A DNA stretch of 64,000 nucleotides, from the NCBI GenBank assembly GCA_028866895.1, contig JAGWHF010000007.1, positions 1-64,000 on the forward strand, given 5' to 3'. Origin of the DNA: Nitrososphaerota archaeon (GTDB lineage Archaea > Thermoproteota > Nitrososphaeria > Nitrososphaerales > Nitrosopumilaceae). The notes below the pieces were generated by a model. It ran no database searches. It was not told where the DNA came from and saw nothing but the letters and a program-made list of their open reading frames with translations. The stretch's first letter is position 1. Each line of letters begins with the position of its first letter. The position numbers and the translations under genes were made by a program. Of the stretch, positions 1 through 64,000 are shown one piece after another.

Positions 1-18
1 CGAGTCCCCCCGGGCCCG
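1..18 (+). tRNA. 3' end of a tRNA gene, cut by the window edge
   Basis: The first bases read as the end of a tRNA: CGAGT fits T-loop positions 56-60, five C fit the 3' half of the T stem, and CGGGCCC plus G fit the acceptor 3' strand and discriminator base. The 5' end would then begin GGGCCCG, as in several archaeal tRNA-Arg genes, but the isotype cannot be read because the body lies outside the window. No CCA is encoded. The nearby recombinase and the repeat of this end at 13.2 kb support the reading. Confidence 0.5.
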
Positions 19-21
19 CTT
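7..21 (+). repeat. Putative attachment site, left copy (15-bp direct repeat)
   Basis: CCCCCGGGCCCGCTT is identical to bases 13208-13222. It covers the putative tRNA acceptor end plus three downstream bases and lies about 100 bp from the end of a tyrosine recombinase gene, the usual layout of an integrated archaeal element. Confidence 0.55.
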
Positions 22-117
22 ATACTTAATCACCGAGCACCCTTCTTACTACCACTTTGCCGTTTGGTAACGTTCCTACGTACTGCCACCCTTCAGATAT
101 GAGCTGCTCTGCCTGCC

Positions 118-1548
118 CTACCGTGACGACCTGCTGCCTGTATTGCCGCCGTTGATATCATCCAACAGCTCTAGCACGCGGGCAAGCTCGTCCGGCCTCA
201 TTGACCTTATCCTGCCTTCGGCCTCGTCCCTTCTTGCCTCAAGTGGATCCCTGCCCAAACCTTCAAGGTCCAGAGACTCCTGACTCCTGACAAACGCATC
301 GCGCATCTCGTCGACAAGCCCCTTTGGGAGTATCCCCTTGTTTGTGGTATACTTGGCCTCGATTGACCCCTTGTGTCCCATGAAGAAGACGCGAAAGTCG
401 TGCGCAATCCTTCCATGGGATTCCGCTATGAGCAGCTGCGTGTCAAAGAAGGCCCGTAATACATACGGCCTCCATGCAAACCTAGGCCTCATGGCATCCC
501 GTACGTCTTTTTCGATCACGGCTGTTGTCACAAACCTCTTGCCCTCATTTCCCCCGCGCCGTCTTGTCAGGTGGCTTGGGGCAATCACGGGTGACTCGGG
601 CGCAAGGACATCGCCGCGCAGTATCCTGTCGTTGAGGTATGCAAGGACTCTCTTTGCACCCATTCCGGTGAGGAAGGTAAAGTAGCTGTGTCCTGCCTTT
701 GAGAGCGTCCTTCTGACGTTTATCTTCGGCGTCGGGTTTGCAAAGGTCGCAAGCCCCTGCACTATGGCAAGGTCCGGCATGTCCTTTATTGCAAGCCCGT
801 CCGTTGCATCGTGGTTGCCAAGTACCTCCGGCCTCAGTCCTGACTTTGACATCAGTGCCATGATTGCTCCCTGTCTGAGGCCCGCCCTGCTGAACAGTTC
901 GGCAAGCTCGTCGGCCTCTGGCACCCTCTCGTTCTGTAGCGTTGGTGTCGAGTCCACGTTTGAGATCCTGATCTTTCTTCTGATCTCGACGTCCCAGTGG
1001 TAAAGCCATGACTTGACCGATGTTATCGTGGCCTTGATGTACTGTGGAGCCTTTCCCTGTCCTTCCATCTGCGTCACGTGGTCCTCAAGGAGGTCAGTGG
1101 CTGCCTTCTGGTCCCTCATGGCAAGCTCTGCAAGCTGCATTGGCGTCATGCCGTGGTCCTCGCAGAACTTGCCAAGCTTTCGCAGCCTTACCTCGGCAGT
1201 GTTCGTGCTACCCCTTGCAAGGTTGTCATGCCATCTCCTGATGTCAGGATTTGCAAGCAGCCTTGATTTCTTGCTTGGCTCGTTCTTGGTGGCAGTCTCA
1301 AGTCTTTCTGTCATGTTTCCAACATCAGACCGCTTGTAGCGGTCCTCATCAGGAGTGTGTCTAGTATCGGCGGTATTTAGTTTTGTGTCAAGGAACTGCC
1401 TGATGGTATCGTCGTATGACGGGGTAAAGACGCTATCTAGCTGTTTCGCAGGTACAAGCAGTGACGGATCTGCAAACTCACAGTATGGAAATCCCCTGCT
1501 GCTTGGAACTGTTACAAGAATATTGTAAAAATGAGGCGATCTATCCAT
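118..1548 (-). CDS. Tyrosine recombinase (integrase)
   Basis: A 476-residue protein with the C-terminal catalytic layout of tyrosine recombinases. The first catalytic Arg is in SGLRPEVLG (about R239), a Y-x-x-R box in RPYVLR (about 362-365) replaces the usual H-x-x-R, and GHKGSIEAKY supplies the late His (392) and the nucleophile Tyr (400). Residues 100-190 resemble a SAM-like core-binding domain; a charged tail follows the Tyr. Enzymes of this family cut and rejoin DNA at att sites. The gene ends about 97 bp from the putative tRNA attachment site and is transcribed toward it, so it most likely catalysed insertion of the flanking CRISPR element. The gene is uninterrupted, unlike split SSV-type integrases. 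The start codon is an ATG with no clear Shine-Dalgarno, and translation could begin at an internal Met. Confidence 0.85.
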   Translation of the reverse strand: MDRSPHFYNILVTVPSSRGFPYCEFADPSLLVPAKQLDSVFTPSYDDTIRQFLDTKLNTADTRHTPDEDRYKRSDVGNMTERLETATKNEPSKKSRLLANPDIRRWHDNLARGSTNTAEVRLRKLGKFCEDHGMTPMQLAELAMRDQKAATDLLEDHVTQMEGQGKAPQYIKATITSVKSWLYHWDVEIRRKIRISNVDSTPTLQNERVPEADELAELFSRAGLRQGAIMALMSKSGLRPEVLGNHDATDGLAIKDMPDLAIVQGLATFANPTPKINVRRTLSKAGHSYFTFLTGMGAKRVLAYLNDRILRGDVLAPESPVIAPSHLTRRRGGNEGKRFVTTAVIEKDVRDAMRPRFAWRPYVLRAFFDTQLLIAESHGRIAHDFRVFFMGHKGSIEAKYTTNKGILPKGLVDEMRDAFVRSQESLDLEGLGRDPLEARRDEAEGRIRSMRPDELARVLELLDDINGGNTGSRSSR

Positions 1549-1730
1549 ATGTTATCTGCGTAGGTTTTTTATTTCAAGGTATTTGCGAATGACCCTTCGT
1601 TTGCATCTTAATGTCGCGTTGTAAAATGCCGAATTTTCATTTATTGGTACGTACGTTATTTGCTGATCGGATTCGTGCCCAGAGTCGTGTCTACCAATGA
1701 TGGGAAATTATGCATTTACAATAATTGTAT

Positions 1731-1845
1731 GTGTTTAGGCGGTACCCAATTTTAGGCACGAAATCTAGATCAAGATGTTAGAACTTAGGCATGAACCTAA
1801 ACACCTACCAATAATTCATTACAAAAAAGTGAACCTAAACCTTAC
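1731..1845. repeat. Clustered TTAGG/CCTAA motifs between integrase and cas operon
   Basis: Five TTAGG-type words lie in 115 bp: TTTAGGC at 1734-1740, TTTAGGC at 1751-1757, TTAGGCATGAACCTAA at 1785-1800 (itself a palindrome) and ACCTAAAC at 1833-1840. GTGTTTAGG (1731-1739) and CCTAAACAC (1796-1804) form a perfect 9-bp inverted repeat. The stretch lies between the divergent integrase and cas genes, where an operator, excision site or iteron would be expected. Apart from this and the promoter, 1549-1946 holds no gene that I can see. Confidence 0.5.
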
Positions 1846-1887
1846 AATGCTCCGCCGAAAATGAGGAGGACAGCGTAGTCTGGCAGT

Positions 1888-1898
1888 CATTTAAAACT
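1888..1898 (+). promoter_or_regulatory. Candidate TATA box of the cas operon
   Basis: CATTTAAAACT contains a TTTAAAA core about 55 bp before the GTG start of cas8b. It is the best TATA-like element upstream of the operon; no transcript data back it. Confidence 0.35.
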
Positions 1899-1946
1899 AA
1901 GGTCATTCAATAAACTAGAGCGTTAATTCATAGAACTGATTATAAA

Positions 1947-3665
1947 GTGGAGTGGATTAAATCATTTGTGCTTGCATACGAACTTTACCGGAAAAATAAA
2001 ACCAGCAACAAGAATCCAGTAAAAAATGTCTTTCCAATAAAAAAAATATTTGTAAACAAAAACAGAATATCGATAGATGAAAAAGAACTCGACATGTATG
2101 GCAACAGTGAAAAAAACCAAAAATTTTCCTTTATTCAAGAATGGCTTCAAATGCCATTAATTACAGCTGACTTGGCAAGTCTGAACCTGCCATATCGTTA
2201 TGCCGGTGCCAATTCCAGAAAACCATACCTCGAAATTTACGGTTCATTTGAAAGTTCCAAGAAAAAAAACCCACTACTGCGATTAACAATCAGCGATAAA
2301 AGGAATGAATTTGTGGCAGAGCTTGACTTGGTTGAAGAAAAGGAAAGGATAGATGCCGCAGGAAAAGTTCTGACAAAAATTGACAAAGAAAATTATAGGA
2401 TCTCTGGGCAAAGTCTTTTTGATGAGTATGTCAATGCCGGAGTCATAGACAGAAAAGAGCAATTCGATTCTACACTTTTCACAAAAATCTCCAAAAAGTT
2501 TTTTGAATTTGTCAAGTCTATCAAATTTGAAGATTTCAAATCAAAATCCAGTTTTAGGCTGATAGTCCTCCCATCAGATGAAAAAATAGAATTCAAATCC
2601 GAATCCAAGCAATCATCAGGAGAGGGATTCGTTGACTCGTTTGGTGAATCTGACAGTTCTTTTGGAAACAAGCCTACAGTTAACGCAAAATTTCTTTCGT
2701 ACGACGATCCATCTTTCACAATCAATCTCACCAAAGGAGAAGATTTTTACAAAAACTTGAATATCTGCGCCTCATCGCTTGAAAAGATCAATATTCCAAT
2801 GGACGATGTTTTTCATATCTCAGGTTTGAACTGGTTTTTTACAAGCATAATTGATCCTGATGTGAGATTCACTAAGACAAATAAGGGAATTTATGACCAG
2901 ATTTTAAAAAATTATGAAACATTAAAACAAAAATCAGGTAGCATTGAGAACAAACAGTCTCAAATGATGACAATGTGTTACAAGCAAACCAATGCAAAAA
3001 TCGAGATATTGATTGATGATAATGTAACAATGAAACGTCTCGAATCCATTTTTAACAGAGTAAAAGAAATAAAGGCACCGCCGGCAGTGCTTGAAATTTT
3101 CATAGATTCTGACAAGAAAACCACCCTGTGGGCCGATTACCTGTTAGCAGTGCGGGCCTTCATACTGGGGAATGTCATAGATAGACAAAGAATTCTCTCC
3201 ATTTTCAACAAGTTATTAAGGAAAAAGCTTTTTGAATGGATAAAAAAGCCAAGTCCTGAAACGTTAGAATTCTTCACCAAGGCGGATTTTTGCACAATTC
3301 TTTTATGCGATATCGCCCACGGCAAAATAATGGACAAAAATGAACAATTTGCATTGTCAATCGGTAAAATAGCAGGGAAATATATCAAGTTCAAACGGAA
3401 TTCGAAAGAAGAAAGTAACTCGCTTGCCGATATTCTGACATATTCAAAATATGACCGTGAGAAGCTGCGTTTTGTATTGCAAAGGGTTGGTTTGGGGATT
3501 AACCTCTCAAAGGCGGACCAACGGTTCAAAGATACGGTGATAGAGTTCATAAAAGAGCAAAATCTGGATGAAATATCAGATGACGCGGTGCAGAAAGATT
3601 ACTCGTATTTTTTTTACAAGGGGGCATTCGAAGTTATGGGAGGAGGATTAAAAAATGAACAATAA
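1947..3665 (+). CDS. cas8b: Cas8b-like large subunit of type I-B Cascade
   Basis: A 572-residue protein at the head of the cas operon. It occupies the position and has the size of the large Cascade subunit (Cas8b/Csh1), which recognises the PAM and helps recruit Cas3. Primary sequence is poorly conserved in this family, so the call rests on size, N-terminal style (VLAYELYRKN) and gene order directly before cas7. The middle (residues 220-250) is Ser/Glu-rich and probably a linker; residues 330-560 are helical and charged. No zinc-finger cysteines are evident. The start is GTG. The gene overlaps cas7 by 11 bases, so the two are probably translated together. Codon use is strongly A/T-ending, like the other cas genes. 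Confidence 0.75.
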   Translation: MEWIKSFVLAYELYRKNKTSNKNPVKNVFPIKKIFVNKNRISIDEKELDMYGNSEKNQKFSFIQEWLQMPLITADLASLNLPYRYAGANSRKPYLEIYGSFESSKKKNPLLRLTISDKRNEFVAELDLVEEKERIDAAGKVLTKIDKENYRISGQSLFDEYVNAGVIDRKEQFDSTLFTKISKKFFEFVKSIKFEDFKSKSSFRLIVLPSDEKIEFKSESKQSSGEGFVDSFGESDSSFGNKPTVNAKFLSYDDPSFTINLTKGEDFYKNLNICASSLEKINIPMDDVFHISGLNWFFTSIIDPDVRFTKTNKGIYDQILKNYETLKQKSGSIENKQSQMMTMCYKQTNAKIEILIDDNVTMKRLESIFNRVKEIKAPPAVLEIFIDSDKKTTLWADYLLAVRAFILGNVIDRQRILSIFNKLLRKKLFEWIKKPSPETLEFFTKADFCTILLCDIAHGKIMDKNEQFALSIGKIAGKYIKFKRNSKEESNSLADILTYSKYDREKLRFVLQRVGLGINLSKADQRFKDTVIEFIKEQNLDEISDDAVQKDYSYFFYKGAFEVMGGGLKNEQ

Positions 3666-4602
3666 GGACAAGAAGGAAATCTTATTTTACTATGAATCAA
3701 GGCAGAACCCAAATGGTGATCCTGGGTTTGAAAATCAGCCCAGACTGATGCCTGACGGTACCATACTAGTCACAGATGTCAGAATAAAACGGACGATTCG
3801 CGATCATGCAAAGAATGTCCTTGGAGAAACATTATTTGTTGATTATAGTAAAGAGGATGGCTCGCCAACAACTGCCGATAAGAGGGCCAAAGAAATAATC
3901 GGCGACCTGAAAGGCGACGTCATTGCCAAATTGATAAATTCCACTTTTGATACTCCGCTTTTTGGAGCATTAGTAACAATTCGCGAGTCAAAGGATGAGG
4001 ACAAAAGCGGTGGGGATTCTGCAAAACTAACCGGTCCTGTCCAGTTTGGAATAGGTCGAAGCACAAATCAGGTCACTGTGATCAACCCTACTATTTCTGG
4101 CAGGTTCGTAGGAAAAGAAAAAGAGGCAGCACAAAAACAATATTCTACGTTTGGCAAGTTTTATTCGGTTGAATATGCGCTGATAAAAATCCACGGGGCT
4201 GTAAACCCGGCAAATCTCGCTGCTTACATAAATGATGAAAAGATTACGAAGAAGTTCAGTGAAAAGGAAGAAAAACTGTTTACGTGCCTCTGGGATGGAA
4301 CGAATCAGCTTATAACGCGCTCAAAATACCCGCAACGCAGCATCCTGTTCTTGGAAGTGACCTACGACTCTACCATATACAATGATCTCCCAAATCTGGT
4401 TGTAGAAAAAAAAGAGATGAAAGAAAAACCAACATCCCTTGTAGAATCTCCGTTTGATTTTACGAAATTAATTCATATTCTTGAAAAAAGACGTGATAAG
4501 GTCAAACTTGTACGAGTCAAGGGATGCGAGGAATTGGATTCTGACATTAAATCACTGGTAACAAAACTAAGGGCCGCCAATATAAAAGTAGAAGAATTGT
4601 AG
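3655..4602 (+). CDS. cas7: Cas7 (Csh2 family), Cascade backbone
   Basis: A 315-residue Cas7 protein that polymerises along crRNA to form the Cascade backbone. The N-terminus carries the signature ESRQNPNGDP followed by PDGTILVTDVRIKR (about residues 13-46), typical of the type I-B Csh2 group. The central part holds GPVQFGIGRS and TFGKFYSVEYALIK, the conserved core. Length is normal for the family. The ATG start lies inside the end of cas8b. The stop TAG is followed at once by the TTG start of cas5, so the genes form a tight translational series. Confidence 0.92.
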   Translation: MNNKDKKEILFYYESRQNPNGDPGFENQPRLMPDGTILVTDVRIKRTIRDHAKNVLGETLFVDYSKEDGSPTTADKRAKEIIGDLKGDVIAKLINSTFDTPLFGALVTIRESKDEDKSGGDSAKLTGPVQFGIGRSTNQVTVINPTISGRFVGKEKEAAQKQYSTFGKFYSVEYALIKIHGAVNPANLAAYINDEKITKKFSEKEEKLFTCLWDGTNQLITRSKYPQRSILFLEVTYDSTIYNDLPNLVVEKKEMKEKPTSLVESPFDFTKLIHILEKRRDKVKLVRVKGCEELDSDIKSLVTKLRAANIKVEEL

Positions 4603-5340
4603 TTGGATATTTTATCATTTGGTATTTCTGGGAGCTTTGCTGCGTTCAGAGATCCATCAGTAACATCTCATCAGACGGTTTCCTTCATACCCTCGAAAAG
4701 TGCCGTAATTGGAATAGTTGGGGCCATGATTGGAACAAAAAGAAGTAATTCGCTATCAGAATTGTACAGTTCAGAATATCTAGAACTATACAAAAACACC
4801 AGTATTGGGCTTAGGTTTGAATCCGAGCCAAAAAAGGTAGTTTACTTTACAAATCATCGCTCCCTCAAAGAAACAAAAACAAAACCCGTAAAATCAGAGC
4901 TTGTAGACTCACCAAAATATACCGTATTTGTTTCGTCAGACAGTAATACGATGGCAAATCTGCAAAGCGCCATTGAACAGAACAAGTTTTCTTTTTCACC
5001 GTACTTGGGGCACGTATACTGTCCTTGTGTTGTTTCTGACCTCAAGTATTACCAAAATGCCACGGAATCATCTGCAAAAAATAATGACACTTCCTGTGTC
5101 ATACTTGACGAATCAGATGTCTATTCGAACACATTCAAGATAGAACTGAACCCCAAATATGACGGCTCACATGTCATTATTGAGCGACATTTGCACCACT
5201 TTTTCTCCGAGGACAAATTACAAAGCAGGGTACTGAAGCACTGGATCCCGGTAAGGTCAGTCTTCACTGTAGCTAAAAGCCTTGAGCCAAAACTTTCAAA
5301 ATTTGTAAAGATATCTGATGAAATTGTCTGCTTATACTAA
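4603..5340 (+). CDS. cas5: Cas5 (type I-B), crRNA 5'-handle binding subunit
   Basis: A 245-residue Cas5 protein. The N-terminus LSFGISGSFAAFRDP followed by FIPSKSAVIGIVGAMIG is the RAMP-like ferredoxin fold start and Gly-rich loop of Cas5. In Cascade it caps the 5' handle of crRNA next to Cas7 and the large subunit. The start is TTG placed directly after the cas7 stop; no other start gives the conserved N-terminus. The end overlaps the start of cas3 by 23 bases. Confidence 0.9.
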   Translation: MDILSFGISGSFAAFRDPSVTSHQTVSFIPSKSAVIGIVGAMIGTKRSNSLSELYSSEYLELYKNTSIGLRFESEPKKVVYFTNHRSLKETKTKPVKSELVDSPKYTVFVSSDSNTMANLQSAIEQNKFSFSPYLGHVYCPCVVSDLKYYQNATESSAKNNDTSCVILDESDVYSNTFKIELNPKYDGSHVIIERHLHHFFSEDKLQSRVLKHWIPVRSVFTVAKSLEPKLSKFVKISDEIVCLY

Positions 5341-7543
5341 ATACGTACGGTTTCTTTCTCATCCAGACAACAAACCTTTGACGGATCATCTAATCAAAGT
5401 TGCCAACAAGGCAAAGGAGCTTTCAAGTCAGACCGGCCTAAATTGTGGAGACGCTGCATATTACGCCGGACTGCTGCATGACATAGGAAAGATAAATCCC
5501 TATTATCAAGAAATTTTTCACGCTGATGAAGATAAGAGAAAATTCGTGGAAGAAACAATGATGCAAACATATGAACGGAACCATTCTTCATTCTCCGCAT
5601 GGGCTGCCCTAAAACTACTAGGTGAAAAGACAGGACTTGATGAAAAAACAGTCGACATGACAATACGTGCAATTTACGGGCATCATTCCAATTTGAAAAA
5701 CATACTCCCAGAACAGGACAAAACTGAAAAATACAAGAATTCACAGATGGCAATATCCCACTACCTAAAAGACTTTGAAGAATCGGTAAAACACCGTGAT
5801 GAATTTTCATTACTTGATTGGGAGTCCTGTCTTTCCAAGTTCCAAAGGCCAGTTGAGTTTAAATCAGAATTAGAATCTGACGATGAAAATTATCTATTTG
5901 ATTTTTTGAAATCAACTTGCATATTCTCAGCCTTGCTTCAGGCAGACAAGGGGAGCTTTGGTGAATGGAGCACACCTGACTTTGAGATTAATTTTGATAC
6001 CGATAAATTGATATCGAAATCTAAATCCGCCTCAAAACTCGTATATCTAAGAGAGATGTTTCAAAAACACGCTCTAGAAAATCATGATGCAACAACTGGG
6101 ATCCTAATCATAGAGGCACCAACCGGAATAGGCAAAACAAAGATCTTTTTGGATCTGGTCTCAAGATATAAACAAACAAGCAAACTCGAGCGAGTATATT
6201 ATTTTTCTCCCCTTCTTGCATTGACAGAAGACTTTGAAGAAAAATTATTTGGCATAGCGAATAATCGAGAGGAAATTCTTGTCTATAATCATCTCTTCTC
6301 AGGAAGTCTAGAAGAAAAGAGAAAACAAGAAGGGATCTCTACCTCATATTCGTGGGATTTTGAAAATGAGTCCTTTAACAAGGAATTCATAATTACGACA
6401 ACACAAAGGCTTCTAATTACATTGTTCTCTAACAGGCAGTCAGATAAACTAAAACTGTTATCACTAAAAAATTCTTTATTAATAATAGATGAGATTCAAA
6501 CCATCCCGAAATTAATTCTTCCAACACTTGTTGGCCTATTTGAACAAATTGCACTTCACCTCAACTCAAAGATTCTTCTGGTGAGTGCCACAATTCCGTA
6601 CGAGTTAAAAGATATAAAGAAAATATCAATTCAAAACGAAGTAAAAAACGCATATCTGAAACATACTTCTAAAAGAATTACATTTTTAGAACCGTTTGAA
6701 ATTCCTAACGAGTTGACAGGCAGGGTTCTCTTCATGTCCAATACCGGAAGGAAAAATCTTGAAATATATGAAAAAATAAATCAGAGGTTCACACAATCGC
6801 ACATTATTTACATGTCATCAGGGATTAGCAAAAATCAGAGGCTTGAACGATTAAAAAACATAAAACCTAATTCCATCGTCGTGTCTACTCAGGTTATAGA
6901 GGCGGGCGTAGACATTAGCTTCGATCAAATGTATCGGGAAGCTGCACCCCTTGACAGCATAATACAAGCTATGGGGAGGCTCAACAGGGAGGGCGGCAAT
7001 GACAATGCTGTTATGGCCGTATTCAAAGATAAGAAAGATGACTGGCAGCCTTACAGCAAACTAGAATGGCAGGAATCGCTAAAGATAATCAGAAAAGCTC
7101 ATTCTTCAGAGGAGATATACGGCGAACTGCCCCTGTACTATCAAAGGATTTGGCAAGAAAACAAGACCAATGAAGAATCAACAAAAAAACTTGCAAGGCT
7201 AATGAGATGTCTTGATTATGAAGGAATATGGGATTTCATAAAGAGACAGGCAATCCTTGATAATGACCAAGAAACGGTATTCATTCCTGAAAATAAAGAC
7301 CAATGGAACCAGATTAGAAATACATTTTTTTCAAAATTTGACTTAGAAAGAAAAAAATTTCGAAGATTCGCATCACTAACTGCAAACCTTCCCAAAAGCC
7401 CGGAGGATCTTGGAATCAAAGAATTCTTCGAGCCGGAATTATATGAAAAAAACATTCTTTTGCCAAAATGGGACTCTCTCGGCGAGGTATATGATAAGGT
7501 AGTTGGATTGGATAAGTGGTCAAAGGGAGTGGTTGAGAAATAA
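5318..7543 (+). CDS. cas3: Cas3 helicase-nuclease with N-terminal HD domain
   Basis: A 741-residue effector that unwinds and degrades DNA marked by Cascade. The HD nuclease is N-terminal: H24 in LTDHLIK, H54-D55 in LLHDIGK and the later YGHHS. The SF2 helicase follows: Walker A APTGIGKT (about 267-274), DEIQ (about 391-394), SATIP (about 422), and motifs V/VI in STQVIEAGVD and QAMGRLNREGG. All key residues appear intact and the length is normal, so the enzyme should be active. The ATG start lies within the cas5 end. It is the only helicase-nuclease in the locus. Confidence 0.96.
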   Translation: MKLSAYTKYVRFLSHPDNKPLTDHLIKVANKAKELSSQTGLNCGDAAYYAGLLHDIGKINPYYQEIFHADEDKRKFVEETMMQTYERNHSSFSAWAALKLLGEKTGLDEKTVDMTIRAIYGHHSNLKNILPEQDKTEKYKNSQMAISHYLKDFEESVKHRDEFSLLDWESCLSKFQRPVEFKSELESDDENYLFDFLKSTCIFSALLQADKGSFGEWSTPDFEINFDTDKLISKSKSASKLVYLREMFQKHALENHDATTGILIIEAPTGIGKTKIFLDLVSRYKQTSKLERVYYFSPLLALTEDFEEKLFGIANNREEILVYNHLFSGSLEEKRKQEGISTSYSWDFENESFNKEFIITTTQRLLITLFSNRQSDKLKLLSLKNSLLIIDEIQTIPKLILPTLVGLFEQIALHLNSKILLVSATIPYELKDIKKISIQNEVKNAYLKHTSKRITFLEPFEIPNELTGRVLFMSNTGRKNLEIYEKINQRFTQSHIIYMSSGISKNQRLERLKNIKPNSIVVSTQVIEAGVDISFDQMYREAAPLDSIIQAMGRLNREGGNDNAVMAVFKDKKDDWQPYSKLEWQESLKIIRKAHSSEEIYGELPLYYQRIWQENKTNEESTKKLARLMRCLDYEGIWDFIKRQAILDNDQETVFIPENKDQWNQIRNTFFSKFDLERKKFRRFASLTANLPKSPEDLGIKEFFEPELYEKNILLPKWDSLGEVYDKVVGLDKWSKGVVEK

Positions 7544-8181
7544 AAATCTCACTTTGTTACTCAATACTTGATGCTGATTCCAGCAGAATAACTGCGCCAG
7601 AGCTTAGGGGATATCTAGGATATCTTTTTGCGTCGGACCCAGAATTTCACCACCATTCCGACAACTCGTTTCATTATCCGCTGGTGCAATACAAGAAGGT
7701 AAACGGAAAATTGATGGTTCTTGGATTAAATAATTACTCTAGAATTGTATTTGATAAAATGTCCCAGTTAGATAATCTTGTAACGCAAGACAAAAAAATA
7801 AACCTGTTCAACGTGGACATGACAACAAATACATTTGAGATCAAGGAAGAATATTCTGTTTACAGGTTTGTCAGTCCTTGGCTTGCATTAAACGAGAACA
7901 ACTATGAAAAATTCAAGTTGCTGGAAAAAACAAAGAGGAGGGAATTTTTAGAAAAAATATTAGTTGCAGGTGTCTTGAGCGCTCTCAAGGGTCTAGGAGT
8001 AAGGGTGGGATTTCAGGTAAGCGCACAAATTAGTAAATTCAAATCTATTCAGACCGAAGCCCATAAAAATAAATTTATCGGTTTTTACTGCGAATTTGCG
8101 TTAAATGTAACACTTCCCAAATTTCTGGGGCTTGGGAAGAGCGTCTCAAAAGGATTTGGAGTGGTTGAGAGGATAAAATGA
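7540..8181 (+). CDS. cas6: Cas6 crRNA-processing endonuclease, non-canonical start
   Basis: Cas6 cuts the repeat RNA to make crRNAs. The C-terminal glycine loop LGLGKSVSKGFGVVE is unmistakable, and the N-terminal half (LRGYLGYLF, then PEFHHHSDNSFHYPLVQYKK) is classic Cas6. That N-terminus is open only from just after a TGA at 7534-7536 and contains no ATG, GTG or TTG before GTG 7684, which would remove about 48 conserved residues. I therefore start at ATA 7540, giving MKISLCYS and an ATAA overlap with the cas3 stop. ATC 7546 is the alternative: it sits eight bases after GGAGTGGTTGAG, exactly as the cas1 ATG does at 8178. Predicted length is about 213 aa, near the family norm. The last four bases overlap cas1. 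Confidence 0.85.
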   Translation: MKISLCYSILDADSSRITAPELRGYLGYLFASDPEFHHHSDNSFHYPLVQYKKVNGKLMVLGLNNYSRIVFDKMSQLDNLVTQDKKINLFNVDMTTNTFEIKEEYSVYRFVSPWLALNENNYEKFKLLEKTKRREFLEKILVAGVLSALKGLGVRVGFQVSAQISKFKSIQTEAHKNKFIGFYCEFALNVTLPKFLGLGKSVSKGFGVVERIK

Positions 8182-9128
8182 TCGTAGAGGTTACCACACA
8201 TGGAAGTGTCATCAAAAGGGATCACGATTCATTTGTCATAAAAAACGATGATTCCTCTTCAGAAATTCCAGCCGAAAAGATAGAGGCAATAATCATAACC
8301 TCAAACTCCCTGATAAGTACTCAGGCAATCCGTCTTTGCATTGAAAAAGAGATTCAGCTAGTAGTCTCCGACTGGAGTGGGAGGCCTATTGCAAGACTCT
8401 GGTCAAGCACGCCCGGCAAAGCGACCCAGATACGGCGGAGGCAATACCTCACACAGGAGACAAGGCTTTCATTTGAGATTTCAAGGCATATTGTTTCGGT
8501 AAAGCTTCAAAGGCAGAGAAAATTTTTGCGTTATTTGATAAACAACCGAGACAGTGTGCCAGAGCAGTTAGAAAGGGCGATATCGGTCATTACCAAATCA
8601 ATATCGTCTGTTTCCAGCTTGGGATATTCTTCCGATGCCAAGAATATGCTTCTGGGATACGAGGGTTCATCAGCCATGCAATATTTCGACGCAATTTCCA
8701 AGTCGCTTCCCATAAAGTGGCAGTTCGAAGGGAGGAGTCAAAACCCTGCCAGAGACCCATTTAACGCAACACTAAACTATCTTTACGGAATCACGTATGG
8801 TTCTGTTGAAAAAATAATAATCTTATCAGGCCTTGATCCTAATGCGGGGTTTTATCACTCTGACATTTATGGCAAGCCTACTCTATCCTTTGACATTATT
8901 GAGCTTGTTAGACCTGTCATAGACAGAACTGTTGTATCGATCTTTACAAAAAGAATGGCTAAGGAATCATGGTTTGAAGACAGATCAGAATCAGGAATAT
9001 CCATGTCAAAGGATGCAAGGATGTTTCTCATATCAGAGTATCGTGAAAAAAACCTCAAAGATGTTGAAGCAACATCTTGGAAATTCTGCGGATGGCTCAT
9101 TGAAAAAATCATGGAAGGCAACAAATGA
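8178..9128 (+). CDS. cas1: Cas1 integrase of spacer acquisition
   Basis: A 316-residue Cas1. With Cas2 it inserts new spacers at the leader end of the array. The metal ligands are present: E162 in GYEGSSAMQYF, H227 in GFYHSD and E242 in FDIIELVRP. The N-terminal beta domain and C-terminal helical domain have normal length. The gene begins with an ATGA overlap with cas6 and ends with an ATGA overlap with cas2, so the adaptation genes are coupled to the interference operon. Confidence 0.96.
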   Translation: MIVEVTTHGSVIKRDHDSFVIKNDDSSSEIPAEKIEAIIITSNSLISTQAIRLCIEKEIQLVVSDWSGRPIARLWSSTPGKATQIRRRQYLTQETRLSFEISRHIVSVKLQRQRKFLRYLINNRDSVPEQLERAISVITKSISSVSSLGYSSDAKNMLLGYEGSSAMQYFDAISKSLPIKWQFEGRSQNPARDPFNATLNYLYGITYGSVEKIIILSGLDPNAGFYHSDIYGKPTLSFDIIELVRPVIDRTVVSIFTKRMAKESWFEDRSESGISMSKDARMFLISEYREKNLKDVEATSWKFCGWLIEKIMEGNK

Positions 9129-9421
9129 AAGAGAACATGTACTATGCGACATATGACGTATCTGACAATGGAATACGAGAAAGCATAATCCACGTGCTGA
9201 AAAATTCAGGATTTACAAGGATTCAAAAGAGCGTCTTTTGCGGGAAAATATCCAACCAACAAAAAAAGGACATCATAGAAAAGATCAAAGTCATAATTGG
9301 CGAGACGGATTCCTTTTATCTCATGATGGCATGCACATCTTGCTTCGGAAAGATGAGCATAGTGGGCAAAGGGTTTGACAAAGAATATGTTTCCGATGAA
9401 AAAGACTCGATGATATTATGA
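9125..9421 (+). CDS. cas2: Cas2, adaptation complex subunit
   Basis: A 98-residue Cas2 with the diagnostic YATYDVSDNGIR start of its ferredoxin fold; D11 corresponds to the conserved Asp. It dimerises as the core of the Cas1-Cas2 complex. It overlaps cas1 and cas4 by four bases each. Confidence 0.94.
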   Translation: MKENMYYATYDVSDNGIRESIIHVLKNSGFTRIQKSVFCGKISNQQKKDIIEKIKVIIGETDSFYLMMACTSCFGKMSIVGKGFDKEYVSDEKDSMIL

Positions 9422-10011
9422 TAAACCCGATAAATGTCACAACTGTTGTGGAACACGTATTCTGCCCAAAGTTCACATACTATTCATGTGTACTTGGTTT
9501 ACAGCAGTATGAAGAAAAACGTGGTACAGTATATGCGGGCAGAAAATTTCACGCAAGACATGAAAAGACAAACACCACGTATCTCAGGAAAAATTTTGGC
9601 AACGAAAAAATTCTCGGCCTTAAAATGTATTCAAAAACATACGACTTTGTTGGAATTGTGGACGAAGCGGTAATCTCAGATGACGAAATACTCCTAGTTG
9701 AAAGGAAATATTCTGATTACAATCAGGTTAGTCCAACAATTAAGGTGCAAATAGGACTTTTATCCATACTGCTGGAAGAAAATCTTGGAAAGCCTGTCAG
9801 AAGGTCGCTTGTCATATTTTCAAAGGATAAGAGGACCGAGATCACAGTAACCGTGGATGACGAGGTAAGGAATTTTGCTCTAGATATGTTAAATGAAGCA
9901 AGAAAAGTTATCCTATCTGGAATTAGTCCAAAATCGCAGTATGACGGGAGATGCGTTAACTGCTGCTATCGCAAAGTATGTCCTGTCGGCTCTTTAAATA
10001 TGGCCGGATAA
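9418..10011 (+). CDS. cas4: Cas4, PAM-selecting exonuclease of adaptation
   Basis: A 197-residue Cas4 with iron-sulphur cluster cysteines: C16 (FCPKF) near the N-terminus and a C-terminal cluster C179, C182, C183 and C188 (GRCVNCCYRKVCP). The RecB-type nuclease core is seen in DFVGIVDEAV and LLVERKYSD. Cas4 trims prespacers and sets PAM choice. It is the last gene of the operon, 79 bp before the first repeat. cas4 at the end, after cas1-cas2, and cas6 after cas3 differ from the common I-B order. Confidence 0.93.
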   Translation: MINPINVTTVVEHVFCPKFTYYSCVLGLQQYEEKRGTVYAGRKFHARHEKTNTTYLRKNFGNEKILGLKMYSKTYDFVGIVDEAVISDDEILLVERKYSDYNQVSPTIKVQIGLLSILLEENLGKPVRRSLVIFSKDKRTEITVTVDDEVRNFALDMLNEARKVILSGISPKSQYDGRCVNCCYRKVCPVGSLNMAG

Positions 10012-10090
10012 TTGTGACAAACCCTAAAAAATGGTCTATATGGATGAAAAACAGTTCAAAATCACGAACAAAATTCAGACCAAATTCGCT
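10012..10090 (+). promoter_or_regulatory. CRISPR leader (short)
   Basis: This AT-rich 79-bp gap between cas4 and the first repeat is the presumed leader, because the degenerate repeat is at the opposite end. It is short for a leader, and no clear TATA box is visible, so the array may be transcribed partly by read-through from the cas operon. Confidence 0.55.
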
Positions 10091-12156
10091 GTCTGAAAGA
10101 CTAATCCATCAAAACAAGGATTGAAACTTGTGAACCAGCAGTAATCTATGCCCTGGCTTTAATGTCTGAAAGACTAATCCATCAAAACAAGGATTGAAAC
10201 TTGGTAGATTTAAGAGCCATGGCAATATCCCTAGGAGTCTGAAAGACTAATCCATCAAAACAAGGATTGAAACGAAAGTGCTGCACTTGTCCAGGCTGCC
10301 GTCTGCGAGGTCTGAAAGACTAATCCATCAAAACAAGGATTGAAACACATATTACATCAATGAATCCCCATCAGGATCATATGTCTGAAAGACTAATCCA
10401 TCAAAACAAGGATTGAAACTGATGTTTATGCGAACCTAATCCCTGCATTGATTTAGGTCTGAAAGACTAATCCATCAAAACAAGGATTGAAACTCAAAGT
10501 CTTTTATGAGTTGGGGTATGACATCGAGTCTGAAAGACTAATCCATCAAAACAAGGATTGAAACACGACAGGCAGTCAGTACCGCTTGAACTCCAGCACC
10601 TGTCTGAAAGACTAATCCATCAAAACAAGGATTGAAACCATCTTGTATCGCGTCACTCAATTCGTTCCCTCCGGAGTCTGAAAGACTAATCCATCAAAAC
10701 AAGGATTGAAACCAGCTTGCCAAGGATACAGTCATCAACCCAATGCGGGTCTGAAAGACTAATCCATCAAAACAAGGATTGAAACGTATTCCTTGTATGT
10801 GGTTGATGCAGTCAATCACTGTCTGAAAGACTAATCCATCAAAACAAGGATTGAAACTGTTCAAGTTGCATGGATGCGTACAACGAATAGAGTCTGAAAG
10901 ACTAATCCATCAAAACAAGGATTGAAACTACGACAAGCATGTAAAGAGTTTTTCGATAATCATGTCTGAAAGACTAATCCATCAAAACAAGGATTGAAAC
11001 CACCTAGTCATAGAATGGTCTGTTTGTGCTTGATGGTCTGAAAGACTAATCCATCAAAACAAGGATTGAAACACAGACCATGCCTGATACCTATAGAGCC
11101 TACTGTATGTCTGAAAGACTAATCCATCAAAACAAGGATTGAAACCGTTTGTCGCCTGCTTCTTTAACTTCGCACTCTAGTCTGAAAGACTAATCCATCA
11201 AAACAAGGATTGAAACCTTCAAAGGTAAATGGGTAGTTGAAAACGTTGTAGTCTGAAAGACTAATCCATCAAAACAAGGATTGAAACTGGATCTATGGAA
11301 AATAGAAAAAGAGGTTTTGTCAGTCTGAAAGACTAATCCATCAAAACAAGGATTGAAACAGAACTCCCCACTTGTTTCTGCATCACTCTGGAAGTCTGAA
11401 AGACTAATCCATCAAAACAAGGATTGAAACGTACAGATACCACAGCAGTTTGAGAACCTCCTTCCAAAGTCTGAAAGACTAATCCATCAAAACAAGGATT
11501 GAAACAATACATTTCAGCCTACTACACAGATGGCACTAGGTCTGAAAGACTAATCCATCAAAACAAGGATTGAAACTCAACGGCGTCAACCCCAATCTCC
11601 AAGATGTCAACAAGTCTGAAAGACTAATCCATCAAAACAAGGATTGAAACCTATAAAAATATTCTTGACTACAAGAAGAGAAATGGTCTGAAAGACTAAT
11701 CCATCAAAACAAGGATTGAAACACGACCTAGAGGCCTCAGAGGCCCTAGGCGTTAAAAGTCTGAAAGACTAATCCATCAAAACAAGGATTGAAACTTCAA
11801 ACCTACCGTATTAAGTCCGAGGGGGTTTCCTGTCTGAAAGACTAATCCATCAAAACAAGGATTGAAACGCTGTATGTTGGTAATTACCCTCATTGGTTCC
11901 GGGTCTGAAAGACTAATCCATCAAAACAAGGATTGAAACAGAAACAATATGAAGCTATGAAAAAACATGGCATGAGTCTGAAAGACTAATCCATCAAAAC
12001 AAGGATTGAAACACATGGATCTTTGCAAATGCGATTTTTCTTCTCCTGTCTGAAAGACTAATCCATCAAAACAAGGATTGAAACCATCTAGTTTCTCAAA
12101 CGCTTTATTTGGTACAGGGGTCTGAAAGACTAATCCATCAAAGCAAGGATTGAATC
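10091..12156 (+). CRISPR. CRISPR array, 29 repeats of 37 bp, 28 spacers
   Basis: The 37-bp repeat begins GTCTGAAAGACTAATCC and ends CAAGGATTGAAAC. I counted repeat starts at 10091, 10164, 10237, 10310, 10383, 10457, 10528, 10602, 10676, 10749, 10821, 10892, 10964, 11036, 11109, 11180, 11251, 11323, 11394, 11469, 11540, 11614, 11686, 11759, 11832, 11903, 11976, 12048 and 12120. Spacers are 34-38 bp. All repeats look identical except the last, which has two substitutions (AAAGCAAGG and GAATC), marking the trailer end. The 5' part can fold as GTCT-GAA-AGAC, and the final eight bases ATTGAAAC match the usual Cas6-made handle. The array is transcribed in the same direction as cas. Confidence 0.98.
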
Positions 12157-12226
12157 GTTGTAGTAGGTCTAATCAATCGATGTCAGAAATGGTTGTAAAA
12201 ACTGTTCCAAGCTACCAGTTATCATC

Positions 12227-12499
12227 TTATCCGATATTTTTTACTGATGTGTTGGGCCTCTTCATGAGCGTACCTGTCAGCGTAAGTATCATTCCAACAG
12301 CAAGCAGCGCATATATGATATATGTGATGTCAGCGACGATGGTACAATTCAATCCAACACTCTGCAGGACGTGGGCCTGAGTTCCGTTTTTGCATCCCTG
12401 ATTCAGGTAGAGTATTGTTTTACTGATGCTAGGCAAAGATATGGTCCATCCGACAAAGCCTATCAGCAACATCACCAGTCCGGCTATCAGAATTTTCAT
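12227..12499 (-). CDS. Small membrane protein, unknown function
   Basis: About 90 residues with two hydrophobic segments, one at the N-terminus (KILIAGLVMLLIGFVGW) and one near the C-terminus (YIIYALLAVGMILTLTGTL), joined by a loop containing two cysteines. The ATG at 12499 lies about 27 bp from an AAATTTATT element and would give a leaderless message; an ATG at 12517 in the same frame is possible. No family was recognised. It is the only other gene inside the putative integrated element and is convergent with the CRISPR array. Confidence 0.55.
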   Translation of the reverse strand: MKILIAGLVMLLIGFVGWTISLPSISKTILYLNQGCKNGTQAHVLQSVGLNCTIVADITYIIYALLAVGMILTLTGTLMKRPNTSVKNIG

Positions 12500-12702
12500 A
12501 TACGATATGTAGGGCATCTTTTCTAATAAATTTGAAAAGTGTTTATCCGCATGGTACGTGCCCGGCAGTTGCCGTTTGGCGTAATCTGAGACATATTCTG
12601 GCAAGCAACTTCAGCCCTATTGCAAGTCCTGAAACTGATTCGCTTGGATGCATGCGTCTAATTGCAAATGCCAAAGGGATAATTTCTTTTTTTATTCAAG
12701 TT

Positions 12703-12890
12703 TCAGGCATGAGTTGTATGCAAGTAAATGGGCTACTCAGGCATGAGAGTCTGCAAGTTCTTCAAACTTGCAAGTCATTTGCAAAGACTCGCAAATCTCT
12801 CATGCCTGAGTTCGTACTTGCGTTGCCACTTTGTGCAATTGCAGGAGTCGCATTGATTTTGCCAGAGTTCACGCAAGACTCAGGCATGAC
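12703..12890. repeat. TCAGGCATGA repeats with a 15-bp inverted repeat
   Basis: TCAGGCATGA occurs at about 12703, 12737 and 12881 (last copy as CTCAGGCATGAC) and inverted at 12800-12810. ACTCAGGCATGAGAG (12735-12749) and CTCTCATGCCTGAGT (12797-12811) are perfect 15-bp arms around a 47-bp centre that contains GCAAGTTCTTCAAACTTGC, itself able to fold. The stretch lies 320-500 bp from the right attachment repeat and could bind an integrase accessory or replication protein. I see no convincing gene from 12500 to 13268. Confidence 0.6.
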
Positions 12891-13207
12891 CCGCTTTGTG
12901 CCATCTTACACAGTATGAGACAACTGTTTGATAGTCAGTTTTAACTGCACTTTGCGTCTTTTTCGTCACCTTTTCGCAAAAAGGGATGCTCTGAAAGATT
13001 AGACATACCAACGCTGAACAATCTCTTTTTCTAAACCGGGACAATCTGCACGCAGTTAACACATCGTGATGTGTTCCCAGCAAATACGATGATGAATTCT
13101 ATCGACCTTTTTTTGAGATAACGCAAATATCATTTCATGTCGTTCCCCAAGTAATTGTCTTGAAACAAAAATGGGGGTGGTGCTCGACGATTACGTATGG
13201 GGAAGAA

Positions 13208-13222
13208 CCCCCGGGCCCGCTT
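13208..13222 (+). repeat. Putative attachment site, right copy
   Basis: An exact copy of the 15 bases at 7-21 (the end of the putative tRNA). The bases before it (GAAGAA) do not continue the tRNA T-arm, as expected for the partial copy left at the far end of an element inserted in a tRNA 3' end. Confidence 0.55.
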
Positions 13223-13268
13223 CCATTTTTGACCAATACTCAAATATCGGTCTCGAAATTCCTAATGG

Positions 13269-13481
13269 GTGTTATTCAAGGTCGAGGTTTCCTTCAACAA
13301 GGACTACATCAAGGTGGAGGATGCAAAAATCGAGATAGGAATCATGTCAAGACCGCAAGGCGGCAAGGCAAATCTCGAGCTGATAAAAAAGATTGCCAAA
13401 CACTTTGGAATACCACAATCTGGCGTTTCTCTGGTATCTGGGCACAGGTCAAGGGACAAGGTAGTATCAGTTTCATTCTAA
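13269..13481 (+). CDS. DUF167/YggU-family protein
   Basis: A 70-residue protein with the DUF167 (UPF0235) signature: RPQGGKANLELIKKIAKHF followed by VSLVSGHRSRDKVV, the GKAN and G-x-x-S-R-x-K elements. Biochemical function is unknown. The start is GTG; a TAA lies two codons upstream in frame, so this is the only reasonable start. It sits 47 bp after the right attachment repeat, so it is probably the first host gene after the element. Confidence 0.8.
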   Translation: MLFKVEVSFNKDYIKVEDAKIEIGIMSRPQGGKANLELIKKIAKHFGIPQSGVSLVSGHRSRDKVVSVSF

Positions 13482-13729
13482 ATTGTCATACCGATTCCTG
13501 TCATTATGAAACGAGCAATTCCAGCGGTGAGCATCCTTTCTAGAAAGTGGAGATCCCAACTTAATATTTCATGCCTTGGGTATGGATAGAATTTCACCCC
13601 AGGAAAATAAAACCCCAGACTCCTACTTTCAAAATTTCAAATAAATGGTAAGTACTGTACAAAAATGCCTTTGGCAGGCTTTCAAAGGCAGGATCAAGTT
13701 TAATAACGATTGTACCGTTCTATATCTTG

Positions 13730-14074
13730 ATGCCCACAGTGCTTGTTTTTCCTGCAAGCGTCTCCCAGAATAAATTTGTGATTCCTACGGGATCACAGAA
13801 ATCTCTTGGGACAATAAACGTCAGCACCTTTTCAAAGATAAGGGTCGTTGCTTCTAACTTTCCCTCTAGTCCTACGCCGATCCATCTTTTACTAACCTTT
13901 ACGTCAGGTCCAGGCGGGGCAAGAGTAGCCCAACTAGATACCATAATCCTATCGCCTGGAAATCAGCAAACAAAGATGTACGATATCCCTGGAACGTTCC
14001 TCGAAATCATAGCGGTAGCAATGCCTGGTCAAGCAGGCCAGGATACCGTGGAAACCATGATTTACGGAAACTAA
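13730..14074 (+). CDS. Hypothetical protein, beta-rich
   Basis: 114 residues (from ATG 13730) rich in short beta-like stretches (INVSTFSKIRVVASNF, HLLLTFTSG, FLEIIAVAMPG), with no cysteines, no membrane segment and no signal peptide. I do not recognise a family. An alternating polar pattern suggests a beta-sandwich. A TTG one codon upstream is possible. It is separate from its neighbours, with about 170 bp before the histidine kinase. From 13482 to 13729 I see nothing else. Confidence 0.5.
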   Translation: MPTVLVFPASVSQNKFVIPTGSQKSLGTINVSTFSKIRVVASNFPSSPTPIHLLLTFTSGPGGARVAQLDTIILSPGNQQTKMYDIPGTFLEIIAVAMPGQAGQDTVETMIYGN

Positions 14075-14213
14075 TGCATCTAAACTTACCCGCGTCCTTG
14101 CCTCCAAAGCCATTGCTGAAAACTCTTTCATGGCTTGTCGCCATGTGGACAGAAACGAGACCTTCTTTCAAGTCTGAAACTGTAAGGATCTAACAGAAAA
14201 ATGTCTCATACTT

Positions 14214-14221
14214 GTTTAAAG
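14214..14221 (+). promoter_or_regulatory. Candidate TATA box of the histidine kinase gene
   Basis: GTTTAAAG lies about 25-30 bp before the GTG at 14245, a spacing that fits a leaderless archaeal message. Confidence 0.4.
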
Positions 14222-14244
14222 ATTAAAGATCTCTACTTTAACAC

Positions 14245-15873
14245 GTGAGGTACGTAAAGGCAAACAATGCAGAGAAGACAGAGATACTATTTGGACAGCA
14301 TGACGTACTGGAAAAATGGAAACAGTGCGCCTTTAACACGAAGGTTGAGATAAACATCTATGCCGACTCGGGCAGTTCCCTTGAGACCCTTGGTTTTAAG
14401 AATTATGTCGAGATACTGCGTTACCTCAAGGAAAAAAATGTCAGAATACGGTACATAACAGAGATCTCAGAACAGAACTCGCAGTTTTGCAAGATGCTGA
14501 TGAACATCATCTCGGAATTCAGACACCTTGACGGAATCAAGGGAGCCTTTGGCGTTACGGACGAGGAATTCCTTGCCACATCCACACTTCAGGAGGTAAA
14601 ACCTGTCTCCCATGCCATCTATTCCAACGCAAAGCAGCTTGTCGAGGTCCAAAGGCATATCTTTGAGACGCTCTGGAACCGGTCCATACCTGCAGAGCGA
14701 AAGTTAAAGGAGATCGAGGAGGGCTCTGAGCCGGAATTTTTCGAGGTTATCAATGATCCTCAAAGATCAGCCAAGATAATCACAAACCTTGTAGGCTCGA
14801 TAAATTCGGAGGCATTGCTCTTGCTTCCATTGAGCAAGTCACTTGTCCGATTGTACAGGCTGGGGGTATTGGACCAGCTCTCAAGGTCCGCCAGGCGCGG
14901 AGTCAAGGTAAACATCATCTGCCCGATTGATCCGCAAAGCGATCCCATAGTCCAATCGCTCCGCTCTAACAATTCCAACATCAACGTCCTCAACGGTCCC
15001 GAGGGATCAGTTGGCCTCGTGGTGGTTGACAACTCCAAGTTTTTTATTTCAGAAGTCCATGAGGAAAGCGACATAGAGTTCTCAAAGACTCTGGGCTACG
15101 GCCTCTATTCAAATAGCGCGTCGGTAATCCAGTCGATAAGGCTGTTCTTTGACCTCTTGTGGAAGTCCGACGAGCTAAGCGAAAAGTTGAAGGACCACGA
15201 AAGGGTCCAGACGGAATTCATCAATATTGCAAGCCACGAGATCAAGACCCCCATCCAGTCCATCCTGACATATTCTGAACTGTTGCAGTCAGAACCTGAA
15301 AAAAATGAGTCCTACGTCGATGCGATAAGAAGGAACGCGCTGAGGCTCAAGTTGCTTTCAAACAATCTTCTTGACATGACAAAGATTCAGAGCAAGACGC
15401 TTGTTGTCCACCGAGACAGGTTCGATCTCTCTGACGTGGCGTTGTCCATAGTGGAAGACTTTAGGAACCAAATGAAGAGCAACCAGTCGCAATCCTCAGT
15501 CAAGATATCATTTTCGGGGCCGGATCACGTCATTGTGGAAGGTGACAAGGAACGGATAACCCAAGTGATCTCAAACCTGGTACACAACGCCCTAAAGTTC
15601 ACAGGAGGCGGGACCATAATGCTGGGCCTACGAAAGGGCCCGGAAGAGGTTACCATGTCAGTAAAGGACACTGGGCAGGGAATAGCCCAAAACATCATGC
15701 CTCATCTCTTTACCAAGTTCACAACAAAGCACCACAGCGGAACGGGAGTTGGACTCTATATCTCAAAGAACATCGTTGAGGCGCATGGCGGAAAGATTTG
15801 GGGAAGAAACAACCCTAACGGAAGGGGCGCCACCTTTGAGTTCAGCCTTCCACTCAATTTATGCATGCAATAG
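14245..15873 (+). CDS. Cytosolic sensor histidine kinase with duplicated N-terminal sensor domain
   Basis: A 542-residue kinase without membrane segments. The N-terminal 310 residues contain two similar modules, each ending in a start-of-helix pattern (HIFETLWNRS, RLFFDLLWKS). They resemble the PLD-like sensor domain attached to TrmB-type regulators in archaea. The kinase core follows: HisKA with H331 in FINIASHEIKTPIQ, N-box NLVHNALKFTGGG, G1 DTGQGI, F-box LFTKFTTKHHSGTG and G2 GLYISKNIVEAHGG. It should autophosphorylate and pass phosphate to a separate regulator; none is adjacent. It has a GTG start. Confidence 0.88.
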   Translation: MRYVKANNAEKTEILFGQHDVLEKWKQCAFNTKVEINIYADSGSSLETLGFKNYVEILRYLKEKNVRIRYITEISEQNSQFCKMLMNIISEFRHLDGIKGAFGVTDEEFLATSTLQEVKPVSHAIYSNAKQLVEVQRHIFETLWNRSIPAERKLKEIEEGSEPEFFEVINDPQRSAKIITNLVGSINSEALLLLPLSKSLVRLYRLGVLDQLSRSARRGVKVNIICPIDPQSDPIVQSLRSNNSNINVLNGPEGSVGLVVVDNSKFFISEVHEESDIEFSKTLGYGLYSNSASVIQSIRLFFDLLWKSDELSEKLKDHERVQTEFINIASHEIKTPIQSILTYSELLQSEPEKNESYVDAIRRNALRLKLLSNNLLDMTKIQSKTLVVHRDRFDLSDVALSIVEDFRNQMKSNQSQSSVKISFSGPDHVIVEGDKERITQVISNLVHNALKFTGGGTIMLGLRKGPEEVTMSVKDTGQGIAQNIMPHLFTKFTTKHHSGTGVGLYISKNIVEAHGGKIWGRNNPNGRGATFEFSLPLNLCMQ

Positions 15874-15968
15874 CTGAACCTTGGATGAAAGTTACAGTAG
15901 AAACATAAGGTAACTTTTTCAAGACAATAGTCTCAATCTTTTTTTATATTCATCATAAGGAGGTTCCT

Positions 15969-17021
15969 TTGTTGGACGGTTCTATGATGAACGCGGCGGT
16001 TTACTACTCACCGGACAAGCTGGAGGTTACAAGCATCCCATTTGTGGTGGGAGAGGAGGATGTTGCAATAAAGGTAAAGGCATGCGCTGTATGCGGATAT
16101 GACGCTCGCATATACAGGCATGGCCATAAAAAAGTAAGATCACCCATAGTTCTAGGACATGAGATCTGCGGCGAGGTGATGCGGGATGCAAAAACTTTGG
16201 ATGGTGTAATCCGTGCGGGCACTAGGGTTGCGGTCTCCCCGCTAGTACCGTGCCTTTCCTGCCAATTCTGCAGGAGCAAAATGTACAACCTCTGCAAAAA
16301 TCTAAGGGAGATAGGATCCTCTGTCGATGGCGGGTTTGCAGAATATCTCAAGGTCCAGGAACAGACGGTCAAAATTGGAGGCTTGGTTCCGGTGCCAGAC
16401 AACCTCAACGACGACGAGGCGGCCCTTTTGGAGCCGTTGGCATGCTGTCTGAACGGCTTCTCGCGGCTGGGAAGTGTCGAGAGCGGCCAATCAGTAGTAA
16501 TAGTGGGGGATGGGCCGATAGGTCTGATTCACCTGCAATTGTGCAAGATGCTGTACAACGCAAGGACCGCGGTGGTGGGAAAGATCCCGCTCAGGGCAAA
16601 AAAGGCAAAACAGCTGGGAGCAGATGCGGTGTTCATTTTCGACGATGATACCGAATCGGACATTTTGGACTTTACGGAAGGAGGTGCAAGCGTTATCATT
16701 GTCGCAACCAGCAATCCAGAGGCCTTGAATTTTATCACCAAAATATCAGCAAAGAACGCAAGAATCAATCTGTTCGCAGGTTTCTCTGGCAGTAACGCCG
16801 TCTTGCTTGACCCGAACTGGATCCATTACAACCAGGTCTCGGTGACTGGGAGCTTCAGCTCAACGCCCCAGATGCTTGCAAAGGCTGCAAGTATCGCATC
16901 CGACAGGATAATAGACCTGTCAAAGATAGTGACACACCAGTATCCTCTAAGGGAGATAAAGGATGCAATCAAGACCACGGAGAGCTTTCAGGGATTGCGT
17001 TCTGTCATTGACAGTTTTTAG
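15969..17021 (+). CDS. Zinc-dependent alcohol/polyol dehydrogenase-like protein
   Basis: A 350-residue medium-chain dehydrogenase. Catalytic zinc ligands are C42 (CAVCGYD) with H64-E65 (GHE). The structural zinc loop has C95, C98, C101 and C109. The Rossmann fold shows VVIVGDGPIGL. The family oxidises secondary alcohols or polyols with NAD(P); sorbitol- and threonine-dehydrogenase-like members are closest in style, and the substrate is unknown. AAGGAGG sits just before the TTG start. It converges with the ebo-like operon (17-bp gap) and may act on the same compound, though it is on the other strand. Confidence 0.88.
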   Translation: MLDGSMMNAAVYYSPDKLEVTSIPFVVGEEDVAIKVKACAVCGYDARIYRHGHKKVRSPIVLGHEICGEVMRDAKTLDGVIRAGTRVAVSPLVPCLSCQFCRSKMYNLCKNLREIGSSVDGGFAEYLKVQEQTVKIGGLVPVPDNLNDDEAALLEPLACCLNGFSRLGSVESGQSVVIVGDGPIGLIHLQLCKMLYNARTAVVGKIPLRAKKAKQLGADAVFIFDDDTESDILDFTEGGASVIIVATSNPEALNFITKISAKNARINLFAGFSGSNAVLLDPNWIHYNQVSVTGSFSSTPQMLAKAASIASDRIIDLSKIVTHQYPLREIKDAIKTTESFQGLRSVIDSF

Positions 17022-17038
17022 CCATGCCACGCCCAAAT

Positions 17039-17917
17039 TTAATAGGGGTTCACCTCTTTCCTCATTTCTTTGGAAGGCAGCTCGCACTCCAGCCGCTTTA
17101 GAAACAAGAGCCCCTCCAAGGTGGACGACATGTAGTCTTTGTCATCCAGCTGCGGCTCAAAGGAGATGTAGCCGCCGTATCCTGCCCCTTGCAGTGCGCC
17201 CAATATTCCACCGAAGTCAATGTGCCCGCTTCCAGGCATTCTCCTGTTATTTTCTGCAAAGTGGGTGTGTTTGAGAAAATCACCAGCATCCTGTATGGCG
17301 TGTTCTATGGACCCCTCCTCTATGTTCATGTGGAACGTATCTAAAAGGACGCCGGCGTTTTCCCAGCCTATGTTCTGTACTATCCCAATTGCATCGGCAG
17401 CCGTCGTACAGTAAGGCGTGCTGAACCTGTTAAGCGGCTCTATTAGGAGATCCACCCCACGTTCCGACGCATATCCTGCAAGGTCTGACAGCAACGGTAT
17501 GGCACGCTCGATAATCGCCAATTTCTGGGCCTGAGGCGACGTCATATGGTTTGGGTCCGGCAAACCATGATCCTCGTCGGCAAATAGGCACACGTTGAAC
17601 TCATGGCCGCCAAGCTCCCGGCACATATCTATGCAGCCCCTGACGTATTTCTCTGCATGCTTCCTCACGTCGCCATCCAAGCTTAGCATCCTCCTCATGG
17701 AATTCCGAGGGCTCTTCCTGCCCCACATTCCGGTGACACCGCACACGGATATCTTGTAGGATCTTATGATCCCATTGAGCTCGTCAAGATCCGTATTCTG
17801 GGGCTCGCCTGCAATCTCCACTGCCTCATACCCCTGCCGTTCCAGCCTCTCAAGGGTTGTGCCAATCCGCTCCATCCCTCTAAAAGAGGATAACGTGATT
17901 GAATACTTGAAACTCAT
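17039..17917 (-). CDS. Sugar phosphate isomerase/epimerase-like TIM barrel (second copy)
   Basis: A 292-residue xylose-isomerase-like TIM barrel of the tagatose/psicose 3-epimerase type. Likely metal and catalytic residues are E160 (LLIEPLNR), D193 (LLDTFHMN), H219 (THFAENNRR) and E254 (SFEPQ), all present. It is the last gene of a five-gene operon and overlaps the phosphodiesterase gene by four bases. In ebo clusters one such TIM barrel (EboE) is usual; here there are two with clearly different sequences, so they may act on successive intermediates. Confidence 0.85.
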   Translation of the reverse strand: MSFKYSITLSSFRGMERIGTTLERLERQGYEAVEIAGEPQNTDLDELNGIIRSYKISVCGVTGMWGRKSPRNSMRRMLSLDGDVRKHAEKYVRGCIDMCRELGGHEFNVCLFADEDHGLPDPNHMTSPQAQKLAIIERAIPLLSDLAGYASERGVDLLIEPLNRFSTPYCTTAADAIGIVQNIGWENAGVLLDTFHMNIEEGSIEHAIQDAGDFLKHTHFAENNRRMPGSGHIDFGGILGALQGAGYGGYISFEPQLDDKDYMSSTLEGLLFLKRLECELPSKEMRKEVNPY

Positions 17918-19266
17918 GCCTGCAGGTTTTTTGGGCCACCTGTATGTCCGGCATCCAACAAGTACCCAGCGATATCAACGCACTTTACAGTCCCTTCATG
18001 TGACCTGTTCAAGCCCAACTTGCGGCTGGATGCATAAAATGCAAAACCCTCCCCGGTCTCATTATCGGCAGGCCTCCCATGAGATCCCTTTATCAGCCCA
18101 GTATCCTGTGAGATGGATTTTTTTTCACGGTCAAAAAAGAGCTCCAAGGGATCGTATCCCGGCTTTCTGTGTATGTCCACCGTGTCTGCAAAGGGCGGCG
18201 CATCTTCAAGTTTGTGCCACCAGTAGTAGCTAAACCACCTGTCCCTGTCGGAAATTGCAATCAGCTCGCCGCTGCGCTCGTGGTCTATCCTCATCTGCCT
18301 CTTTTCACTTGAGGACAATACCCTGTCTATTCCCCTGAGGCCTTCAAGGATCTTCCTAGTCTCACCCACGTGCCCGTCCTTGACATAAACATGTGCCACC
18401 TGGTGGTCAACCATTGCAAACGCCTTGCTGTATTCAAAGTCCATGTATTCCTTGTCGCCGATTACCCTTGTGGCAAGAAGGCCTTCATCCCTTAGTGCCA
18501 GATTGATTGGAATGTCCCCCCTTACGTCATCAAAGGCGTATTCGGAAAGAATGATGAACTCTGTCTCCTCCCCTATCCCCAATTTTGCTGCCTTCTCCAC
18601 AAGGCTCCCTACAATTGCATCTGCTCGTCGCAGATCCTCCCTTGCCTCGCCGCTCTTTTTCCCAAACCTTTGTGCAGAATAGTCTACATGCGGTATGTAC
18701 ACAAACATCATTTCTGGCCGTGACTTTTCCAGGGTAATCTCTGCAGCTTTGGCAATCCATTCGCTTGATTTGTGGGACGCAAAAGGGCCCCAGTAGGTTG
18801 AGAGGTCAAATTCCCCTGCAATACTTTTTATCTCCTCATAGTATCCTGCCGGCCTTGAATAACACCACGGTACCATGCTCCCGTCACCCATGTGGAGAGG
18901 CCTCGGGGTGACCACAATGTCTGATGAGGCAAACATGGTATTCTGCCAGAAAAGGACCGCGGTCTTACAATCTGTACCTGCGCCTGACCCGTTTCTTACC
19001 GCATCCCATATCCTCCCGGACTGCACCAGCGAGCTTGGCTGTTCCCAGAAAGATACCGTGTGGGTGCCCCTGTCGTACAATCCATTGGAGATTATTCCGT
19101 GTTCATCCGGGTATTTTCCGGACAGGATGCTTGCCTGAACCGTGCAAGTTACTGCGGGAAAGACGGGTTCCATTTGTGCATGCTCCCCGCTCTCAGACAA
19201 CCTGGCAATGTTCGGCACCAATCCTGATGAGAGATGCTCCACTTCAAGACCCACGATGTCCAACAC
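17914..19266 (-). CDS. Nucleotide pyrophosphatase/alkaline-phosphatase-type phosphodiesterase (EboF-like)
   Basis: A 450-residue member of the alkaline phosphatase superfamily, type I phosphodiesterase group. D3 (LDIVGL) is a metal ligand. FPAVTCTVQASILSGKYPDEHGI carries the nucleophile Thr (about 40). IPHVDYSAQ provides the next metal site. The usual SDHG is replaced by SEYAF, and GSHGRP supplies the late His. It probably hydrolyses a phosphate ester or pyrophosphate. The ten codons before GTG 19266 stay in frame and look protein-like (AAKHTI) but contain no start codon, so the GTG is used. A 67-bp gap separates it from the UbiA gene. Confidence 0.82.
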   Translation of the reverse strand: MLDIVGLEVEHLSSGLVPNIARLSESGEHAQMEPVFPAVTCTVQASILSGKYPDEHGIISNGLYDRGTHTVSFWEQPSSLVQSGRIWDAVRNGSGAGTDCKTAVLFWQNTMFASSDIVVTPRPLHMGDGSMVPWCYSRPAGYYEEIKSIAGEFDLSTYWGPFASHKSSEWIAKAAEITLEKSRPEMMFVYIPHVDYSAQRFGKKSGEAREDLRRADAIVGSLVEKAAKLGIGEETEFIILSEYAFDDVRGDIPINLALRDEGLLATRVIGDKEYMDFEYSKAFAMVDHQVAHVYVKDGHVGETRKILEGLRGIDRVLSSSEKRQMRIDHERSGELIAISDRDRWFSYYWWHKLEDAPPFADTVDIHRKPGYDPLELFFDREKKSISQDTGLIKGSHGRPADNETGEGFAFYASSRKLGLNRSHEGTVKCVDIAGYLLDAGHTGGPKNLQA

Positions 19267-19333
19267 AATGGTATGCTTTGCGGCCGTGTCGTCTCACCCT
19301 CTCCTGCCATGCCTGGGGCGGGGCCAGTTTTTC

Positions 19334-20287
19334 CTAAGTGACATAGAAATACCTCGCTGAAAGAAAGGCCGGGAGCAGCAAGAGCAGGTTGAGAAGGCCT
19401 GGCAACGGTCCGCTGGTGCCTGTTATGAAGACCGAATCAAGTATGATGATGGATAACACCAAATTTTTTATTCCCGACTGGATCGACCCCCCGCTGCCCG
19501 GCAGGGTATTTTTGAAAACAAGGGTGACGATGACTGCAAGCGGGCCAAGAATTATGAGATCCCATGCGCCAAACATACCTGTAAATGTTGCAGCCGCCGA
19601 CGCCGCTATGATAAAGTAGAGGCCCAAAAATGGGATTATCACCAGACCCTTTGAGGATGTCCCGCTGACTTCGCTCCTGCTCAATACTGTGATAGCAACC
19701 ACATAGGCAAAGATGCATGCCCCTGCAAACAGGGTGTGATCAAAATTCAGTCTGCCTGTATGGGATAGTGCCTGGCTTGCGCCAAGCACTACATTGAGAA
19801 ACCTGGCCCCTCCCATCGTCAACGGGCCTGACCTTGAACCTCGCTTCATATTGTAGTTGTAGGCAATTATTACTCCCGACAGACCGATAGTTACAATCAG
19901 GCTTGGTACGGAGACAGCAGATGCAATGATGATTGCTGCCGACATTGAACCTATGGCCATACCTAAGGCGGCACGCCCCGATATTGTCCCTGACGGAAGA
20001 GGACGAGAGGGACGCTCTTTTCTGTCAGTCTCAAGATCAAAATAGTCGTTGAATACCACTCCTGAGACGTAAAGAAGAGTGGATGAGATCATCAGCGTTG
20101 CAAGGCTGAAAACGTTAAGTTCTGGCAGGGGAGTTATCGTAAGATATCCGACAACCACGTTTGATGGTGCAGTGAACAGGTTTGGCAGCCGTACAATCTG
20201 GAGGTACCTGCGAATTCCCCCGCGCCCATAATTTCCACCGTCTGCCGAAAACAGGCCTTGCCAGGGCAGCCTGAAGAAACCCGTCAT
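19334..20287 (-). CDS. UbiA-family prenyltransferase (EboC-like)
   Basis: A 317-residue integral membrane prenyltransferase with eight or so hydrophobic segments. The first prenyl-diphosphate/Mg motif is NDYFDLETDRKERPSRPLPSG (N80, D81, D84, D88). The second region YNYNMKRGSRSGPLTMGGARF is less Asp-rich than in UbiA itself, as in EboC-type proteins. It should transfer an isoprenoid chain to an unknown acceptor in the membrane. It overlaps the upstream epimerase gene by four bases. Confidence 0.88.
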   Translation of the reverse strand: MTGFFRLPWQGLFSADGGNYGRGGIRRYLQIVRLPNLFTAPSNVVVGYLTITPLPELNVFSLATLMISSTLLYVSGVVFNDYFDLETDRKERPSRPLPSGTISGRAALGMAIGSMSAAIIIASAVSVPSLIVTIGLSGVIIAYNYNMKRGSRSGPLTMGGARFLNVVLGASQALSHTGRLNFDHTLFAGACIFAYVVAITVLSRSEVSGTSSKGLVIIPFLGLYFIIAASAAATFTGMFGAWDLIILGPLAVIVTLVFKNTLPGSGGSIQSGIKNLVLSIIILDSVFITGTSGPLPGLLNLLLLLPAFLSARYFYVT

Positions 20288-21126
20288 TTTGCAATCCCGC
20301 TCAGGTAATCAAAGGCTTCTCGGGCGGCCTCTGCCGGGTTGTCTTGATACGTGTAAAGCTCCACTGTTACAAAGCCGCCGTATCCAATCCCTCTGATGGC
20401 GTCAAATATTTTGCCAAAGTCAATGGCGCCATGTCCGGGTATCAGATGGTAGTGCGTCAGGTCCCCCGCAATGTCGGCAAGGTGGAAGTGTTCGATATAG
20501 TCTGATAACTCAAAGACCAATTCGGCAGGATCTTCTCCCACGCAGAAGAAATGCCCGATGTCAAAGTTGAGCCTGACGTAGTCTGAATGAACCTGCTTCA
20601 TGAAATTCTTGAACTGCCTCGAGTTCTCCAGCAGGAGGGCGGGTTCAGGCTCGACCAGTATCTTGACTCCCTCCCTTTCTGCCGCCTTGGAGGCCAGTGT
20701 GAGTCCCTCTGCAAACAATTTCTCCAATTGCGGTATCCCGTTATTCCCTGTCCCGCGCAGAGGTCCCCCGGGCTCTGTGGAAACATTGGATGCGCCTATC
20801 TTGCCTGCAAGTTTGAGGCATTCTATGGTATGTTGCAATCTATAATCACGTGATTCCCAGTCGTCCTCAATCCATGACGGGTGATACGTATCACCGCATG
20901 CAAATAGAGTAAATGCATTGAGGTTTGAGATTTTGACATTCTGGGAGGCCAGCAGCCTTCTTATGGACCTGACATCACCTTCCCCCATGTCGGGGGGAAA
21001 AGCATGGGGCCTGTCGCATAACAACTCGACGCCCTCATAGCCGATTGAAGCTATCGTCCTTATGGAATCCTCCAGGGGATAATTCTTGAAGGCGTTGGTG
21101 CTAAAGGCAAACTGCATGTCTCTCAA
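20284..21126 (-). CDS. Sugar phosphate isomerase/epimerase-like TIM barrel (EboE-like)
   Basis: A 280-residue xylose-isomerase-like TIM barrel. Visible active-site elements are ILVEPEPAL (Glu), LNFDIGHF (Asp and His), FHLADIAG (His) and TVELYTY (Glu). The substrate is unknown. It lies 12 bp after the TatD-like gene and overlaps the UbiA gene. Compared with the second copy at 17.0-17.9 kb it is only distantly similar, which argues against a recent duplication. Confidence 0.85.
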   Translation of the reverse strand: MRDMQFAFSTNAFKNYPLEDSIRTIASIGYEGVELLCDRPHAFPPDMGEGDVRSIRRLLASQNVKISNLNAFTLFACGDTYHPSWIEDDWESRDYRLQHTIECLKLAGKIGASNVSTEPGGPLRGTGNNGIPQLEKLFAEGLTLASKAAEREGVKILVEPEPALLLENSRQFKNFMKQVHSDYVRLNFDIGHFFCVGEDPAELVFELSDYIEHFHLADIAGDLTHYHLIPGHGAIDFGKIFDAIRGIGYGGFVTVELYTYQDNPAEAAREAFDYLSGIAK

Positions 21127-21138
21127 CCCACGTCAAAC

Positions 21139-21948
21139 TCAGGGATTCCATGTGAACCTTGGTGACTGCCTGAAGAAGTCACACGCATTGTAGTAAGTGA
21201 CCTTTTCTATTACTGACTGGCTGAACCCCTCCTTCGCCATTTTTTCTGCAACCTGTGGGACTGACAACGGGTCTGAAACCCCCCAATCTGCAGCGCTGTT
21301 TATCATTATCCTGTCTGACCCGTGATCACGGATTATCTTCATGGCCCTTTCAGGCGACAGTTTTGTGACCGGATAAACTGAGAGGCCTGCCCAGAGGCCA
21401 AGCTCAAGCGTTTTACCGATGGTCTCCTCTGTGTTATGATCAATTAGGATCTTGTCCCTGTCATACCGTTTTCCGTTCTTTAGGATTTTTTCTATTCTTC
21501 CCATTGCATCCACCTTGTTTGTGTGCGGCAGGTGTATCATCATGGGCATTCCCTTTGAGGCCGCAATGTCCATCTGTTTTACAAAAACTTCCTCCTCGAG
21601 ATCGTTTATGAGGTTATAGCCAAGCTCCCCCAACGCTACCACCCTTTCCCTTTCAAGAAACCTCTCTTTCATAGGCTCTACGGCCTCGAGGGCAAGCGGC
21701 CTCAGTGTCGCCTCCTTGGGATTTACAGAAATACAAACAAAGTGCTCGATACCAAAATCCTTTGCCCTCTTTGTTTCAAATGTTATCATATGTTCCCAAT
21801 AATCCTCAAATGTGCCCACGTGGGTTCTTGGACTTCCCAACCAAAATGACGGCTGGACTATGACCTTGATGCCGGCTTTTGCCATGGCGGCATAATCATC
21901 GGTAGTCCTTGAGTACATGTGAATATGTGGATCAAAATATTTTGCCAA
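21139..21948 (-). CDS. TatD-like metal-dependent hydrolase (EboB-like)
   Basis: A 269-residue amidohydrolase-fold protein. Metal ligands are visible in FDPHIHM (H8, H10), ALGELGYN (Glu), MIHLPH (His) and LIDHNTEET (His); SAADWG carries the late Asp. This form, with a long loop after the first motif, matches EboB rather than DNase TatD. It opens the operon; AT-rich sequence upstream (21949-22000) is the likely promoter. The 21949-22326 gap holds no other gene that I can support. Confidence 0.82.
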   Translation of the reverse strand: MAKYFDPHIHMYSRTTDDYAAMAKAGIKVIVQPSFWLGSPRTHVGTFEDYWEHMITFETKRAKDFGIEHFVCISVNPKEATLRPLALEAVEPMKERFLERERVVALGELGYNLINDLEEEVFVKQMDIAASKGMPMMIHLPHTNKVDAMGRIEKILKNGKRYDRDKILIDHNTEETIGKTLELGLWAGLSVYPVTKLSPERAMKIIRDHGSDRIMINSAADWGVSDPLSVPQVAEKMAKEGFSQSVIEKVTYYNACDFFRQSPRFTWNP

Positions 21949-22326
21949 ATCAAATCTTCGCCCGCATTGCCATTCTTCATTTATTTTTGTTGTATTAATT
22001 CAATTTGTAATAATTTTTCATAAGATTATTCCATAAATTTTTTATTCTAAATTTTGACTTTAAAAGACTCCAAAATCAGTCATTAAGATATTTGGTGTGG
22101 TAGGGAAAATTAAGTAACATCAAACCGCCTGTTTCGTAACAGGGCCGGGAAAATATGTGGGTTGCCTTTACCCTGCTTGGACGTTCATGGTATCTGGAAA
22201 CACGCTCCTTCCAGGTTGCTGCATTTGACCTTCCTGCTTATTTAGCAAATCCTGAAAATTTTTCTAGCAGGGCCTGACCCTGGAACTGTACCAGTAAACC
22301 GTTGGCCTGACTTGTCCGGTGCTTGC

Positions 22327-22635
22327 TCACTTTGACCTGCGGACAGGCTCGTGGCGCGAGGAGCCCATTAGGTCGTATTGACCGGTATGTTTTGTATCGA
22401 TCATGTCTTCAATCTCCTTGCATTTGAGATAGAATTTGTGGCCCTTTTCTGTGAGTCTGTATAGCTCGGTTCCTTCTTGACGCTTGATCATCTTGTTCTC
22501 TATCAAGAAGGACAGATATTCGGTCAATTGGGTGTATGACAGGTATGCATCGTACATTATCTTTGTCTTTGTGGCTCCCTGCCTTGCCACCTCTAGGATT
22601 ATCCCGACTATCTCTGTTCTACTCCTGTATTTCAT
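22327..22635 (-). CDS. Winged-helix DNA-binding protein (MKYRSR family)
   Basis: 103 residues from ATG 22635. The N-terminal part MKYRSRTEIVGIILEVARQG is followed by ATKTKIMYDAYLSYTQLTEYL, a helix-turn-helix, and a wing YRLTEKGHKFY. It resembles the ArnR1-like winged-helix group (HTH_45) frequent in Thaumarchaeota. At least three close relatives lie in this window (23.1, 28.6 and 38.6 kb, same strand). The C-terminal tail is longer and basic. The target is unknown. Confidence 0.85.
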   Translation of the reverse strand: MKYRSRTEIVGIILEVARQGATKTKIMYDAYLSYTQLTEYLSFLIENKMIKRQEGTELYRLTEKGHKFYLKCKEIEDMIDTKHTGQYDLMGSSRHEPVRRSK

Positions 22636-22738
22636 GCTTTTTTTATATGTGATAGTATTATAAAAAAAATATGGCACTTGATTACATATTCGCGATCATT
22701 TTCTGTGTCTAGCCATCACTGGAATGCAAAACATGCTG

Positions 22739-22999
22739 TTAGGGGGAAAGAAGATGGTCGTACCCTAGTATCCTGCCATCCTTGCTGTCAATCCTGACCG
22801 CCATGATGTCTTCTTTTAACAAACCTACCTCCATTGACACTATCCAAGAGTTGCTGCTAGGGGAAATTGACCTGAAGATTACCAGGGAGTGGTATTGGTT
22901 AAGAAATCTCCTTGCTATCGCTATTGCCTGGCTTGGATCGACGGAAGTTTTCTCGCATGCCCCGTCAAGTCTGGCTTTCTTAATAAAAATTACCACCAC
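22739..22999 (-). CDS. Small PepSY-like domain protein
   Basis: 86 residues with a single alpha-beta domain: SQAIAIARRFLNQYH, then WIVSMEVGLL, then MAVRIDSKDGRILGYD. The last part looks like the end of a PepSY-type fold. The first 70 residues of the protein at 40267-40839 have the same arrangement, so the two are probably paralogous. No signal peptide. The start is GTG. Function unknown. Confidence 0.65.
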   Translation of the reverse strand: MVVIFIKKARLDGACEKTSVDPSQAIAIARRFLNQYHSLVIFRSISPSSNSWIVSMEVGLLKEDIMAVRIDSKDGRILGYDHLLSP

Positions 23000-23143
23000 A
23001 CCTCATATGTCATTTCAAGATCTTTCTCGATTGATTTAACCATTAAGCCAGTTCATTATGTAAAATTCCTATCTACTATGGATCCATTTTCGGCATCGTC
23101 TCTTGGACAGGTGAGGCAATGTAAAAGGTGGCGGAGGGAGCCC

Positions 23144-23422
23144 CTAGCGTGCGGCCTTTGCTATCTTTTCTTCCCCTTTCTTTGCTGTCATCTCGTCAAT
23201 CTCTTCGTATAACTTCATCATCCTCCTTCCCTTTTCTGTAATTGTGTATACTTGCATTTCCTTCTCGTACTTGATGAGGTTGTTAGATTCCATGTATGAC
23301 AGGTATTCCTTCAACTGGGCATAGGACAGGTACGCCTTGTACATTATCTTGGTCTTGGTAGCACCTGTGCTTGCGGATTCAAGTATCATGAAAACTATCT
23401 CGTTCCTGCTGCGGTATTTCAC
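23144..23422 (-). CDS. Winged-helix DNA-binding protein (MKYRSR family)
   Basis: 92 residues, MKYRSRNEIVFMILESAS then GATKTKIMYKAYLSYAQLKEYLSY. The wing is VYTITEKGRRMM and the tail is a short charged helix. It is closest to the 28.6-kb copy. Probably a homodimeric transcription regulator. It starts directly with the conserved Met. Confidence 0.87.
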   Translation of the reverse strand: MKYRSRNEIVFMILESASTGATKTKIMYKAYLSYAQLKEYLSYMESNNLIKYEKEMQVYTITEKGRRMMKLYEEIDEMTAKKGEEKIAKAAR

Positions 23423-23540
23423 AGCACTTTTCCACGTTTTTCTTATAAAAATAATTTGCGCAAATTATCTAGAAGACTGTTCGTTTACCCTCTAGATGAC
23501 GGGGAGAAATTCAGCAAAGTTCCTATCATGAGCATCGATC

Positions 23541-23816
23541 TTAGTCAATTTTTTCTTCAAAGACCGATTCAAGCAGCTTGTATGCCTCAATGTACTTCTT
23601 GCCCACCGTGGTGGTTATATACACTGGTCTGCTTGAGGACTGCAAGTTTTTTGCCATATCGATCAAATTGTGTCCGTGGAGAAAGTGCAGGTACTGTTCT
23701 ATCTGTTTTGAGTTGAGATTGCACCTGTACATGATGTGGGTCTTCAGGGCACCTTTTTCACAAACCTCCAAAATCAACTCGATTATCTCTACCCATCCAC
23801 GGTTTCCCCAACCCAT
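23541..23816 (-). CDS. Winged-helix DNA-binding protein, divergent relative
   Basis: 92 residues from ATG 23816. VEIIELILEVCEKGALKTHIMY and SKQIEQYLHFLHGHNLI match the helix-turn-helix layout of the MKYRSR proteins, and VYITTTVGKKYIEAY is the wing, but identity is lower. An upstream TTG (23852) would add 12 polar residues. It stands next to two closer family members, suggesting old local duplication. Confidence 0.75.
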   Translation of the reverse strand: MGWGNRGWVEIIELILEVCEKGALKTHIMYRCNLNSKQIEQYLHFLHGHNLIDMAKNLQSSSRPVYITTTVGKKYIEAYKLLESVFEEKID

Positions 23817-23878
23817 TACACTCTTCCTAGTAGGTCCGTCTGTACTTGCCAAAACTTCATCTCGGTCTTAATCTTTGA

Positions 23879-24577
23879 TTATGCAAAATCAAGTATTTCG
23901 TTCAGGTTTGTTGGTGGAACGCTGTTCTTGTTCTGCTCGTATGGTATGGTGAGCAAGGCAAAGTCCTTGTTGAAGCACATCTTGAGCACCTCGAACGCCT
24001 CCGCGTATTTCACTCCTGTGTTCAGTCTGCTTTGTAGCGCGCGGTACTCTGCAAGCCCCTTTATTGCATTTGCTTTGAGGTATAGCTTGCTTTGTTGAGA
24101 CCAAAAGATTTCTATCAGCTCTACCTTTTCAAAAACTACGTCAGAGATGTCGTAAAAGACCTTTGGCTCAAAATTCCTGCTCAACGGTATCTCGTATGAT
24201 AACACGTTTGAATTGAACCGAGAAGCTTCGATTGTGGCCACTGCAATTGCCCTGTGATCGTGATGTACGTCACCCTGTGAATGCGTAAAGATGATGTCAG
24301 GCTTTGTTTTGTTGATAAAATGTTCAATGTGGTTGATAAGGTCGCTTGTCACGCTGAGCCTAGAATCCTCGAAATTGTCGATCCAGAGCTGCTTTGCACC
24401 TATGAATTTGGCTGATCGATGCAACTCATCGGTTCTCTGCTTGGGGTCTCCGGATGCACCACCTCTCGTAAGAGTAAACATGTAAACCTCATGCCCACCC
24501 CTTGCAGCCTTTAATAGAGTTCCACCGCATCCCAACTCTATGTCATCTGGATGAGCTCCTATTGCAAGAATCTTCAC
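23879..24577 (-). CDS. PIG-L/LmbE-family deacetylase
   Basis: A 232-residue zinc deacetylase. It shows the AHPDDIELGCGGTL motif (residues 8-21) and HSQGDVHHDHRA, which together supply the zinc site and catalytic Asp. Members remove acetyl groups from N-acetylglucosamine-type substrates (glycolipid, mycothiol or bacillithiol precursors); the substrate here is unknown. The start is ATG. No operon partner is evident; the winged-helix gene lies 62 bp downstream. Confidence 0.92.
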   Translation of the reverse strand: MKILAIGAHPDDIELGCGGTLLKAARGGHEVYMFTLTRGGASGDPKQRTDELHRSAKFIGAKQLWIDNFEDSRLSVTSDLINHIEHFINKTKPDIIFTHSQGDVHHDHRAIAVATIEASRFNSNVLSYEIPLSRNFEPKVFYDISDVVFEKVELIEIFWSQQSKLYLKANAIKGLAEYRALQSRLNTGVKYAEAFEVLKMCFNKDFALLTIPYEQNKNSVPPTNLNEILDFA

Positions 24578-24711
24578 AGCAAGATAAATGCTGGATTTTA
24601 TTTATACATCGGCTAATTTTCTTCTAGATCTATTTTCGATAAACAAGCATTCTAAAAGATTTCTTTGGTTCTGGTCGGATCAGGAATGAATATGGCATGT
24701 CATATCCTGTT

Positions 24712-24822
24712 TTATGGAAAATGCATGCCCCATTCGTCCTCCTCCATCACCCACTCGTCATAATCGTCATCTGCCTCGTTTGGAGTCTTGAAGTTTCGAG
24801 ACAAGAATTCGTCTCCATTCAT
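24712..24822 (-). CDS. Very small acidic protein
   Basis: 36 residues starting MNGDEFLSRNFKTPNEADDD and ending in an acidic, Trp-containing stretch (DEWVMEEDEWGMHFP). It has a clean ATG-to-TAA frame in an otherwise empty 700-bp gap (24578-25278). The composition looks protein-like rather than random, but no family is known to me. The rest of the gap shows nothing I can name. Confidence 0.4.
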   Translation of the reverse strand: MNGDEFLSRNFKTPNEADDDYDEWVMEEDEWGMHFP

Positions 24823-25278
24823 GTTGTTAGTATCATCCGCAAAAAATTAAAACTGTATGGGAAAAAAATACTAGAAAATTTGATAGTTTTATCTTTCATG
24901 ATTGATAATGATATTCTACAAGGTAATGAGTTGCATGTCAAACCGTGCTGCCTTGTCCTTGACAGTCCAATCTTGAGGCATGATTTTCAGCCGTTCTCGA
25001 GATTAGAACCGTAAATGTTGTCTTGTTTTAAACCGGATTTTCCCTGCATGGAACATGGTGGATCGGGGGTATGGGTGTCAGAGTAAATGGGCTGGGTTGG
25101 CTCGATATCATGCGGAAAGGGACCTGGACAGCAGGACTGTACCTTCCAATTGTTGGTTTTGTGCAGATTCAACGCAGGACCTGACCTGAGGGCAACCTGC
25201 CGATTTTGGCAGTCATGGCTGATATTCTGCAATAGTCTTATGTATTTGGCGGACCATTCTGGTAGTTGTGTGGTGTGA

Positions 25279-25806
25279 CTGAGCGCCAGAATTAAAAAAA
25301 ATGACTATCTGTCAAGCCTGAAGTCAAACTACGAACAGAGAGTTAGGGATACCAATGACTTTTTTGATCACCTTTCGGAAAGCTCAGCGCATTATAGGAG
25401 CGAGCTAATTAGTTCATCCCTCCAACTCTGCCAGTCCTGCCTCGGCCTTCAGGACAGGGTGGGTCCAACCTTCCTAAAATGGTACGACGATGACTGGATG
25501 GAAAAAAACTCCGGGTTGCTCACGGAGATATTTGGCCATTCTCTCCATAATGTGGAGGCGCTCTATTCGGAATATGTGGAGCACACAGTAAAAATCCTCA
25601 AAATAGTAAACAGGGTGGGGGCTGAGGCCTTTGATGTTTTCAACAGATATAATGTCCTGATGAGAGACATCCCTCACATAAAAAAGGACATTTTCGTGGA
25701 GCTTATCGAGGAGGCAAAGCAATACAACGACGAGTTCATGAAGGGCAGCCTGGACAAAGGACTAGGTAACTCTCAAAAAGCAAGAAAGGGGACAAACACC
25801 GACTAG
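25279..25806 (+). CDS. Hypothetical helical protein with unclear start
   Basis: A protein-like frame begins just after TGA 25276-25278 and runs to 25806 (about 175 codons). It is helical, acidic and contains a C-Q-S-C pair. The upstream part (SSLKSNYEQRVRDTNDFFDH) has no ATG, GTG or TTG; the first standard start is GTG 25459, which would give a 115-residue protein (MGPTFLKWYDDDW). Either a near-cognate start (CTG 25279 or ATT 25291) is used, the start was lost, or only the shorter protein is made. No family recognised. Confidence 0.5.
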   Translation: MSARIKKNDYLSSLKSNYEQRVRDTNDFFDHLSESSAHYRSELISSSLQLCQSCLGLQDRVGPTFLKWYDDDWMEKNSGLLTEIFGHSLHNVEALYSEYVEHTVKILKIVNRVGAEAFDVFNRYNVLMRDIPHIKKDIFVELIEEAKQYNDEFMKGSLDKGLGNSQKARKGTNTD

Positions 25807-26099
25807 GCCGTTATTCTTAACCGCTGTCTGCCATGTTGGACCGCAAAATCATTGAAGGGATAAAAACTTGGAATGGGGCGTAATTTTCCCATTGAGAGCA
25901 TTTCAACCATTGTTTTGACTGTCCCTGAATTTTCTGACCATGTGGTCAGTCAAAGGTAAAAACTCCTCTAATACAGTTTTAGATAAAAATATTTCAGCTG
26001 AGTTATACGCAAGTCCTATTAATTCCGTAGGAGGGAAATTTTCAATGAATTCAAAAGAAATGCGGTACAGCCAACTTCTCTGCCATAAAAATTAAAGAA

Positions 26100-27740
26100 T
26101 TGAACCGTAAAATCCTGATAATCTTGATTTTTGGCATGCTGGTACTGGACTTGGGCCTGTTAAACAACTCGTATGCCCAGACTGGACCGGGACATGAGGC
26201 AATATCCTATGTGGGAAAGGTAACAGTATCGAAGATGCCGCAGACAAAGGGGCAACAACACATGTTTACCATGCCCTTCCTGCCACAAAGCCAATCGGCG
26301 TTCAATGAGGCAAAAAGCAAGCCAAAGTCCATCCATCTTAACGACACCTTGAATGGAAGGGCGCCGGAGGCCTTTGCAGCCGCGGTTTCAGGCATGAAAA
26401 TGGTAAATGTGGTCTCTTCCTTTTATGGCCTTGACCAAACCCAATGTAACTGCAGCCCACCTGATGTCCAGATTGGTGTGGGCCCTGCACACATAGTGGA
26501 AATGGTAAACACGTCAGAGGAAATCTGGCTGAAGCAAGGAACCCCGCTCACGACTGTCTCTTTGTACACCTTTTTTTCCATCCCACAGAGTGATTTTATA
26601 AGCGATCCACGCGTATTCTACGATTCCTCAAGCAGTAGGTGGTTTGCCTCGATATTGGATGTATCTACTGACAGCGTCAAGATCGCCGTCTCTGTAAGCG
26701 AAGATCCTACAAAGGCATGGAACATTTACAACGTCTCGTTTGGAGCAAACTGTCCTGACCAGCCTGCAATCGCTGTTAACGATGACAAGTTGGTAGTAAG
26801 CGCAAATGATTTTGCAAACTGCCTGACATTCCCAACATTGGTTGGGGCCCAGTATTTTGTAATTGACAAGAGTCAGCTTGTCGAGGGAAGCCAGAATCCG
26901 TCCATGCAGTCTTTTGGGCCTGATATGGCCGCATTCTCCATAATGCCTGCCACCTCTCTTGGCCCAACTCCCGTGCTTTACATGGTATCGGCATACGGCA
27001 GTACAAACACCTTGAAATTATACTCTATCAACGGTTCAGTCCCAAATGCCACCCCTCATTCAGTCAATCTCTCCATAAACAAGATCAACATACCTCCAGG
27101 GGCAGTCCAAAACGGAACAAGCAGCCTGCTTCAGACAAACGATGACAGGATAGTGGGTGCCGTATGGTCTAACGGGAGGCTTTGGCTCTCGCTTACCGAT
27201 AGCTGCACTCCGGCGGGGGATTTGAAGGCACGGTCCTGCATCAGGATTGTCGAACTGGATACTGCCACATCAAAGGTGGTAAAAGATTTTGATATCGGGA
27301 CTGCAGGCTTTTACTATTTCTATCCGGCGCTGACACTTGATGGTGCAGGCAACCTTTACGTGCTATTTGGATACTCCTCAGCCACCGCGTATCCTGGATT
27401 GATGCTTGCCACCCAGACTCCCACGACTAATCCGGACAGCCTGGCGTCTATGCAGGTAATCCAGGCTGGTGCTGCACCGGATACCAGTGGAAGATATGGG
27501 GATTACTTTGATGTAAGTCGAGACCCTGCCAACATGTCTGATGTCTTTGTTGCCGGCGAGTTTCATCAAACCTCTTCGGGCTCGTCTCCCTGGGACACTT
27601 ACGTGGGTGAAACCTCGTATATCGGCGCTCCAGAATTCCAATCCGCCGTCCCAGTTTTTGTATTGGCCATCATACTGCCTGTATTGTTCCGTATTCTTGG
27701 AACCAAAAAAGGAATAACTCTTTGGCGCAGGCAGGGCTAG
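26100..27740 (+). CDS. Large secreted protein with C-terminal membrane anchor
   Basis: 546 residues. An N-terminal signal peptide (KILIILIFGMLVLDLGLL, cleavage after SYAQ) is followed by a large extracellular domain rich in Thr, Ser and Asn-glycosylation-like sites. A CNCSPPDVQIGVGPAHIVEMVN segment and repeated YDSSSSRWFAS-like stretches suggest a beta-propeller. A final hydrophobic helix (VFVLAIILPVLFRIL) and basic tail anchor it. The start is TTG. Function unknown; probably a cell-surface protein. Confidence 0.8.
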   Translation: MNRKILIILIFGMLVLDLGLLNNSYAQTGPGHEAISYVGKVTVSKMPQTKGQQHMFTMPFLPQSQSAFNEAKSKPKSIHLNDTLNGRAPEAFAAAVSGMKMVNVVSSFYGLDQTQCNCSPPDVQIGVGPAHIVEMVNTSEEIWLKQGTPLTTVSLYTFFSIPQSDFISDPRVFYDSSSSRWFASILDVSTDSVKIAVSVSEDPTKAWNIYNVSFGANCPDQPAIAVNDDKLVVSANDFANCLTFPTLVGAQYFVIDKSQLVEGSQNPSMQSFGPDMAAFSIMPATSLGPTPVLYMVSAYGSTNTLKLYSINGSVPNATPHSVNLSINKINIPPGAVQNGTSSLLQTNDDRIVGAVWSNGRLWLSLTDSCTPAGDLKARSCIRIVELDTATSKVVKDFDIGTAGFYYFYPALTLDGAGNLYVLFGYSSATAYPGLMLATQTPTTNPDSLASMQVIQAGAAPDTSGRYGDYFDVSRDPANMSDVFVAGEFHQTSSGSSPWDTYVGETSYIGAPEFQSAVPVFVLAIILPVLFRILGTKKGITLWRRQG

Positions 27741-27931
27741 CTTATTCTCTCTAAAAGCGAGTAGCCAGCCTCGTGGTATAATCTCAGGACGGACTTTTCC
27801 TCCAATGATTTTAGGAGGTAGAGCGTGCCTCCGTTTCTGCATTTCCGCTTGTCCTTTACAAGATAAATCCTTTCATGTCCATTATCAGAGTCCAATATTC
27901 TGACCCTTTCCCCACAGTTGAAGGTTGACAT
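27737..27931 (-). CDS. Small basic hypothetical protein
   Basis: 64 residues, beginning with a short beta-like region (CGERVRILDSDN) and ending RLYHEAGYSLLERIS. It overlaps the preceding gene tail-to-tail by four bases. The sequence looks like a small SH3-like barrel, but I do not recognise it. Confidence 0.55.
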   Translation of the reverse strand: MSTFNCGERVRILDSDNGHERIYLVKDKRKCRNGGTLYLLKSLEEKSVLRLYHEAGYSLLERIS

Positions 27932-28070
27932 TGTGTGTTTTGGAAATTCAATGAAAGATTAACTTTGCGTATAAATTGTATGCTGTGCGGTTTGTGAAGA
28001 ATGTAAAGAAAGCATTTTCTAAATTAATAGTAGATCGAGTTGTAGAAATGATGCTATATCTATTTAAACA

Positions 28071-28544
28071 ATGTCTTACGGTACAACGCAAATGAGGACA
28101 AGATCACTAAAAAGTAAGCGATCTTTTATAATTATAGGATCAGCCGCTACGCTGATAGGGGGACTTTTGGGGTATCTGTCCCTTAACACCGAGTTTGATC
28201 TCATACTTCCTGACAACCTAGAGTTGTATAACGTCACTCTTAGTCAAGATAACTTCACACGGCTAAAGCACAATGTCGGAATCTTCACGGTCTACAGTCC
28301 TCATCAGACTGCAGGCGGGGTGACCAGCGGTTACTGCCAAATAGCGGAGATTATACACGAAAACGAGGACGGTTATAATGGCACACGTGTTGGCAACGCC
28401 ACAATCTTTAATGCTACGGCCCCTCCAAAGTGGTGCGATCCGGAACTTAATCCACTCCCTGTGGCAGAATTCCCATTCTACGCATTAACCCTAGTGGTAG
28501 GCCTATCAGGGGCTATCTTTTGCACCCTGTTTCTTCGCACTTGA
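28071..28544 (+). CDS. Membrane protein with extracytoplasmic domain
   Basis: 157 residues with one membrane helix near the N-terminus (SFIIIGSAATLIGGLLGYL) and one at the C-terminus (YALTLVVGLSGAIFCTLFL). Between them lies a domain with two cysteines and several N-x-T sites, probably outside the cell. No family recognised. TATCTATTTAAAC just upstream of the start could be the promoter. Confidence 0.65.
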   Translation: MSYGTTQMRTRSLKSKRSFIIIGSAATLIGGLLGYLSLNTEFDLILPDNLELYNVTLSQDNFTRLKHNVGIFTVYSPHQTAGGVTSGYCQIAEIIHENEDGYNGTRVGNATIFNATAPPKWCDPELNPLPVAEFPFYALTLVVGLSGAIFCTLFLRT

Positions 28545-28606
28545 TCCTTTGGAATCCTGCTCCTTTTTTCAAGTTGGATTTTATCGCATTTGGCTGGAGA
28601 TTTTAT

Positions 28607-28885
28607 CTATCTCGCAATCTTTGCGATCTTTTCCTCGCTTGTCTGGGCTACCATGTCTCCAATCTCCTCGTACAGGTGCATCAGCTTTCTACCTTTCTCA
28701 GTTATTCTGTAAAGCTGGGTGCCTTCCTCATACTTTATCAGGTCATTTCCTTCCATGTAGGAAAGGTATTCCTTTAACTGGGTGTAGGAAAGGTATGCCT
28801 TGTACATAATCTTGGTCTTTGTCGCGCCCGAGCTGGCCGATTCCAATATCATGGAAACAATCTCAGCCCTGCTTCTGTATTTCAT
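28607..28885 (-). CDS. Winged-helix DNA-binding protein (MKYRSR family)
   Basis: 92 residues from ATG 28885: MKYRSRAEIVSMILESAS, then GATKTKIMYKAYLSYTQLKEYL and the wing LYRITEKGRKLM. Nearly identical in the recognition region to the copies at 23.1 and 38.6 kb. A longer frame to 28954 exists, but the family start is the conserved MKYRSR. Confidence 0.87.
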   Translation of the reverse strand: MKYRSRAEIVSMILESASSGATKTKIMYKAYLSYTQLKEYLSYMEGNDLIKYEEGTQLYRITEKGRKLMHLYEEIGDMVAQTSEEKIAKIAR

Positions 28886-29036
28886 AACGACTTCATCAGA
28901 TAATGCTATAAAAATAACGCGCACAATTCTTCTGTAAGAATCTTCTAAATCCAAGTAATATGAAATCGTGCCCTTGAGCCTGTAATTCTTCTAGTATTTT
29001 CTACCCATATTCTGATAATGCACAGGCTGGTAGTCA

Positions 29037-31145
29037 GTGCAGATCTTGACTATAGGCCCATATCGGAAGGTTGTTAAAATTATCCACCTTCTGGAAAACT
29101 GTTTTGGTAGATCCTGCAATGTCGGGAATTACTACAACTGCGGGGCTTGCACTGCAGGGCTCTTGATAATGTTCTTGGCTGCGGGTTATTTCCAATCAGC
29201 ACATGCATACGAATCATTGGGGGTGATAGTTCCGCTTTATAGCTATCCGGGAGTTATGTGGGATAACCTGATACATGAAAAGGAATCACACAAGTCAGTC
29301 CCGGTGCTGGCAATAATAAATCCGGATAACGGGCCAGGAAAAAAGGACCAAAATTACGTGATTGGCGTAAAGAAACTGGAACAGGCTGGGATCACAGTAC
29401 TTGGATACGTGTATACCAGAAATGTCGACGCAACAGAAATTAGGGCCTACATGGATGACTACAAAAACTGGTACGGTGTGGACGGGATATTCTTTGACGC
29501 AATGTCAAACATGCCGGGCAACGAGACCTTTTACAAGGACCTGACTAATTATTCGAAATCCATGGGGCTGAATTACACAGTAGGCAACCCAGGTGCCGAT
29601 ACTCTGCCAAGTTACGTGGGAACGGTCGACAACATCGTATTGCGTGATAACCAGAATTTACCCCCGTCATCCCTGTTTGGGGGATGGCATGAAAAATTTG
29701 CAAAGTCCAATTTTTCCTTTATCTCGTATGGGGTAAGCAACGTAAGCAAAAATTTCGTCCAGCTTGCAGCAAAGCACTTTGGATACCTTTACCTGACTGA
29801 TTTGACATTGCCAAATCCCTTCTATGCCCTTCCGGCAAACTTTGGCTCGCTGATGAACATACTGGGGGAGGCCGAAGAAAACCAGCAAAAGGTCGCGGTA
29901 ACAATAAACGCCTATGATTCAAGTGGCAAGTCTGTCAGCGGGCTTTGGACAACTGTAAAGGCAGGCACAAACAACATGTCAGGATTTACGCCATTCTCTT
30001 TTGACGCAAGTGCCGGACAAAAATACAGAGTTACGATATCAAGTTTTGGGAATTACACCTTTGAGCATTGGGACGACAACGAGACAAACAATACGCGCGT
30101 ATTCTCGCCTCAGGGAAATGTCACACTGAGTGCCTATTTTGGAATTAAAACAAATGTAACAATCCCGACTGCAAATGTAGGCCTGAATGCGACCGGGATG
30201 GCAAATGTCACCACGGGCGGGCTGCCTGCGGCACCGACGCCAGCCAACTCAACCTCAGGGCCTTTGCATGAGTCGGTACTACCTAATACGCCACAAACCC
30301 CTCTGGGCTCGGTAAATGTCAACATAATGTACTATGGAGGAGACCGGGCAGATTACTCGCTGCTTTCTTTCAAGATCTATCAGGACACAAACAAGACATT
30401 GTATAGGGAGATAAGTTCAGTGTCAAGCAACCCCTTCGTTATGGGCAATCTGCCGCTTTATCATACCTACAAGATCGAGGTTTTTGCCAATGGCATGTGT
30501 TCTGATATTGAATACCTTGATCTTGAAAAACCCAGATCGCAGATGGACCTGTACCTGTCCCCACCGGGAGGGATGAGGCTGCACATCTTCTACAAGGACG
30601 GGTATACACCTGTGCCTGATGCAGTTGTTTATGTAAAATCACAGGACAACAAGACATGGGCAACAAGTAGGACCGACGATAACGGGGAAACCCTGCGATT
30701 TTGGCTCGAGCCTACCGTTATGAAAAACAACTACTTTGTAATTCAGGTTAAAATCGGACAAAACATTTCGTATTCTTACTGGCCAGTGTTCCTGACTCCG
30801 GGTTCTGCGCAAGAGGTCATGGTCGACACGCCGTGGCCCCGTCTGATAAACAATCCGATTGACATTAAAGTATATGGTGCGGATTCAAGCCAGAACTTGC
30901 CAAGGGAAGGAAATCTTGCTGTCGAGATGATTGATACGAGCGACAAACATATCTCCGAGATGCAGTTGACGCCAAGAGGGGACGCCACATTTGGAAATCT
31001 GAAAGTGGGTGACTATGTAGTCAAGGCAATTGATCTTCAGGACAATGAGACGATCGGGCAATCTTCAATTACAGTGGACGGGAAAGAGACAACCTTTGAC
31101 ATATTTGCAGGACAAGCAGGCAATCAAACCGGAATTCCAAATTAG
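29037..31145 (+). CDS. Secreted spherulin-4-like protein with C-terminal beta domains
   Basis: 702 residues. A membrane/signal segment (residues 40-60, LLIMFLAAGYFQSAHA) precedes a spherulation-specific family 4 domain: LGVIVPLYSYPG, LAIINPDNGPG, ITVLGYVYTRNV and VDGIFFDAM, a TIM-barrel glycosidase-like fold. The conserved Asp pair in GIFFDAM fits a sugar hydrolase. After about residue 285 come several Ig/CARDB-like beta domains and a Thr/Pro-rich linker. It may act on extracellular polysaccharide, but activity is inferred only. Starts other than GTG 29037 are possible. Its end overlaps the histidine kinase gene tail-to-tail. Confidence 0.78.
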   Translation: MQILTIGPYRKVVKIIHLLENCFGRSCNVGNYYNCGACTAGLLIMFLAAGYFQSAHAYESLGVIVPLYSYPGVMWDNLIHEKESHKSVPVLAIINPDNGPGKKDQNYVIGVKKLEQAGITVLGYVYTRNVDATEIRAYMDDYKNWYGVDGIFFDAMSNMPGNETFYKDLTNYSKSMGLNYTVGNPGADTLPSYVGTVDNIVLRDNQNLPPSSLFGGWHEKFAKSNFSFISYGVSNVSKNFVQLAAKHFGYLYLTDLTLPNPFYALPANFGSLMNILGEAEENQQKVAVTINAYDSSGKSVSGLWTTVKAGTNNMSGFTPFSFDASAGQKYRVTISSFGNYTFEHWDDNETNNTRVFSPQGNVTLSAYFGIKTNVTIPTANVGLNATGMANVTTGGLPAAPTPANSTSGPLHESVLPNTPQTPLGSVNVNIMYYGGDRADYSLLSFKIYQDTNKTLYREISSVSSNPFVMGNLPLYHTYKIEVFANGMCSDIEYLDLEKPRSQMDLYLSPPGGMRLHIFYKDGYTPVPDAVVYVKSQDNKTWATSRTDDNGETLRFWLEPTVMKNNYFVIQVKIGQNISYSYWPVFLTPGSAQEVMVDTPWPRLINNPIDIKVYGADSSQNLPREGNLAVEMIDTSDKHISEMQLTPRGDATFGNLKVGDYVVKAIDLQDNETIGQSSITVDGKETTFDIFAGQAGNQTGIPN

Positions 31146-32302
31146 GCGGGACTGGAATCATCCTGGTCTTGCCGGGAATATTTGTGGCCATGCTCAGAAT
31201 CAGGGTCTTCTCCTGCCAGTGGGAGAGTAAATGAAAAGACGGCTCCTGCCTCAGGTCCTGGATTGTTGTTGCCTTCAATCCTGCCCCCATGGGCCTCGAT
31301 TATCCCCTTGCATATGTAGAGGCCAAGTCCTGTCCCTTTATCTGATTTTGTTGCAAACTTGGAGAACAAGATGGGCATGATCTTGGGGTCAATCCCACTT
31401 CCGTGATCTCTAACACTGACTGTCACCTCGCCTCTATCCTTTGTGGTGGATATCACTATCTCGCCCGCTTCGGTGAACTTGATTGCATTGTGAAGTAAGT
31501 TTGAAATTACCTGGGATATCCTGTCCTTGTCTGCGGTCACAAGTGCAGCCTCGCCGCCGGACCTGCTTGTTATCGTGACTTTTTTATTGTCCGGCTGCCC
31601 GGATTCGTCCCTTGCTAAGGTATTTACAAGCTCATTTATGTTGAAGACCTCCTTTTTTAATGCGAGAGACTTGCTCTCCAACCTTGTAACGCTCAGGATG
31701 TTCTCAGTGAGCCTTTGAAGTCTTTTTGCATTGCGGATGATTATCTTTATCTGCGGGTTTTCCTTTCCAACCTCCTCCTCAAGCAGCTCTACATTAAGGA
31801 GAATGGGCATGATTGGAGTTCGCAGTTCATGCGCCGCAATGTTGATGAATTCCGTTTGCATGATGAGTTGTCGCTGGACTGACTGGAAAAACTCGGAGGT
31901 AATTATCTTCAAGGACTCTGATTTGAGGGAGCTTGAGATTATGGGGTCTCTTATTGCCTTCTTGATCATCTCTTCCTCCATCTGGGTGTCCCTTAGTACC
32001 TGGATGAATTTCTCCAGGGCCTCAAGACCCCTGCTAACCCTTATGTTTGCCTCCCTGAAAACGGCCTCTTGGTTTAGCCGTTCCTTTATCATGGTGTGCC
32101 TAAGCTGTATGTCAAGCGTGGTCTGGCTGAGCTTCTCCCTTACCTGCTCGATCTTCTCCGACCTCTGCCTTATCATCTCCTCCCGCGCGGTAAAAGCATC
32201 CTTCTTTACCTTCTCAACCTGATCCCTGATGTATGTCTGTATTCGTTTTACCTGTATGGCATGAAGCGTTGGGCGATCAATTTCTTCCCTGGACGGGTTC
32301 AT
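31142..32302 (-). CDS. Soluble sensor histidine kinase at the end of the gas-vesicle operon
   Basis: A 386-residue kinase lacking membrane segments. Residues 15-150 form a long charged coiled coil. HisKA carries H158 in FINIAAHELRTPI; the ATPase domain shows NLLHNAIKFTEAG, DHGSGID, LFSKFATKSDKGTG and GLYICKGIIEAHGG. Its ATG overlaps the gvpG stop (ATGA), so it is translationally coupled to the vesicle genes. The tail is acidic. The natural partner may be the receiver protein encoded 2.4 kb upstream at the other side of gvpA. The coiled coil could sense a partner protein rather than a small molecule; this is inference. Confidence 0.88.
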   Translation of the reverse strand: MNPSREEIDRPTLHAIQVKRIQTYIRDQVEKVKKDAFTAREEMIRQRSEKIEQVREKLSQTTLDIQLRHTMIKERLNQEAVFREANIRVSRGLEALEKFIQVLRDTQMEEEMIKKAIRDPIISSSLKSESLKIITSEFFQSVQRQLIMQTEFINIAAHELRTPIMPILLNVELLEEEVGKENPQIKIIIRNAKRLQRLTENILSVTRLESKSLALKKEVFNINELVNTLARDESGQPDNKKVTITSRSGGEAALVTADKDRISQVISNLLHNAIKFTEAGEIVISTTKDRGEVTVSVRDHGSGIDPKIMPILFSKFATKSDKGTGLGLYICKGIIEAHGGRIEGNNNPGPEAGAVFSFTLPLAGEDPDSEHGHKYSRQDQDDSSPA

Positions 32303-32514
32303 TTTACCTTGTTCAAACTCCTCAGGATCTCCTCTTGCAACCTGTTGTATTCGTCTTCGCTAATCCCGCCCCTCTCATATTCGAGCCTGATTCTCAAAAG
32401 CCTCGATTTAAGCTGCATGACGTCCTCTCTTTCCTGGCGTTCGGCCGCCAACCTGTTGCACTCGTTCAAAATCGACTGGAATGTTAGCTTCAGTATGAGG
32501 TATGTGATTATCAT
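32299..32514 (-). CDS. gvpG: GvpG-like gas vesicle accessory protein
   Basis: 71 residues. The C-terminal half, RLEYERGGISEDEYNRLQEE, matches GvpG. The N-terminus is more hydrophobic than usual. GvpG is a minor structural or assembly protein of gas vesicles, thought to interact with GvpF/L at the nucleation stage. It lies between gvpF/L (3-bp gap) and the histidine kinase (4-bp overlap). Confidence 0.75.
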   Translation of the reverse strand: MIITYLILKLTFQSILNECNRLAAERQEREDVMQLKSRLLRIRLEYERGGISEDEYNRLQEEILRSLNKVK

Positions 32515-32517
32515 GCC

Positions 32518-33261
32518 TCAGCAAAAAGAGTACGGGGCCCAAGGGCCGCTCAGGTGGAATACCAGCCCGCTTGTTTTGTACCTGCCTCTTAAACCCTCGA
32601 TCGTTTTATGAAACTCTGTAGATTGCTTGCGGTCCACCAGGTAGGCGGCATTTAGAAGGATCTCATCGAAATCAGACCGCAGGATGCTGCTTTCCTCGCA
32701 GGCCTTTCCAATTTCATCGTGTAATTCGCGGCTCATCTGTTCCATTCGGCGGTATGTCTCATTCCTTATTGCTTCGTCCATCCTCATCTTGATGAAGTAG
32801 GCGGTGCCCTTTCCTGCCGTCTTCATTTCTTTTTTCATCTTCTTGATCTCTCCAGTCTCTCCTGACAAGATTGATATTTTCTTTAGGTCGGAATGGTCCA
32901 CGATTATCTTGAGGCCAAATTCGTCCTTTCCTCTTATCTTGTCCATCTTTGACTTGAGATCCTTGTATGACTTGGCAAGCATTGATTTCACGTTGTCGTC
33001 TGACTTGAACATTATTCCAAACCTCACAGGCAGGGTAGTGCTCTTGCTGCGAGATTCCTCTACCACCATCTGGTGGGCAGTGATGGTCTCGGCATCGGGC
33101 CGCATCTCCTTTAGGGGCACGTTGCTTACCACCGCACAGATATCCTTGTAAGGAATGGCAAAAGCCCTCTTTCCAAAGAGGCCCGGCTTCTCAAAGGGAG
33201 GTTCGTCAGTCGTCTCTGTTATGCAATACAGGTATCTTCCGCCTGGGTGGTTTGCCACCAT
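32518..33261 (-). CDS. GvpF/GvpL-family gas vesicle protein
   Basis: 247 residues with the GvpF/L layout: YLYCITETTDEPPF at the start, then AIPYKDICAVVSNVPLKEM, TLPVRFGIMFKSDD and a C-terminal LSGPWAPYSFC. The family proteins bind GvpA and are needed for nucleation of vesicles. Haloarchaea have both gvpF and gvpL; only one is here. The gene begins immediately after the gvpK stop, so the two are coupled. Confidence 0.92.
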   Translation of the reverse strand: MVANHPGGRYLYCITETTDEPPFEKPGLFGKRAFAIPYKDICAVVSNVPLKEMRPDAETITAHQMVVEESRSKSTTLPVRFGIMFKSDDNVKSMLAKSYKDLKSKMDKIRGKDEFGLKIIVDHSDLKKISILSGETGEIKKMKKEMKTAGKGTAYFIKMRMDEAIRNETYRRMEQMSRELHDEIGKACEESSILRSDFDEILLNAAYLVDRKQSTEFHKTIEGLRGRYKTSGLVFHLSGPWAPYSFC

Positions 33262-33717
33262 CTAGTCCCTCCCTTTTGTTGCAGACAATGTTGCAAGAAG
33301 GTCAAGTGCGATCAGGTCGATGTCAGCAACAGATACCGTTATCCTTCCCCCTATCATGACGCCTTTTGAGAGCAGCCTGTCAATTACATCTGCAAGGGAC
33401 GCCTTGCTTATCTGGGAATCGGCCGGTTTTAGCATCGTGTTTAGCGCCCCCTCGAGCTCCTCCGGTTTGAGGTCGAATTGTTCTGTTATGTAGTTCATCT
33501 TTTCCTTTATTTGCATGAACGCCAATCCGAGTCTTTCGATCTCATCTGAGGTGAGGCTTCCTGAAGTTATCCTCCTCTGGGCCTGGCGCTCAAGAATCTG
33601 TCTTAGCAATTCAACTATCAAAAGAACGAGCTTTGCCAGTCCTTTTTGGACTTTGTCGCCCTCCAAGCTTATCTGCGGCGTCGAGACGGTTTCCGTTTTG
33701 GTCTTTGAAATCTGCAA
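33262..33717 (-). CDS. gvpK: GvpK fused to a C-terminal GvpA/GvpJ-like domain
   Basis: 151 residues. Residues 15-93 are GvpK: KVQKGLAKLVLLIVELLRQI, ERQAQRRI, then LTSDEIERLGLAFMQIKEKM. After a short linker, residues 105-145 read SLADVIDRLLSKGVMIGGRITV and DIDLIALDLLATL, the same pattern as GvpA (DLVDRVLDKGLVV, VSLVGIEILVI). So GvpK and a GvpA/J-like module lie in one chain with no frameshift. It may tie the initiation complex to the growing shell. A separate gvpJ-like gene lies directly upstream with no gap. Confidence 0.88.
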   Translation of the reverse strand: MQISKTKTETVSTPQISLEGDKVQKGLAKLVLLIVELLRQILERQAQRRITSGSLTSDEIERLGLAFMQIKEKMNYITEQFDLKPEELEGALNTMLKPADSQISKASLADVIDRLLSKGVMIGGRITVSVADIDLIALDLLATLSATKGRD

Positions 33718-33975
33718 CTATGACTTCCTCTTCTTGATGATGGCTGGATTGGGTTTGCCGGCCTGTAGTTTTTCCCATTTTTCCCACGGGAGCTTGATCC
33801 CGTACCTCTTTGCAGTCTCAAGTGATGCTATGACGAGGTTGATCTTCAACGAGAGGAGATCTACTCCTACTATGGAAACTGTGATATCGCCTGTAATGAC
33901 GACTCCTTTGTCCAGTATTCTGTCAACTAGGTCAACTATGGTAAGCTGCTGCTGTGTCAACTGCCTAGATGACAT
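33718..33975 (-). CDS. gvpJ: GvpJ/GvpA-like minor gas vesicle protein
   Basis: 85 residues: TIVDLVDRILDKGVVITGDITV and VGVDLLSLKINLVIASLETA are the conserved GvpA-superfamily core, followed by a basic tail (KPNPAIIKKRKS) typical of GvpJ/GvpM rather than the main shell protein GvpA. It is probably a tip or nucleation component. The start overlaps the end of the zinc-ribbon gene by 11 bases. Confidence 0.88.
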   Translation of the reverse strand: MSSRQLTQQQLTIVDLVDRILDKGVVITGDITVSIVGVDLLSLKINLVIASLETAKRYGIKLPWEKWEKLQAGKPNPAIIKKRKS

Positions 33976-34216
33976 TCTCGGGAGTCCCCTGCCTTTTCAT
34001 CTTGCAATACCCGCAAATCCCGCTATCCTTGAACCAGTGCCTTTCGCAAAAGCCTTCAAGGTATTCTTCGCCTATTGTCTTGGAAAGGTGCGAGACTATG
34101 ATGTCAAGGGGTGTACCCCTCTGACACTCGGGGCATCTTGTAAAAACCCATCCTGCACTCATAGCTTTTTTCAGGCTAATGTCAGAGAATTTTCCGCAAA
34201 CTAGACAAACTGCCAA
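33965..34216 (-). CDS. Two-zinc-knuckle small protein inside the gas-vesicle operon
   Basis: 83 residues with four C-x-x-C-type pairs: CLVCGKF (residues 4-7), CPEC (about 28-31), C-x(2)-H in FCERHW and CGYCKMK, enough for two zinc sites. The rest is helical and charged. It lies between gvpA (15-bp gap) and gvpJ (11-bp overlap), so it is co-expressed with the shell genes. I know of no standard Gvp protein of this kind; it could be a transcriptional or assembly factor. Confidence 0.78.
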   Translation of the reverse strand: MAVCLVCGKFSDISLKKAMSAGWVFTRCPECQRGTPLDIIVSHLSKTIGEEYLEGFCERHWFKDSGICGYCKMKRQGTPENVI

Positions 34217-34231
34217 GTCTTATCGATTCTC

Positions 34232-34453
34232 TTACTTTGGAGGAAGTCCGGGTGGCGCTGCAAGGCCTAATGCTGATGCATACCTGAGGAACGTGTCTAT
34301 TCCAGATACTACTATCCTTGCCCGTATAACGAGGATCTCAATTCCTACGAGTGAAACTGAAAGGTTGGCATCTACAACCAGTCCTTTGTCCAAAACTCTG
34401 TCTACTAGATCGTAAATGTTTAACATTGGCCTGTACATTTGTTGTTGTGACAT
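34232..34453 (-). CDS. gvpA: GvpA, main gas vesicle shell protein
   Basis: 73 residues. NIYDLVDRVLDKGLVVDANLSVSLVGIEILVIRARIVVSGIDTFLRYA follows the GvpA core (alpha-beta-beta-alpha) closely, with normal length and a Pro-rich end. GvpA polymerises into the hollow protein shell. First gene of the structural operon and the only GvpA-length protein. A TATA-like element and a tandem repeat lie just upstream. Confidence 0.93.
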   Translation of the reverse strand: MSQQQMYRPMLNIYDLVDRVLDKGLVVDANLSVSLVGIEILVIRARIVVSGIDTFLRYASALGLAAPPGLPPK

Positions 34454-34477
34454 TTTCTAGTCTACTGACCTAGGGAA

Positions 34478-34524
34478 CTGTTAGTTATAAACTTCTATGA
34501 TAAATTATTCTAGAACATTATTCT
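34478..34524 (-). promoter_or_regulatory. gvpA promoter region with tandem ATTATTCT repeat
   Basis: On the minus strand, GTTTATAAC (34484-34492) sits about 30-40 bp before the gvpA ATG and looks like the TATA box. Upstream of it (plus-strand view) ATTATTCT occurs at 34504-34511 and again at 34517-34524, exactly 13 bp apart. This is a plausible activator or operator site. The 34525-34685 gap shows nothing further. Confidence 0.45.
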
Positions 34525-34685
34525 ATCTATAAAAGCAAACCCTGAACAAGACTGCCAGAAGACTGTATTGTGCACAATCGCTTTAAAACAAGGCGTTTCC
34601 GGTTTGTATAATTTGCCTACGGATTTGTCCTATGTTTGACTTCTTCAACCTTGGCGATGGCTTGGCTGTGAATTCGACAATAATC

Positions 34686-35072
34686 CTATTTTTTCTCAAG
34701 TTCGGAGTTGATGTGTGCTATTAGATCATTTATGGTAATCGGCTTTCGTATGAAGCACTTTACCTCAAGATTGGGAAACATTTTTCTAAACTCCTCATAA
34801 TAAACCTCAAAGGCCGTAAAAAAGCAGATCTTTACATTGTTGCTTTTCTTTTTTATCTCCCTGTACAACTCAAAGCCGTTCATCTTTGGCATCCTGATGT
34901 CTATTAGCAAGAGATCGTAGGCATCGGGAGTAAAATTCTCAAGTGCCTTTAGGGGCTCGTTATAGGTGTGGACCTCGAACCCCTTCTTTTCAAGCCCTGT
35001 CTTGATTGATGAGGTTATGTCAGGCTCGTCGTCGACTACAAGGATCTTCTTCATTGTCATCTCTTCTACCAT
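34686..35072 (-). CDS. Single-domain response regulator (CheY-like)
   Basis: 128 residues: receiver domain with acidic pair D14-D15 (VVDDE), phospho-acceptor D58 (LLIDIRMP) and KPIT near the end (about K111). No output domain. Lies directly upstream of the gas-vesicle genes, same strand, and a histidine kinase closes that operon; a dedicated phosphorelay for vesicle control is likely but unproven. An internal Met (MKKILVVDDE) could be the true start. Confidence 0.9.
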   Translation of the reverse strand: MVEEMTMKKILVVDDEPDITSSIKTGLEKKGFEVHTYNEPLKALENFTPDAYDLLLIDIRMPKMNGFELYREIKKKSNNVKICFFTAFEVYYEEFRKMFPNLEVKCFIRKPITINDLIAHINSELEKK

Positions 35073-35077
35073 TTTGT

Positions 35078-35476
35078 TTAAAAGCTTACTGTAATCCTTG
35101 CCCCTGTGGGGCTATATTGGAGGGTGTATTGGCCAGGAAATGTTCTGATGATCTTTGATCTGAGGGCGTTTCTGGAATGAGACTTGCCAGAGTCATGAAT
35201 CTTGCCGGCATTGAAAGCCTTTGCGGGTCTTGGACTGCGGAAGGCCTGGTATTTTCTCTTGTAAATTTTGGCAGCGGGGAGAAATTGTCCGTCAAAATGA
35301 AGGATTTTGGTGATCCTCACATCCTCTGAATCATATCTGTACGGTTCCAAACCATTACTTTTCAATGGTTCGACAATATAATGGCTATGCACGAATGTTC
35401 TATGTGATTTTTTTATCTGGAAAATGTGTCCCCATGGAAAGGGAAAGTATTGCCGAACTGTGGCAACTGGGGTCAA
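35078..35476 (-). CDS. Hypothetical protein between gvpD-like and response regulator genes
   Basis: 132 residues with a TTG start, rich in His, Tyr and basic residues (WGHIFQIKKSHRTFVHSHY at residues 15-33, SPTGARITVSF at the end). It ends five bases before the response regulator gene. No family recognised. Coding is supported by the clean frame on the operon strand and balanced composition, not by homology. Confidence 0.5.
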   Translation of the reverse strand: MTPVATVRQYFPFPWGHIFQIKKSHRTFVHSHYIVEPLKSNGLEPYRYDSEDVRITKILHFDGQFLPAAKIYKRKYQAFRSPRPAKAFNAGKIHDSGKSHSRNALRSKIIRTFPGQYTLQYSPTGARITVSF

Positions 35477-35581
35477 TGGAGAACTGAAACTCTATCTTTG
35501 AGGCAGGAATGTCGGCAGTGATTGCACTGCAACGGTTTGTTATACTCTGAAGGGTATGCAAGTCAAAGTGCGGTTTGAAAA

Positions 35582-36997
35582 TTACACCAAAGGATCAATG
35601 TGTATGCCGTGCTCTTTGTCGGGTTCTACCGATATTGCATATAGGTGTGACCAGGGACTCTCTGACTGCAAAAAAAGGGTGCCATCCACCTCAAGGATGT
35701 TCAATCTGATGTCTGCGAGCTCGGAGACAAAGGTGTGCTTGTTTTCAGCAGCTCGTCTTGAGATTATGACGGTTAGATCCGAACTCGATCTTATCCGCGA
35801 GAATAACTCGAGATCAGTTTTGATCTGGTCTTCGGCCTGCATGGGCATGAGGCTCTCCCCGCTTAGGATGGTCAGCAGCATGGTTCTTTGATTCCTCTTT
35901 CTAATCCTTACTATGTCGGTCTCTACGTCTTGCGGCTTTCTTTGATACTTGGCCTTGTTTTGGATGGATTTTTTCACACTCGTAGTTGCAATTATCATGT
36001 TGTCTTTCAAGCTTGCCAGGTAAGGCATGCTGGCTTTCTCGAATGGTTGCACGAGAACCTTGTTTTTGTTTGAAATGAATTTCAAAACGATCTTGCCGAG
36101 AAGGGCAATCGCGATTTTGGCGTTCACCTGAGGTCCTAACTCCAGACTTACCGTACCACCTCGCGGGAAACCTCCGCCTAGGATTTCATCCAACTCGTGG
36201 TAACCTGTAGAAAAACGGTCATCTTTTAACAGGGTCTTGTCAAGGTGCCTTGGATTAAAGAAGTATTCTAGGTTGAAAAAAACTGATGGCTGGTAATGCT
36301 CGTAACTGTGGAAAAATCCAGCATTGAGGGAAAACGTGTATAAAGATTTTGTAATTCGGATACCTCGCAATTTTGATAGGAAGATCTCTCTGATCAGACG
36401 CTCATTGAAGTGCCGGTGTCGGAGCTCCACTATGCCGTCCACTAGGAAATCCAATGTGTGGTCCTCGGGGACTTCAGTCACAAAGACAAGTTTTGCGCGG
36501 GCTCTTTCCCTCCAGGTCTGAAGTACCTTGGCATTATTTATCAGGGATTCCCTGTCCATCAGTGAACCAATCGCATCCCAAGTGTCAATAATTATTGTTG
36601 GCGCCTTGACATCCATCAGCTCGTTTGTGATGCGTTCAAAAAGGGAGCCTGGCTCATCAAGCCGCGCATCCACAAAGATCTCGTTTATCTTACCAGTCCC
36701 AGGTGCTTGCCCGTCGGCTCTTTTTGTTTGGGCAAAATTTTCGACCCATGGATGGTATTGGATGAGCTGTTCCGGGGATACCCTTGTGGAGATATAAAGG
36801 CAGTTCTTGTTGATGTTTAACTCCTTTAGGATGCTAAGGGCAAGCGTGGTCTTGCCAGTTCCTGTCCGTCCCTTGATTAGCAATGAATATGTCTCATGTC
36901 TTAGGAACTGGACAAGTTCCCTTGGGATCTTTACATCGCTGTATGCCGGTGGGTTATCCCCTGTATCTGCCATTGGTTCACCTAAGTACCTGTTCAA
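35582..36997 (-). CDS. gvpD: GvpD-like RecA/KaiC-superfamily ATPase
   Basis: 471 residues. Walker A IKGRTGTGKTT (residues 41-51), Walker B-like APTIIIDTWDAIGS near residue 140, and a second RecA-like half beginning STGYHELDEILGGGFPRGG, in which the P-loop Lys is lost. This two-part layout fits GvpD, a gas-vesicle regulator in haloarchaea that opposes the activator GvpE. Related proteins also occur away from gas-vesicle genes, so the name rests on context. No bZIP-like GvpE is seen nearby. It stands upstream of the vesicle genes on the same strand. Confidence 0.78.
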   Translation of the reverse strand: MNRYLGEPMADTGDNPPAYSDVKIPRELVQFLRHETYSLLIKGRTGTGKTTLALSILKELNINKNCLYISTRVSPEQLIQYHPWVENFAQTKRADGQAPGTGKINEIFVDARLDEPGSLFERITNELMDVKAPTIIIDTWDAIGSLMDRESLINNAKVLQTWRERARAKLVFVTEVPEDHTLDFLVDGIVELRHRHFNERLIREIFLSKLRGIRITKSLYTFSLNAGFFHSYEHYQPSVFFNLEYFFNPRHLDKTLLKDDRFSTGYHELDEILGGGFPRGGTVSLELGPQVNAKIAIALLGKIVLKFISNKNKVLVQPFEKASMPYLASLKDNMIIATTSVKKSIQNKAKYQRKPQDVETDIVRIRKRNQRTMLLTILSGESLMPMQAEDQIKTDLELFSRIRSSSDLTVIISRRAAENKHTFVSELADIRLNILEVDGTLFLQSESPWSHLYAISVEPDKEHGIHIDPLV

Positions 36998-37076
36998 TAT
37001 AAGAAAATATGGAACTTATTTCCTAAGCGGGATTCTTGACTTCCCGTGATTCTGGGTATTCAGGGCGTGTGTTGCG

Positions 37077-37316
37077 TCAGGTCAACAACTTGACCATCTC
37101 ATTTACCTCGTTCCAACAGGATCTGTGATACCATTTGTCGCCAAATATCACATCACCTTCTAAAAACTCCATCTCGTTCTTACATGCAGAACACCTTGGA
37201 ACAAAGAATGAATCCCTGTCTACCTTTTCTTGGATGAGCCTTGTTTGGGGTGTAGTAACCTCGGGGGCAAAATGCTGTCCATCCTGCCCAAAAGACTGGT
37301 CATTCTCCATCGACAA
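37077..37316 (-). CDS. Small zinc-finger protein
   Basis: 79 residues: CSACKNEMEFLEG, then WYHRSCW gives a C-x2-C...H-x2-C LIM-like zinc site. A disordered N-terminus precedes it. Probably a regulatory or protein-binding module; it may be part of the transcription unit that continues into gvpD (80-bp gap). Between 37317 and 37551 I see no gene. Confidence 0.65.
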   Translation of the reverse strand: MSMENDQSFGQDGQHFAPEVTTPQTRLIQEKVDRDSFFVPRCSACKNEMEFLEGDVIFGDKWYHRSCWNEVNEMVKLLT

Positions 37317-37551
37317 TATTTTGCCGTTATAAGATTATCTGCATATGCGTAGAAATTACTAGAACAATAGATTCCTAATTGCACTCCGTGCGATTTTTGA
37401 AAATAAAGAGTACTTGGTGGGAGCCGCATATTTTGGCGCAGGATTCCGTCGGGTTTTGTGATCATTTTCTTAGAGATTTCTCTAAAGTGATAAATGCGTT
37501 ACCACGTAGATTTCTTTGGACTTTGACTGCTTTTCTACAGGCCGAGATCCA

Positions 37552-38484
37552 CTACGGGCAGATCATCTGCCTCCTACTCTTCAACATCCCGTTGATTTCG
37601 AGACACCTCTTCCTTATGGTAATGGTCGTAAGTTCTGAGGCAATGGCGATTCTCAACTGTGTGGTGTGTTCTCCAACCTCCTGTGCGGAGATGTAAAGGG
37701 CCGCGGCCGCAAGAGAGATCGGCTTTTTTCCAGATAACGACGGTTCTCCTTCTATCTGGGAGAGTATTTCAAAGGCCCTTCTCTCAGTCTTGCCTCCAAG
37801 TCTTGCCCGCTCGGAAATTCTTGACAGGTGCTTGGTGGGTTCTGGAACGGCCACATACAATTTCATTGACCGCAGCAAGAGTTTGTAATAGTGCATTACG
37901 TTTTTTTTGCTACAATTCTCCACCAATTTCTCCACCTGCTCAATGGGAAAATGAACGCCTGCGTCCTTGCATGCGATATAGATTGTTGCTACTACAATTC
38001 CAGTTATTGACCTGCCACGTATGAGGCCCAAATTCAAGGCCTTTCTATAGATATAGCCTGCCCGCTCTGCAATTCTTGGGCTCATTCCCATGATTTCAGT
38101 AATCCTGACGATTTCTTTGACTGCCTTCTTTAGGTTCCTCGTTTTTGAGTCGATCGAGATCGAGAACTTGTTTAGTCTGCGAAGTTTTTCAATATCTGAA
38201 TCGAATTTGATCGGCTTGCCGTTTGCATCAATGTTTTTCTTGTCGATAAAGGTTGGCAATCCAATGTCGTACATCATCAAGGATGTAGGGGTCTTTGAGT
38301 TCTCGACCGTCATTGACGTGGAGAACTCTGAACTTTCAGGACTTGTAGCATCAAAATTAGGGCCGCGTACCATGCCGCACCCACTACAAATCATCTCGCC
38401 TCTCAGAGTATCTGAAACTATTCTGCCTCCACACATGTTACATGTTTCCTCGTCAATGCTCACAAGGTTGTTGTTCGCAGACAT
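37552..38484 (-). CDS. tfb: Transcription initiation factor B (TFB)
   Basis: 310 residues. The N-terminal zinc ribbon has C15, C18, C33 and C36 (CNMCGG, CSGCG), then a B-reader-like linker and two cyclin folds: KFSISIDSKTRNLKKAVKEI, SPRIAERAGYIYRKAL, then RGRSITGIVVATIYIACKD and the second repeat SRISERARLG to RLEINGML-like end. It recruits RNA polymerase to TATA promoters. Thaumarchaea carry several TFBs; this is one, location unrelated to a core gene cluster. ATG start. Confidence 0.93.
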   Translation of the reverse strand: MSANNNLVSIDEETCNMCGGRIVSDTLRGEMICSGCGMVRGPNFDATSPESSEFSTSMTVENSKTPTSLMMYDIGLPTFIDKKNIDANGKPIKFDSDIEKLRRLNKFSISIDSKTRNLKKAVKEIVRITEIMGMSPRIAERAGYIYRKALNLGLIRGRSITGIVVATIYIACKDAGVHFPIEQVEKLVENCSKKNVMHYYKLLLRSMKLYVAVPEPTKHLSRISERARLGGKTERRAFEILSQIEGEPSLSGKKPISLAAAALYISAQEVGEHTTQLRIAIASELTTITIRKRCLEINGMLKSRRQMICP

Positions 38485-38622
38485 GAGAGCAAGATCCTGC
38501 TCGGGTTTTAAAGCTCTTCGTAGGAAATCTAAATAAATTTTCAGGGTAAAATTTTATCAGAAGATTTTTACCGATTAATTTAGGTGAGACCAATGAATGC
38601 TCGCCTTTCAGATCTTTATTCT

Positions 38623-38895
38623 TTAAATGTTGACAGTCCTACCGTTTGTCTTTGATGACACTAGGTCGCTAATCTCATCATACGCCTGCATGAAGTGTCT
38701 TCCCTTCTCGGTGACACGGTATATCTGCGCACCATCCTCGTATCTTATGAGATTGTTTTCCTCAAGGAACTTTAGGTATTCTTTTACCTGGGTGTATGAC
38801 AGGTACGCCTTGTACATTATCTTCGTTTTGGTTGCTCCAGTACGAGCCGCTTGAAGAATCATGGCAACAATCTCTGTTCTGCTCCTGTACTTCAA
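38623..38895 (-). CDS. Winged-helix DNA-binding protein (MKYRSR family)
   Basis: 90 residues: MKYRSRTEIVAMILQAAR, GATKTKIMYKAYLSYTQVKEYL, wing IYRVTEKGRHFM. Same family as the 22.3, 23.1 and 28.6 kb genes. Confidence 0.87.
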   Translation of the reverse strand: MKYRSRTEIVAMILQAARTGATKTKIMYKAYLSYTQVKEYLKFLEENNLIRYEDGAQIYRVTEKGRHFMQAYDEISDLVSSKTNGRTVNI

Positions 38896-39093
38896 GACAC
38901 ATCATAAGGGGGATTTCATTATTAAAATAATTTGGTGGCTGAGTATAGAAGAATATTATTGTTTATGAATTCTTTTTCCGAGATTCTTCTGGATTCGAAG
39001 GGTATATGGAGCGGGATGTAGTAGAAAATATGCGCAACATTTTATTTTTCTCGGAACCGCCTCTGCCTAACCATGCAAACACGGGAGTATTAA

Positions 39094-39417
39094 ATGGGAG
39101 GAGGTCCGAGCCACCTGCGAAAAAACAGGAAAAAATTGCGAAGAATCGACTGGAATACCGTTAACCGGGTAATGGGTGCCTTGTATGGCAATGCGCGTAT
39201 GAAGAGGACCACGCTTGCAACCACATGCAGCATGGGGTATGACAAGTGTTGTCTGTATGTGGACTGGCTGGTGATGATGGAATTGGTAAGCAAGGAAAGA
39301 GGCGAGGAGGGATATGAAGAACTTGCCTTGACCGAGAAGGGACGTCTAATATATGGCAAGACATCAAAGATCGAAAAATTCTGCGGAGGCTGTATTGAAA
39401 ACATGGAAGATTTTTAG
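39094..39417 (+). CDS. Winged-helix protein with C-terminal Cys pair
   Basis: 107 residues. A basic N-terminus is followed by NTVNRVMGALYGNARMKRT, LYVDWLVMMELVSKE and LALTEKGRLIYGK, the HTH_45-like layout. It differs from the MKYRSR proteins in the recognition helix (TTCSMGYDKCCLYVDW) and has C-x2-C in the tail (FCGGCIE). ATG start. Confidence 0.75.
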   Translation: MGGGPSHLRKNRKKLRRIDWNTVNRVMGALYGNARMKRTTLATTCSMGYDKCCLYVDWLVMMELVSKERGEEGYEELALTEKGRLIYGKTSKIEKFCGGCIENMEDF

Positions 39418-39482
39418 TTAAAATTTTTACTTGCTCCTGCGGTGAGAGTCGGTTATTAACTATAATGAAATAATGAAGAAGG

Positions 39483-39792
39483 ATGCCCGACGCGATGTGT
39501 AGGAGATGCGGGGAAGCGCTAACTAACATGCCAGCCTGCCCCGAATGCAAAAATACAAAAAAACTGGTCTGCCTGCATTGTGAATTGACGGAATTTGAAT
39601 TCTTGTCGGCAGCCTGTCTTCATCATGCAGGAATGCTCCAATGGGACTTGCCAGCATACCCACGTGATCGCAACAGGGAAAAAGAAGGCATTCTGGGAAC
39701 TGGTGGTATCCGGTTATGAGAAGTTTGAAAAATCATGCTGGCAGGTCATGAAATTTGCAAGTCTTTGTTATTCTAGGCCTGGGTCATGGTGA
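39483..39792 (+). pseudogene. Zinc-ribbon protein gene, probably frameshifted
   Basis: The first 40 codons encode a clear zinc ribbon (CRRCGEAL, CPECKNTKK, CLHCEL). After about base 39590 the same frame turns into unlikely sequence, whereas the +1 frame from 39595 (NSCRQPVFIMQECSNGTC, then HVIATGKKKAFWELVVSGY) reads like a proper continuation and ends at 39792. A one-base change near 39590-39600 would join them into a protein of about 100 residues. Either a frameshift mutation or a sequencing error. From 39793 to 40012 nothing is recognised. Confidence 0.45.
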
Positions 39793-40012
39793 CAGGAATT
39801 CCCAGATCACCCCAGTCTTACATTGGATTTAAAATACTGATTGGCGCCTGTCTGCATGCCATGTCTTTCATTGGGTGTTTGAGAGGATTGGCAGCCTGCC
39901 CTTTTCTTGTAAAATAGGGTGGTTCATCATCTAAATTCCAGATGATGCCCATGGAAAATTTTACAGGTGATTTTTATGGTAATTTCTGTCCATATTGTGA
40001 TAAGTTTCGACA

Positions 40013-40153
40013 ATGGTATTACAACAGTGTACTATGGTCAGAGAAAAGGAGTCGATAATCCGGGAGCTTAGCGCCCAACAAAGAGTCCTGGAAAAGATGC
40101 TACTCGAGGTATTGTTGAAAAAAGAGAGGTTTTCAAAGGACAACCCTTGCTGA
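40013..40153 (+). CDS. Small charged helical peptide
   Basis: 46 residues (MVLQQCTMVREKESIIREL, then a coiled-coil-like stretch with MLLEVLLKKERF). A second ATG seven codons in could be the start. Codon pattern and amphipathic spacing look real, but it is short and has no known relative. Confidence 0.35.
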   Translation: MVLQQCTMVREKESIIRELSAQQRVLEKMLLEVLLKKERFSKDNPC

Positions 40154-40266
40154 TGCCTTTCTGCTATGGGGTGATTTGAGGACTGGGCGAATCAAGCCCT
40201 ACTATGATGGAAACTTATAGAACAATTTTTCAATGAATTTTTAACTGGAATGGTCCATATGGAAAT

Positions 40267-40839
40267 GTGCAGGTATATTTGGACTCGGTCAAGATAGCAA
40301 TGATTGCCTCAAAATTTTTTGAACAGCATCATTCCGACGTTGTGGTCAAGGATGTTACGCTTGAAAAGGGAATATGGAGAGTCAATGTTTCGCTCGGATT
40401 GATTAACAAACATAACAAGCAACTCAAAATTGATGCCACCACTGGGACCATACTGGAATGTATCACGACGGATTATGAGAGGTTGGCTGCGGAAATCCTT
40501 GCGATCCATGGCGGCATGCGGTATGTGCTAATCACGGATGATAGGGGGAATCACCTGCTAAGTAGGATAGGGAAGGGGAAAACTATAATGTTCAAAAATA
40601 GGAATCAGATCAACATGCTATCGTCTGAACTGCGGACTTTGAGGGAGCTTCTTAAATTCCACAATGATGACCTAGGACAGGCACGGTTCGTCAACATTAT
40701 GAGGGAGAAGGTTAACATCTTCATTCATTTCCTACCTGGCATCACGGTGTGTTCAAGTTGCGAGTATTATCTTCCACAGGAAGAAGTGCTGGATATCTCG
40801 GAGAAGGGCAGGAAAACAATCGAAAAGTTCATCGGTTGA
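40267..40839 (+). CDS. Two-domain hypothetical protein (PepSY-like plus roadblock-like)
   Basis: 190 residues. Residues 1-75 form an alpha-beta domain similar to the protein at 22739-22999. Residues 80-190 (RYVLITDDRGNHLLSRIGKGK, NIFIHFLPGITVCSSCEYY) recall the roadblock/LC7-like domain also seen at 53026-53418. No signal peptide. GTG start. Probably a cytosolic protein with a regulatory role, function unknown. Confidence 0.65.
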   Translation: MQVYLDSVKIAMIASKFFEQHHSDVVVKDVTLEKGIWRVNVSLGLINKHNKQLKIDATTGTILECITTDYERLAAEILAIHGGMRYVLITDDRGNHLLSRIGKGKTIMFKNRNQINMLSSELRTLRELLKFHNDDLGQARFVNIMREKVNIFIHFLPGITVCSSCEYYLPQEEVLDISEKGRKTIEKFIG

Positions 40840-40903
40840 CAGCATGAACGATTAGTGTACGGATGGCGTGGAGGTTTTTTAACCCATCTTGACGGATTTG
40901 CAG

Positions 40904-41419
40904 CTATTGACCTATCATGAGGCCGATTTCCATCATGATCTTGGAATATGAGACAAAGGTCACTCTTTGGACTCCTGGTAGGTTTTTTGCATATTCCGAA
41001 GCATCCCATTTGTCCTGCCAGCTCGTCGATCTTGCCTCAACCACGAGGATTTTTGCTGAAGGGTTTACCGCATGTGCCTGTTCTACAAAGAATGCTACGT
41101 TGCTTGAGGTTGCAGGATTTTTACTTGAAGTACCGAAAGGCTTTGCAATCTGAAGGCAACCATCTAGAACCGTACATGGGGGAAGTCCGTGGATCGCGTT
41201 GTATTGGGCAAACTCTGACTCTAGGTTGGGATCATCGGATGTCACGATGATTGCGATCATGTAGTTGGAACCGGTGGAAAGAGCAGAGGCAGACATTATT
41301 GATGGCATGAAGAGGCACACAACGAGTAAAACTGGAAGGCAGGATCTTCCTATCAATCTACTGTATATCCTTTCTTGGAGGTTATTTTTGTTATTTGTCG
41401 GCATCCTCATCTCTCGCAA
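40904..41419 (-). pseudogene. Truncated secreted S53/sedolisin-like protein
   Basis: 171 residues with a signal peptide (LPVLLVVCLFMPSIMSASA) and the front part of a sedolisin-type catalytic fold: AIIVTSDDPNLESEFAQYN, HGLPPCTVLDGC and VEQAHAVNPSAKILVVEARS. In full-length enzymes the last segment contains the catalytic Glu/Asp and is followed by about 200 residues with the Ser motif. Here the frame ends soon after QRVTFVSYSK, and the convergent gene lies 64 bp beyond, so the Ser part is missing. It is either a gene remnant or a short protein with a reused fold. Confidence 0.6.
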
Positions 41420-41465
41420 TTTCGAGCTATCTTCTCACGTTCTTAAAATAAATGATGTTGGCGCC

Positions 41466-41810
41466 CTAGTTTGCCGGCATGCCGGTATTAGGGACGACCT
41501 CGACGTGGACCTGGCCATGGCTGAATGATGCCATGATTCCGGTTATCTTGCTTTTGTAGAGGAAGAACTTCTTGCCGTCCTCGCTAATTGTGCCTGTTAT
41601 TGACAAGAGCTTGTGATCATGCATCTGCTGGACCCTTCTATAGGCAGTGCTGATGGGGATCTTGCACTCTTGGCTTAGCTGCTTGGCTGATTTTGGATGT
41701 TCGCCTGCGGATTCTAATATTGCCCGGCAGTACCTGTCGGCCTGAATCTCGAGCAGGAAATCCTTGGCTGTCTGTTCTTCAACCGCTTTTCCGTGTTGTA
41801 ATACTTGCAT
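41466..41810 (-). CDS. Winged-helix transcription regulator, ArsR-like
   Basis: 114 residues. DRYCRAILESAGEHPKSAKQLS, then ISTAYRRVQQMHDHKLLS form a helix-turn-helix with a wing (GTISEDGKKFFLYKSK). It fits the ArsR/HTH_20-like group. The C-terminus after the wing is short. No metal-binding Cys. ATG start. Confidence 0.78.
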   Translation of the reverse strand: MQVLQHGKAVEEQTAKDFLLEIQADRYCRAILESAGEHPKSAKQLSQECKIPISTAYRRVQQMHDHKLLSITGTISEDGKKFFLYKSKITGIMASFSHGQVHVEVVPNTGMPAN

Positions 41811-42081
41811 AGGACCTGTTACGTTCTAATGGATATAACCATCAGGACTACTTTGCACGGCAATGCGTGCAATGTGCCTGGAAGGCATGCGGAGCAGAAC
41901 CAGGCATTTAAGGCCAAGGGAAGGTGCTGATACTCTCGACCTTTTGGTCGTCATACCTGCTCAACCCATCACGGGATTGTCGGCATTCTTGGATTTCTGC
42001 AACATTAACGTCTGTGCAAGCGTCCCAGGCTTGAAAGGTGGCATGCGGAAGGTCATTATGTAGTAACTCAAGATTGACGTG

Positions 42082-42195
42082 ATGTCGGGTTGTGGGATTC
42101 GGCACGGGGATCAATGGGTTTTGGATCTAAAGGATCATGAGATTACTGACGAGTCGCTCAAGGCTGCATGGAGGGAAATGTTGCTGTTATCTTGA
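42082..42195 (+). CDS. Possible 37-residue peptide
   Basis: MSGCGIRHGDQWVLDLKD, then a helical HEITDESLKAAWREMLLLS. It is the only protein-like frame in 41811-42547. Composition is convincing, but length and lack of a visible ribosome site make this a weak call. Confidence 0.3.
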   Translation: MSGCGIRHGDQWVLDLKDHEITDESLKAAWREMLLLS

Positions 42196-42254
42196 TCTAT
42201 GTCATCCTTGATAATCATCTCATGTGGTTATATGTAATGGTGCACAAGTAATAG

Positions 42255-42336
42255 ATGACGGAAACGCGGGGTAATGACCCTGTACGTGATATACTTTGTA
42301 TGTCAGGTTTACACGTTTCCGTCATTTTATTCTCTT
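42255..42336 (+). ncRNA. Structured RNA or terminator candidate
   Basis: ATGACGGAAACG (42255-42266) and CGTTTCCGTCAT (42314-42325) are perfect 12-bp arms around a 47-base loop that can form GGGTAATGACCC internally. The right arm is followed by TTTATTCTCTTT. The shape suggests a small RNA with a built-in terminator, or a regulatory leader. The core GCGGAAACGC and a GATATACTTTGTATGTC stretch resemble the element near 45.76 kb. Confidence 0.4.
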
Positions 42337-42547
42337 TAAACGGACAGGCTGACAAGGAATTTGCTATGGGTGTGGGTGATTGCATGCTGTTGAGAATGAA
42401 TTTGGCATAATGGGAGGATCCTCTTGCCGGTGGTTTTCCATTCTGAGAATCTTGGTACCGCGAATTAACCGGAGTTTTTGCCAGATGCTATTCTCAAAAC
42501 TGATATTCTTCCTAGAAGTATTTATCGAAAAGAAGTACAGGCTATTC

Positions 42548-43408
42548 ATGCTGCTTGAAAGGCCAATCCTGCTTACCTCAGTTATGAAAAAAGCCATCAC
42601 GGCAAGCCCTAAGATGGGTTTGGTAGATGCCTTGGGTTTGTTGTACAGGTATGGAATTAAACGCCTTGTAGTAGTGGATGGCAATAGGCCTGTAGGAATA
42701 GTGACTGAAAAAGATCTGGCCCGCGCAACCTCGACCTTCAATGGTAGGGACATCGGAGAGATGAGAGTAGGCGAGATAATGTCAGAGAATCTCATCGCCG
42801 TGGGGAAGAACAATTCGATTTACGATTGTGCTAAACTGATGAGGGACAACAAGATAAGCTCTGTAATTGTTGCGAATGCCGATGGGACATTGGGAGGGAT
42901 TATTACAAAGACTGATCTTGTAGGTGTGTTTCTAATCAATGACGTGACGGGCGCAGAGGTGTCTAATCACATGCATCGGAAGGTCGTTACGGTGGCCCCA
43001 AAGGATCTTCTCTTCGTAGTACAAAGCGTCCTTGTGAACAATAGGATTTCAAGGGTGGTAGTCGCACAAAAAAATCGGCCTGTGGGAATAATAACATACC
43101 GGGACTTTCTGCCTGCAAAGACTGCAAATTGGATACGTGAGTATGAAGAACCGGATGACCTGGCTGAGTTGAAGGCAGATTCAAGGTTCAACGAATTTAA
43201 TGTGAACAGTCTGGATCACGCAATCACCTTCAGGGCCGAGGATATCATGACCAGGAACCCGGTAGTTATCAACAAGAACGAATTTCTATTCCAGGCCGCC
43301 TTGCTGATGGTGAGAAACCGGGTTAGCGGCCTGCCGGTTGTTCACAACGATCTGTTGGCTGGGATAATAACAAAAACAGATATTGTAAACTCGATAGCAG
43401 ACATGTGA
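42548..43408 (+). CDS. Four-CBS-domain protein
   Basis: 286 residues from ATG 42548, with four CBS motifs: LLTSVMKKAITASPKMGL, VGEIMSENLIAVGKNNS, VSNHMHRKVVTVAPKDL and AEDIMTRNPVVINKNEF. Each ends with a G-I-I/V-T-K/E-x-D-L pattern. CBS pairs bind adenine nucleotides and regulate partner proteins. No catalytic domain is attached. A longer frame from 42380 has an implausible N-terminus. Partner unknown. Confidence 0.9.
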   Translation: MLLERPILLTSVMKKAITASPKMGLVDALGLLYRYGIKRLVVVDGNRPVGIVTEKDLARATSTFNGRDIGEMRVGEIMSENLIAVGKNNSIYDCAKLMRDNKISSVIVANADGTLGGIITKTDLVGVFLINDVTGAEVSNHMHRKVVTVAPKDLLFVVQSVLVNNRISRVVVAQKNRPVGIITYRDFLPAKTANWIREYEEPDDLAELKADSRFNEFNVNSLDHAITFRAEDIMTRNPVVINKNEFLFQAALLMVRNRVSGLPVVHNDLLAGIITKTDIVNSIADM

Positions 43409-43594
43409 AACTTTTCTGCCGTAATGAGGGATGCAGGCGAGGGTCAGGCAGTGACGCCGGCATAAACCCATGTGTAATGTTATCTGGCATGCGGGAATTG
43501 AGCATGTTTTCCAAATCGGAAAAAACACTAATGTGGCTTGTAGGTAATAGTGGTACATGTTGTGGATTTGGGTCTTCCGGACGGGGGATTTTTG

Positions 43595-44698
43595 ATGGTG
43601 GACTTGTACCGGCTTTTGCCTGAAGAAGTGGACGCTCTGGTGGGAGATATGGGTCAGCCTAGGTACCGGGCGGACCAATTGCTCCATATGCTGTATCGCC
43701 AGTTCCCATCGGGGGTGTCCATGCTCAAACAGCTGCCTTCGAAGATGAGGGAGGCGATTAATACAGGGGGGTTTTCGATAGGGTCTGCAAGTGAGGTTGG
43801 CCGGGTTGCAAGTGAGGATGGGGATACCACGAAGATTCTGTTGCGACTGGATGACGGGGCACTAATAGAGACGGTCCTAATGCAATATGGGGGAGATGGG
43901 GGCAGGCGGACAAGGTCGACGGTCTGCGTTTCCACCCAGGTTGGATGTCAGATGGCTTGCACCTTTTGCGCTACTGGCCAGATGGGTTTTGAGAGAAACA
44001 TCAAGGCAGAAGAGATCGTGGCGCAGGTTTTGCACTTTGCCTCGATGCTGAGGGAGAGGGGAGAGCGCATAACAAACGTGGTCTTCATGGGTATGGGTGA
44101 ACCGCTTGCCAATTACTCCGAGACACTCAGGGCTGTAAGGATACTAACCCACAAGAGGGCCTTTGGATTGGGCCAGAGGCACATTACGATTTCTACCGTG
44201 GGTCTTGCTAGCGGGATTGGACGCCTTGCAAAAGAGGGACTTCAAGTTGGGCTTGCAATATCTCTTCACGCGCCAAACGACAGTCTAAGGCGAAAACTTG
44301 TACCAACGGCAAAACCAAATTCCGTAAAAGAATTGATATCGATGACGAGGAGCTATTTCGAAGAGACGGGCAGGCGCGTTACGTTGGAATACGCACTCAT
44401 CGAAAATGTTAACGATTCAAGGGATCTTGCTGAGGAGCTTTCCTCACTGTTAAGGGGCAACGGGGCCCATGTTAATCTGATTCCTGTCAATCCCACCGCG
44501 GGAGGGTTCCGCAGGCCTGACTGGAAAAGAATAACGCAGTTTGAACGGGTTTTGAAGAGCTCTGGGGTAAATTGCACGGTCAGGGTGGAAAAAGGGGTGG
44601 AAATCTCCGCAGCGTGTGGCCAGCTCAGGACTGACGTAACGGGAAAGGGACGGCAAATAAAGGGTCTTACGGGTAGGCCCCATGAATCATGCCTGTAA
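43595..44698 (+). CDS. rlmN: RlmN-type radical SAM RNA methyltransferase
   Basis: 367 residues from ATG 43595. The radical SAM C-x3-C-x2-C is CQMACTFC (C118, C122, C125), followed by ATGQMGFERN, VVFMGMGEPLANY and LAISLHAPND. The late Cys in ISAACGQLR fits the methyl-shuttling Cys. RlmN methylates A2503 of 23S rRNA and A37 of some tRNAs in bacteria. It is uncommon in archaea, so bacterial transfer is likely. An in-frame GTG at 43550 would add 15 residues. Monocistronic. Confidence 0.93.
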   Translation: MVDLYRLLPEEVDALVGDMGQPRYRADQLLHMLYRQFPSGVSMLKQLPSKMREAINTGGFSIGSASEVGRVASEDGDTTKILLRLDDGALIETVLMQYGGDGGRRTRSTVCVSTQVGCQMACTFCATGQMGFERNIKAEEIVAQVLHFASMLRERGERITNVVFMGMGEPLANYSETLRAVRILTHKRAFGLGQRHITISTVGLASGIGRLAKEGLQVGLAISLHAPNDSLRRKLVPTAKPNSVKELISMTRSYFEETGRRVTLEYALIENVNDSRDLAEELSSLLRGNGAHVNLIPVNPTAGGFRRPDWKRITQFERVLKSSGVNCTVRVEKGVEISAACGQLRTDVTGKGRQIKGLTGRPHESCL

Positions 44699-44735
44699 AC
44701 CATGAAAATTTATTCTCCTTTCATTTGGATAAGCC

Positions 44736-44990
44736 ATGCATCATGAAGGGGGAACCTGCAAGGGAATTTGCAGGCAGTTCAAGGCAAGAAAACCACGAGA
44801 TGGGACTAGTCGTTATCTTTCAAATCAGGTGCGTTGCAATGTTTGTGGAATCTTCATGGAAAGGCAGGGCTGCCATGACAGGGAGGGTAGGACAGCCACA
44901 AGTGATACGGTGGATTTGTATTGCAATTGCTGCAATCGCATGGTGCGGTCAAAACCGAGGAACAAACGGGACAAAGAAAAAGAAGGTTAA
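44736..44990 (+). CDS. Small zinc-binding protein with three Cys clusters
   Basis: 84 residues: CKGICRQFKARKP, RCNVCGIFM and LYCNCCNRMVRSKPRN. The CKGIC...RCxxC...CxCC layout is a small conserved thaumarchaeal type in my memory; it could bind two zinc ions. Basic, probably nucleic-acid binding. ATG start. Confidence 0.7.
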   Translation: MHHEGGTCKGICRQFKARKPRDGTSRYLSNQVRCNVCGIFMERQGCHDREGRTATSDTVDLYCNCCNRMVRSKPRNKRDKEKEG

Positions 44991-45047
44991 TCACCATTAT
45001 TTGCGATCTGAGGTCTTGAATTTTTCATCACGTCGTGCCTTCTGTAC

Positions 45048-45452
45048 TCAAGTGTTTGGAAGGTGCAGGGAAACGCCTGTTACCTTGTTTAATGAAGGAT
45101 CAATGGTGAAATGGACCATTCCTACGAATGGCAGTGTAGAGTTTGATATTTGAAAAGTAGCCTCTATTCCCACCAGCCTTGCAGAGCATGTTGATGTGTT
45201 TGTTTCCCATTCGTAGTGAGTATATATCCAATAAAGGTCGTATTTTTGTTCAAGTGATTTGAATGCGGTGTCATTTTCGATAAGGTGTATCACTTTCAAT
45301 GAGCCAAGCGCAACCTCAACCTCGTCTTCTAGTTGTGTCAGTTTTTCTCCGCAGGAGTTGGACAAGTCCTCTCCAGCCTGCGGGTGTGAGATTGTGACGG
45401 GCAGAAGTGCAAGCGTTAGGAATTGGAATATTGACGGTACGGCATTGTTCAT
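45048..45452 (-). CDS. Small secreted protein
   Basis: 134 residues. A hydrophobic N-terminus (IFQFLTLALLPVTIS) is a signal peptide. The mature part has two Cys (SCGEK, STCSA) and a beta-like pattern. It runs toward 44736-44990. No family recognised. Confidence 0.65.
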   Translation of the reverse strand: MNNAVPSIFQFLTLALLPVTISHPQAGEDLSNSCGEKLTQLEDEVEVALGSLKVIHLIENDTAFKSLEQKYDLYWIYTHYEWETNTSTCSARLVGIEATFQISNSTLPFVGMVHFTIDPSLNKVTGVSLHLPNT

Positions 45453-45754
45453 CCCGTACTGGGGACGTCGTTTTTATATTTAGTAATTGGGATGATCTTC
45501 TATGAAATGTTCTTCTATATTTTTTTTCGTCTGGTTTTTTCAGAAATGTTGCTCTGTAGTCCAATCAGGAAGGCGGTCTACAATAGGGAAGGCGGTATTG
45601 CAGGAAGCGGGGGAAGGATGCGACCTGCTTGGCAGGCATCATTAGCAAGACCGGATGGTCAAGACTTGTACACAAGACATTGCCCGACAGGGATGAGTAT
45701 CAACTTTGGTAATCGCCAAGGGACCTTAAGTAATCTAAAGTGCCAATAACATTA

Positions 45755-45824
45755 GGCGGAAACGCCAAGTGATAGACTAGATACTTTGTGTCCCCTCGCA
45801 AGTCGTTTTGAGGGGCATTTTTTT
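45755..45824 (+). ncRNA. GAAA-tetraloop hairpin followed by a terminator-like stem and T run
   Basis: GGCGGAAACGCC (45755-45766) is a perfect four-pair hairpin closed by a GAAA tetraloop. It is followed by CCCCTC (45792-45797) pairing with GAGGGG (45810-45815) and seven T. The arrangement suggests the end of a small stable RNA or a regulatory leader with terminator. Otherwise 45453-45986 has no convincing gene. Confidence 0.4.
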
Positions 45825-45986
45825 AAGAGGTGATGGTGGATTTTCGAGATTTTGGAGCCTGGCCATCACGGCGGTATTGGTGCATCTTGTAGGTTTTTTA
45901 AATGAAATTCGATGATGGGTGAAGCTAATGGGATCTGGTGGCTGGTAAAGTGAATCGTTTAAAAATGGGAAGGATAGAGTCGTTTC

Positions 45987-46739
45987 GTGAAAAAGGTTTG
46001 GTTTCTTTTGATCGCTTTGAGTTTTTTTGCAGGTGCGACCATTGAATCGTCAACGCATGCAGCAGCTCAGCAAACGTCCATACCAAGCTGGGTAAAAAAC
46101 ACGGCTCTGTGGTGGGGCAAGGGACAGATAGCTGACGCCGATTTTATCAAGGCCATACAGTGGCTCGTAGACAACGGACTCATACATGTATCAAACTCCC
46201 AGACTCTTCCCCAGACGACGGGATCTCTGCCGGCTGTAAATAGCACTATCTTCTCACCCTGTACTGAGGTAAATCTGGGATCGGCATCTGATTGCCTGGC
46301 CAAGTACCTTCCATTGCCGTCCGAAATTGGTCCGCAGTGGTCGTCCCACAACGGAATTGATATTCCTAATGGGATCCAGTCAAAAGTCATGACCCAGATG
46401 GTGCGGGAGGACTTTGAAAACGTCAACTCGAATCCTGTGGAGATATTTGATGTGTGGATTCAGGAGTATCAGCCACCAGAAAAAGGCCAGGCAATATTCA
46501 AGATGGACGAGAATTCGATGCAAAAAGGGGCGACAAAATTCTTTGGAGATGCGAACTCGAACGATACTAGCTTCATTTGCATTTGCGGAGACGGAACAGG
46601 TGGAACAAGTTACAATTCAGAGTTTGTAGCAGGGTCTGTCATAGTAAAGGTAGACGGTATAGGAAACCCCAAGACGGTGATAAGCGACATGGGTAACATA
46701 AACAAGATAATTCTCAGCAAGATAATCCAGAGTCAGTAG
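45987..46739 (+). CDS. Secreted protein with the thaumarchaeal WVKNTAxWW domain
   Basis: 250 residues. After a signal peptide (FLLIALSFFAGATIE) comes IPSWVKNTALWWGKGQIADADF and IKAIQWLVDNGLIHV, a short domain often found on secreted thaumarchaeal proteins and cupredoxins. The rest has CTEVNL, CLAK and CICGDG (cysteines that may pair) and a C-terminal beta domain. GTG start. Function unknown; cell envelope. Confidence 0.8.
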   Translation: MKKVWFLLIALSFFAGATIESSTHAAAQQTSIPSWVKNTALWWGKGQIADADFIKAIQWLVDNGLIHVSNSQTLPQTTGSLPAVNSTIFSPCTEVNLGSASDCLAKYLPLPSEIGPQWSSHNGIDIPNGIQSKVMTQMVREDFENVNSNPVEIFDVWIQEYQPPEKGQAIFKMDENSMQKGATKFFGDANSNDTSFICICGDGTGGTSYNSEFVAGSVIVKVDGIGNPKTVISDMGNINKIILSKIIQSQ

Positions 46740-46812
46740 AATCCAAATTCTGCCCATTTTCATTGATGGGAACGGTAACTAGCCTCTTATAACGCAAGAA
46801 GAAAAACGTCCT

Positions 46813-47025
46813 ATGAACAAAAAAATACTCATTGCTGCAGTCGTTGCAGCAATCGCAATCTCCTCGATACTAGTGGGCGTAAAAACCACGATGGGGGACA
46901 AGGCAACGGAGCTTCCAGGGGAGGAAGGGGCAGAGAAAGCACTTCACATTCAGGAAAATGGCACGTCCAATTCTGGCGAATCTGGCGAGTCTGCCACTAA
47001 CGATTCAGGCGAATCTGGGCCATAG
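46813..47025 (+). CDS. Small membrane-anchored Gly/Ser/Glu-rich protein
   Basis: 70 residues: N-terminal hydrophobic segment (ILIAAVVAAIAISSILVGV) followed by a low-complexity tail with repeated SGES units (NSGESGESATNDSGESG). It may be a secreted linker or lipoprotein-like peptide, in the middle of genes for secreted proteins. Confidence 0.55.
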   Translation: MNKKILIAAVVAAIAISSILVGVKTTMGDKATELPGEEGAEKALHIQENGTSNSGESGESATNDSGESGP

Positions 47026-47102
47026 GGGTTATCTTTTGCACACGGGTGATATCGTGGAACTGCGAGATAACGTCTTATTAGGTATCAGATAGAAACCATA
47101 TC

Positions 47103-47588
47103 ATGGCGAGGGATTACCGGTTTGTCATACCTGTTGCCATTTCAGGAGCTGCGGTTGCAATTGCGGTCATTGCTGTAGTATTCTCAATGCAGAATGCGGC
47201 CATGCAGGAAAACCAAAACCTGTCGGAAACCCACAGTGAAAATCATTATGTGGGTCAAAAAAAGGAATTCTGGCTGTTCAACAGCGAGATTCCTGAATTT
47301 AACGAGACCAAAATGGACATGCCGCATGATGTATACAGCATGCCGACGATCACGGTTTTCAAGGGAGATCATATAGTAATACACTTCTTCAATACTGAGG
47401 AACCAGGGGGAGACCACCACTCCTTTACGATCTTTACAAAACCGTACAACATTAACGTGGCGCTAAGGCCGGGGGAGAACACCACTATAACATTTGACGC
47501 AAATACGACAGGCATTTTCCCGTACTATTGTACTTTTCATCAGCCCACTATGAGGGGCCAGCTTGTGGTGGAGCCCCCGCCATATTGA
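47103..47588 (+). CDS. Membrane-anchored cupredoxin (plastocyanin-like)
   Basis: 161 residues: N-terminal anchor (VIPVAISGAAVAIAVIAVVF), then a type I copper fold. Ligands fit H105/H106 (GGDHHSF) and C143, H146 and M150 (YYCTFHQPTM). Ammonia oxidisers have many such blue copper proteins for electron transfer outside the cytoplasm. Single domain. ATG start. Confidence 0.9.
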   Translation: MARDYRFVIPVAISGAAVAIAVIAVVFSMQNAAMQENQNLSETHSENHYVGQKKEFWLFNSEIPEFNETKMDMPHDVYSMPTITVFKGDHIVIHFFNTEEPGGDHHSFTIFTKPYNINVALRPGENTTITFDANTTGIFPYYCTFHQPTMRGQLVVEPPPY

Positions 47589-47640
47589 TGAACAAAACCT
47601 GAAAATCTGAGCCTCGGTTGTGGAAACTTTCTTGCCCGTC

Positions 47641-48549
47641 CTACCTCAGGTCGGTAGTACCGTTGATCTCCCTTTCTATTTCCATCAGCTTCTTGATTCT
47701 TGCCTCGATTGGAGGATGTGTTGAAAAGAGCCTGGCAATGGTTTGGCCTGAAATTGCGGGAATTATGAAAAACGCATTCATTCCCTCCATTCTCTGGAGC
47801 TGGGCGGTGGGGGCAACTTTTACCCTTCCCTCTATCTTCATCAGGGCACGAGAAAGATTCATTGGTTGTCCAGTCAGGTAGGCACCGCCCCTATCTGCCG
47901 CAAACTCCCTGTACCTTGAGATTGCCCTGATTATCAGGAAACTGAGCAACCAAACCAGTGCGGAGACGATGAGGATGAGGAACATGTTTCCACCCTGTTG
48001 CTGTCTCCCGCCATACCCGTATCCGCCTCCCATCATGGAGCCCCACATGGATGACTGCATGAGATACCATGCTATTGTTGAAAACAGGCTTGCAAGCGTT
48101 ATGATTGTCAGGTCTCTGTGCCTTATGTGGGTAATTTCATGAGACAGCACACCTTCCAGCTCGTCCTTTGAAAGTATCCTCATTATTCCTGAGGATACGA
48201 CGACCACAGAGCTACGCGGTGTCTTTCCCGTGGCAAATGCGTTGGGTGTGTCATTTTCCATGATTCCAATGCGGGGTTTTGGTATGTTTGCCTTGAGCGC
48301 CAACCTCTCTACAACCTCGTGCAAAAGCGGCTGTTCTTCCTTGGACACGATCCTAGTACCTGTGCTCCACAAGACCATGCGGTCCGAGAAGAACCATTGG
48401 GCTCCTATCATCAGTCCTGCAATGGCCGCGATAGGGATTATCCCAAGGCCAAAGTATGCCGAGATAAAAGACAAGAAGGCAAGATAGATGAGCGTAAGAA
48501 TGAGAAAACTGAAGGTCATTCGGAATGTCAATTGCCAGTCTCTTCGCAT
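47641..48549 (-). CDS. htpX: HtpX-like M48 zinc metalloprotease
   Basis: 302 residues from ATG 48549. N-terminal membrane helices (MTFSFLILTLIYLAFLSFI, IIPIAAIAGLMIGAQW), then HEITH (H137, E138, H141) in a VLSHEITHIRHRD context, with two further membrane helices and a later Glu (YREFAADRGG). It degrades damaged membrane proteins. A Gly/Tyr/Gln-rich loop (GGGYGYGGRQQQGG) is inserted in the membrane-helix region. The reading frame is open 300 bp further, but the extension is implausible. Confidence 0.92.
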   Translation of the reverse strand: MRRDWQLTFRMTFSFLILTLIYLAFLSFISAYFGLGIIPIAAIAGLMIGAQWFFSDRMVLWSTGTRIVSKEEQPLLHEVVERLALKANIPKPRIGIMENDTPNAFATGKTPRSSVVVVSSGIMRILSKDELEGVLSHEITHIRHRDLTIITLASLFSTIAWYLMQSSMWGSMMGGGYGYGGRQQQGGNMFLILIVSALVWLLSFLIIRAISRYREFAADRGGAYLTGQPMNLSRALMKIEGRVKVAPTAQLQRMEGMNAFFIIPAISGQTIARLFSTHPPIEARIKKLMEIEREINGTTDLR

Positions 48550-48756
48550 GATCTTTTGAGCATTTTTTCTCAATTTAAAACTTGAGAATGAGGCCTGCAG
48601 CAGAACTAGAATGTGCATTCCGAGTAAATGCCTGCCAAGGCTGGCGTCAAGACGTTGCGGGAAAACAGAGAAACAAAAATGCGAGAAATCTTCTATTAAA
48701 TGATTTCTGATAAAGGAGAAGCGTTTCCTATATATCATGAAGAATGAAAAACAAGC

Positions 48757-50274
48757 GTGCCGCGTAACTATGTTTATGCTCTGATAGGCGCTGTTGCCGC
48801 AGTCATGGTTTTCGGCGGTGTTTATGGGCTGCTTGAGGTGCATCAGCCAAGTCCATTTGCGCAGGACCTGCCATCGGCGGATTATGGGCCACAGCTACAA
48901 TCGCTCGCTGCCAAAGTGAACTCTATATCGTCAAGAGTGGACTCTTTGAAGACCCAACTGGATATGCTAAATGCGCAAGTAAGCTTAATCGGCAATAATC
49001 TTACCTCGCTTGATTCCTTGAAGAGTGGGGTGGCAGACATACACCAAAAACTGACAAATCTTGAAAATCTAAACACAAATGTGGCGGATATCAAAACCCG
49101 GCTGACTGAAATGGGAAATGCTTCCTCACAGAATCCGACTGATGCGGGCAGGATTGTGATCTCACTTGACAAGTCGGAGTACCTGCCTGGGGACACAGTT
49201 CATATAGACGGGATAGGGGCAGCGCCGTTAAAGGCAGTTCAGGTACAATTACTTGATGACAGCGGGTTCGTGCTTGTGGGGGAAACCACGTGGGCCGACG
49301 CTACGGGAAGCGTCATGTATGGGCTGCAACTTTCTAGTCTGATGTTGCCTGGGGGATACCAGATCAGGCTGACCTGCGGCCAGGCTACGGGCATACAACC
49401 GATTACGGTAATCTCTTCCCAAGGTGTTAATTCGGCAAGTTTGTATTCCCTGAGCGCCCAGACTGACAAGTCGGTGTATCATACGGGTGATCTCATACAA
49501 ATATCCGGAATGGCACAACCAAGCAGTACTGTGAGTGCGATCATGCAGGGGCCTTCGGGGGCCTCGTTTAGTTCTGGGACGACCGCCAACTCGGACGGCT
49601 CTTATACCATAGTATTCTCGACCACGCAGGCTTTTGATGCGGGAACATGGACTATAACCTTGACAAATCTGTCTCAAACCAAGTTGGTTTCGGTATACCT
49701 GGAGGGGAACAGCTCCTCTTCGTCCAGCCAGACCTTCACTGCCCAAAGTGACAAGACGTTCTACATTCCGGGAGATCTTGTCGAAATTACAGGCATGGGA
49801 CAGCCAAGCAGTACCGTTACCGCAGTTATGAGCAGCCCGTCACATGACACCTTTACCTCCTCGACTGGAGTTAATTCTGACGGTTCATACACCATAATAT
49901 TCTCGACAACATCCTCATCCCAGCTCGGTAACTGGGACGTTGAGGTAAGTGATCTGGGCAATTCAAAGACTCTTTATTTCACAATGGGTTCGGCCAACTC
50001 GACAGGCTCCGGAACCTTCACAGCCCAGACAGACAAGCCGTCCTACGCACGGGGGGATCTCGTCCAAATTTCCGGGGATGCACAGCCAGGTTCTACCGTG
50101 AACACCACCCTGGTCAGCCCTGGGGGAACCACCTACGAGGTATCGGCAACATCAAATTCCAACGGCAACTACGTGATGTTCTTTTCCACATCTTCCTCCT
50201 ATCAGGCGGGAACTTGGTATGTGGAGGTAAGTGACATGGGACAAACTAAAATCCTGTCATTTGGCCTGCAGTAG
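48757..50274 (+). CDS. Membrane-anchored surface protein with four tandem beta repeats
   Basis: 505 residues: N-terminal anchor (YALIGAVAAVMVFGGVYGLL), a coiled coil (residues 45-120) and then four repeats of about 95-100 residues. Each begins with a DKSEYLPGDTVHIDG-like unit (about residues 138, 237, 330 and 429) and ends in a GTWTITLTN-like strand. The repeats look like Ig/macroglobulin modules. Probably an extracellular adhesin or S-layer-associated protein. GTG start. Confidence 0.8.
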   Translation: MPRNYVYALIGAVAAVMVFGGVYGLLEVHQPSPFAQDLPSADYGPQLQSLAAKVNSISSRVDSLKTQLDMLNAQVSLIGNNLTSLDSLKSGVADIHQKLTNLENLNTNVADIKTRLTEMGNASSQNPTDAGRIVISLDKSEYLPGDTVHIDGIGAAPLKAVQVQLLDDSGFVLVGETTWADATGSVMYGLQLSSLMLPGGYQIRLTCGQATGIQPITVISSQGVNSASLYSLSAQTDKSVYHTGDLIQISGMAQPSSTVSAIMQGPSGASFSSGTTANSDGSYTIVFSTTQAFDAGTWTITLTNLSQTKLVSVYLEGNSSSSSSQTFTAQSDKTFYIPGDLVEITGMGQPSSTVTAVMSSPSHDTFTSSTGVNSDGSYTIIFSTTSSSQLGNWDVEVSDLGNSKTLYFTMGSANSTGSGTFTAQTDKPSYARGDLVQISGDAQPGSTVNTTLVSPGGTTYEVSATSNSNGNYVMFFSTSSSYQAGTWYVEVSDMGQTKILSFGLQ

Positions 50275-50352
50275 CCGTGAGAGCTAGGTAAATTATATTC
50301 TGAGATCCACACGTATTTTTCCGGAACAGGTTGAGATTTGCGGTTAGGTTTT

Positions 50353-50763
50353 TTATTTTGCGTTAAGGGTTTGAATCATCTTGTTCACGGTGCTTATCAC
50401 ATCGGACATCTCAATTGGTTTTTTGAGTACTGCGCTGACCACGTTGTCAAGTTTTCCGTCTTCAAAATACGAGCCTGAGATAAGGACTATCTTTGCATGC
50501 GGGTTCAACTCCCGTATCTTTTCTGCCCCCCATATCCCGTCAAAATCGGGCATCAAGTAATCCATGAAAACCAACTCGGGTTTATGTGCTATATACAAAT
50601 CCAGGGCTTCCTTCCCGTTTGTACCCGTGCCCACCACGTTTACATTGTTCATTTGAAGCAATTCTACGAACAAATCGCGCACGTCAATGTCGTCGTCAAT
50701 TACGATCGTTTTTAACCCCTGATGTATTATGCCGACCTCTGGCATACCACTTGCTTCCATCAA
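50353..50763 (-). CDS. Single-domain response regulator
   Basis: 136 residues: VIDDDIDVRD acidic pocket, phospho-acceptor D68 (VFMDYLMPDFDG), VLKKPI at the end. No output domain. It lies 72 bp after a histidine kinase on the same strand, so they probably form a pair. Confidence 0.92.
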   Translation of the reverse strand: MMEASGMPEVGIIHQGLKTIVIDDDIDVRDLFVELLQMNNVNVVGTGTNGKEALDLYIAHKPELVFMDYLMPDFDGIWGAEKIRELNPHAKIVLISGSYFEDGKLDNVVSAVLKKPIEMSDVISTVNKMIQTLNAK

Positions 50764-50835
50764 ATACTGTAATATGATGACGATACAATAGTGGTAGCTT
50801 GACGGGACAGTACAAGCTAGGATTGGAATTGCCCC

Positions 50836-51903
50836 TCAGTGACGCGTTTGCGTGATGGAATTTTTTGGGATGTTTATGGTAAAAACCGTGGGCGGAGACT
50901 TTACGGCAATGGTGCCACCATGTTGTTCCACTATGCTCTTGCATATGGAGAGGCCAAGTCCCGTTCCTGTGAGTTTTGTTGTAAACAGTGGATCAAACAC
51001 TCGGTTGATTATGTTTGCGGGGATTCCGGGCCCTGTATCTTCGAAATCTATCCTGACGTTGGAACCGGCATCCGCCACGCGTATTTTAATCTCTCCCTTT
51101 TCATCCATTGCCTGGATTGCGTTAGTTATGATGTTGGAAAAAACGGCCTCAAGTTTCCGGGAATCGCAGTTTATCTGGACGTCTGACTGTGGCTTTGTTA
51201 TCCTGGCGTTGGGGGGTACTACCAGGCCGTTTATGGCATTTTCTATGGTAGTGAGAAGTGACGTTGTCTGCAATACGAGATCGGTCTTTTTGACATAATC
51301 AAGGACGTCATCAATCTGGTGCGACATGCGTTGAACGGCCCTTCTGAACCTCGCAGTGTATTGGAGCCTCTCGTCAACCCTCAGGTTGGGCCTTGCGGTT
51401 ATTATGTCCATGGTATTTTTGATTACAGAAAGGGGATTTCGAAGGTCGTGGGCCAGCCTTGCTGCCAGCTCGCCTATGACTGCAAACTTTTCAGCCTTTA
51501 TGAGGTCCTTGGTCGTCTCTTCCAGCTGTTTTGCCAGAAAGTCCCTTTGCAGGGACAGCTCCCTTTCTTTCTCGAGGACTTTTTCGAGTTTTTCCTTCAA
51601 CTCGATGCTTATCTTGTAATTTTCGTTCTTCTGCCTCTCAAGCTCCTGATTTGCCTTTTTCAGTTCGTCATTCTTCCTATTTACTGAGACGCTTAGCTCT
51701 TGGAGCGACTTGACCCTGTTCTGCAAATCACGATTAATTTTTGAAACGTCTTTGAGCTTTTCTATGGACTCTGAGGTCAGATGGTTCAGGTGCCTTTCCT
51801 TCTCTTGAAGGTCACGCTCGGCTACGCTTAGCTCTTGCAGTTCTTTTTCTGCCAGTCCAACAGCTGGTATCTTGGGGCTGCCTTCCTTTGCTTGCTGGCT
51901 CAT
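50836..51903 (-). CDS. Soluble histidine kinase with long coiled coil
   Basis: 355 residues. Residues 15-135 form a charged coiled coil. HisKA: H152 in RLAHDLRNPLSV. ATPase: NIITNAIQAMDEKG, DTGPGIP, LFTTKLTGTGLGLSICKSIVEQHGG. No membrane or PAS domain; the signal probably comes from a protein partner. Adjacent response regulator is the likely substrate. Confidence 0.92.
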   Translation of the reverse strand: MSQQAKEGSPKIPAVGLAEKELQELSVAERDLQEKERHLNHLTSESIEKLKDVSKINRDLQNRVKSLQELSVSVNRKNDELKKANQELERQKNENYKISIELKEKLEKVLEKERELSLQRDFLAKQLEETTKDLIKAEKFAVIGELAARLAHDLRNPLSVIKNTMDIITARPNLRVDERLQYTARFRRAVQRMSHQIDDVLDYVKKTDLVLQTTSLLTTIENAINGLVVPPNARITKPQSDVQINCDSRKLEAVFSNIITNAIQAMDEKGEIKIRVADAGSNVRIDFEDTGPGIPANIINRVFDPLFTTKLTGTGLGLSICKSIVEQHGGTIAVKSPPTVFTINIPKNSITQTRH

Positions 51904-52166
51904 GGTGGCTTTTAGGTTGTGTGGGATTAACGCTTGAGTATGACCAAAACAAACAAACTGGGCTTAAAATAGGCAAACGCGGCATCTATGAACGACGCGA
52001 TTCGATATTGGAACACCTGGGCAAATGGGACAGGCCAGGCAACATCCGTTTTTCTGTAGTGGTAGCTGGTAATGCAGGTTGTCCTGTAATCCAAGTAGGT
52101 TGTTTTGAGGTGGATTTTTCAAGAATTTCTATCTAGACTCTGCCACATTGCAGATAGTTTGCAATG

Positions 52167-52457
52167 TCAAAAATTATCGCTAAAATTCCTTGTGTGCTGG
52201 TCTACCTCGTCCTGTGGCGAAGGGGACTTTGTCTCGTGCTTGTGTTCTGATTTGTGGATTCTACGGGCCATTTTCTCCTCATGTTCTTTTCTTGCGTGGT
52301 GCAACCTGTCTGCCTCATGGATGAACTCTTTTCCGCACTCTGTACATTTTACTATCTCAACGTGGTGGTCGTGGCGAGCATGGTGAATCAGGTCCTCGTA
52401 CTTCTGGAACTTTGATTTGCACTGCTCACATTCGAATTTTTCTCCGAAGAGCCTCAT
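52167..52457 (-). CDS. Archaeal C2H2 double zinc-finger protein
   Basis: 96 residues: two consecutive fingers, FECEQCKSKFQKYEDLIHHARHDH-type (start FECEQC) and VKCTECGKEFIHEAD ending HHARKEH, then a basic/acidic disordered tail. It could bind DNA or protein. ATG start. C2H2 pairs in archaea are rare outside this group. Confidence 0.85.
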   Translation of the reverse strand: MRLFGEKFECEQCKSKFQKYEDLIHHARHDHHVEIVKCTECGKEFIHEADRLHHARKEHEEKMARRIHKSEHKHETKSPSPQDEVDQHTRNFSDNF

Positions 52458-52755
52458 GAATGCTGTTGGGCATGCTTGGAATAAGAATGTTACATCCCGT
52501 TTATTGCTACAACGTGGTCTGTCAAAGTAGCACCTTAAAACCGGCTTTCAGGCGAGGAAGATCGCCGTTCTCAATCTTGGGAATTGGTTATCGCACTAAT
52601 ATGGCAGATGTTTATTATGAATCCTAGAAGGAGGATGGTTATTCTGGGTGCAAGAGTGGGGATGATGAGGGTATTGGTTGAGGCAGGATCAAGTATTTTC
52701 GCGGGTTTGGGTATGAAGGTGGGAAACTGATGGAAAGGACGATGCGGGGATACAA

Positions 52756-52875
52756 ATGACAGTAAAGTGTCAGTGCACCCAATGCAGCTGCCCCTCGCAA
52801 CTTTTCAAGCCTGACAAAGATGGAAAGTACATCTGTTCTAGCTGCAGGCTGGGAAAACATCTGCACGCAGACTAG
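52756..52875 (+). CDS. 39-residue zinc-binding peptide
   Basis: MTVKCQCTQCSCPSQLF followed by YICSSCRLGKHLHAD: six Cys and two His form one or two knuckles in a metallothionein-like spacing. A clean ATG-TAG frame too short for most gene finders, but its composition is hard to explain by chance. The gap 52458-52755 holds nothing else I can name. Confidence 0.6.
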   Translation: MTVKCQCTQCSCPSQLFKPDKDGKYICSSCRLGKHLHAD

Positions 52876-53025
52876 ATTTTCTGAGGATTGCCAATTCTGG
52901 AAATCATCTTCTTGCATTAAATACGGCGAGGACCTACTCCTGTGTGTCTCAGAATCCGAAGGAACTCGGACATACATCACGTTGTCCGAATGATCCTTTG
53001 TTGACGTTGTTTGTGGTTCCTACAC

Positions 53026-53418
53026 TCACATTTCTATCAGTGAGGCCTGCTTGATATAGTCATTGATGGATAGCGCCACTTTTTTTGCGAGCGTTATGGG
53101 GCTGACGTTCTTGTTGCACGTGACCAAAATCACGCCCTCCTCTACCGGAAATGTAAGGAGGGTCAGGTTCGCCCTCTCCGATATGTGGTAGTTTATCGGC
53201 CCGTAATACTCGTCAAAATCTCTTCCCATGGAGATCTGGAGCACACACTGCATCAGCAAATGTTCTTTGATGTCGCTTGGGAATCTCTGGGAATGTTCTG
53301 GCCTTGACGTCGTTTCCACCAGCCTTCCCATCTTGTTAATCACTGAAACCGATTGTATGTTCTTGTTTATTCTAATGATGTTTCCGCACAGTTCGTCCAA
53401 GGAGTCGTAAGGAGGCAT
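53026..53418 (-). CDS. Roadblock-like hypothetical protein
   Basis: 130 residues: IRINKNIQSVSVINKMGRLVE, then INYHISERANLTLLTFPVEEGVILVTC fits the fold of roadblock/LC7-like or DUF6659-type thaumarchaeal proteins. No enzymatic motif. Possibly a GTPase-regulator-like or scaffold. ATG start. Confidence 0.65.
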   Translation of the reverse strand: MPPYDSLDELCGNIIRINKNIQSVSVINKMGRLVETTSRPEHSQRFPSDIKEHLLMQCVLQISMGRDFDEYYGPINYHISERANLTLLTFPVEEGVILVTCNKNVSPITLAKKVALSINDYIKQASLIEM

Positions 53419-53511
53419 TGGGTGCTCGCCTTTTAATGGCCTTGCTTGCTAAAAAATATGGCGATCGGTACCTTTGGTGGATTTTCTATAAAATTGTTGG
53501 AGAACCTAAGA

Positions 53512-55326
53512 CTAGTGGGGGCAGACCGTGCCCTCGCATCCCCCTCCAAACTCAGAGTCTGCAACGAGTTGTCTCTCATCGATTCCTTTTTTGGGAATTT
53601 CCACCGTAAGTACCTGGTCACGTTTGCTGTTGTATCGGTATATGGTAACACCCTTGGATTTGAGCCTGTATGCAAACATGTATGCCTCCTTCACCTCGTC
53701 GGGGGAGGCATTCTGGGGCAGATTTACCGTCTTGCTCACTGCATTATCTGTGTGCCTTTGAAAAGCCGCCTGCATTCTTATGTGGAATTGGGGCGAGATG
53801 TCTAGGGCCGTGACAAACAGCCTCTTGATGTGTCTTGGTATTCCACCAATGTGCTGTAGCGAGCCATTTTTTGATATTTCTCTGATAAGTTCTTTGGAGT
53901 AAAAACCGCCCTTCTTGCTCAATCTGAGAAAATCTGCATTGGTTTCATGCAATCTCGTCCCCTCCATGACGTTTCTCACGTAGGATATAGCAAACAACGG
54001 CTCTATGCCGGACGAACAGCCTGCAATGATGGATATTGTTCCCGTAGGTGCTATGGTGGTGACTGTGGCATTCCGCATGTTTTGGAATTTTTTGGCCCAT
54101 GTGCTCTGTTCAAAATTTGGAAAATTCCCCCTCTCTTTTCCAAGTTCCTGCGACATCCTGCAGGCCTCCTTTTGGATAAACTCCATTGTTTTCTCTGCCA
54201 CGACAAGGGATTTCTCTGAGTTGTAGGGGATGTTCATCTTTACCAATGCGTCTGCAAAACCCATTACGCCCAGTCCTATCTTCCTGTTTGAAAGGGTGAT
54301 CCTCTCTATTTGAGGGGCGGGATACTTGTTGATGTCTATCACATTGTCAAGGAATCGTACTCCTAACCTGACCAGCGATCTGAGTTTGCGCCAGTTTATT
54401 CTGCCATTTTTGACAACCTTTGATAGATTGATGGAGCCAAGATTGCATGATTCCCAAGGCAGCAGGGGTTGCTCACCGCACGGGTTGGTCGCCTCAATAT
54501 CGCCAAGAGCTGGGGTGGGGTTTTTTCTGTTGATCTCATCTATGAAAACAACTCCGGGGTCTCCTGTCTTCCAGGAATTCTCAACTATCAAATCAAAAAT
54601 TTTCTTTGCATTCTGTCTTGCCTCCACATTTCTGGTCCTCGGGTTTACCAGGAAATAATCGCCATTGCTGGCGACCTTTTTCATAAATTCATCAGTAACT
54701 GCCACCGAGATGTTGAAATTCGAAAGGAATCCTTCCACCGATTTGCAGGTGATAAATTCAATAATGTCGGGATGATCAACGCGCAGGATTCCCATGTTGG
54801 CGCCCCTGCGCTTCCCGCCTTGTTTTATGACCTCTGTGGTTTTGTCAAAAATTGTCATAAACTTTACTGGGCCGGACGCGAATCCCCCCGTGGATCTGAC
54901 GGGATCGCCTTGGGGCCTTAGGTGGCTAAAGTTGAATCCAGTGCCCCCACCGCTCTGGTGTATTATTGCGGTCCATTTCACAGACTCGAAAATATCTGAA
55001 AGGGAATCCTCGATGGGGATTACAAAGCATGCTGAGAGTTGACCTACTTTGGTACCGGCATTCATCAATGTGGGGGTATTTGGGAGAAACTCCAGTCTGG
55101 ACATGGCTTTGTAAAATTCGGATTCGAATTTTTTTGCATCATGCTTCTTTCCGTATTTTTTTTCAACCGAGGCTACGGATTGGGCCACACGCAAGAATAA
55201 CTGTGACGGGGTTTCCACCACATTGCCCTTCTCATCCTGCAAAAGATAACGCCTCTGTAAGACTTTTAGGGCGTTTATCCCCAATCCGAGGTCATTTTTT
55301 ACCCCGAATATTTTTCTCGAAGCCAA
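53512..55326 (-). CDS. nrdJ: Class II (adenosylcobalamin-dependent) ribonucleotide reductase
   Basis: 604 residues. The catalytic barrel shows LSACFVIP, GGGTGFNFSHLRP, NPCGEQPLLPWESCNLGSINL (active-site Cys and Glu), and TIAPTGTISIIAG. C-terminal CEGTVC provides the reducing Cys pair. It makes deoxyribonucleotides and needs B12, which thaumarchaea synthesise. No N-terminal ATP-cone is visible, so allosteric control is limited. Eight bases after a small zinc-binding gene on the same strand. ATG start. Confidence 0.96.
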   Translation of the reverse strand: MASRKIFGVKNDLGLGINALKVLQRRYLLQDEKGNVVETPSQLFLRVAQSVASVEKKYGKKHDAKKFESEFYKAMSRLEFLPNTPTLMNAGTKVGQLSACFVIPIEDSLSDIFESVKWTAIIHQSGGGTGFNFSHLRPQGDPVRSTGGFASGPVKFMTIFDKTTEVIKQGGKRRGANMGILRVDHPDIIEFITCKSVEGFLSNFNISVAVTDEFMKKVASNGDYFLVNPRTRNVEARQNAKKIFDLIVENSWKTGDPGVVFIDEINRKNPTPALGDIEATNPCGEQPLLPWESCNLGSINLSKVVKNGRINWRKLRSLVRLGVRFLDNVIDINKYPAPQIERITLSNRKIGLGVMGFADALVKMNIPYNSEKSLVVAEKTMEFIQKEACRMSQELGKERGNFPNFEQSTWAKKFQNMRNATVTTIAPTGTISIIAGCSSGIEPLFAISYVRNVMEGTRLHETNADFLRLSKKGGFYSKELIREISKNGSLQHIGGIPRHIKRLFVTALDISPQFHIRMQAAFQRHTDNAVSKTVNLPQNASPDEVKEAYMFAYRLKSKGVTIYRYNSKRDQVLTVEIPKKGIDERQLVADSEFGGGCEGTVCPH

Positions 55327-55334
55327 ACCAGTTC

Positions 55335-55562
55335 CTAATACCCAAGGTAGGTATCGGGTAATTCACGCTCGTCAACCCACCTGTGCCTATCGTTGCAGGA
55401 TTTGCAGATCAATATGGCACGCCAAGTTTGCCTGTCATTTTCTGTGTCTGAGGACCATAATCCTACCTTAAATGATGAGGGCTTGCCACAGTAATAACAA
55501 AGACCCCTGTCCGCCTCATCCACATGCACAGTCTTGTGTTTTAAAGCGTCGCTCAAAGGCAC
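55335..55562 (-). CDS. Small zinc-binding protein upstream of nrdJ
   Basis: 75 residues: LCYYCGKPSSF and LICKSCNDRH form two C-x2-C pairs, one zinc site. Basic and hydrophilic. It ends eight bases before nrdJ and probably shares its message. Function unknown. Confidence 0.7.
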   Translation of the reverse strand: MPLSDALKHKTVHVDEADRGLCYYCGKPSSFKVGLWSSDTENDRQTWRAILICKSCNDRHRWVDERELPDTYLGY

Positions 55563-55740
55563 ACTCTCCTGCTGGCTCTTCTCTTAAGATTCTAATAAAT
55601 ATGGAGAAAGATTCTCAATTGTGGTATTCAATCAATTATTGCCCATTTGAAGAATTGGGCAAAGGTGGAACTGATACTGCATGCAATGCACCATTCTTAT
55701 ATTCGGGAAACATATCAAGAGTAACAAGGGAGGTGCAATG

Positions 55741-56022
55741 ATGAGTTACAACGAAGGCGATTATGGTCAATCTCGTGGTTATGGTGGAGGACGAAGATTT
55801 GGAGGCAACAGACAATTCGACGACAGGCCAAAACCGGTAGAAACTGGAAAGGAATATGATGTTTCTATTACAGAGATAAGCAGAAAAGGAGACGGTATCG
55901 CAAGAATCGAAGGATTTGTGATATTTGTGAAGAACGGAAAGGCTGGCCAAAATGCAAAAGTAAGGATTACGGAAGTAAGCCAAAGATTTGCTACAGCCGA
56001 GATAGTAGAACCAAGTTCCTAG
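55741..56022 (+). CDS. TRAM-domain protein
   Basis: 93 residues: Gly/Arg-rich N-terminus (YGQSRGYGGGRRFGG) then the TRAM beta-barrel (VETGKEYDVSITEISRKGDG, IARIEGFVIFVKN, AKVRITEVSQRFATAEIV). TRAM proteins bind RNA and are abundant in archaea, sometimes acting as cold-shock chaperones. GGGAGGTG lies six bases before ATG 55741, so this start is preferred over ATG 55738. Confidence 0.93.
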   Translation: MSYNEGDYGQSRGYGGGRRFGGNRQFDDRPKPVETGKEYDVSITEISRKGDGIARIEGFVIFVKNGKAGQNAKVRITEVSQRFATAEIVEPSS

Positions 56023-56266
56023 CCTAAAAAATTAGGCGGGCCGCGGCTTTTCATTTTTTTGATTTTTTAAAATTCTTCCACCGTAGGTATGGAATCCGCA
56101 CCCACTGTTATTTTCTGACATTGCGTAAATCATTTCCTTTGTACAGGCACGAGTCGATAATGGTACCTTTTAAAATTTGTGGTACGGTAGTGAAACCTGT
56201 TCCAGCGGTCTTTCTAAGTTAACAAGGTTCGTCATTTCATAAATACTTTAAACTGAAAATAGATGT

Positions 56267-56821
56267 ATGTCCAACGCAGCAAGCGGCACAAAGAAAACAT
56301 CCACTATAACATTCAGGCTTGATGATGGGACAATCAACAGGCTTCGTGACCTCTCGAAAGTACAAGAGGTGAGCACGAACACCTTGGTAAATCAGGCCCT
56401 CAGAAGATTCATAGACTGGGATGTATATCTCCCAAAATCGGGCTTTACTATTCTTACAAAGCCTGTTTTAAAAAAGATCTTCGAGGGTCTTGACGAGAGT
56501 TTTGTGATCGAGCTTGCATCCACAATCGGAAAGGAGGAAATTGAAGACATTGCCCTTTTCATGCGAGGGAAAGTAGACCTCCGTTCGTTTCTGTCATGGT
56601 ATGAGACAATGATGCTCAACTCGTCCGTTCAGACGAGTCACATGATTGATGACGGGATTCACAGCATGGTGCTAAAACATGACTTGGGAAAGAATTGGGC
56701 ACTGTATCAAAAAATAATTCTGGAACTGGTCTTCAAAGAGGTGTTGCACAAGAACGTGGAACTCGAGTTTGACAAGAATACGTTGCGGGTGGTATTCACG
56801 GATGAAGGAAGTCAGGTCTGA
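56267..56821 (+). CDS. Ribbon-helix-helix regulator with C-terminal domain
   Basis: 184 residues. Residues 12-50 (TITFRLDDGTINRLRDLS, then STNTLVNQALRRFI) are a ribbon-helix-helix fold. The remaining 130 residues form an unknown helical domain, perhaps a ligand or oligomerisation module. An AAATACTTTAAAC element lies about 25 bp upstream, suggesting a leaderless start. Confidence 0.72.
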   Translation: MSNAASGTKKTSTITFRLDDGTINRLRDLSKVQEVSTNTLVNQALRRFIDWDVYLPKSGFTILTKPVLKKIFEGLDESFVIELASTIGKEEIEDIALFMRGKVDLRSFLSWYETMMLNSSVQTSHMIDDGIHSMVLKHDLGKNWALYQKIILELVFKEVLHKNVELEFDKNTLRVVFTDEGSQV

Positions 56822-56928
56822 TCTCCGAAACATGCGTGATCTGATGTTGTTCCTTAGCTAGTGTCATTAGTGCTTACAAAAATTCCGCGCGCATCTTCTC
56901 CTTAAAATATGCCTTCTGTTTATGAAAG

Positions 56929-57321
56929 ATGATGGAAGAAGCGGAGACTTGGTACAAGAGGGGAAACGAAATGATGACGCAAGAAAGAAGTGAGGAGGCA
57001 TTAACTGCGTACGACAAGGCTACGGCACTTGATCCGGGCCATGTAAGCTCTTGGAACAACAAGGGGATAGCGCTTTTTAGACTCAAACGCTTTCAAGAAG
57101 CCATTGATTGTTACGATAAGGCCCTTGCGATAAACCCTGATCATGCAAACGCGTGGTATAACAAGGCAAAGGCACTGCGTGGCTTGGGGCAGACCATTCT
57201 TGACAAGGCAAACGAGGACAGGGTGTCGGCTGCAAAGCTGATCAACCAATCACTTGCAATATTTGATTCTGCCAACGAGTGTTATAACAAAGGCGAGACC
57301 ATATCAAGGAGGCAGGTTTGA
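56929..57321 (+). CDS. TPR-repeat protein
   Basis: 130 residues with three TPR-type helix pairs: AETWYKRGNEMMTQERSEEA, VSSWNNKGIALFRLKRFQEA and ANAWYNKAKALRGLGQ, with DPGH/NPDH turns. A protein-interaction scaffold; partner unknown. ATG start. Confidence 0.9.
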   Translation: MMEEAETWYKRGNEMMTQERSEEALTAYDKATALDPGHVSSWNNKGIALFRLKRFQEAIDCYDKALAINPDHANAWYNKAKALRGLGQTILDKANEDRVSAAKLINQSLAIFDSANECYNKGETISRRQV

Positions 57322-57324
57322 CCC

Positions 57325-57654
57325 TTATTGTCCGACAGCCTCGATTATGGATTCTCTTATAACCCGACTCTTCCCGAATATCGTTTTTGCGATATCGTCT
57401 ATCTCTTTACCGGTCGGTTTCTTTCCGGAATGTGCGACAAAATAGTAGGTCTCAAACCTGCCGATGATGGAGCCATGGGTGTACCCGTATGCGTATTCTG
57501 CCTCATCTTTGACCTGAAAATGGCCTGCCAACTCCGGGAGTCGCAGGTTTCTTACCACGCCGGGAATCTTTGAAATCTCGTCGTCAATCATTGTATTGAG
57601 GATTGTTTTGTCTTTTTCAGCTAGTGCCAATATTGGGATACACGGGTCGCTCAA
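57325..57654 (-). CDS. Hypothetical protein, small alpha-beta
   Basis: 109 residues from TTG 57654 (MSDPCIPILALAEKD) or 88 from ATG 57591. DDEISKIPGVVRNLRLPELAG and TYYFVAHSGKKP suggest a ferredoxin-like alpha-beta domain similar in style to Lrp/AsnC effector domains. It ends 3 bp from the end of the TPR gene, tail to tail, and overlaps no other gene with the chosen start. Confidence 0.55.
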   Translation of the reverse strand: MSDPCIPILALAEKDKTILNTMIDDEISKIPGVVRNLRLPELAGHFQVKDEAEYAYGYTHGSIIGRFETYYFVAHSGKKPTGKEIDDIAKTIFGKSRVIRESIIEAVGQ

Positions 57655-57734
57655 TAAAAGTATGATTTCTGCCCGAGGTGCTACAAATCCATCAACTTTT
57701 AAAATACCCCAGTTACAAGAAAAGGACAGCAAAG

Positions 57735-58352
57735 ATGGAACATATAGTGCTTGGATTCCTGGGATCATTGTATCTTCAGATACCGGGGATAGGGCAGAAC
57801 CAGCTTGGGAGCCTGAATCCGTGGGTGAAGGGCCTAGTGCCATCTGCATTAGGTATCGTTGGAATAGCTATCATGCTAAACTTGTTCAGCGCGGGTATCA
57901 GAAAAAAGATGGTGGACCAGGACAAGCTGCGGCGCCTGATGAAGGAGACGCGTGCGTGGCAGAAGGAGAGGATGGCCGCGTTTAAATCAAAAGATCAGGA
58001 AAAGATTGACCAGCTCAACAAAAAATCCGCATATATGAACAAGTTGAACATGGAAATAATGCAGCTAAACATGAGACCTATGGCAATTACCTTTGTGCCT
58101 TTTCTTCTCATTTTCTACTTTCTGCTACCCCACATGTTTGCATATACTGTGGCAGAGTCGCCCATTCCACTCAATTTGTTTCCGGGCAACTTCTTTCATC
58201 TTACCTGTTCTGGGGACGACGTAAAAAATAGCGCCAAAACTCATTGCTTCCATGAAAACGACATGTATTTTTGGGGATGGTACTTCCTATCGTCGATCTC
58301 TGTAAGTGGGATCATAATGCGGGCTACCAAGACGGCTGCCAACATGGACTGA
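57735..58352 (+). CDS. EMC3/TMCO1-family membrane insertase-like protein (DUF106)
   Basis: 205 residues from ATG 57735. Membrane helices at PSALGIVGIAIMLNLFSAGI, MRPMAITFVPFLLIFYFLLPHMF and the C-terminal WGWYFLSSISVSGIIMRA. A cytosolic coiled coil (KLRRLMKETRAWQKERM) separates the first two. This is the archaeal Oxa1-superfamily layout, involved in inserting membrane proteins. The extracellular loop contains HCFHEN with Cys and His. Confidence 0.9.
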   Translation: MEHIVLGFLGSLYLQIPGIGQNQLGSLNPWVKGLVPSALGIVGIAIMLNLFSAGIRKKMVDQDKLRRLMKETRAWQKERMAAFKSKDQEKIDQLNKKSAYMNKLNMEIMQLNMRPMAITFVPFLLIFYFLLPHMFAYTVAESPIPLNLFPGNFFHLTCSGDDVKNSAKTHCFHENDMYFWGWYFLSSISVSGIIMRATKTAANMD

Positions 58353-58422
58353 TTGGCTGTGATCTCAAAAAATAAGCTAGATTGTTGAATAGTAATAATG
58401 GTAGCTGACAAATATCTATTTG

Positions 58423-58581
58423 ATGAATGGCTTGAAGGGCTTTATGAAAAATCCGCTTTCCGACATGGGCTGGGGGTTTGCAAGGAGGGTCTTGCTTCCT
58501 CACTGGTTTGAGATAGCGTCTGGGATCGTCGTCGGTGCAAGCCTGGTACTTATCTTTGGACGTAAATTGGTCGCAGGGTAG
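58423..58581 (+). CDS. Small single-span membrane protein
   Basis: 52 residues: MNGLKGFMKNPLSDMGWGFAR, a short amphipathic start, and one helix WFEIASGIVVGASLVLIFG. Clean ATG-TAG frame directly after the EMC3-like gene; may be a partner subunit of the insertase. Confidence 0.6.
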   Translation: MNGLKGFMKNPLSDMGWGFARRVLLPHWFEIASGIVVGASLVLIFGRKLVAG

Positions 58582-58639
58582 TCCTTTCATACAGTATCTG
58601 ACGGAATCCGTTAAATTCTGGGCTCTTGATGCAGAATCA

Positions 58640-59152
58640 TTGAGTGTTGAACAACTGAAGGGGAGGATAAAGAGATGGCTTGAAAGTGAGGAGTATATGG
58701 TATCTGAAAGGGCGGAGGAAATATCATCTTTTCACTTGGTAATATCCAACTTTCATGGGAAAGGAACTTTTGCTGATGTTGTAAAGATAAAAGGTAAGGA
58801 CTTTGTGATTTTGGGCAGTGCCCTTCAGAATCCTCCGGATTTTATGAAAATGCTCTCAACGATACCTGAAAAGGAGAGGTCTGAATTTTTTAACCAGGTA
58901 CAGCGCGACCTCCTAAAGTTCAGGGTAGACCACGAGTTTCATCCTTCAAAACTAATGCCGGAACGGATGATACTGAGGGACATAGTATATGATGAGGATA
59001 TCACAAGGACCCAATTCATGGACCACCTGAAGAGGGTAAAGTTTGCATCACTGTTCCTTCTTTGGTCCATCGGCCACAAGTTTTCCTTGGACTTGTCTCA
59101 ATCGTCGACGCCGCATCATGACTTGTCAGGATCGCGGCCGCCCTACGGGTAG
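58640..59152 (+). CDS. DUF2299-like protein
   Basis: 170 residues from TTG 58640 (MSVEQLKGRIKRWLESEEY). FHLVISNFHGKGTFADVVKI and KDFVILGSALQNPPDF form an alpha-beta domain recalling DUF2299; a long helix pair follows. Function unknown. A longer frame (from 58535) overlaps the small membrane protein and is less likely. Confidence 0.65.
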   Translation: MSVEQLKGRIKRWLESEEYMVSERAEEISSFHLVISNFHGKGTFADVVKIKGKDFVILGSALQNPPDFMKMLSTIPEKERSEFFNQVQRDLLKFRVDHEFHPSKLMPERMILRDIVYDEDITRTQFMDHLKRVKFASLFLLWSIGHKFSLDLSQSSTPHHDLSGSRPPYG

Positions 59153-59155
59153 CGC

Positions 59156-59446
59156 TCAGTTCTTTCCGCAGACGTATTTGCCGTATTCTCCCGCGAGACC
59201 TGCGGCCCTTGTAACATTTGAGGAGGATGGATCTTTTTTGACTTCAAGGTGGCATCCAAAATCGGAGACGGTGTACCCCCTGTCAACCTGGTTCGTCAAG
59301 GCGACAGCAGCCTTTATCGAAGAATTTGCAGGGTGGGGCCTGTCAAAGAGGGAATGTCCTACAATTTCAGGGACGAGTATCAAAACCACGACCAAGATGG
59401 CGAATTTATTGATGGACTTTCTGTTTTTCAACCACACGATTTCCAA
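59156..59446 (-). CDS. Small secreted or membrane-anchored protein
   Basis: 96 residues. A signal or anchor (KFAILVVVLILVPEIVG) then a hydrophilic domain with two Cys (FGCHLE, YVCGKN). No family recognised. The 59447-59779 gap has no convincing gene. Confidence 0.5.
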   Translation of the reverse strand: MEIVWLKNRKSINKFAILVVVLILVPEIVGHSLFDRPHPANSSIKAAVALTNQVDRGYTVSDFGCHLEVKKDPSSSNVTRAAGLAGEYGKYVCGKN

Positions 59447-59930
59447 CCGCCTTTATCCTATATTAAGGGAATTTATGATTCCCAATCCGCGATACTGCTC
59501 CAGGCCAGGGCTGTTCCCGCGAGCGCCTCATCCTCCTTCCTCCAATGGAACAGGACACCTGACTGTGCTACTGCTGTATTGGTGTTGAGTTTAAGTATGT
59601 GCCAGTCTGGATTCAAAAATACCGTGTTCCTACTCGGAATCTGTTTTACTTTTGCTGTTACTGTTTTTATCTTGCTACTTGGATTTTGTAAAGTGAGAGG
59701 ACTCTCTACTTTATTTGACTTGGAAACAACAATTTGTCAGTATTTGGCTTAAATAAGGAAAAATAGATGCGTGGTAAGAATGCCATACGACGAGATTTAC
59801 TACCAAAGGCTCAAAGATGAGGACCCCGCCGAATACGAACTATTGCAAACCGGGGCCTAGGCAAGAACACCGGCAACTTTGAGGACACATCAAGCATTAA
59901 TTTGGTGGTCTGTACCGAAGAAGGTTTTAG

Positions 59931-61370
59931 GTAACAGGTTACCGTTTTGAAGCAAATTCTGCAAGATATCCAAGTGCATAGTCGTGGAAATTCTGGCCTC
60001 TTAGATTGCATGTCTGATGCACGCTCATCAGTACCTTGTGGGCATATGCCCCTTCCTCGGACCTGTTGCCGTATGTTATCTTTCGTATGACGACGCTTGG
60101 CCGGATCTGCCTCTCGGCATCATTGTTGTGGCACTTGACGCCGTCTATCTCAAGAAACGTAAAGAGCATCTCTTTTTCTCTTCTCAGCCTCTTGACAAAC
60201 CTGATGCAGTTTCTCTCGGTGTATCTTGATGATGCAAGTTTTTCTATTCTCTTTTCAAAACGCTTCCTTGTGATGATTCTTTTTGCACGGCTCCTGATGG
60301 CACCTGCCCTCTGCGAGTCATAGAGGATCCTGCGCAGCTTCTTTGCAAATCTTTTGAACTGCCTACCAGGACTCTTGTACCGTATCGTATCGTCAATCTC
60401 CCTGAAATAATGATAGTGACACCTCTGGTGCGTCGACCCCACGTGATTCCATGCAGGCCACGAGTCGCTTGTTATGTTTCCGCCGTAATCTCCAAGCACC
60501 CTTTGTGGGACAGCCGACCCTCTCGACCTGTCTATTTCGTATATTACGGTCCACCTCCCGACAAACGCCCACAGCCAGTGGTTCTTGCCGTCAATGCGCC
60601 ACGACGTCTCGTCACCGTGTATGTTTGCCTCCAATTTGAGCTCCTCAATCATCTCAAGATAACGCGGTCCAAACGCGCAGGCAACTTTTCTGACCGCATG
60701 CTTTACCGTGGATTCTGTCATGTCAAGGCAGAAGAGCATCTTGAAGAGGTCTGTTATCTTCCGGTACGAGAGCCCGAGCATCTTGAGCGATACGACAAGC
60801 ACCATGAGCCTCAGTCCGAACCTCTCGCCTGGCAGTGCGTCATGGACAGGTGCTGCCACCTGCATCCTGCAGTTCCTGCAGTACCTGCGGACTATCTTGT
60901 ATTTGGTTACGATTACTTTTGCAGGAACTATATCCTCGACAATCCTTTCGTAGGAGCCAGTAGGTCTTGAGAGGCGGATGCCGCACCTTGCGCATTCCCT
61001 TCTGTCTACAAGAACATGCGCATCTATGTGATCGGGTTTTTTCCTGCCAGAGCCCTCGTGCCCCATCTTTCTTCCCGGCCTGCCGTGATTCCTCTTTGAG
61101 GTATTGTAATGCCTGTCAGGCCTGGCGTCGATGTTTCTTGCCACAAGGGCAGTTACCGTCTCTTTTAGCAGTGCAAGCTCCTCTCTTAGCTTCCTGTTCT
61201 CTTCTCTGACTTGCTTGATCTCCTCCTCTAGGATATTGCAACGGTTTCGGAAATACTCGATGTCATTGTTATGGTACAATGACATCAACATCTGTAGTAC
61301 TGATCAGAAAGCGTATCGGTCAAAAATAGCGGATCACAAGGTGGGTAACTTCATAACTCTAACCTGTTAC
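59931..61370 (-). mobile_element. IS66-type insertion sequence, 1440 bp, complete
   Basis: Ends are 22-bp inverted repeats with 19 matches: 59931-59952 (GTAACAGGTTACC...) and 61349-61370. The only gene is a full transposase; the accessory tnpA and tnpB of many IS66 members are absent. Intact ends, an uninterrupted gene and a perfect target duplication suggest fairly recent insertion. Confidence 0.92.
59939..61291 (-). CDS. IS66-family transposase
   Basis: 450 residues. An N-terminal coiled coil (RNRCNILEEEIKQVREENRK), a zinc knuckle (CARCGIRL, CRNCRM), and the DDE core: HGDETSWRI (first Asp), SDSWPAWNH (second Asp) and NNDAERQIRP (Glu). Ends inside the left inverted repeat. All catalytic residues are intact, so it may be active. 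Confidence 0.94.
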   Translation of the reverse strand: MLMSLYHNNDIEYFRNRCNILEEEIKQVREENRKLREELALLKETVTALVARNIDARPDRHYNTSKRNHGRPGRKMGHEGSGRKKPDHIDAHVLVDRRECARCGIRLSRPTGSYERIVEDIVPAKVIVTKYKIVRRYCRNCRMQVAAPVHDALPGERFGLRLMVLVVSLKMLGLSYRKITDLFKMLFCLDMTESTVKHAVRKVACAFGPRYLEMIEELKLEANIHGDETSWRIDGKNHWLWAFVGRWTVIYEIDRSRGSAVPQRVLGDYGGNITSDSWPAWNHVGSTHQRCHYHYFREIDDTIRYKSPGRQFKRFAKKLRRILYDSQRAGAIRSRAKRIITRKRFEKRIEKLASSRYTERNCIRFVKRLRREKEMLFTFLEIDGVKCHNNDAERQIRPSVVIRKITYGNRSEEGAYAHKVLMSVHQTCNLRGQNFHDYALGYLAEFASKR

Positions 61371-61399
61371 GGTTTTAGTTATTTCATGAGGTTTGGTGC

Positions 61400-61897
61400 C
61401 TAGTTTGCTACCGTGCAATGGCCAGCAATTCCATTCACTGACAGGTAATACGTGTATCCTGGGATTAGGATGGAATAATCCTGAGAGGAATCTCATGCTG
61501 GGTAAGAATTGCCGTTGCAGTACCGCCCACCGAGCCTGCGGCCTAGGCAAATGTAAAGCCAAGCGAGGTACAGCTGCAGGCGCAGGCAACAGTCCCAATT
61601 AAAGTTCCCAAAAATCCCTTGCCTATCTTTTTTACCCCCTCTCCAGAAACGATGATCCTGTAAATGCTCAGGCTGGTAACAACTCCAGATAGTGACGAAA
61701 CGGAAATTATCCGGATAAAGTCGGTTATTTGCTCGCTGGGAACATAAAACGAAAGATGGGGTTCGAAGAAAATTAATTGGGACATGTAGGATATGAGGAG
61801 AAACAGTCCAAAGAAAATCCCGACTGTTAGTAACAAGTATCATCCACTGGAGAAAACTAGTTTCAAAGCCTGTCTTTGCACGGTTAGGGATTGTCAT
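61400..61897 (-). pseudogene. Membrane-protein gene with two frameshifts and an internal stop
   Basis: From ATG 61897 (MTIPNRAKTGFETSFLQW) the frame shifts near 61830-61845 into VGIFFGLFLLISYMSQLIFF. It reads TSLGFTFA then TAG at about 61552, continues in frame as AAGSVGGTATAILTQHEIPL, and shifts again near 61460 into ILIPGYTYYLSVNGIAGH before the final stop. The joined product would be a membrane protein of about 165 residues. Three lesions in one gene argue against sequencing error. Confidence 0.65.
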
Positions 61898-62025
61898 GGC
61901 ATTGTTGTTTCTCGCTCACTGTGCACCTTCCTAGGTGCGTCCCTGCCAAATATGGATTGAACAGGCAGCATGGTACGCAAGTGGGTTAAAATATGGTGCG
62001 AAATTATCATCGCTAGAGTGTTCAG

Positions 62026-62583
62026 ATGGCAAAGAAGATAAACAAGGATGGCGAGAAGGTTGCCGATAAACCGGCATCAAAGAACAAGAACAAGATAATC
62101 GCAGTTATAGTTATTGCCGCAATAATAGGCGGGGGCGCGTATTTTCTACACAAGTCGGACAACACCGTAGATAAAGCCTATTCTGCAATTGACGGAATCC
62201 CATGCGAAACCCAGGAATATTCAACCTTTCACATACATGCGCACCTTGACGCCTTCGTCAATGGCCAGCATATTACGGTTCCACAGTATATTGGAATCGA
62301 GGATAATACCTGTCTTTACTGGCTCCATACTCATGATACATCTGGTATTATGCACATAGAATCTCCTGTTCAGCAGAACTTTACGCTCGGTCAGTTCATG
62401 GATGTATGGAAATCAACTTCAACGGGAGTGCCAAGCGGAATTCCGATTATCTTCGTCAATGGACAGGAGGTTTCCACCAGCTTGGATAATACCATCCTTC
62501 ATGCACATGATGAGATTGCAATTGTTTACGGTCAGGCGCCGCCTAATATTCCGTCATTCTATCAGTTTCCTGAGGGTCTCTAA
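62026..62583 (+). CDS. Membrane-anchored His-rich protein
   Basis: 185 residues: basic N-terminus, one helix (IIAVIVIAAIIGGGAYFL), and an outside domain with FHIHAHLDAFVNGQ, LYWLHTHDTSGIMHIES and TILHAHDEIAIVYG. Ten or so His at regular spacing suggest a metal (possibly copper) site. Domain type is known from archaea and actinobacteria in my memory, function not established. Confidence 0.75.
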   Translation: MAKKINKDGEKVADKPASKNKNKIIAVIVIAAIIGGGAYFLHKSDNTVDKAYSAIDGIPCETQEYSTFHIHAHLDAFVNGQHITVPQYIGIEDNTCLYWLHTHDTSGIMHIESPVQQNFTLGQFMDVWKSTSTGVPSGIPIIFVNGQEVSTSLDNTILHAHDEIAIVYGQAPPNIPSFYQFPEGL

Positions 62584-62788
62584 CAGAATTTTGAAAAATG
62601 CGGTTTTTGTTTGAAAGAAACTGTAGTGGCAAATCAGGTTGCATGTCATCTTAACGGACAAACCTATCGAAGTGACAGACTTTCATTTGGGTTGAAACTA
62701 CAAACGCCTACAAAAACAGGAACGGACAAGCCACCGGACAAACTGCCCCGGACGCGAGAGGCCTATCATCTGTGAGGCGGAAATCTTG

Positions 62789-63730
62789 TTAGGCGGGTTT
62801 GGAAGTTTTTTTTATGCGACGCTTCTTTTTGTGGTTTCTGTAGTTCCAAATGAATATCATGAACCCTATGACGGATGATACTATAGTTCCAATTCCCACC
62901 ACAGGGGCAATGAAAAACTGGCCAATCCAGATCCCGCTGGCATCTCCAAGTTCAAGCAGGCCCCGCTGCCTTACAAAAAGGTTGAAGGAATTGTCAAGTG
63001 GGTATGTCTGCCTGCCCCCGTCGGAATACGTGCCATTTACGTGCATGAGGGCGTTTACTGGGGCCCCGATGTTCTTCTGAGTGCTGACCACGAAATCAAA
63101 ATCAATGGAACGGCCAGGATTCAATTCGGTTATCGTAAGGGTCCTGTTACCTTCCAGCATAAGTTGGGGGGATGATAATGACAACTTTACATTATATGCG
63201 GTGGCCCCCTGGTTTGACAGCGTTCCCCGTATCGGGATTGGTTCCCCCGAAAAGGCCTCATTTGGAGGCTGCAGGTTGAGAATCAGGGACGGCTTTGATT
63301 CGTCAAAAAATCGGGTCGTCTGGTCGACTGTGTTTTCTACGGGCTTGGAATCGAAGAGTCCCTTTACAAAATAATCAATTTTGACGTTTGCGACAAACGA
63401 TCCGTCAGGAACGCCATCCTTAAGGGTCGCGTTAAAATCGCTTCCAAACGAAGAGTCCTTGGCAAGCTTGTCAATATGAAAACTGTCTTTTGGGACTGCA
63501 AGCTCTGGGCATGTTATGGTGACAGTAATGTTTGACACCTGATCTACCGTGGGTGTGACGACAGAAGACAACACAAATTGCTTTCCTGGCATCAAGATGT
63601 CAGGATAACTGAGTGCGAGTCCTATGTTGGAATCTGAGATATTGTCCTGCTCGGCGTAGGCGGGAAGGAGAATGACTGCAAAAAGAATGGTGAGCGCCAC
63701 ATGTGGGATGAATTTGTGCAAAACTTTCAC
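62789..63730 (-). CDS. Secreted protein with CARDB/NEW3-like domains and C-terminal anchor
   Basis: 313 residues: signal peptide (HVALTILFAVILLPAYA), two beta-sandwich domains (VTITCPELAVPK; GEPIPIRGTLSNQGATAYNVKL), then an anchor (FIAPVVGIGTIVSSVIGFMIFI) and a very basic tail (NHKKKRRIKKTSK). The NQGATAYNV unit is typical of CARDB/NEW3. Envelope role likely. Confidence 0.75.
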   Translation of the reverse strand: MKVLHKFIPHVALTILFAVILLPAYAEQDNISDSNIGLALSYPDILMPGKQFVLSSVVTPTVDQVSNITVTITCPELAVPKDSFHIDKLAKDSSFGSDFNATLKDGVPDGSFVANVKIDYFVKGLFDSKPVENTVDQTTRFFDESKPSLILNLQPPNEAFSGEPIPIRGTLSNQGATAYNVKLSLSSPQLMLEGNRTLTITELNPGRSIDFDFVVSTQKNIGAPVNALMHVNGTYSDGGRQTYPLDNSFNLFVRQRGLLELGDASGIWIGQFFIAPVVGIGTIVSSVIGFMIFIWNYRNHKKKRRIKKTSKPA

Positions 63731-63856
63731 CTTTGTCTTATGAAATATCCCGAGTATTCAAAATTTCTTTCTTGTTTAATGCATTGTAATGAACCACTGC
63801 ACTATATCGACCTTTACTTTGTACTAATTGGTTCTATATCGCCAAGGTGGATAATC

Positions 63857-64000
63857 GTGCAGAAGCGGGTTCAAATGCATGACGAGTTCCTACCGACTCG
63901 CGCCAGACAACTAGGAAAGAACGGGGCAGGAGCGGGGTCGTCAATTCGAGGATTTGGTGGGGTCGGGTCGACCTGGAATATCCGCCGGAAGGGAAATGGA
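63857..64000 (+). CDS. Possible gene start, runs off the window
   Basis: From GTG 63857 (ATG 63878 as second choice) the frame is open to the window edge for 48 codons, with a Gly/Arg-rich sequence (KNGAGAGSSIRGFGGVGS). It is short and has no recognisable domain; only the sequence beyond 64000 can decide. 63731-63856 shows nothing. Confidence 0.2.
   Translation, partial: MQKRVQMHDEFLPTRARQLGKNGAGAGSSIRGFGGVGSTWNIRRKGNG

What the first reader, a model, noticed from the sequence alone, without database searches (positions are those of the whole stretch)
15969..21948. ebo-like biosynthetic cluster in an archaeon
Five tightly packed genes encode TatD-like hydrolase, TIM-barrel epimerase, UbiA prenyltransferase, phosphodiesterase and a second TIM barrel. 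This combination corresponds to EboB, EboE, EboC and EboF of the ebo operon known from diverse bacteria, cyanobacteria (there linked to export of a scytonemin precursor) and eustigmatophyte plastids. EboA and the dehydroquinate-synthase-like EboD are not seen. The product is unknown; an isoprenoid-linked, sugar-derived compound is plausible. An archaeal version is a good entry point to the pathway's core chemistry.
Basis: partly seen in the sequence, partly recalled or inferred. Interest (0 to 1): 0.75.

Follow-up and report, generated by a model that had tools for sequence, protein, structure and literature searches.

The report
Archaeal variant of the ebo cluster
A soil ammonia-oxidising archaeon carries a genuine but remodelled version of the unexplained bacterial and algal 'ebo' gene cluster: three core enzymes are kept, while the ring-forming gene is missing and a dehydrogenase plus different sugar-isomerase-like enzymes stand in its place.

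Summary
Five tightly packed minus-strand genes (17039-21948) encode TatD-like, TIM-barrel, UbiA, phosphodiesterase and second TIM-barrel proteins.

TatD, UbiA and the phosphodiesterase are true EboB, EboC and EboF: they group with bacterial Ebo proteins and share Ebo-specific residues. The TIM barrels are not EboE (30 bits against a 250-bit cut-off). EboA is not found in the genome, no EboD-type cyclase reaches its cut-off, and inositol-phosphate synthase is absent from all 201 genomes searched.

The cluster is patchy but recurrent in ammonia-oxidising archaea (AOA); related forms occur in haloarchaea, Brocadiaceae and Paenibacillaceae. The window-type MDR occurs only in cluster-bearing genomes (3 of 120). 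A second AOA type carries a duplicate of a housekeeping MDR instead, so a dehydrogenase was recruited twice.

Best reading: a membrane pathway that oxidises and epimerises a sugar or polyol, prenylates it with EboC, and trims it with EboB and EboF. Reactions, product and function are inferred, not shown. New variant of a known kind.

The parts
21139..21948 (-). EboB: TatD-like metal-dependent hydrolase, first gene of the operon; HxH (H8, H10), E108, H139, H171 and D221 conserved
   Evidence: best plasmid hits lie in ebo clusters; groups with bacterial EboB, SH-aLRT 100, against archaeal TatD-like outgroup; conserved residues
20284..21126 (-). TIM1: xylose-isomerase-like TIM barrel; E159, D189, H215 and E256 invariant; not EboE
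   Evidence: 36-row alignment; model pLDDT 92; nearest solved folds are sugar epimerases/isomerases; tree
19334..20287 (-). EboC: UbiA-family prenyltransferase; N80 D81 D84 D88, RPxRP and C-terminal Thr conserved
   Evidence: EboC model 173.5 bits, best of 26; next SCO3242 family 136.7, then a general prenyltransferase model 78.4; groups with bacterial EboC, SH-aLRT 100
17914..19266 (-). EboF: phosphodiesterase/nucleotide-pyrophosphatase-like protein; T40, D195, Q199, S241-E242-Y243 and H396 conserved with bacterial EboF
   Evidence: mostly 37-41% identity to plasmid ebo clusters, E about 1e-80 to 1e-92; other archaeal PF01663 no better than 1e-8
17039..17917 (-). TIM2: second xylose-isomerase-like TIM barrel, related to ketose 3-epimerases and 5-keto-L-gluconate epimerase (IolO); found in soil-type AOA clusters
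   Evidence: (IolO 142.6 bits, cut-off 300)
15969..17021 (+). MDR: zinc-dependent medium-chain dehydrogenase (sorbitol / threonine / inosose dehydrogenase-like); C42, H64, Cys 95/98/101/109, Rossmann motif at 180
   Evidence: linked in 29 AOA loci with no full-cluster counterexample; present in 3 of 3 cluster genomes and 0 of 117 others

Best explanation
This is an ebo-type pathway in an ammonia-oxidising archaeon (Ca. Nitrosotalea). It keeps the core EboB-EboC-EboF but lacks EboA, EboD and the standard EboE. It most likely makes a prenylated sugar-, polyol- or cyclitol-derived membrane compound. Proposed order (all inferred): the MDR oxidises an alcohol of a polyol or cyclitol to a ketone; the metal-dependent TIM barrels TIM2 and TIM1 epimerise or isomerise next to that ketone; EboC attaches a prenyl chain from a prenyl diphosphate at the membrane; EboF removes or transfers a phosphate-type group and EboB hydrolyses a precursor or protecting group. 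The MDR plus TIM2 (or TIM3) occupy the place taken elsewhere by a ring-forming enzyme (EboD or inositol-phosphate synthase). Shown here: membership of B, C and F; no EboA, above-threshold EboD-type cyclase or inositol-phosphate synthase found; linkage and co-occurrence of the MDR; conserved active-site residues. Inferred: every reaction, their order and the product. The product may act as a membrane carrier or protective compound, by analogy with Nostoc, where ebo genes are needed to move a scytonemin precursor to the periplasm (PMC6282210).
For: Membership: EboC model best at 173.5 bits, general prenyltransferase and DGGGP-synthase models at 78 or less. TatD and phosphodiesterase queries on plasmids return ebo clusters as best hits (regions read). 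Trees separate Ebo from archaeal TatD-like proteins and DGGGP-synthase-like UbiA with SH-aLRT 100; EboF is far nearer to bacterial EboF than to other archaeal PF01663. Ebo-specific residues are conserved across 51-58 sequences. Dehydrogenase step: the MDR is adjacent in 29 loci, 23 distinct genomes; the window type occurs only in cluster-bearing genomes; the aquatic type carries a second copy of a housekeeping MDR. Sugar or cyclitol chemistry: TIM1 sits directly beside inositol-phosphate synthase in 23 of 37 mostly desulfobacterial loci and beside an EboD-like cyclase in 2; haloarchaeal, Aneurinibacillus and Streptomyces versions carry inositol-phosphate synthase; TIM1 fold neighbours are sugar epimerases.
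Against: No reaction has been assayed. The AOA genome has no recognised cyclase, so a cyclitol product is not established; an ordinary sugar fits equally. The one EboC homologue tested in vitro (UbiA-297) farnesylated aromatic quinoline acids (PMC9235831), so the acceptor could be aromatic. EboF carries E, Y and Q where well-studied members of its superfamily have D, H and H (judged by motif order, not superposed), so its phosphatase activity is uncertain. EboC is below the curated cut-off (173.5 against 250).
Confidence: 0.5

Rival explanations
1. The cluster makes an ordinary archaeal-type isoprenoid (a quinone, or an ether lipid with a modified sugar headgroup) and the UbiA is a divergent DGGGP synthase or quinone prenyltransferase; resemblance to ebo is only at superfamily level.
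For: UbiA-family enzymes mostly make such products; the only solved-structure match by sequence is DGGGP synthase; AOA make sugar-bearing membrane lipids (own knowledge).
Against: EboC scores more than 90 bits above any DGGGP-synthase or quinone model; the tree separates it from archaeal DGGGP-synthase-like proteins; three unrelated families (B, C, F) agree on Ebo; the cluster is absent from most AOA, which must still make their lipids.
Confidence: 0.12
2. It is a sugar or polyol catabolic operon (inositol- or keto-sugar-degrading, like Thermotoga IolM-IolO) and UbiA is a passenger.
For: The best NCBIfam matches of MDR and TIM2 are IolM and IolO; PDB neighbours are sugar epimerases.
Against: Both matches are far below cut-off (164 of 450; 143 of 300). 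UbiA sits in the middle of the operon in AOA and in relatives from other phyla, with its active-site residues conserved; no transporter or kinase is in the operon. AOA are mostly autotrophs (own knowledge).
Confidence: 0.1
3. It works as proposed for Nostoc ebo: the product is a lipid carrier or export factor for another small molecule rather than an end product.
For: [quoted passage not shown] an NHL beta-propeller gene lies next to TIM1 in some Nitrosocosmicus-like loci, and beta-propeller ScyD/ScyE-type proteins lie near other ebo clusters.
Against: No linked exporter or export-cargo genes were recognised in the operon; the Nostoc compartment (periplasm) has no exact archaeal counterpart; how translocation works was not shown biochemically in Nostoc.
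Confidence: 0.2

Closest known systems
ebo operon, ABCDEF type (Bacteroidota, Cyanobacteria, eustigmatophyte plastids; PMC5133447)
   Same: EboB, EboC and EboF homologous by score, tree and conserved residues; TIM barrel in an operon-like cluster
   Different: No EboA, no EboD, TIM1 instead of EboE; extra TIM2 and an MDR dehydrogenase
SCO3242-type actinobacterial cluster (Streptomyces sp. NBC_00028, L067)
   Same: EboB, EboC-like and EboF, plus an additional xylose-isomerase-like TIM barrel
   Different: Has inositol-3-phosphate synthase, EboA and EboE; the AOA cluster has none of these and has an MDR
Haloarchaeal megaplasmid clusters (Natronococcus L061, Halobaculum L062, Haladaptatus L063, Halocatena L064)
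   Same: TatD-TIM1-UbiA in the same order with EboF nearby; TIM1 43-45% identical
   Different: Three of four with inositol-3-phosphate synthase; second TIM barrel is of the TIM3 family; no linked MDR found
Brocadiaceae cluster (L117) and aquatic AOA clusters (Nitrosarchaeum, Nitrosopelagicus; L035, L108, L115)
   Same: TIM-TatD-TIM1-UbiA-phosphodiesterase core
   Different: First TIM barrel is TIM3, not TIM2; aquatic AOA use a different, duplicated MDR; none linked in Brocadiaceae

Membership tests
ebo operon | EboB: TatD-like protein in the Ebo clade | tested here: met
   Tree SH-aLRT 100 against archaeal TatD-like outgroup; 40-46% identity to plasmid EboB; signature residues shared
ebo operon | EboC: UbiA-family protein of the EboC group | tested here: met
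   Best NCBIfam match EboC, 173.5 bits, though under the curated cut-off of 250; tree SH-aLRT 100, outgroup from the same phylum only
ebo operon | EboF: PF01663 protein of the EboF lineage | tested here: met
   E about 1e-80 to 1e-92 to bacterial EboF; other archaeal PF01663 no better than 1e-8; shared residues; tree root weakly supported (25) because outgroups are distant
ebo operon | EboE: TIM barrel of model NF035939 | tested here: not met
   TIM1 30.1 bits, cut-off 250; TIM2 no match; tree places EboE beside TIM1 on a very long branch (SH-aLRT 92), so distant kinship is open
ebo operon | EboA domain protein (NF035938) | tested here: not met
   No match at E 10 or better in the 99.7%-complete genome; the model rang only below cut-off in control genomes, so a very divergent EboA could be missed
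ebo operon | EboD: sugar phosphate cyclase (PF01761) | tested here: not met
   Only two sub-threshold matches (15.6 and 14.1 bits, cut-off 24.2) elsewhere in the genome
SCO3242 / inositol-phosphate-synthase variant | myo-inositol-1-phosphate synthase in the cluster or genome | tested here: not met
   PF07994 absent from all 201 genomes (own and relatives) at E 1e-10, while 3 control genomes match
ebo operon | Makes a prenylated product / needed for metabolite export | not testable with these tools
   Needs biochemistry or genetics

The most novel reading that the evidence does not exclude
AOA have evolved a cyclase-free ebo pathway in which a dehydrogenase and a second TIM-barrel enzyme together replace the cyclitol-forming enzyme, giving a new class of prenylated sugar or cyclitol membrane compound in Archaea.
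Probability: 0.3. Interest if true: 0.8.

Novelty: new variant of a known kind. Interest (0 to 1): 0.62.

Why it matters
The ebo cluster is spread over many bacterial phyla and algal plastids, yet its product is unknown. The archaeal versions reduce it to a shared core (EboB, EboC, EboF plus a TIM barrel), which tells a biochemist which proteins to assay first, and the interchangeable partner enzymes (EboD, inositol-phosphate synthase, or dehydrogenase plus TIM barrel) point to a sugar- or cyclitol-like intermediate. No archaeal ebo cluster was found in the papers searched here (open-licence library only).

Tried and rejected
EboA, EboD and inositol-phosphate synthase were sought in the own genome or relatives and not found. 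Assigning TIM1 to EboE was rejected on score. Treating TatD as an ordinary TatD nuclease was rejected. Sigma-70 promoter and terminator scans are not informative for an archaeon. The aquatic-type MDR looked at first like the same gene as the window MDR; comparison showed it is nearer to a housekeeping AOA MDR.

Full report
The genes. Between 15969 and 21948 lie six intact genes. Five are on the minus strand with gaps of 12, -4, 67 and -4 bp, in the order TatD-like, TIM1, UbiA, phosphodiesterase, TIM2. The sixth, a zinc-type medium-chain dehydrogenase (MDR), is on the plus strand and converges on TIM2 with 17 bp between them. The organism is an ammonia-oxidising archaeon (AOA) of the genus Nitrosotalea: genome G425 is of the same genus, and its contig C112 has the same length (19,953 bases) as the contig of Candidatus Nitrosotalea sp. 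FS returned as L075.

Which are Ebo proteins. UbiA: the best of 26 NCBIfam matches is EboC, 173.5 bits, under the curated cut-off of 250; the second is the related SCO3242 family (136.7), and general prenyltransferase, DGGGP-synthase or quinone models score 78 or less. TatD-like: a plasmid search returns 51 records, and the regions read there are ebo clusters annotated with EboA, EboE or both. Phosphodiesterase: mostly 37-41% identity to the same clusters, while other archaeal PF01663 proteins reach only 1e-8. Trees put TatD and UbiA with bacterial Ebo proteins against archaeal outgroups with SH-aLRT 100. The EboF tree shows the same grouping, but its root is weak (25) because the outgroups are very distant. 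Conserved residues shared with bacterial Ebo proteins are listed, among them the SR..DDY and DW..S.P motifs in EboB, RPxRP and a C-terminal Thr in EboC, and SEY, DHQ.AH and DIH.KPG.DP in EboF.

Which are not. TIM1 scores 30.1 bits against EboE (cut-off 250) and TIM2 does not match it. TIM1, TIM2, TIM3 and EboE form separate groups; EboE joins TIM1 only on a very long branch. EboA is not found in the genome, though that model also rang only below cut-off in control genomes. For EboD-type cyclases only two sub-threshold matches exist. Inositol-phosphate synthase is absent from 201 of 201 genomes.

Distribution. Full-length relatives of the UbiA were found in 10 of 398 genomes of the phylum, all in two families, with a sharp drop to partial, DGGGP-synthase-like matches below. 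TIM1 was found in 21 of 201 close relatives. The cluster is patchy, as expected of an accessory trait. In the EboB, EboC and EboF trees the Nitrosotalea proteins group with Nitrososphaeraceae, not with the other members of their own family, which suggests transfer among soil AOA. A scan of 84,980 genomes with TIM1 gave AOA, a Brocadiaceae genome, Planctomycetota, many Desulfobacterales, Aneurinibacillus and Paenibacillus (only the best 80 of 173 loci were returned, so these are lower bounds). Haloarchaeal plasmids carry the TatD-TIM1-UbiA core, three of four with inositol-phosphate synthase.

The dehydrogenase. Among 120 genomes of the family at least 90% complete, the window-type MDR occurs in three, exactly the three sufficiently complete genomes of that genus in which TIM1 was found; chance agreement of that kind is about 4e-6, ignoring relatedness. 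The MDR of the aquatic-type clusters is different: 113 of 120 genomes carry a housekeeping relative, and genomes with the aquatic cluster (G021, G045, G192, G471, G550) carry a second copy beside it. Two separate recruitments of a dehydrogenase to the same place argue that an oxidation or reduction belongs to the pathway.

Chemistry. TIM1 keeps a metal-binding set typical of its fold (E159, D189, H215, E256). A good model (pLDDT 92) finds sugar epimerases and isomerases as nearest structures. TIM1 stands directly after inositol-phosphate synthase in 23 of 37 mostly desulfobacterial loci and directly before an EboD-like cyclase in two (domains checked for one of each). This fits a sugar- or cyclitol-like substrate. 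EboC keeps the aspartate-rich motif for prenyl diphosphate. EboF keeps the nucleophile threonine, one aspartate and one histidine, but has Q199, E242 and Y243 where well-known members of its superfamily have histidine, aspartate and histidine; this rests on motif order and own knowledge, not on superposition. Its model (pLDDT 90) is nearest to phosphonoacetate hydrolase and nucleotide pyrophosphatases.

Function. The only Ebo reaction assayed in the papers found is that of UbiA-297, an EboC homologue, which farnesylates quinoline acids (PMC9235831); this leaves open an aromatic acceptor. [quoted passage not shown] The pathway proposed here, oxidation, epimerisation, prenylation and trimming, is inferred.

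Limits. EboC outgroups were from the same phylum only; trees were quick searches without bootstrap; the literature search covers open-licence papers only, and none found there reports ebo genes in Archaea.

Noticed in passing
window 1947-12156: A type I-B CRISPR-Cas set (Cas8b, Cas7, Cas5, Cas3, Cas6, Cas1, Cas4; Cas2 was not sought) followed by an array of 29 repeats spaced about 72 bp.
   Followed up: partly
window 22327-23852: Three nearby winged-helix genes (PF14947 HTH_45) upstream of the operon on the same strand, possible regulators.
   Followed up: partly
window 23879-24577: PIG-L deacetylase related to bacillithiol enzyme BshB1 (102.7 bits, cut-off 182.5); a relative lies near the cluster in two other Nitrosotalea loci (L075, L077).
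   Followed up: no
L055:832-1836; L056:2403-3743: An ergothioneine-type histidine methyltransferase (EgtD, above cut-off) and a sulfatase-modifying-factor/DinB protein lie beside the cluster in soil Nitrososphaerales.
   Followed up: no
L038:9482-10696: NHL beta-propeller protein next to TIM1 in Nitrosocosmicus-like AOA.
   Followed up: no
L119-L154: Two-gene modules of inositol-phosphate synthase or EboD-like cyclase plus TIM1, without other ebo genes, in many Desulfobacterales.
   Followed up: partly
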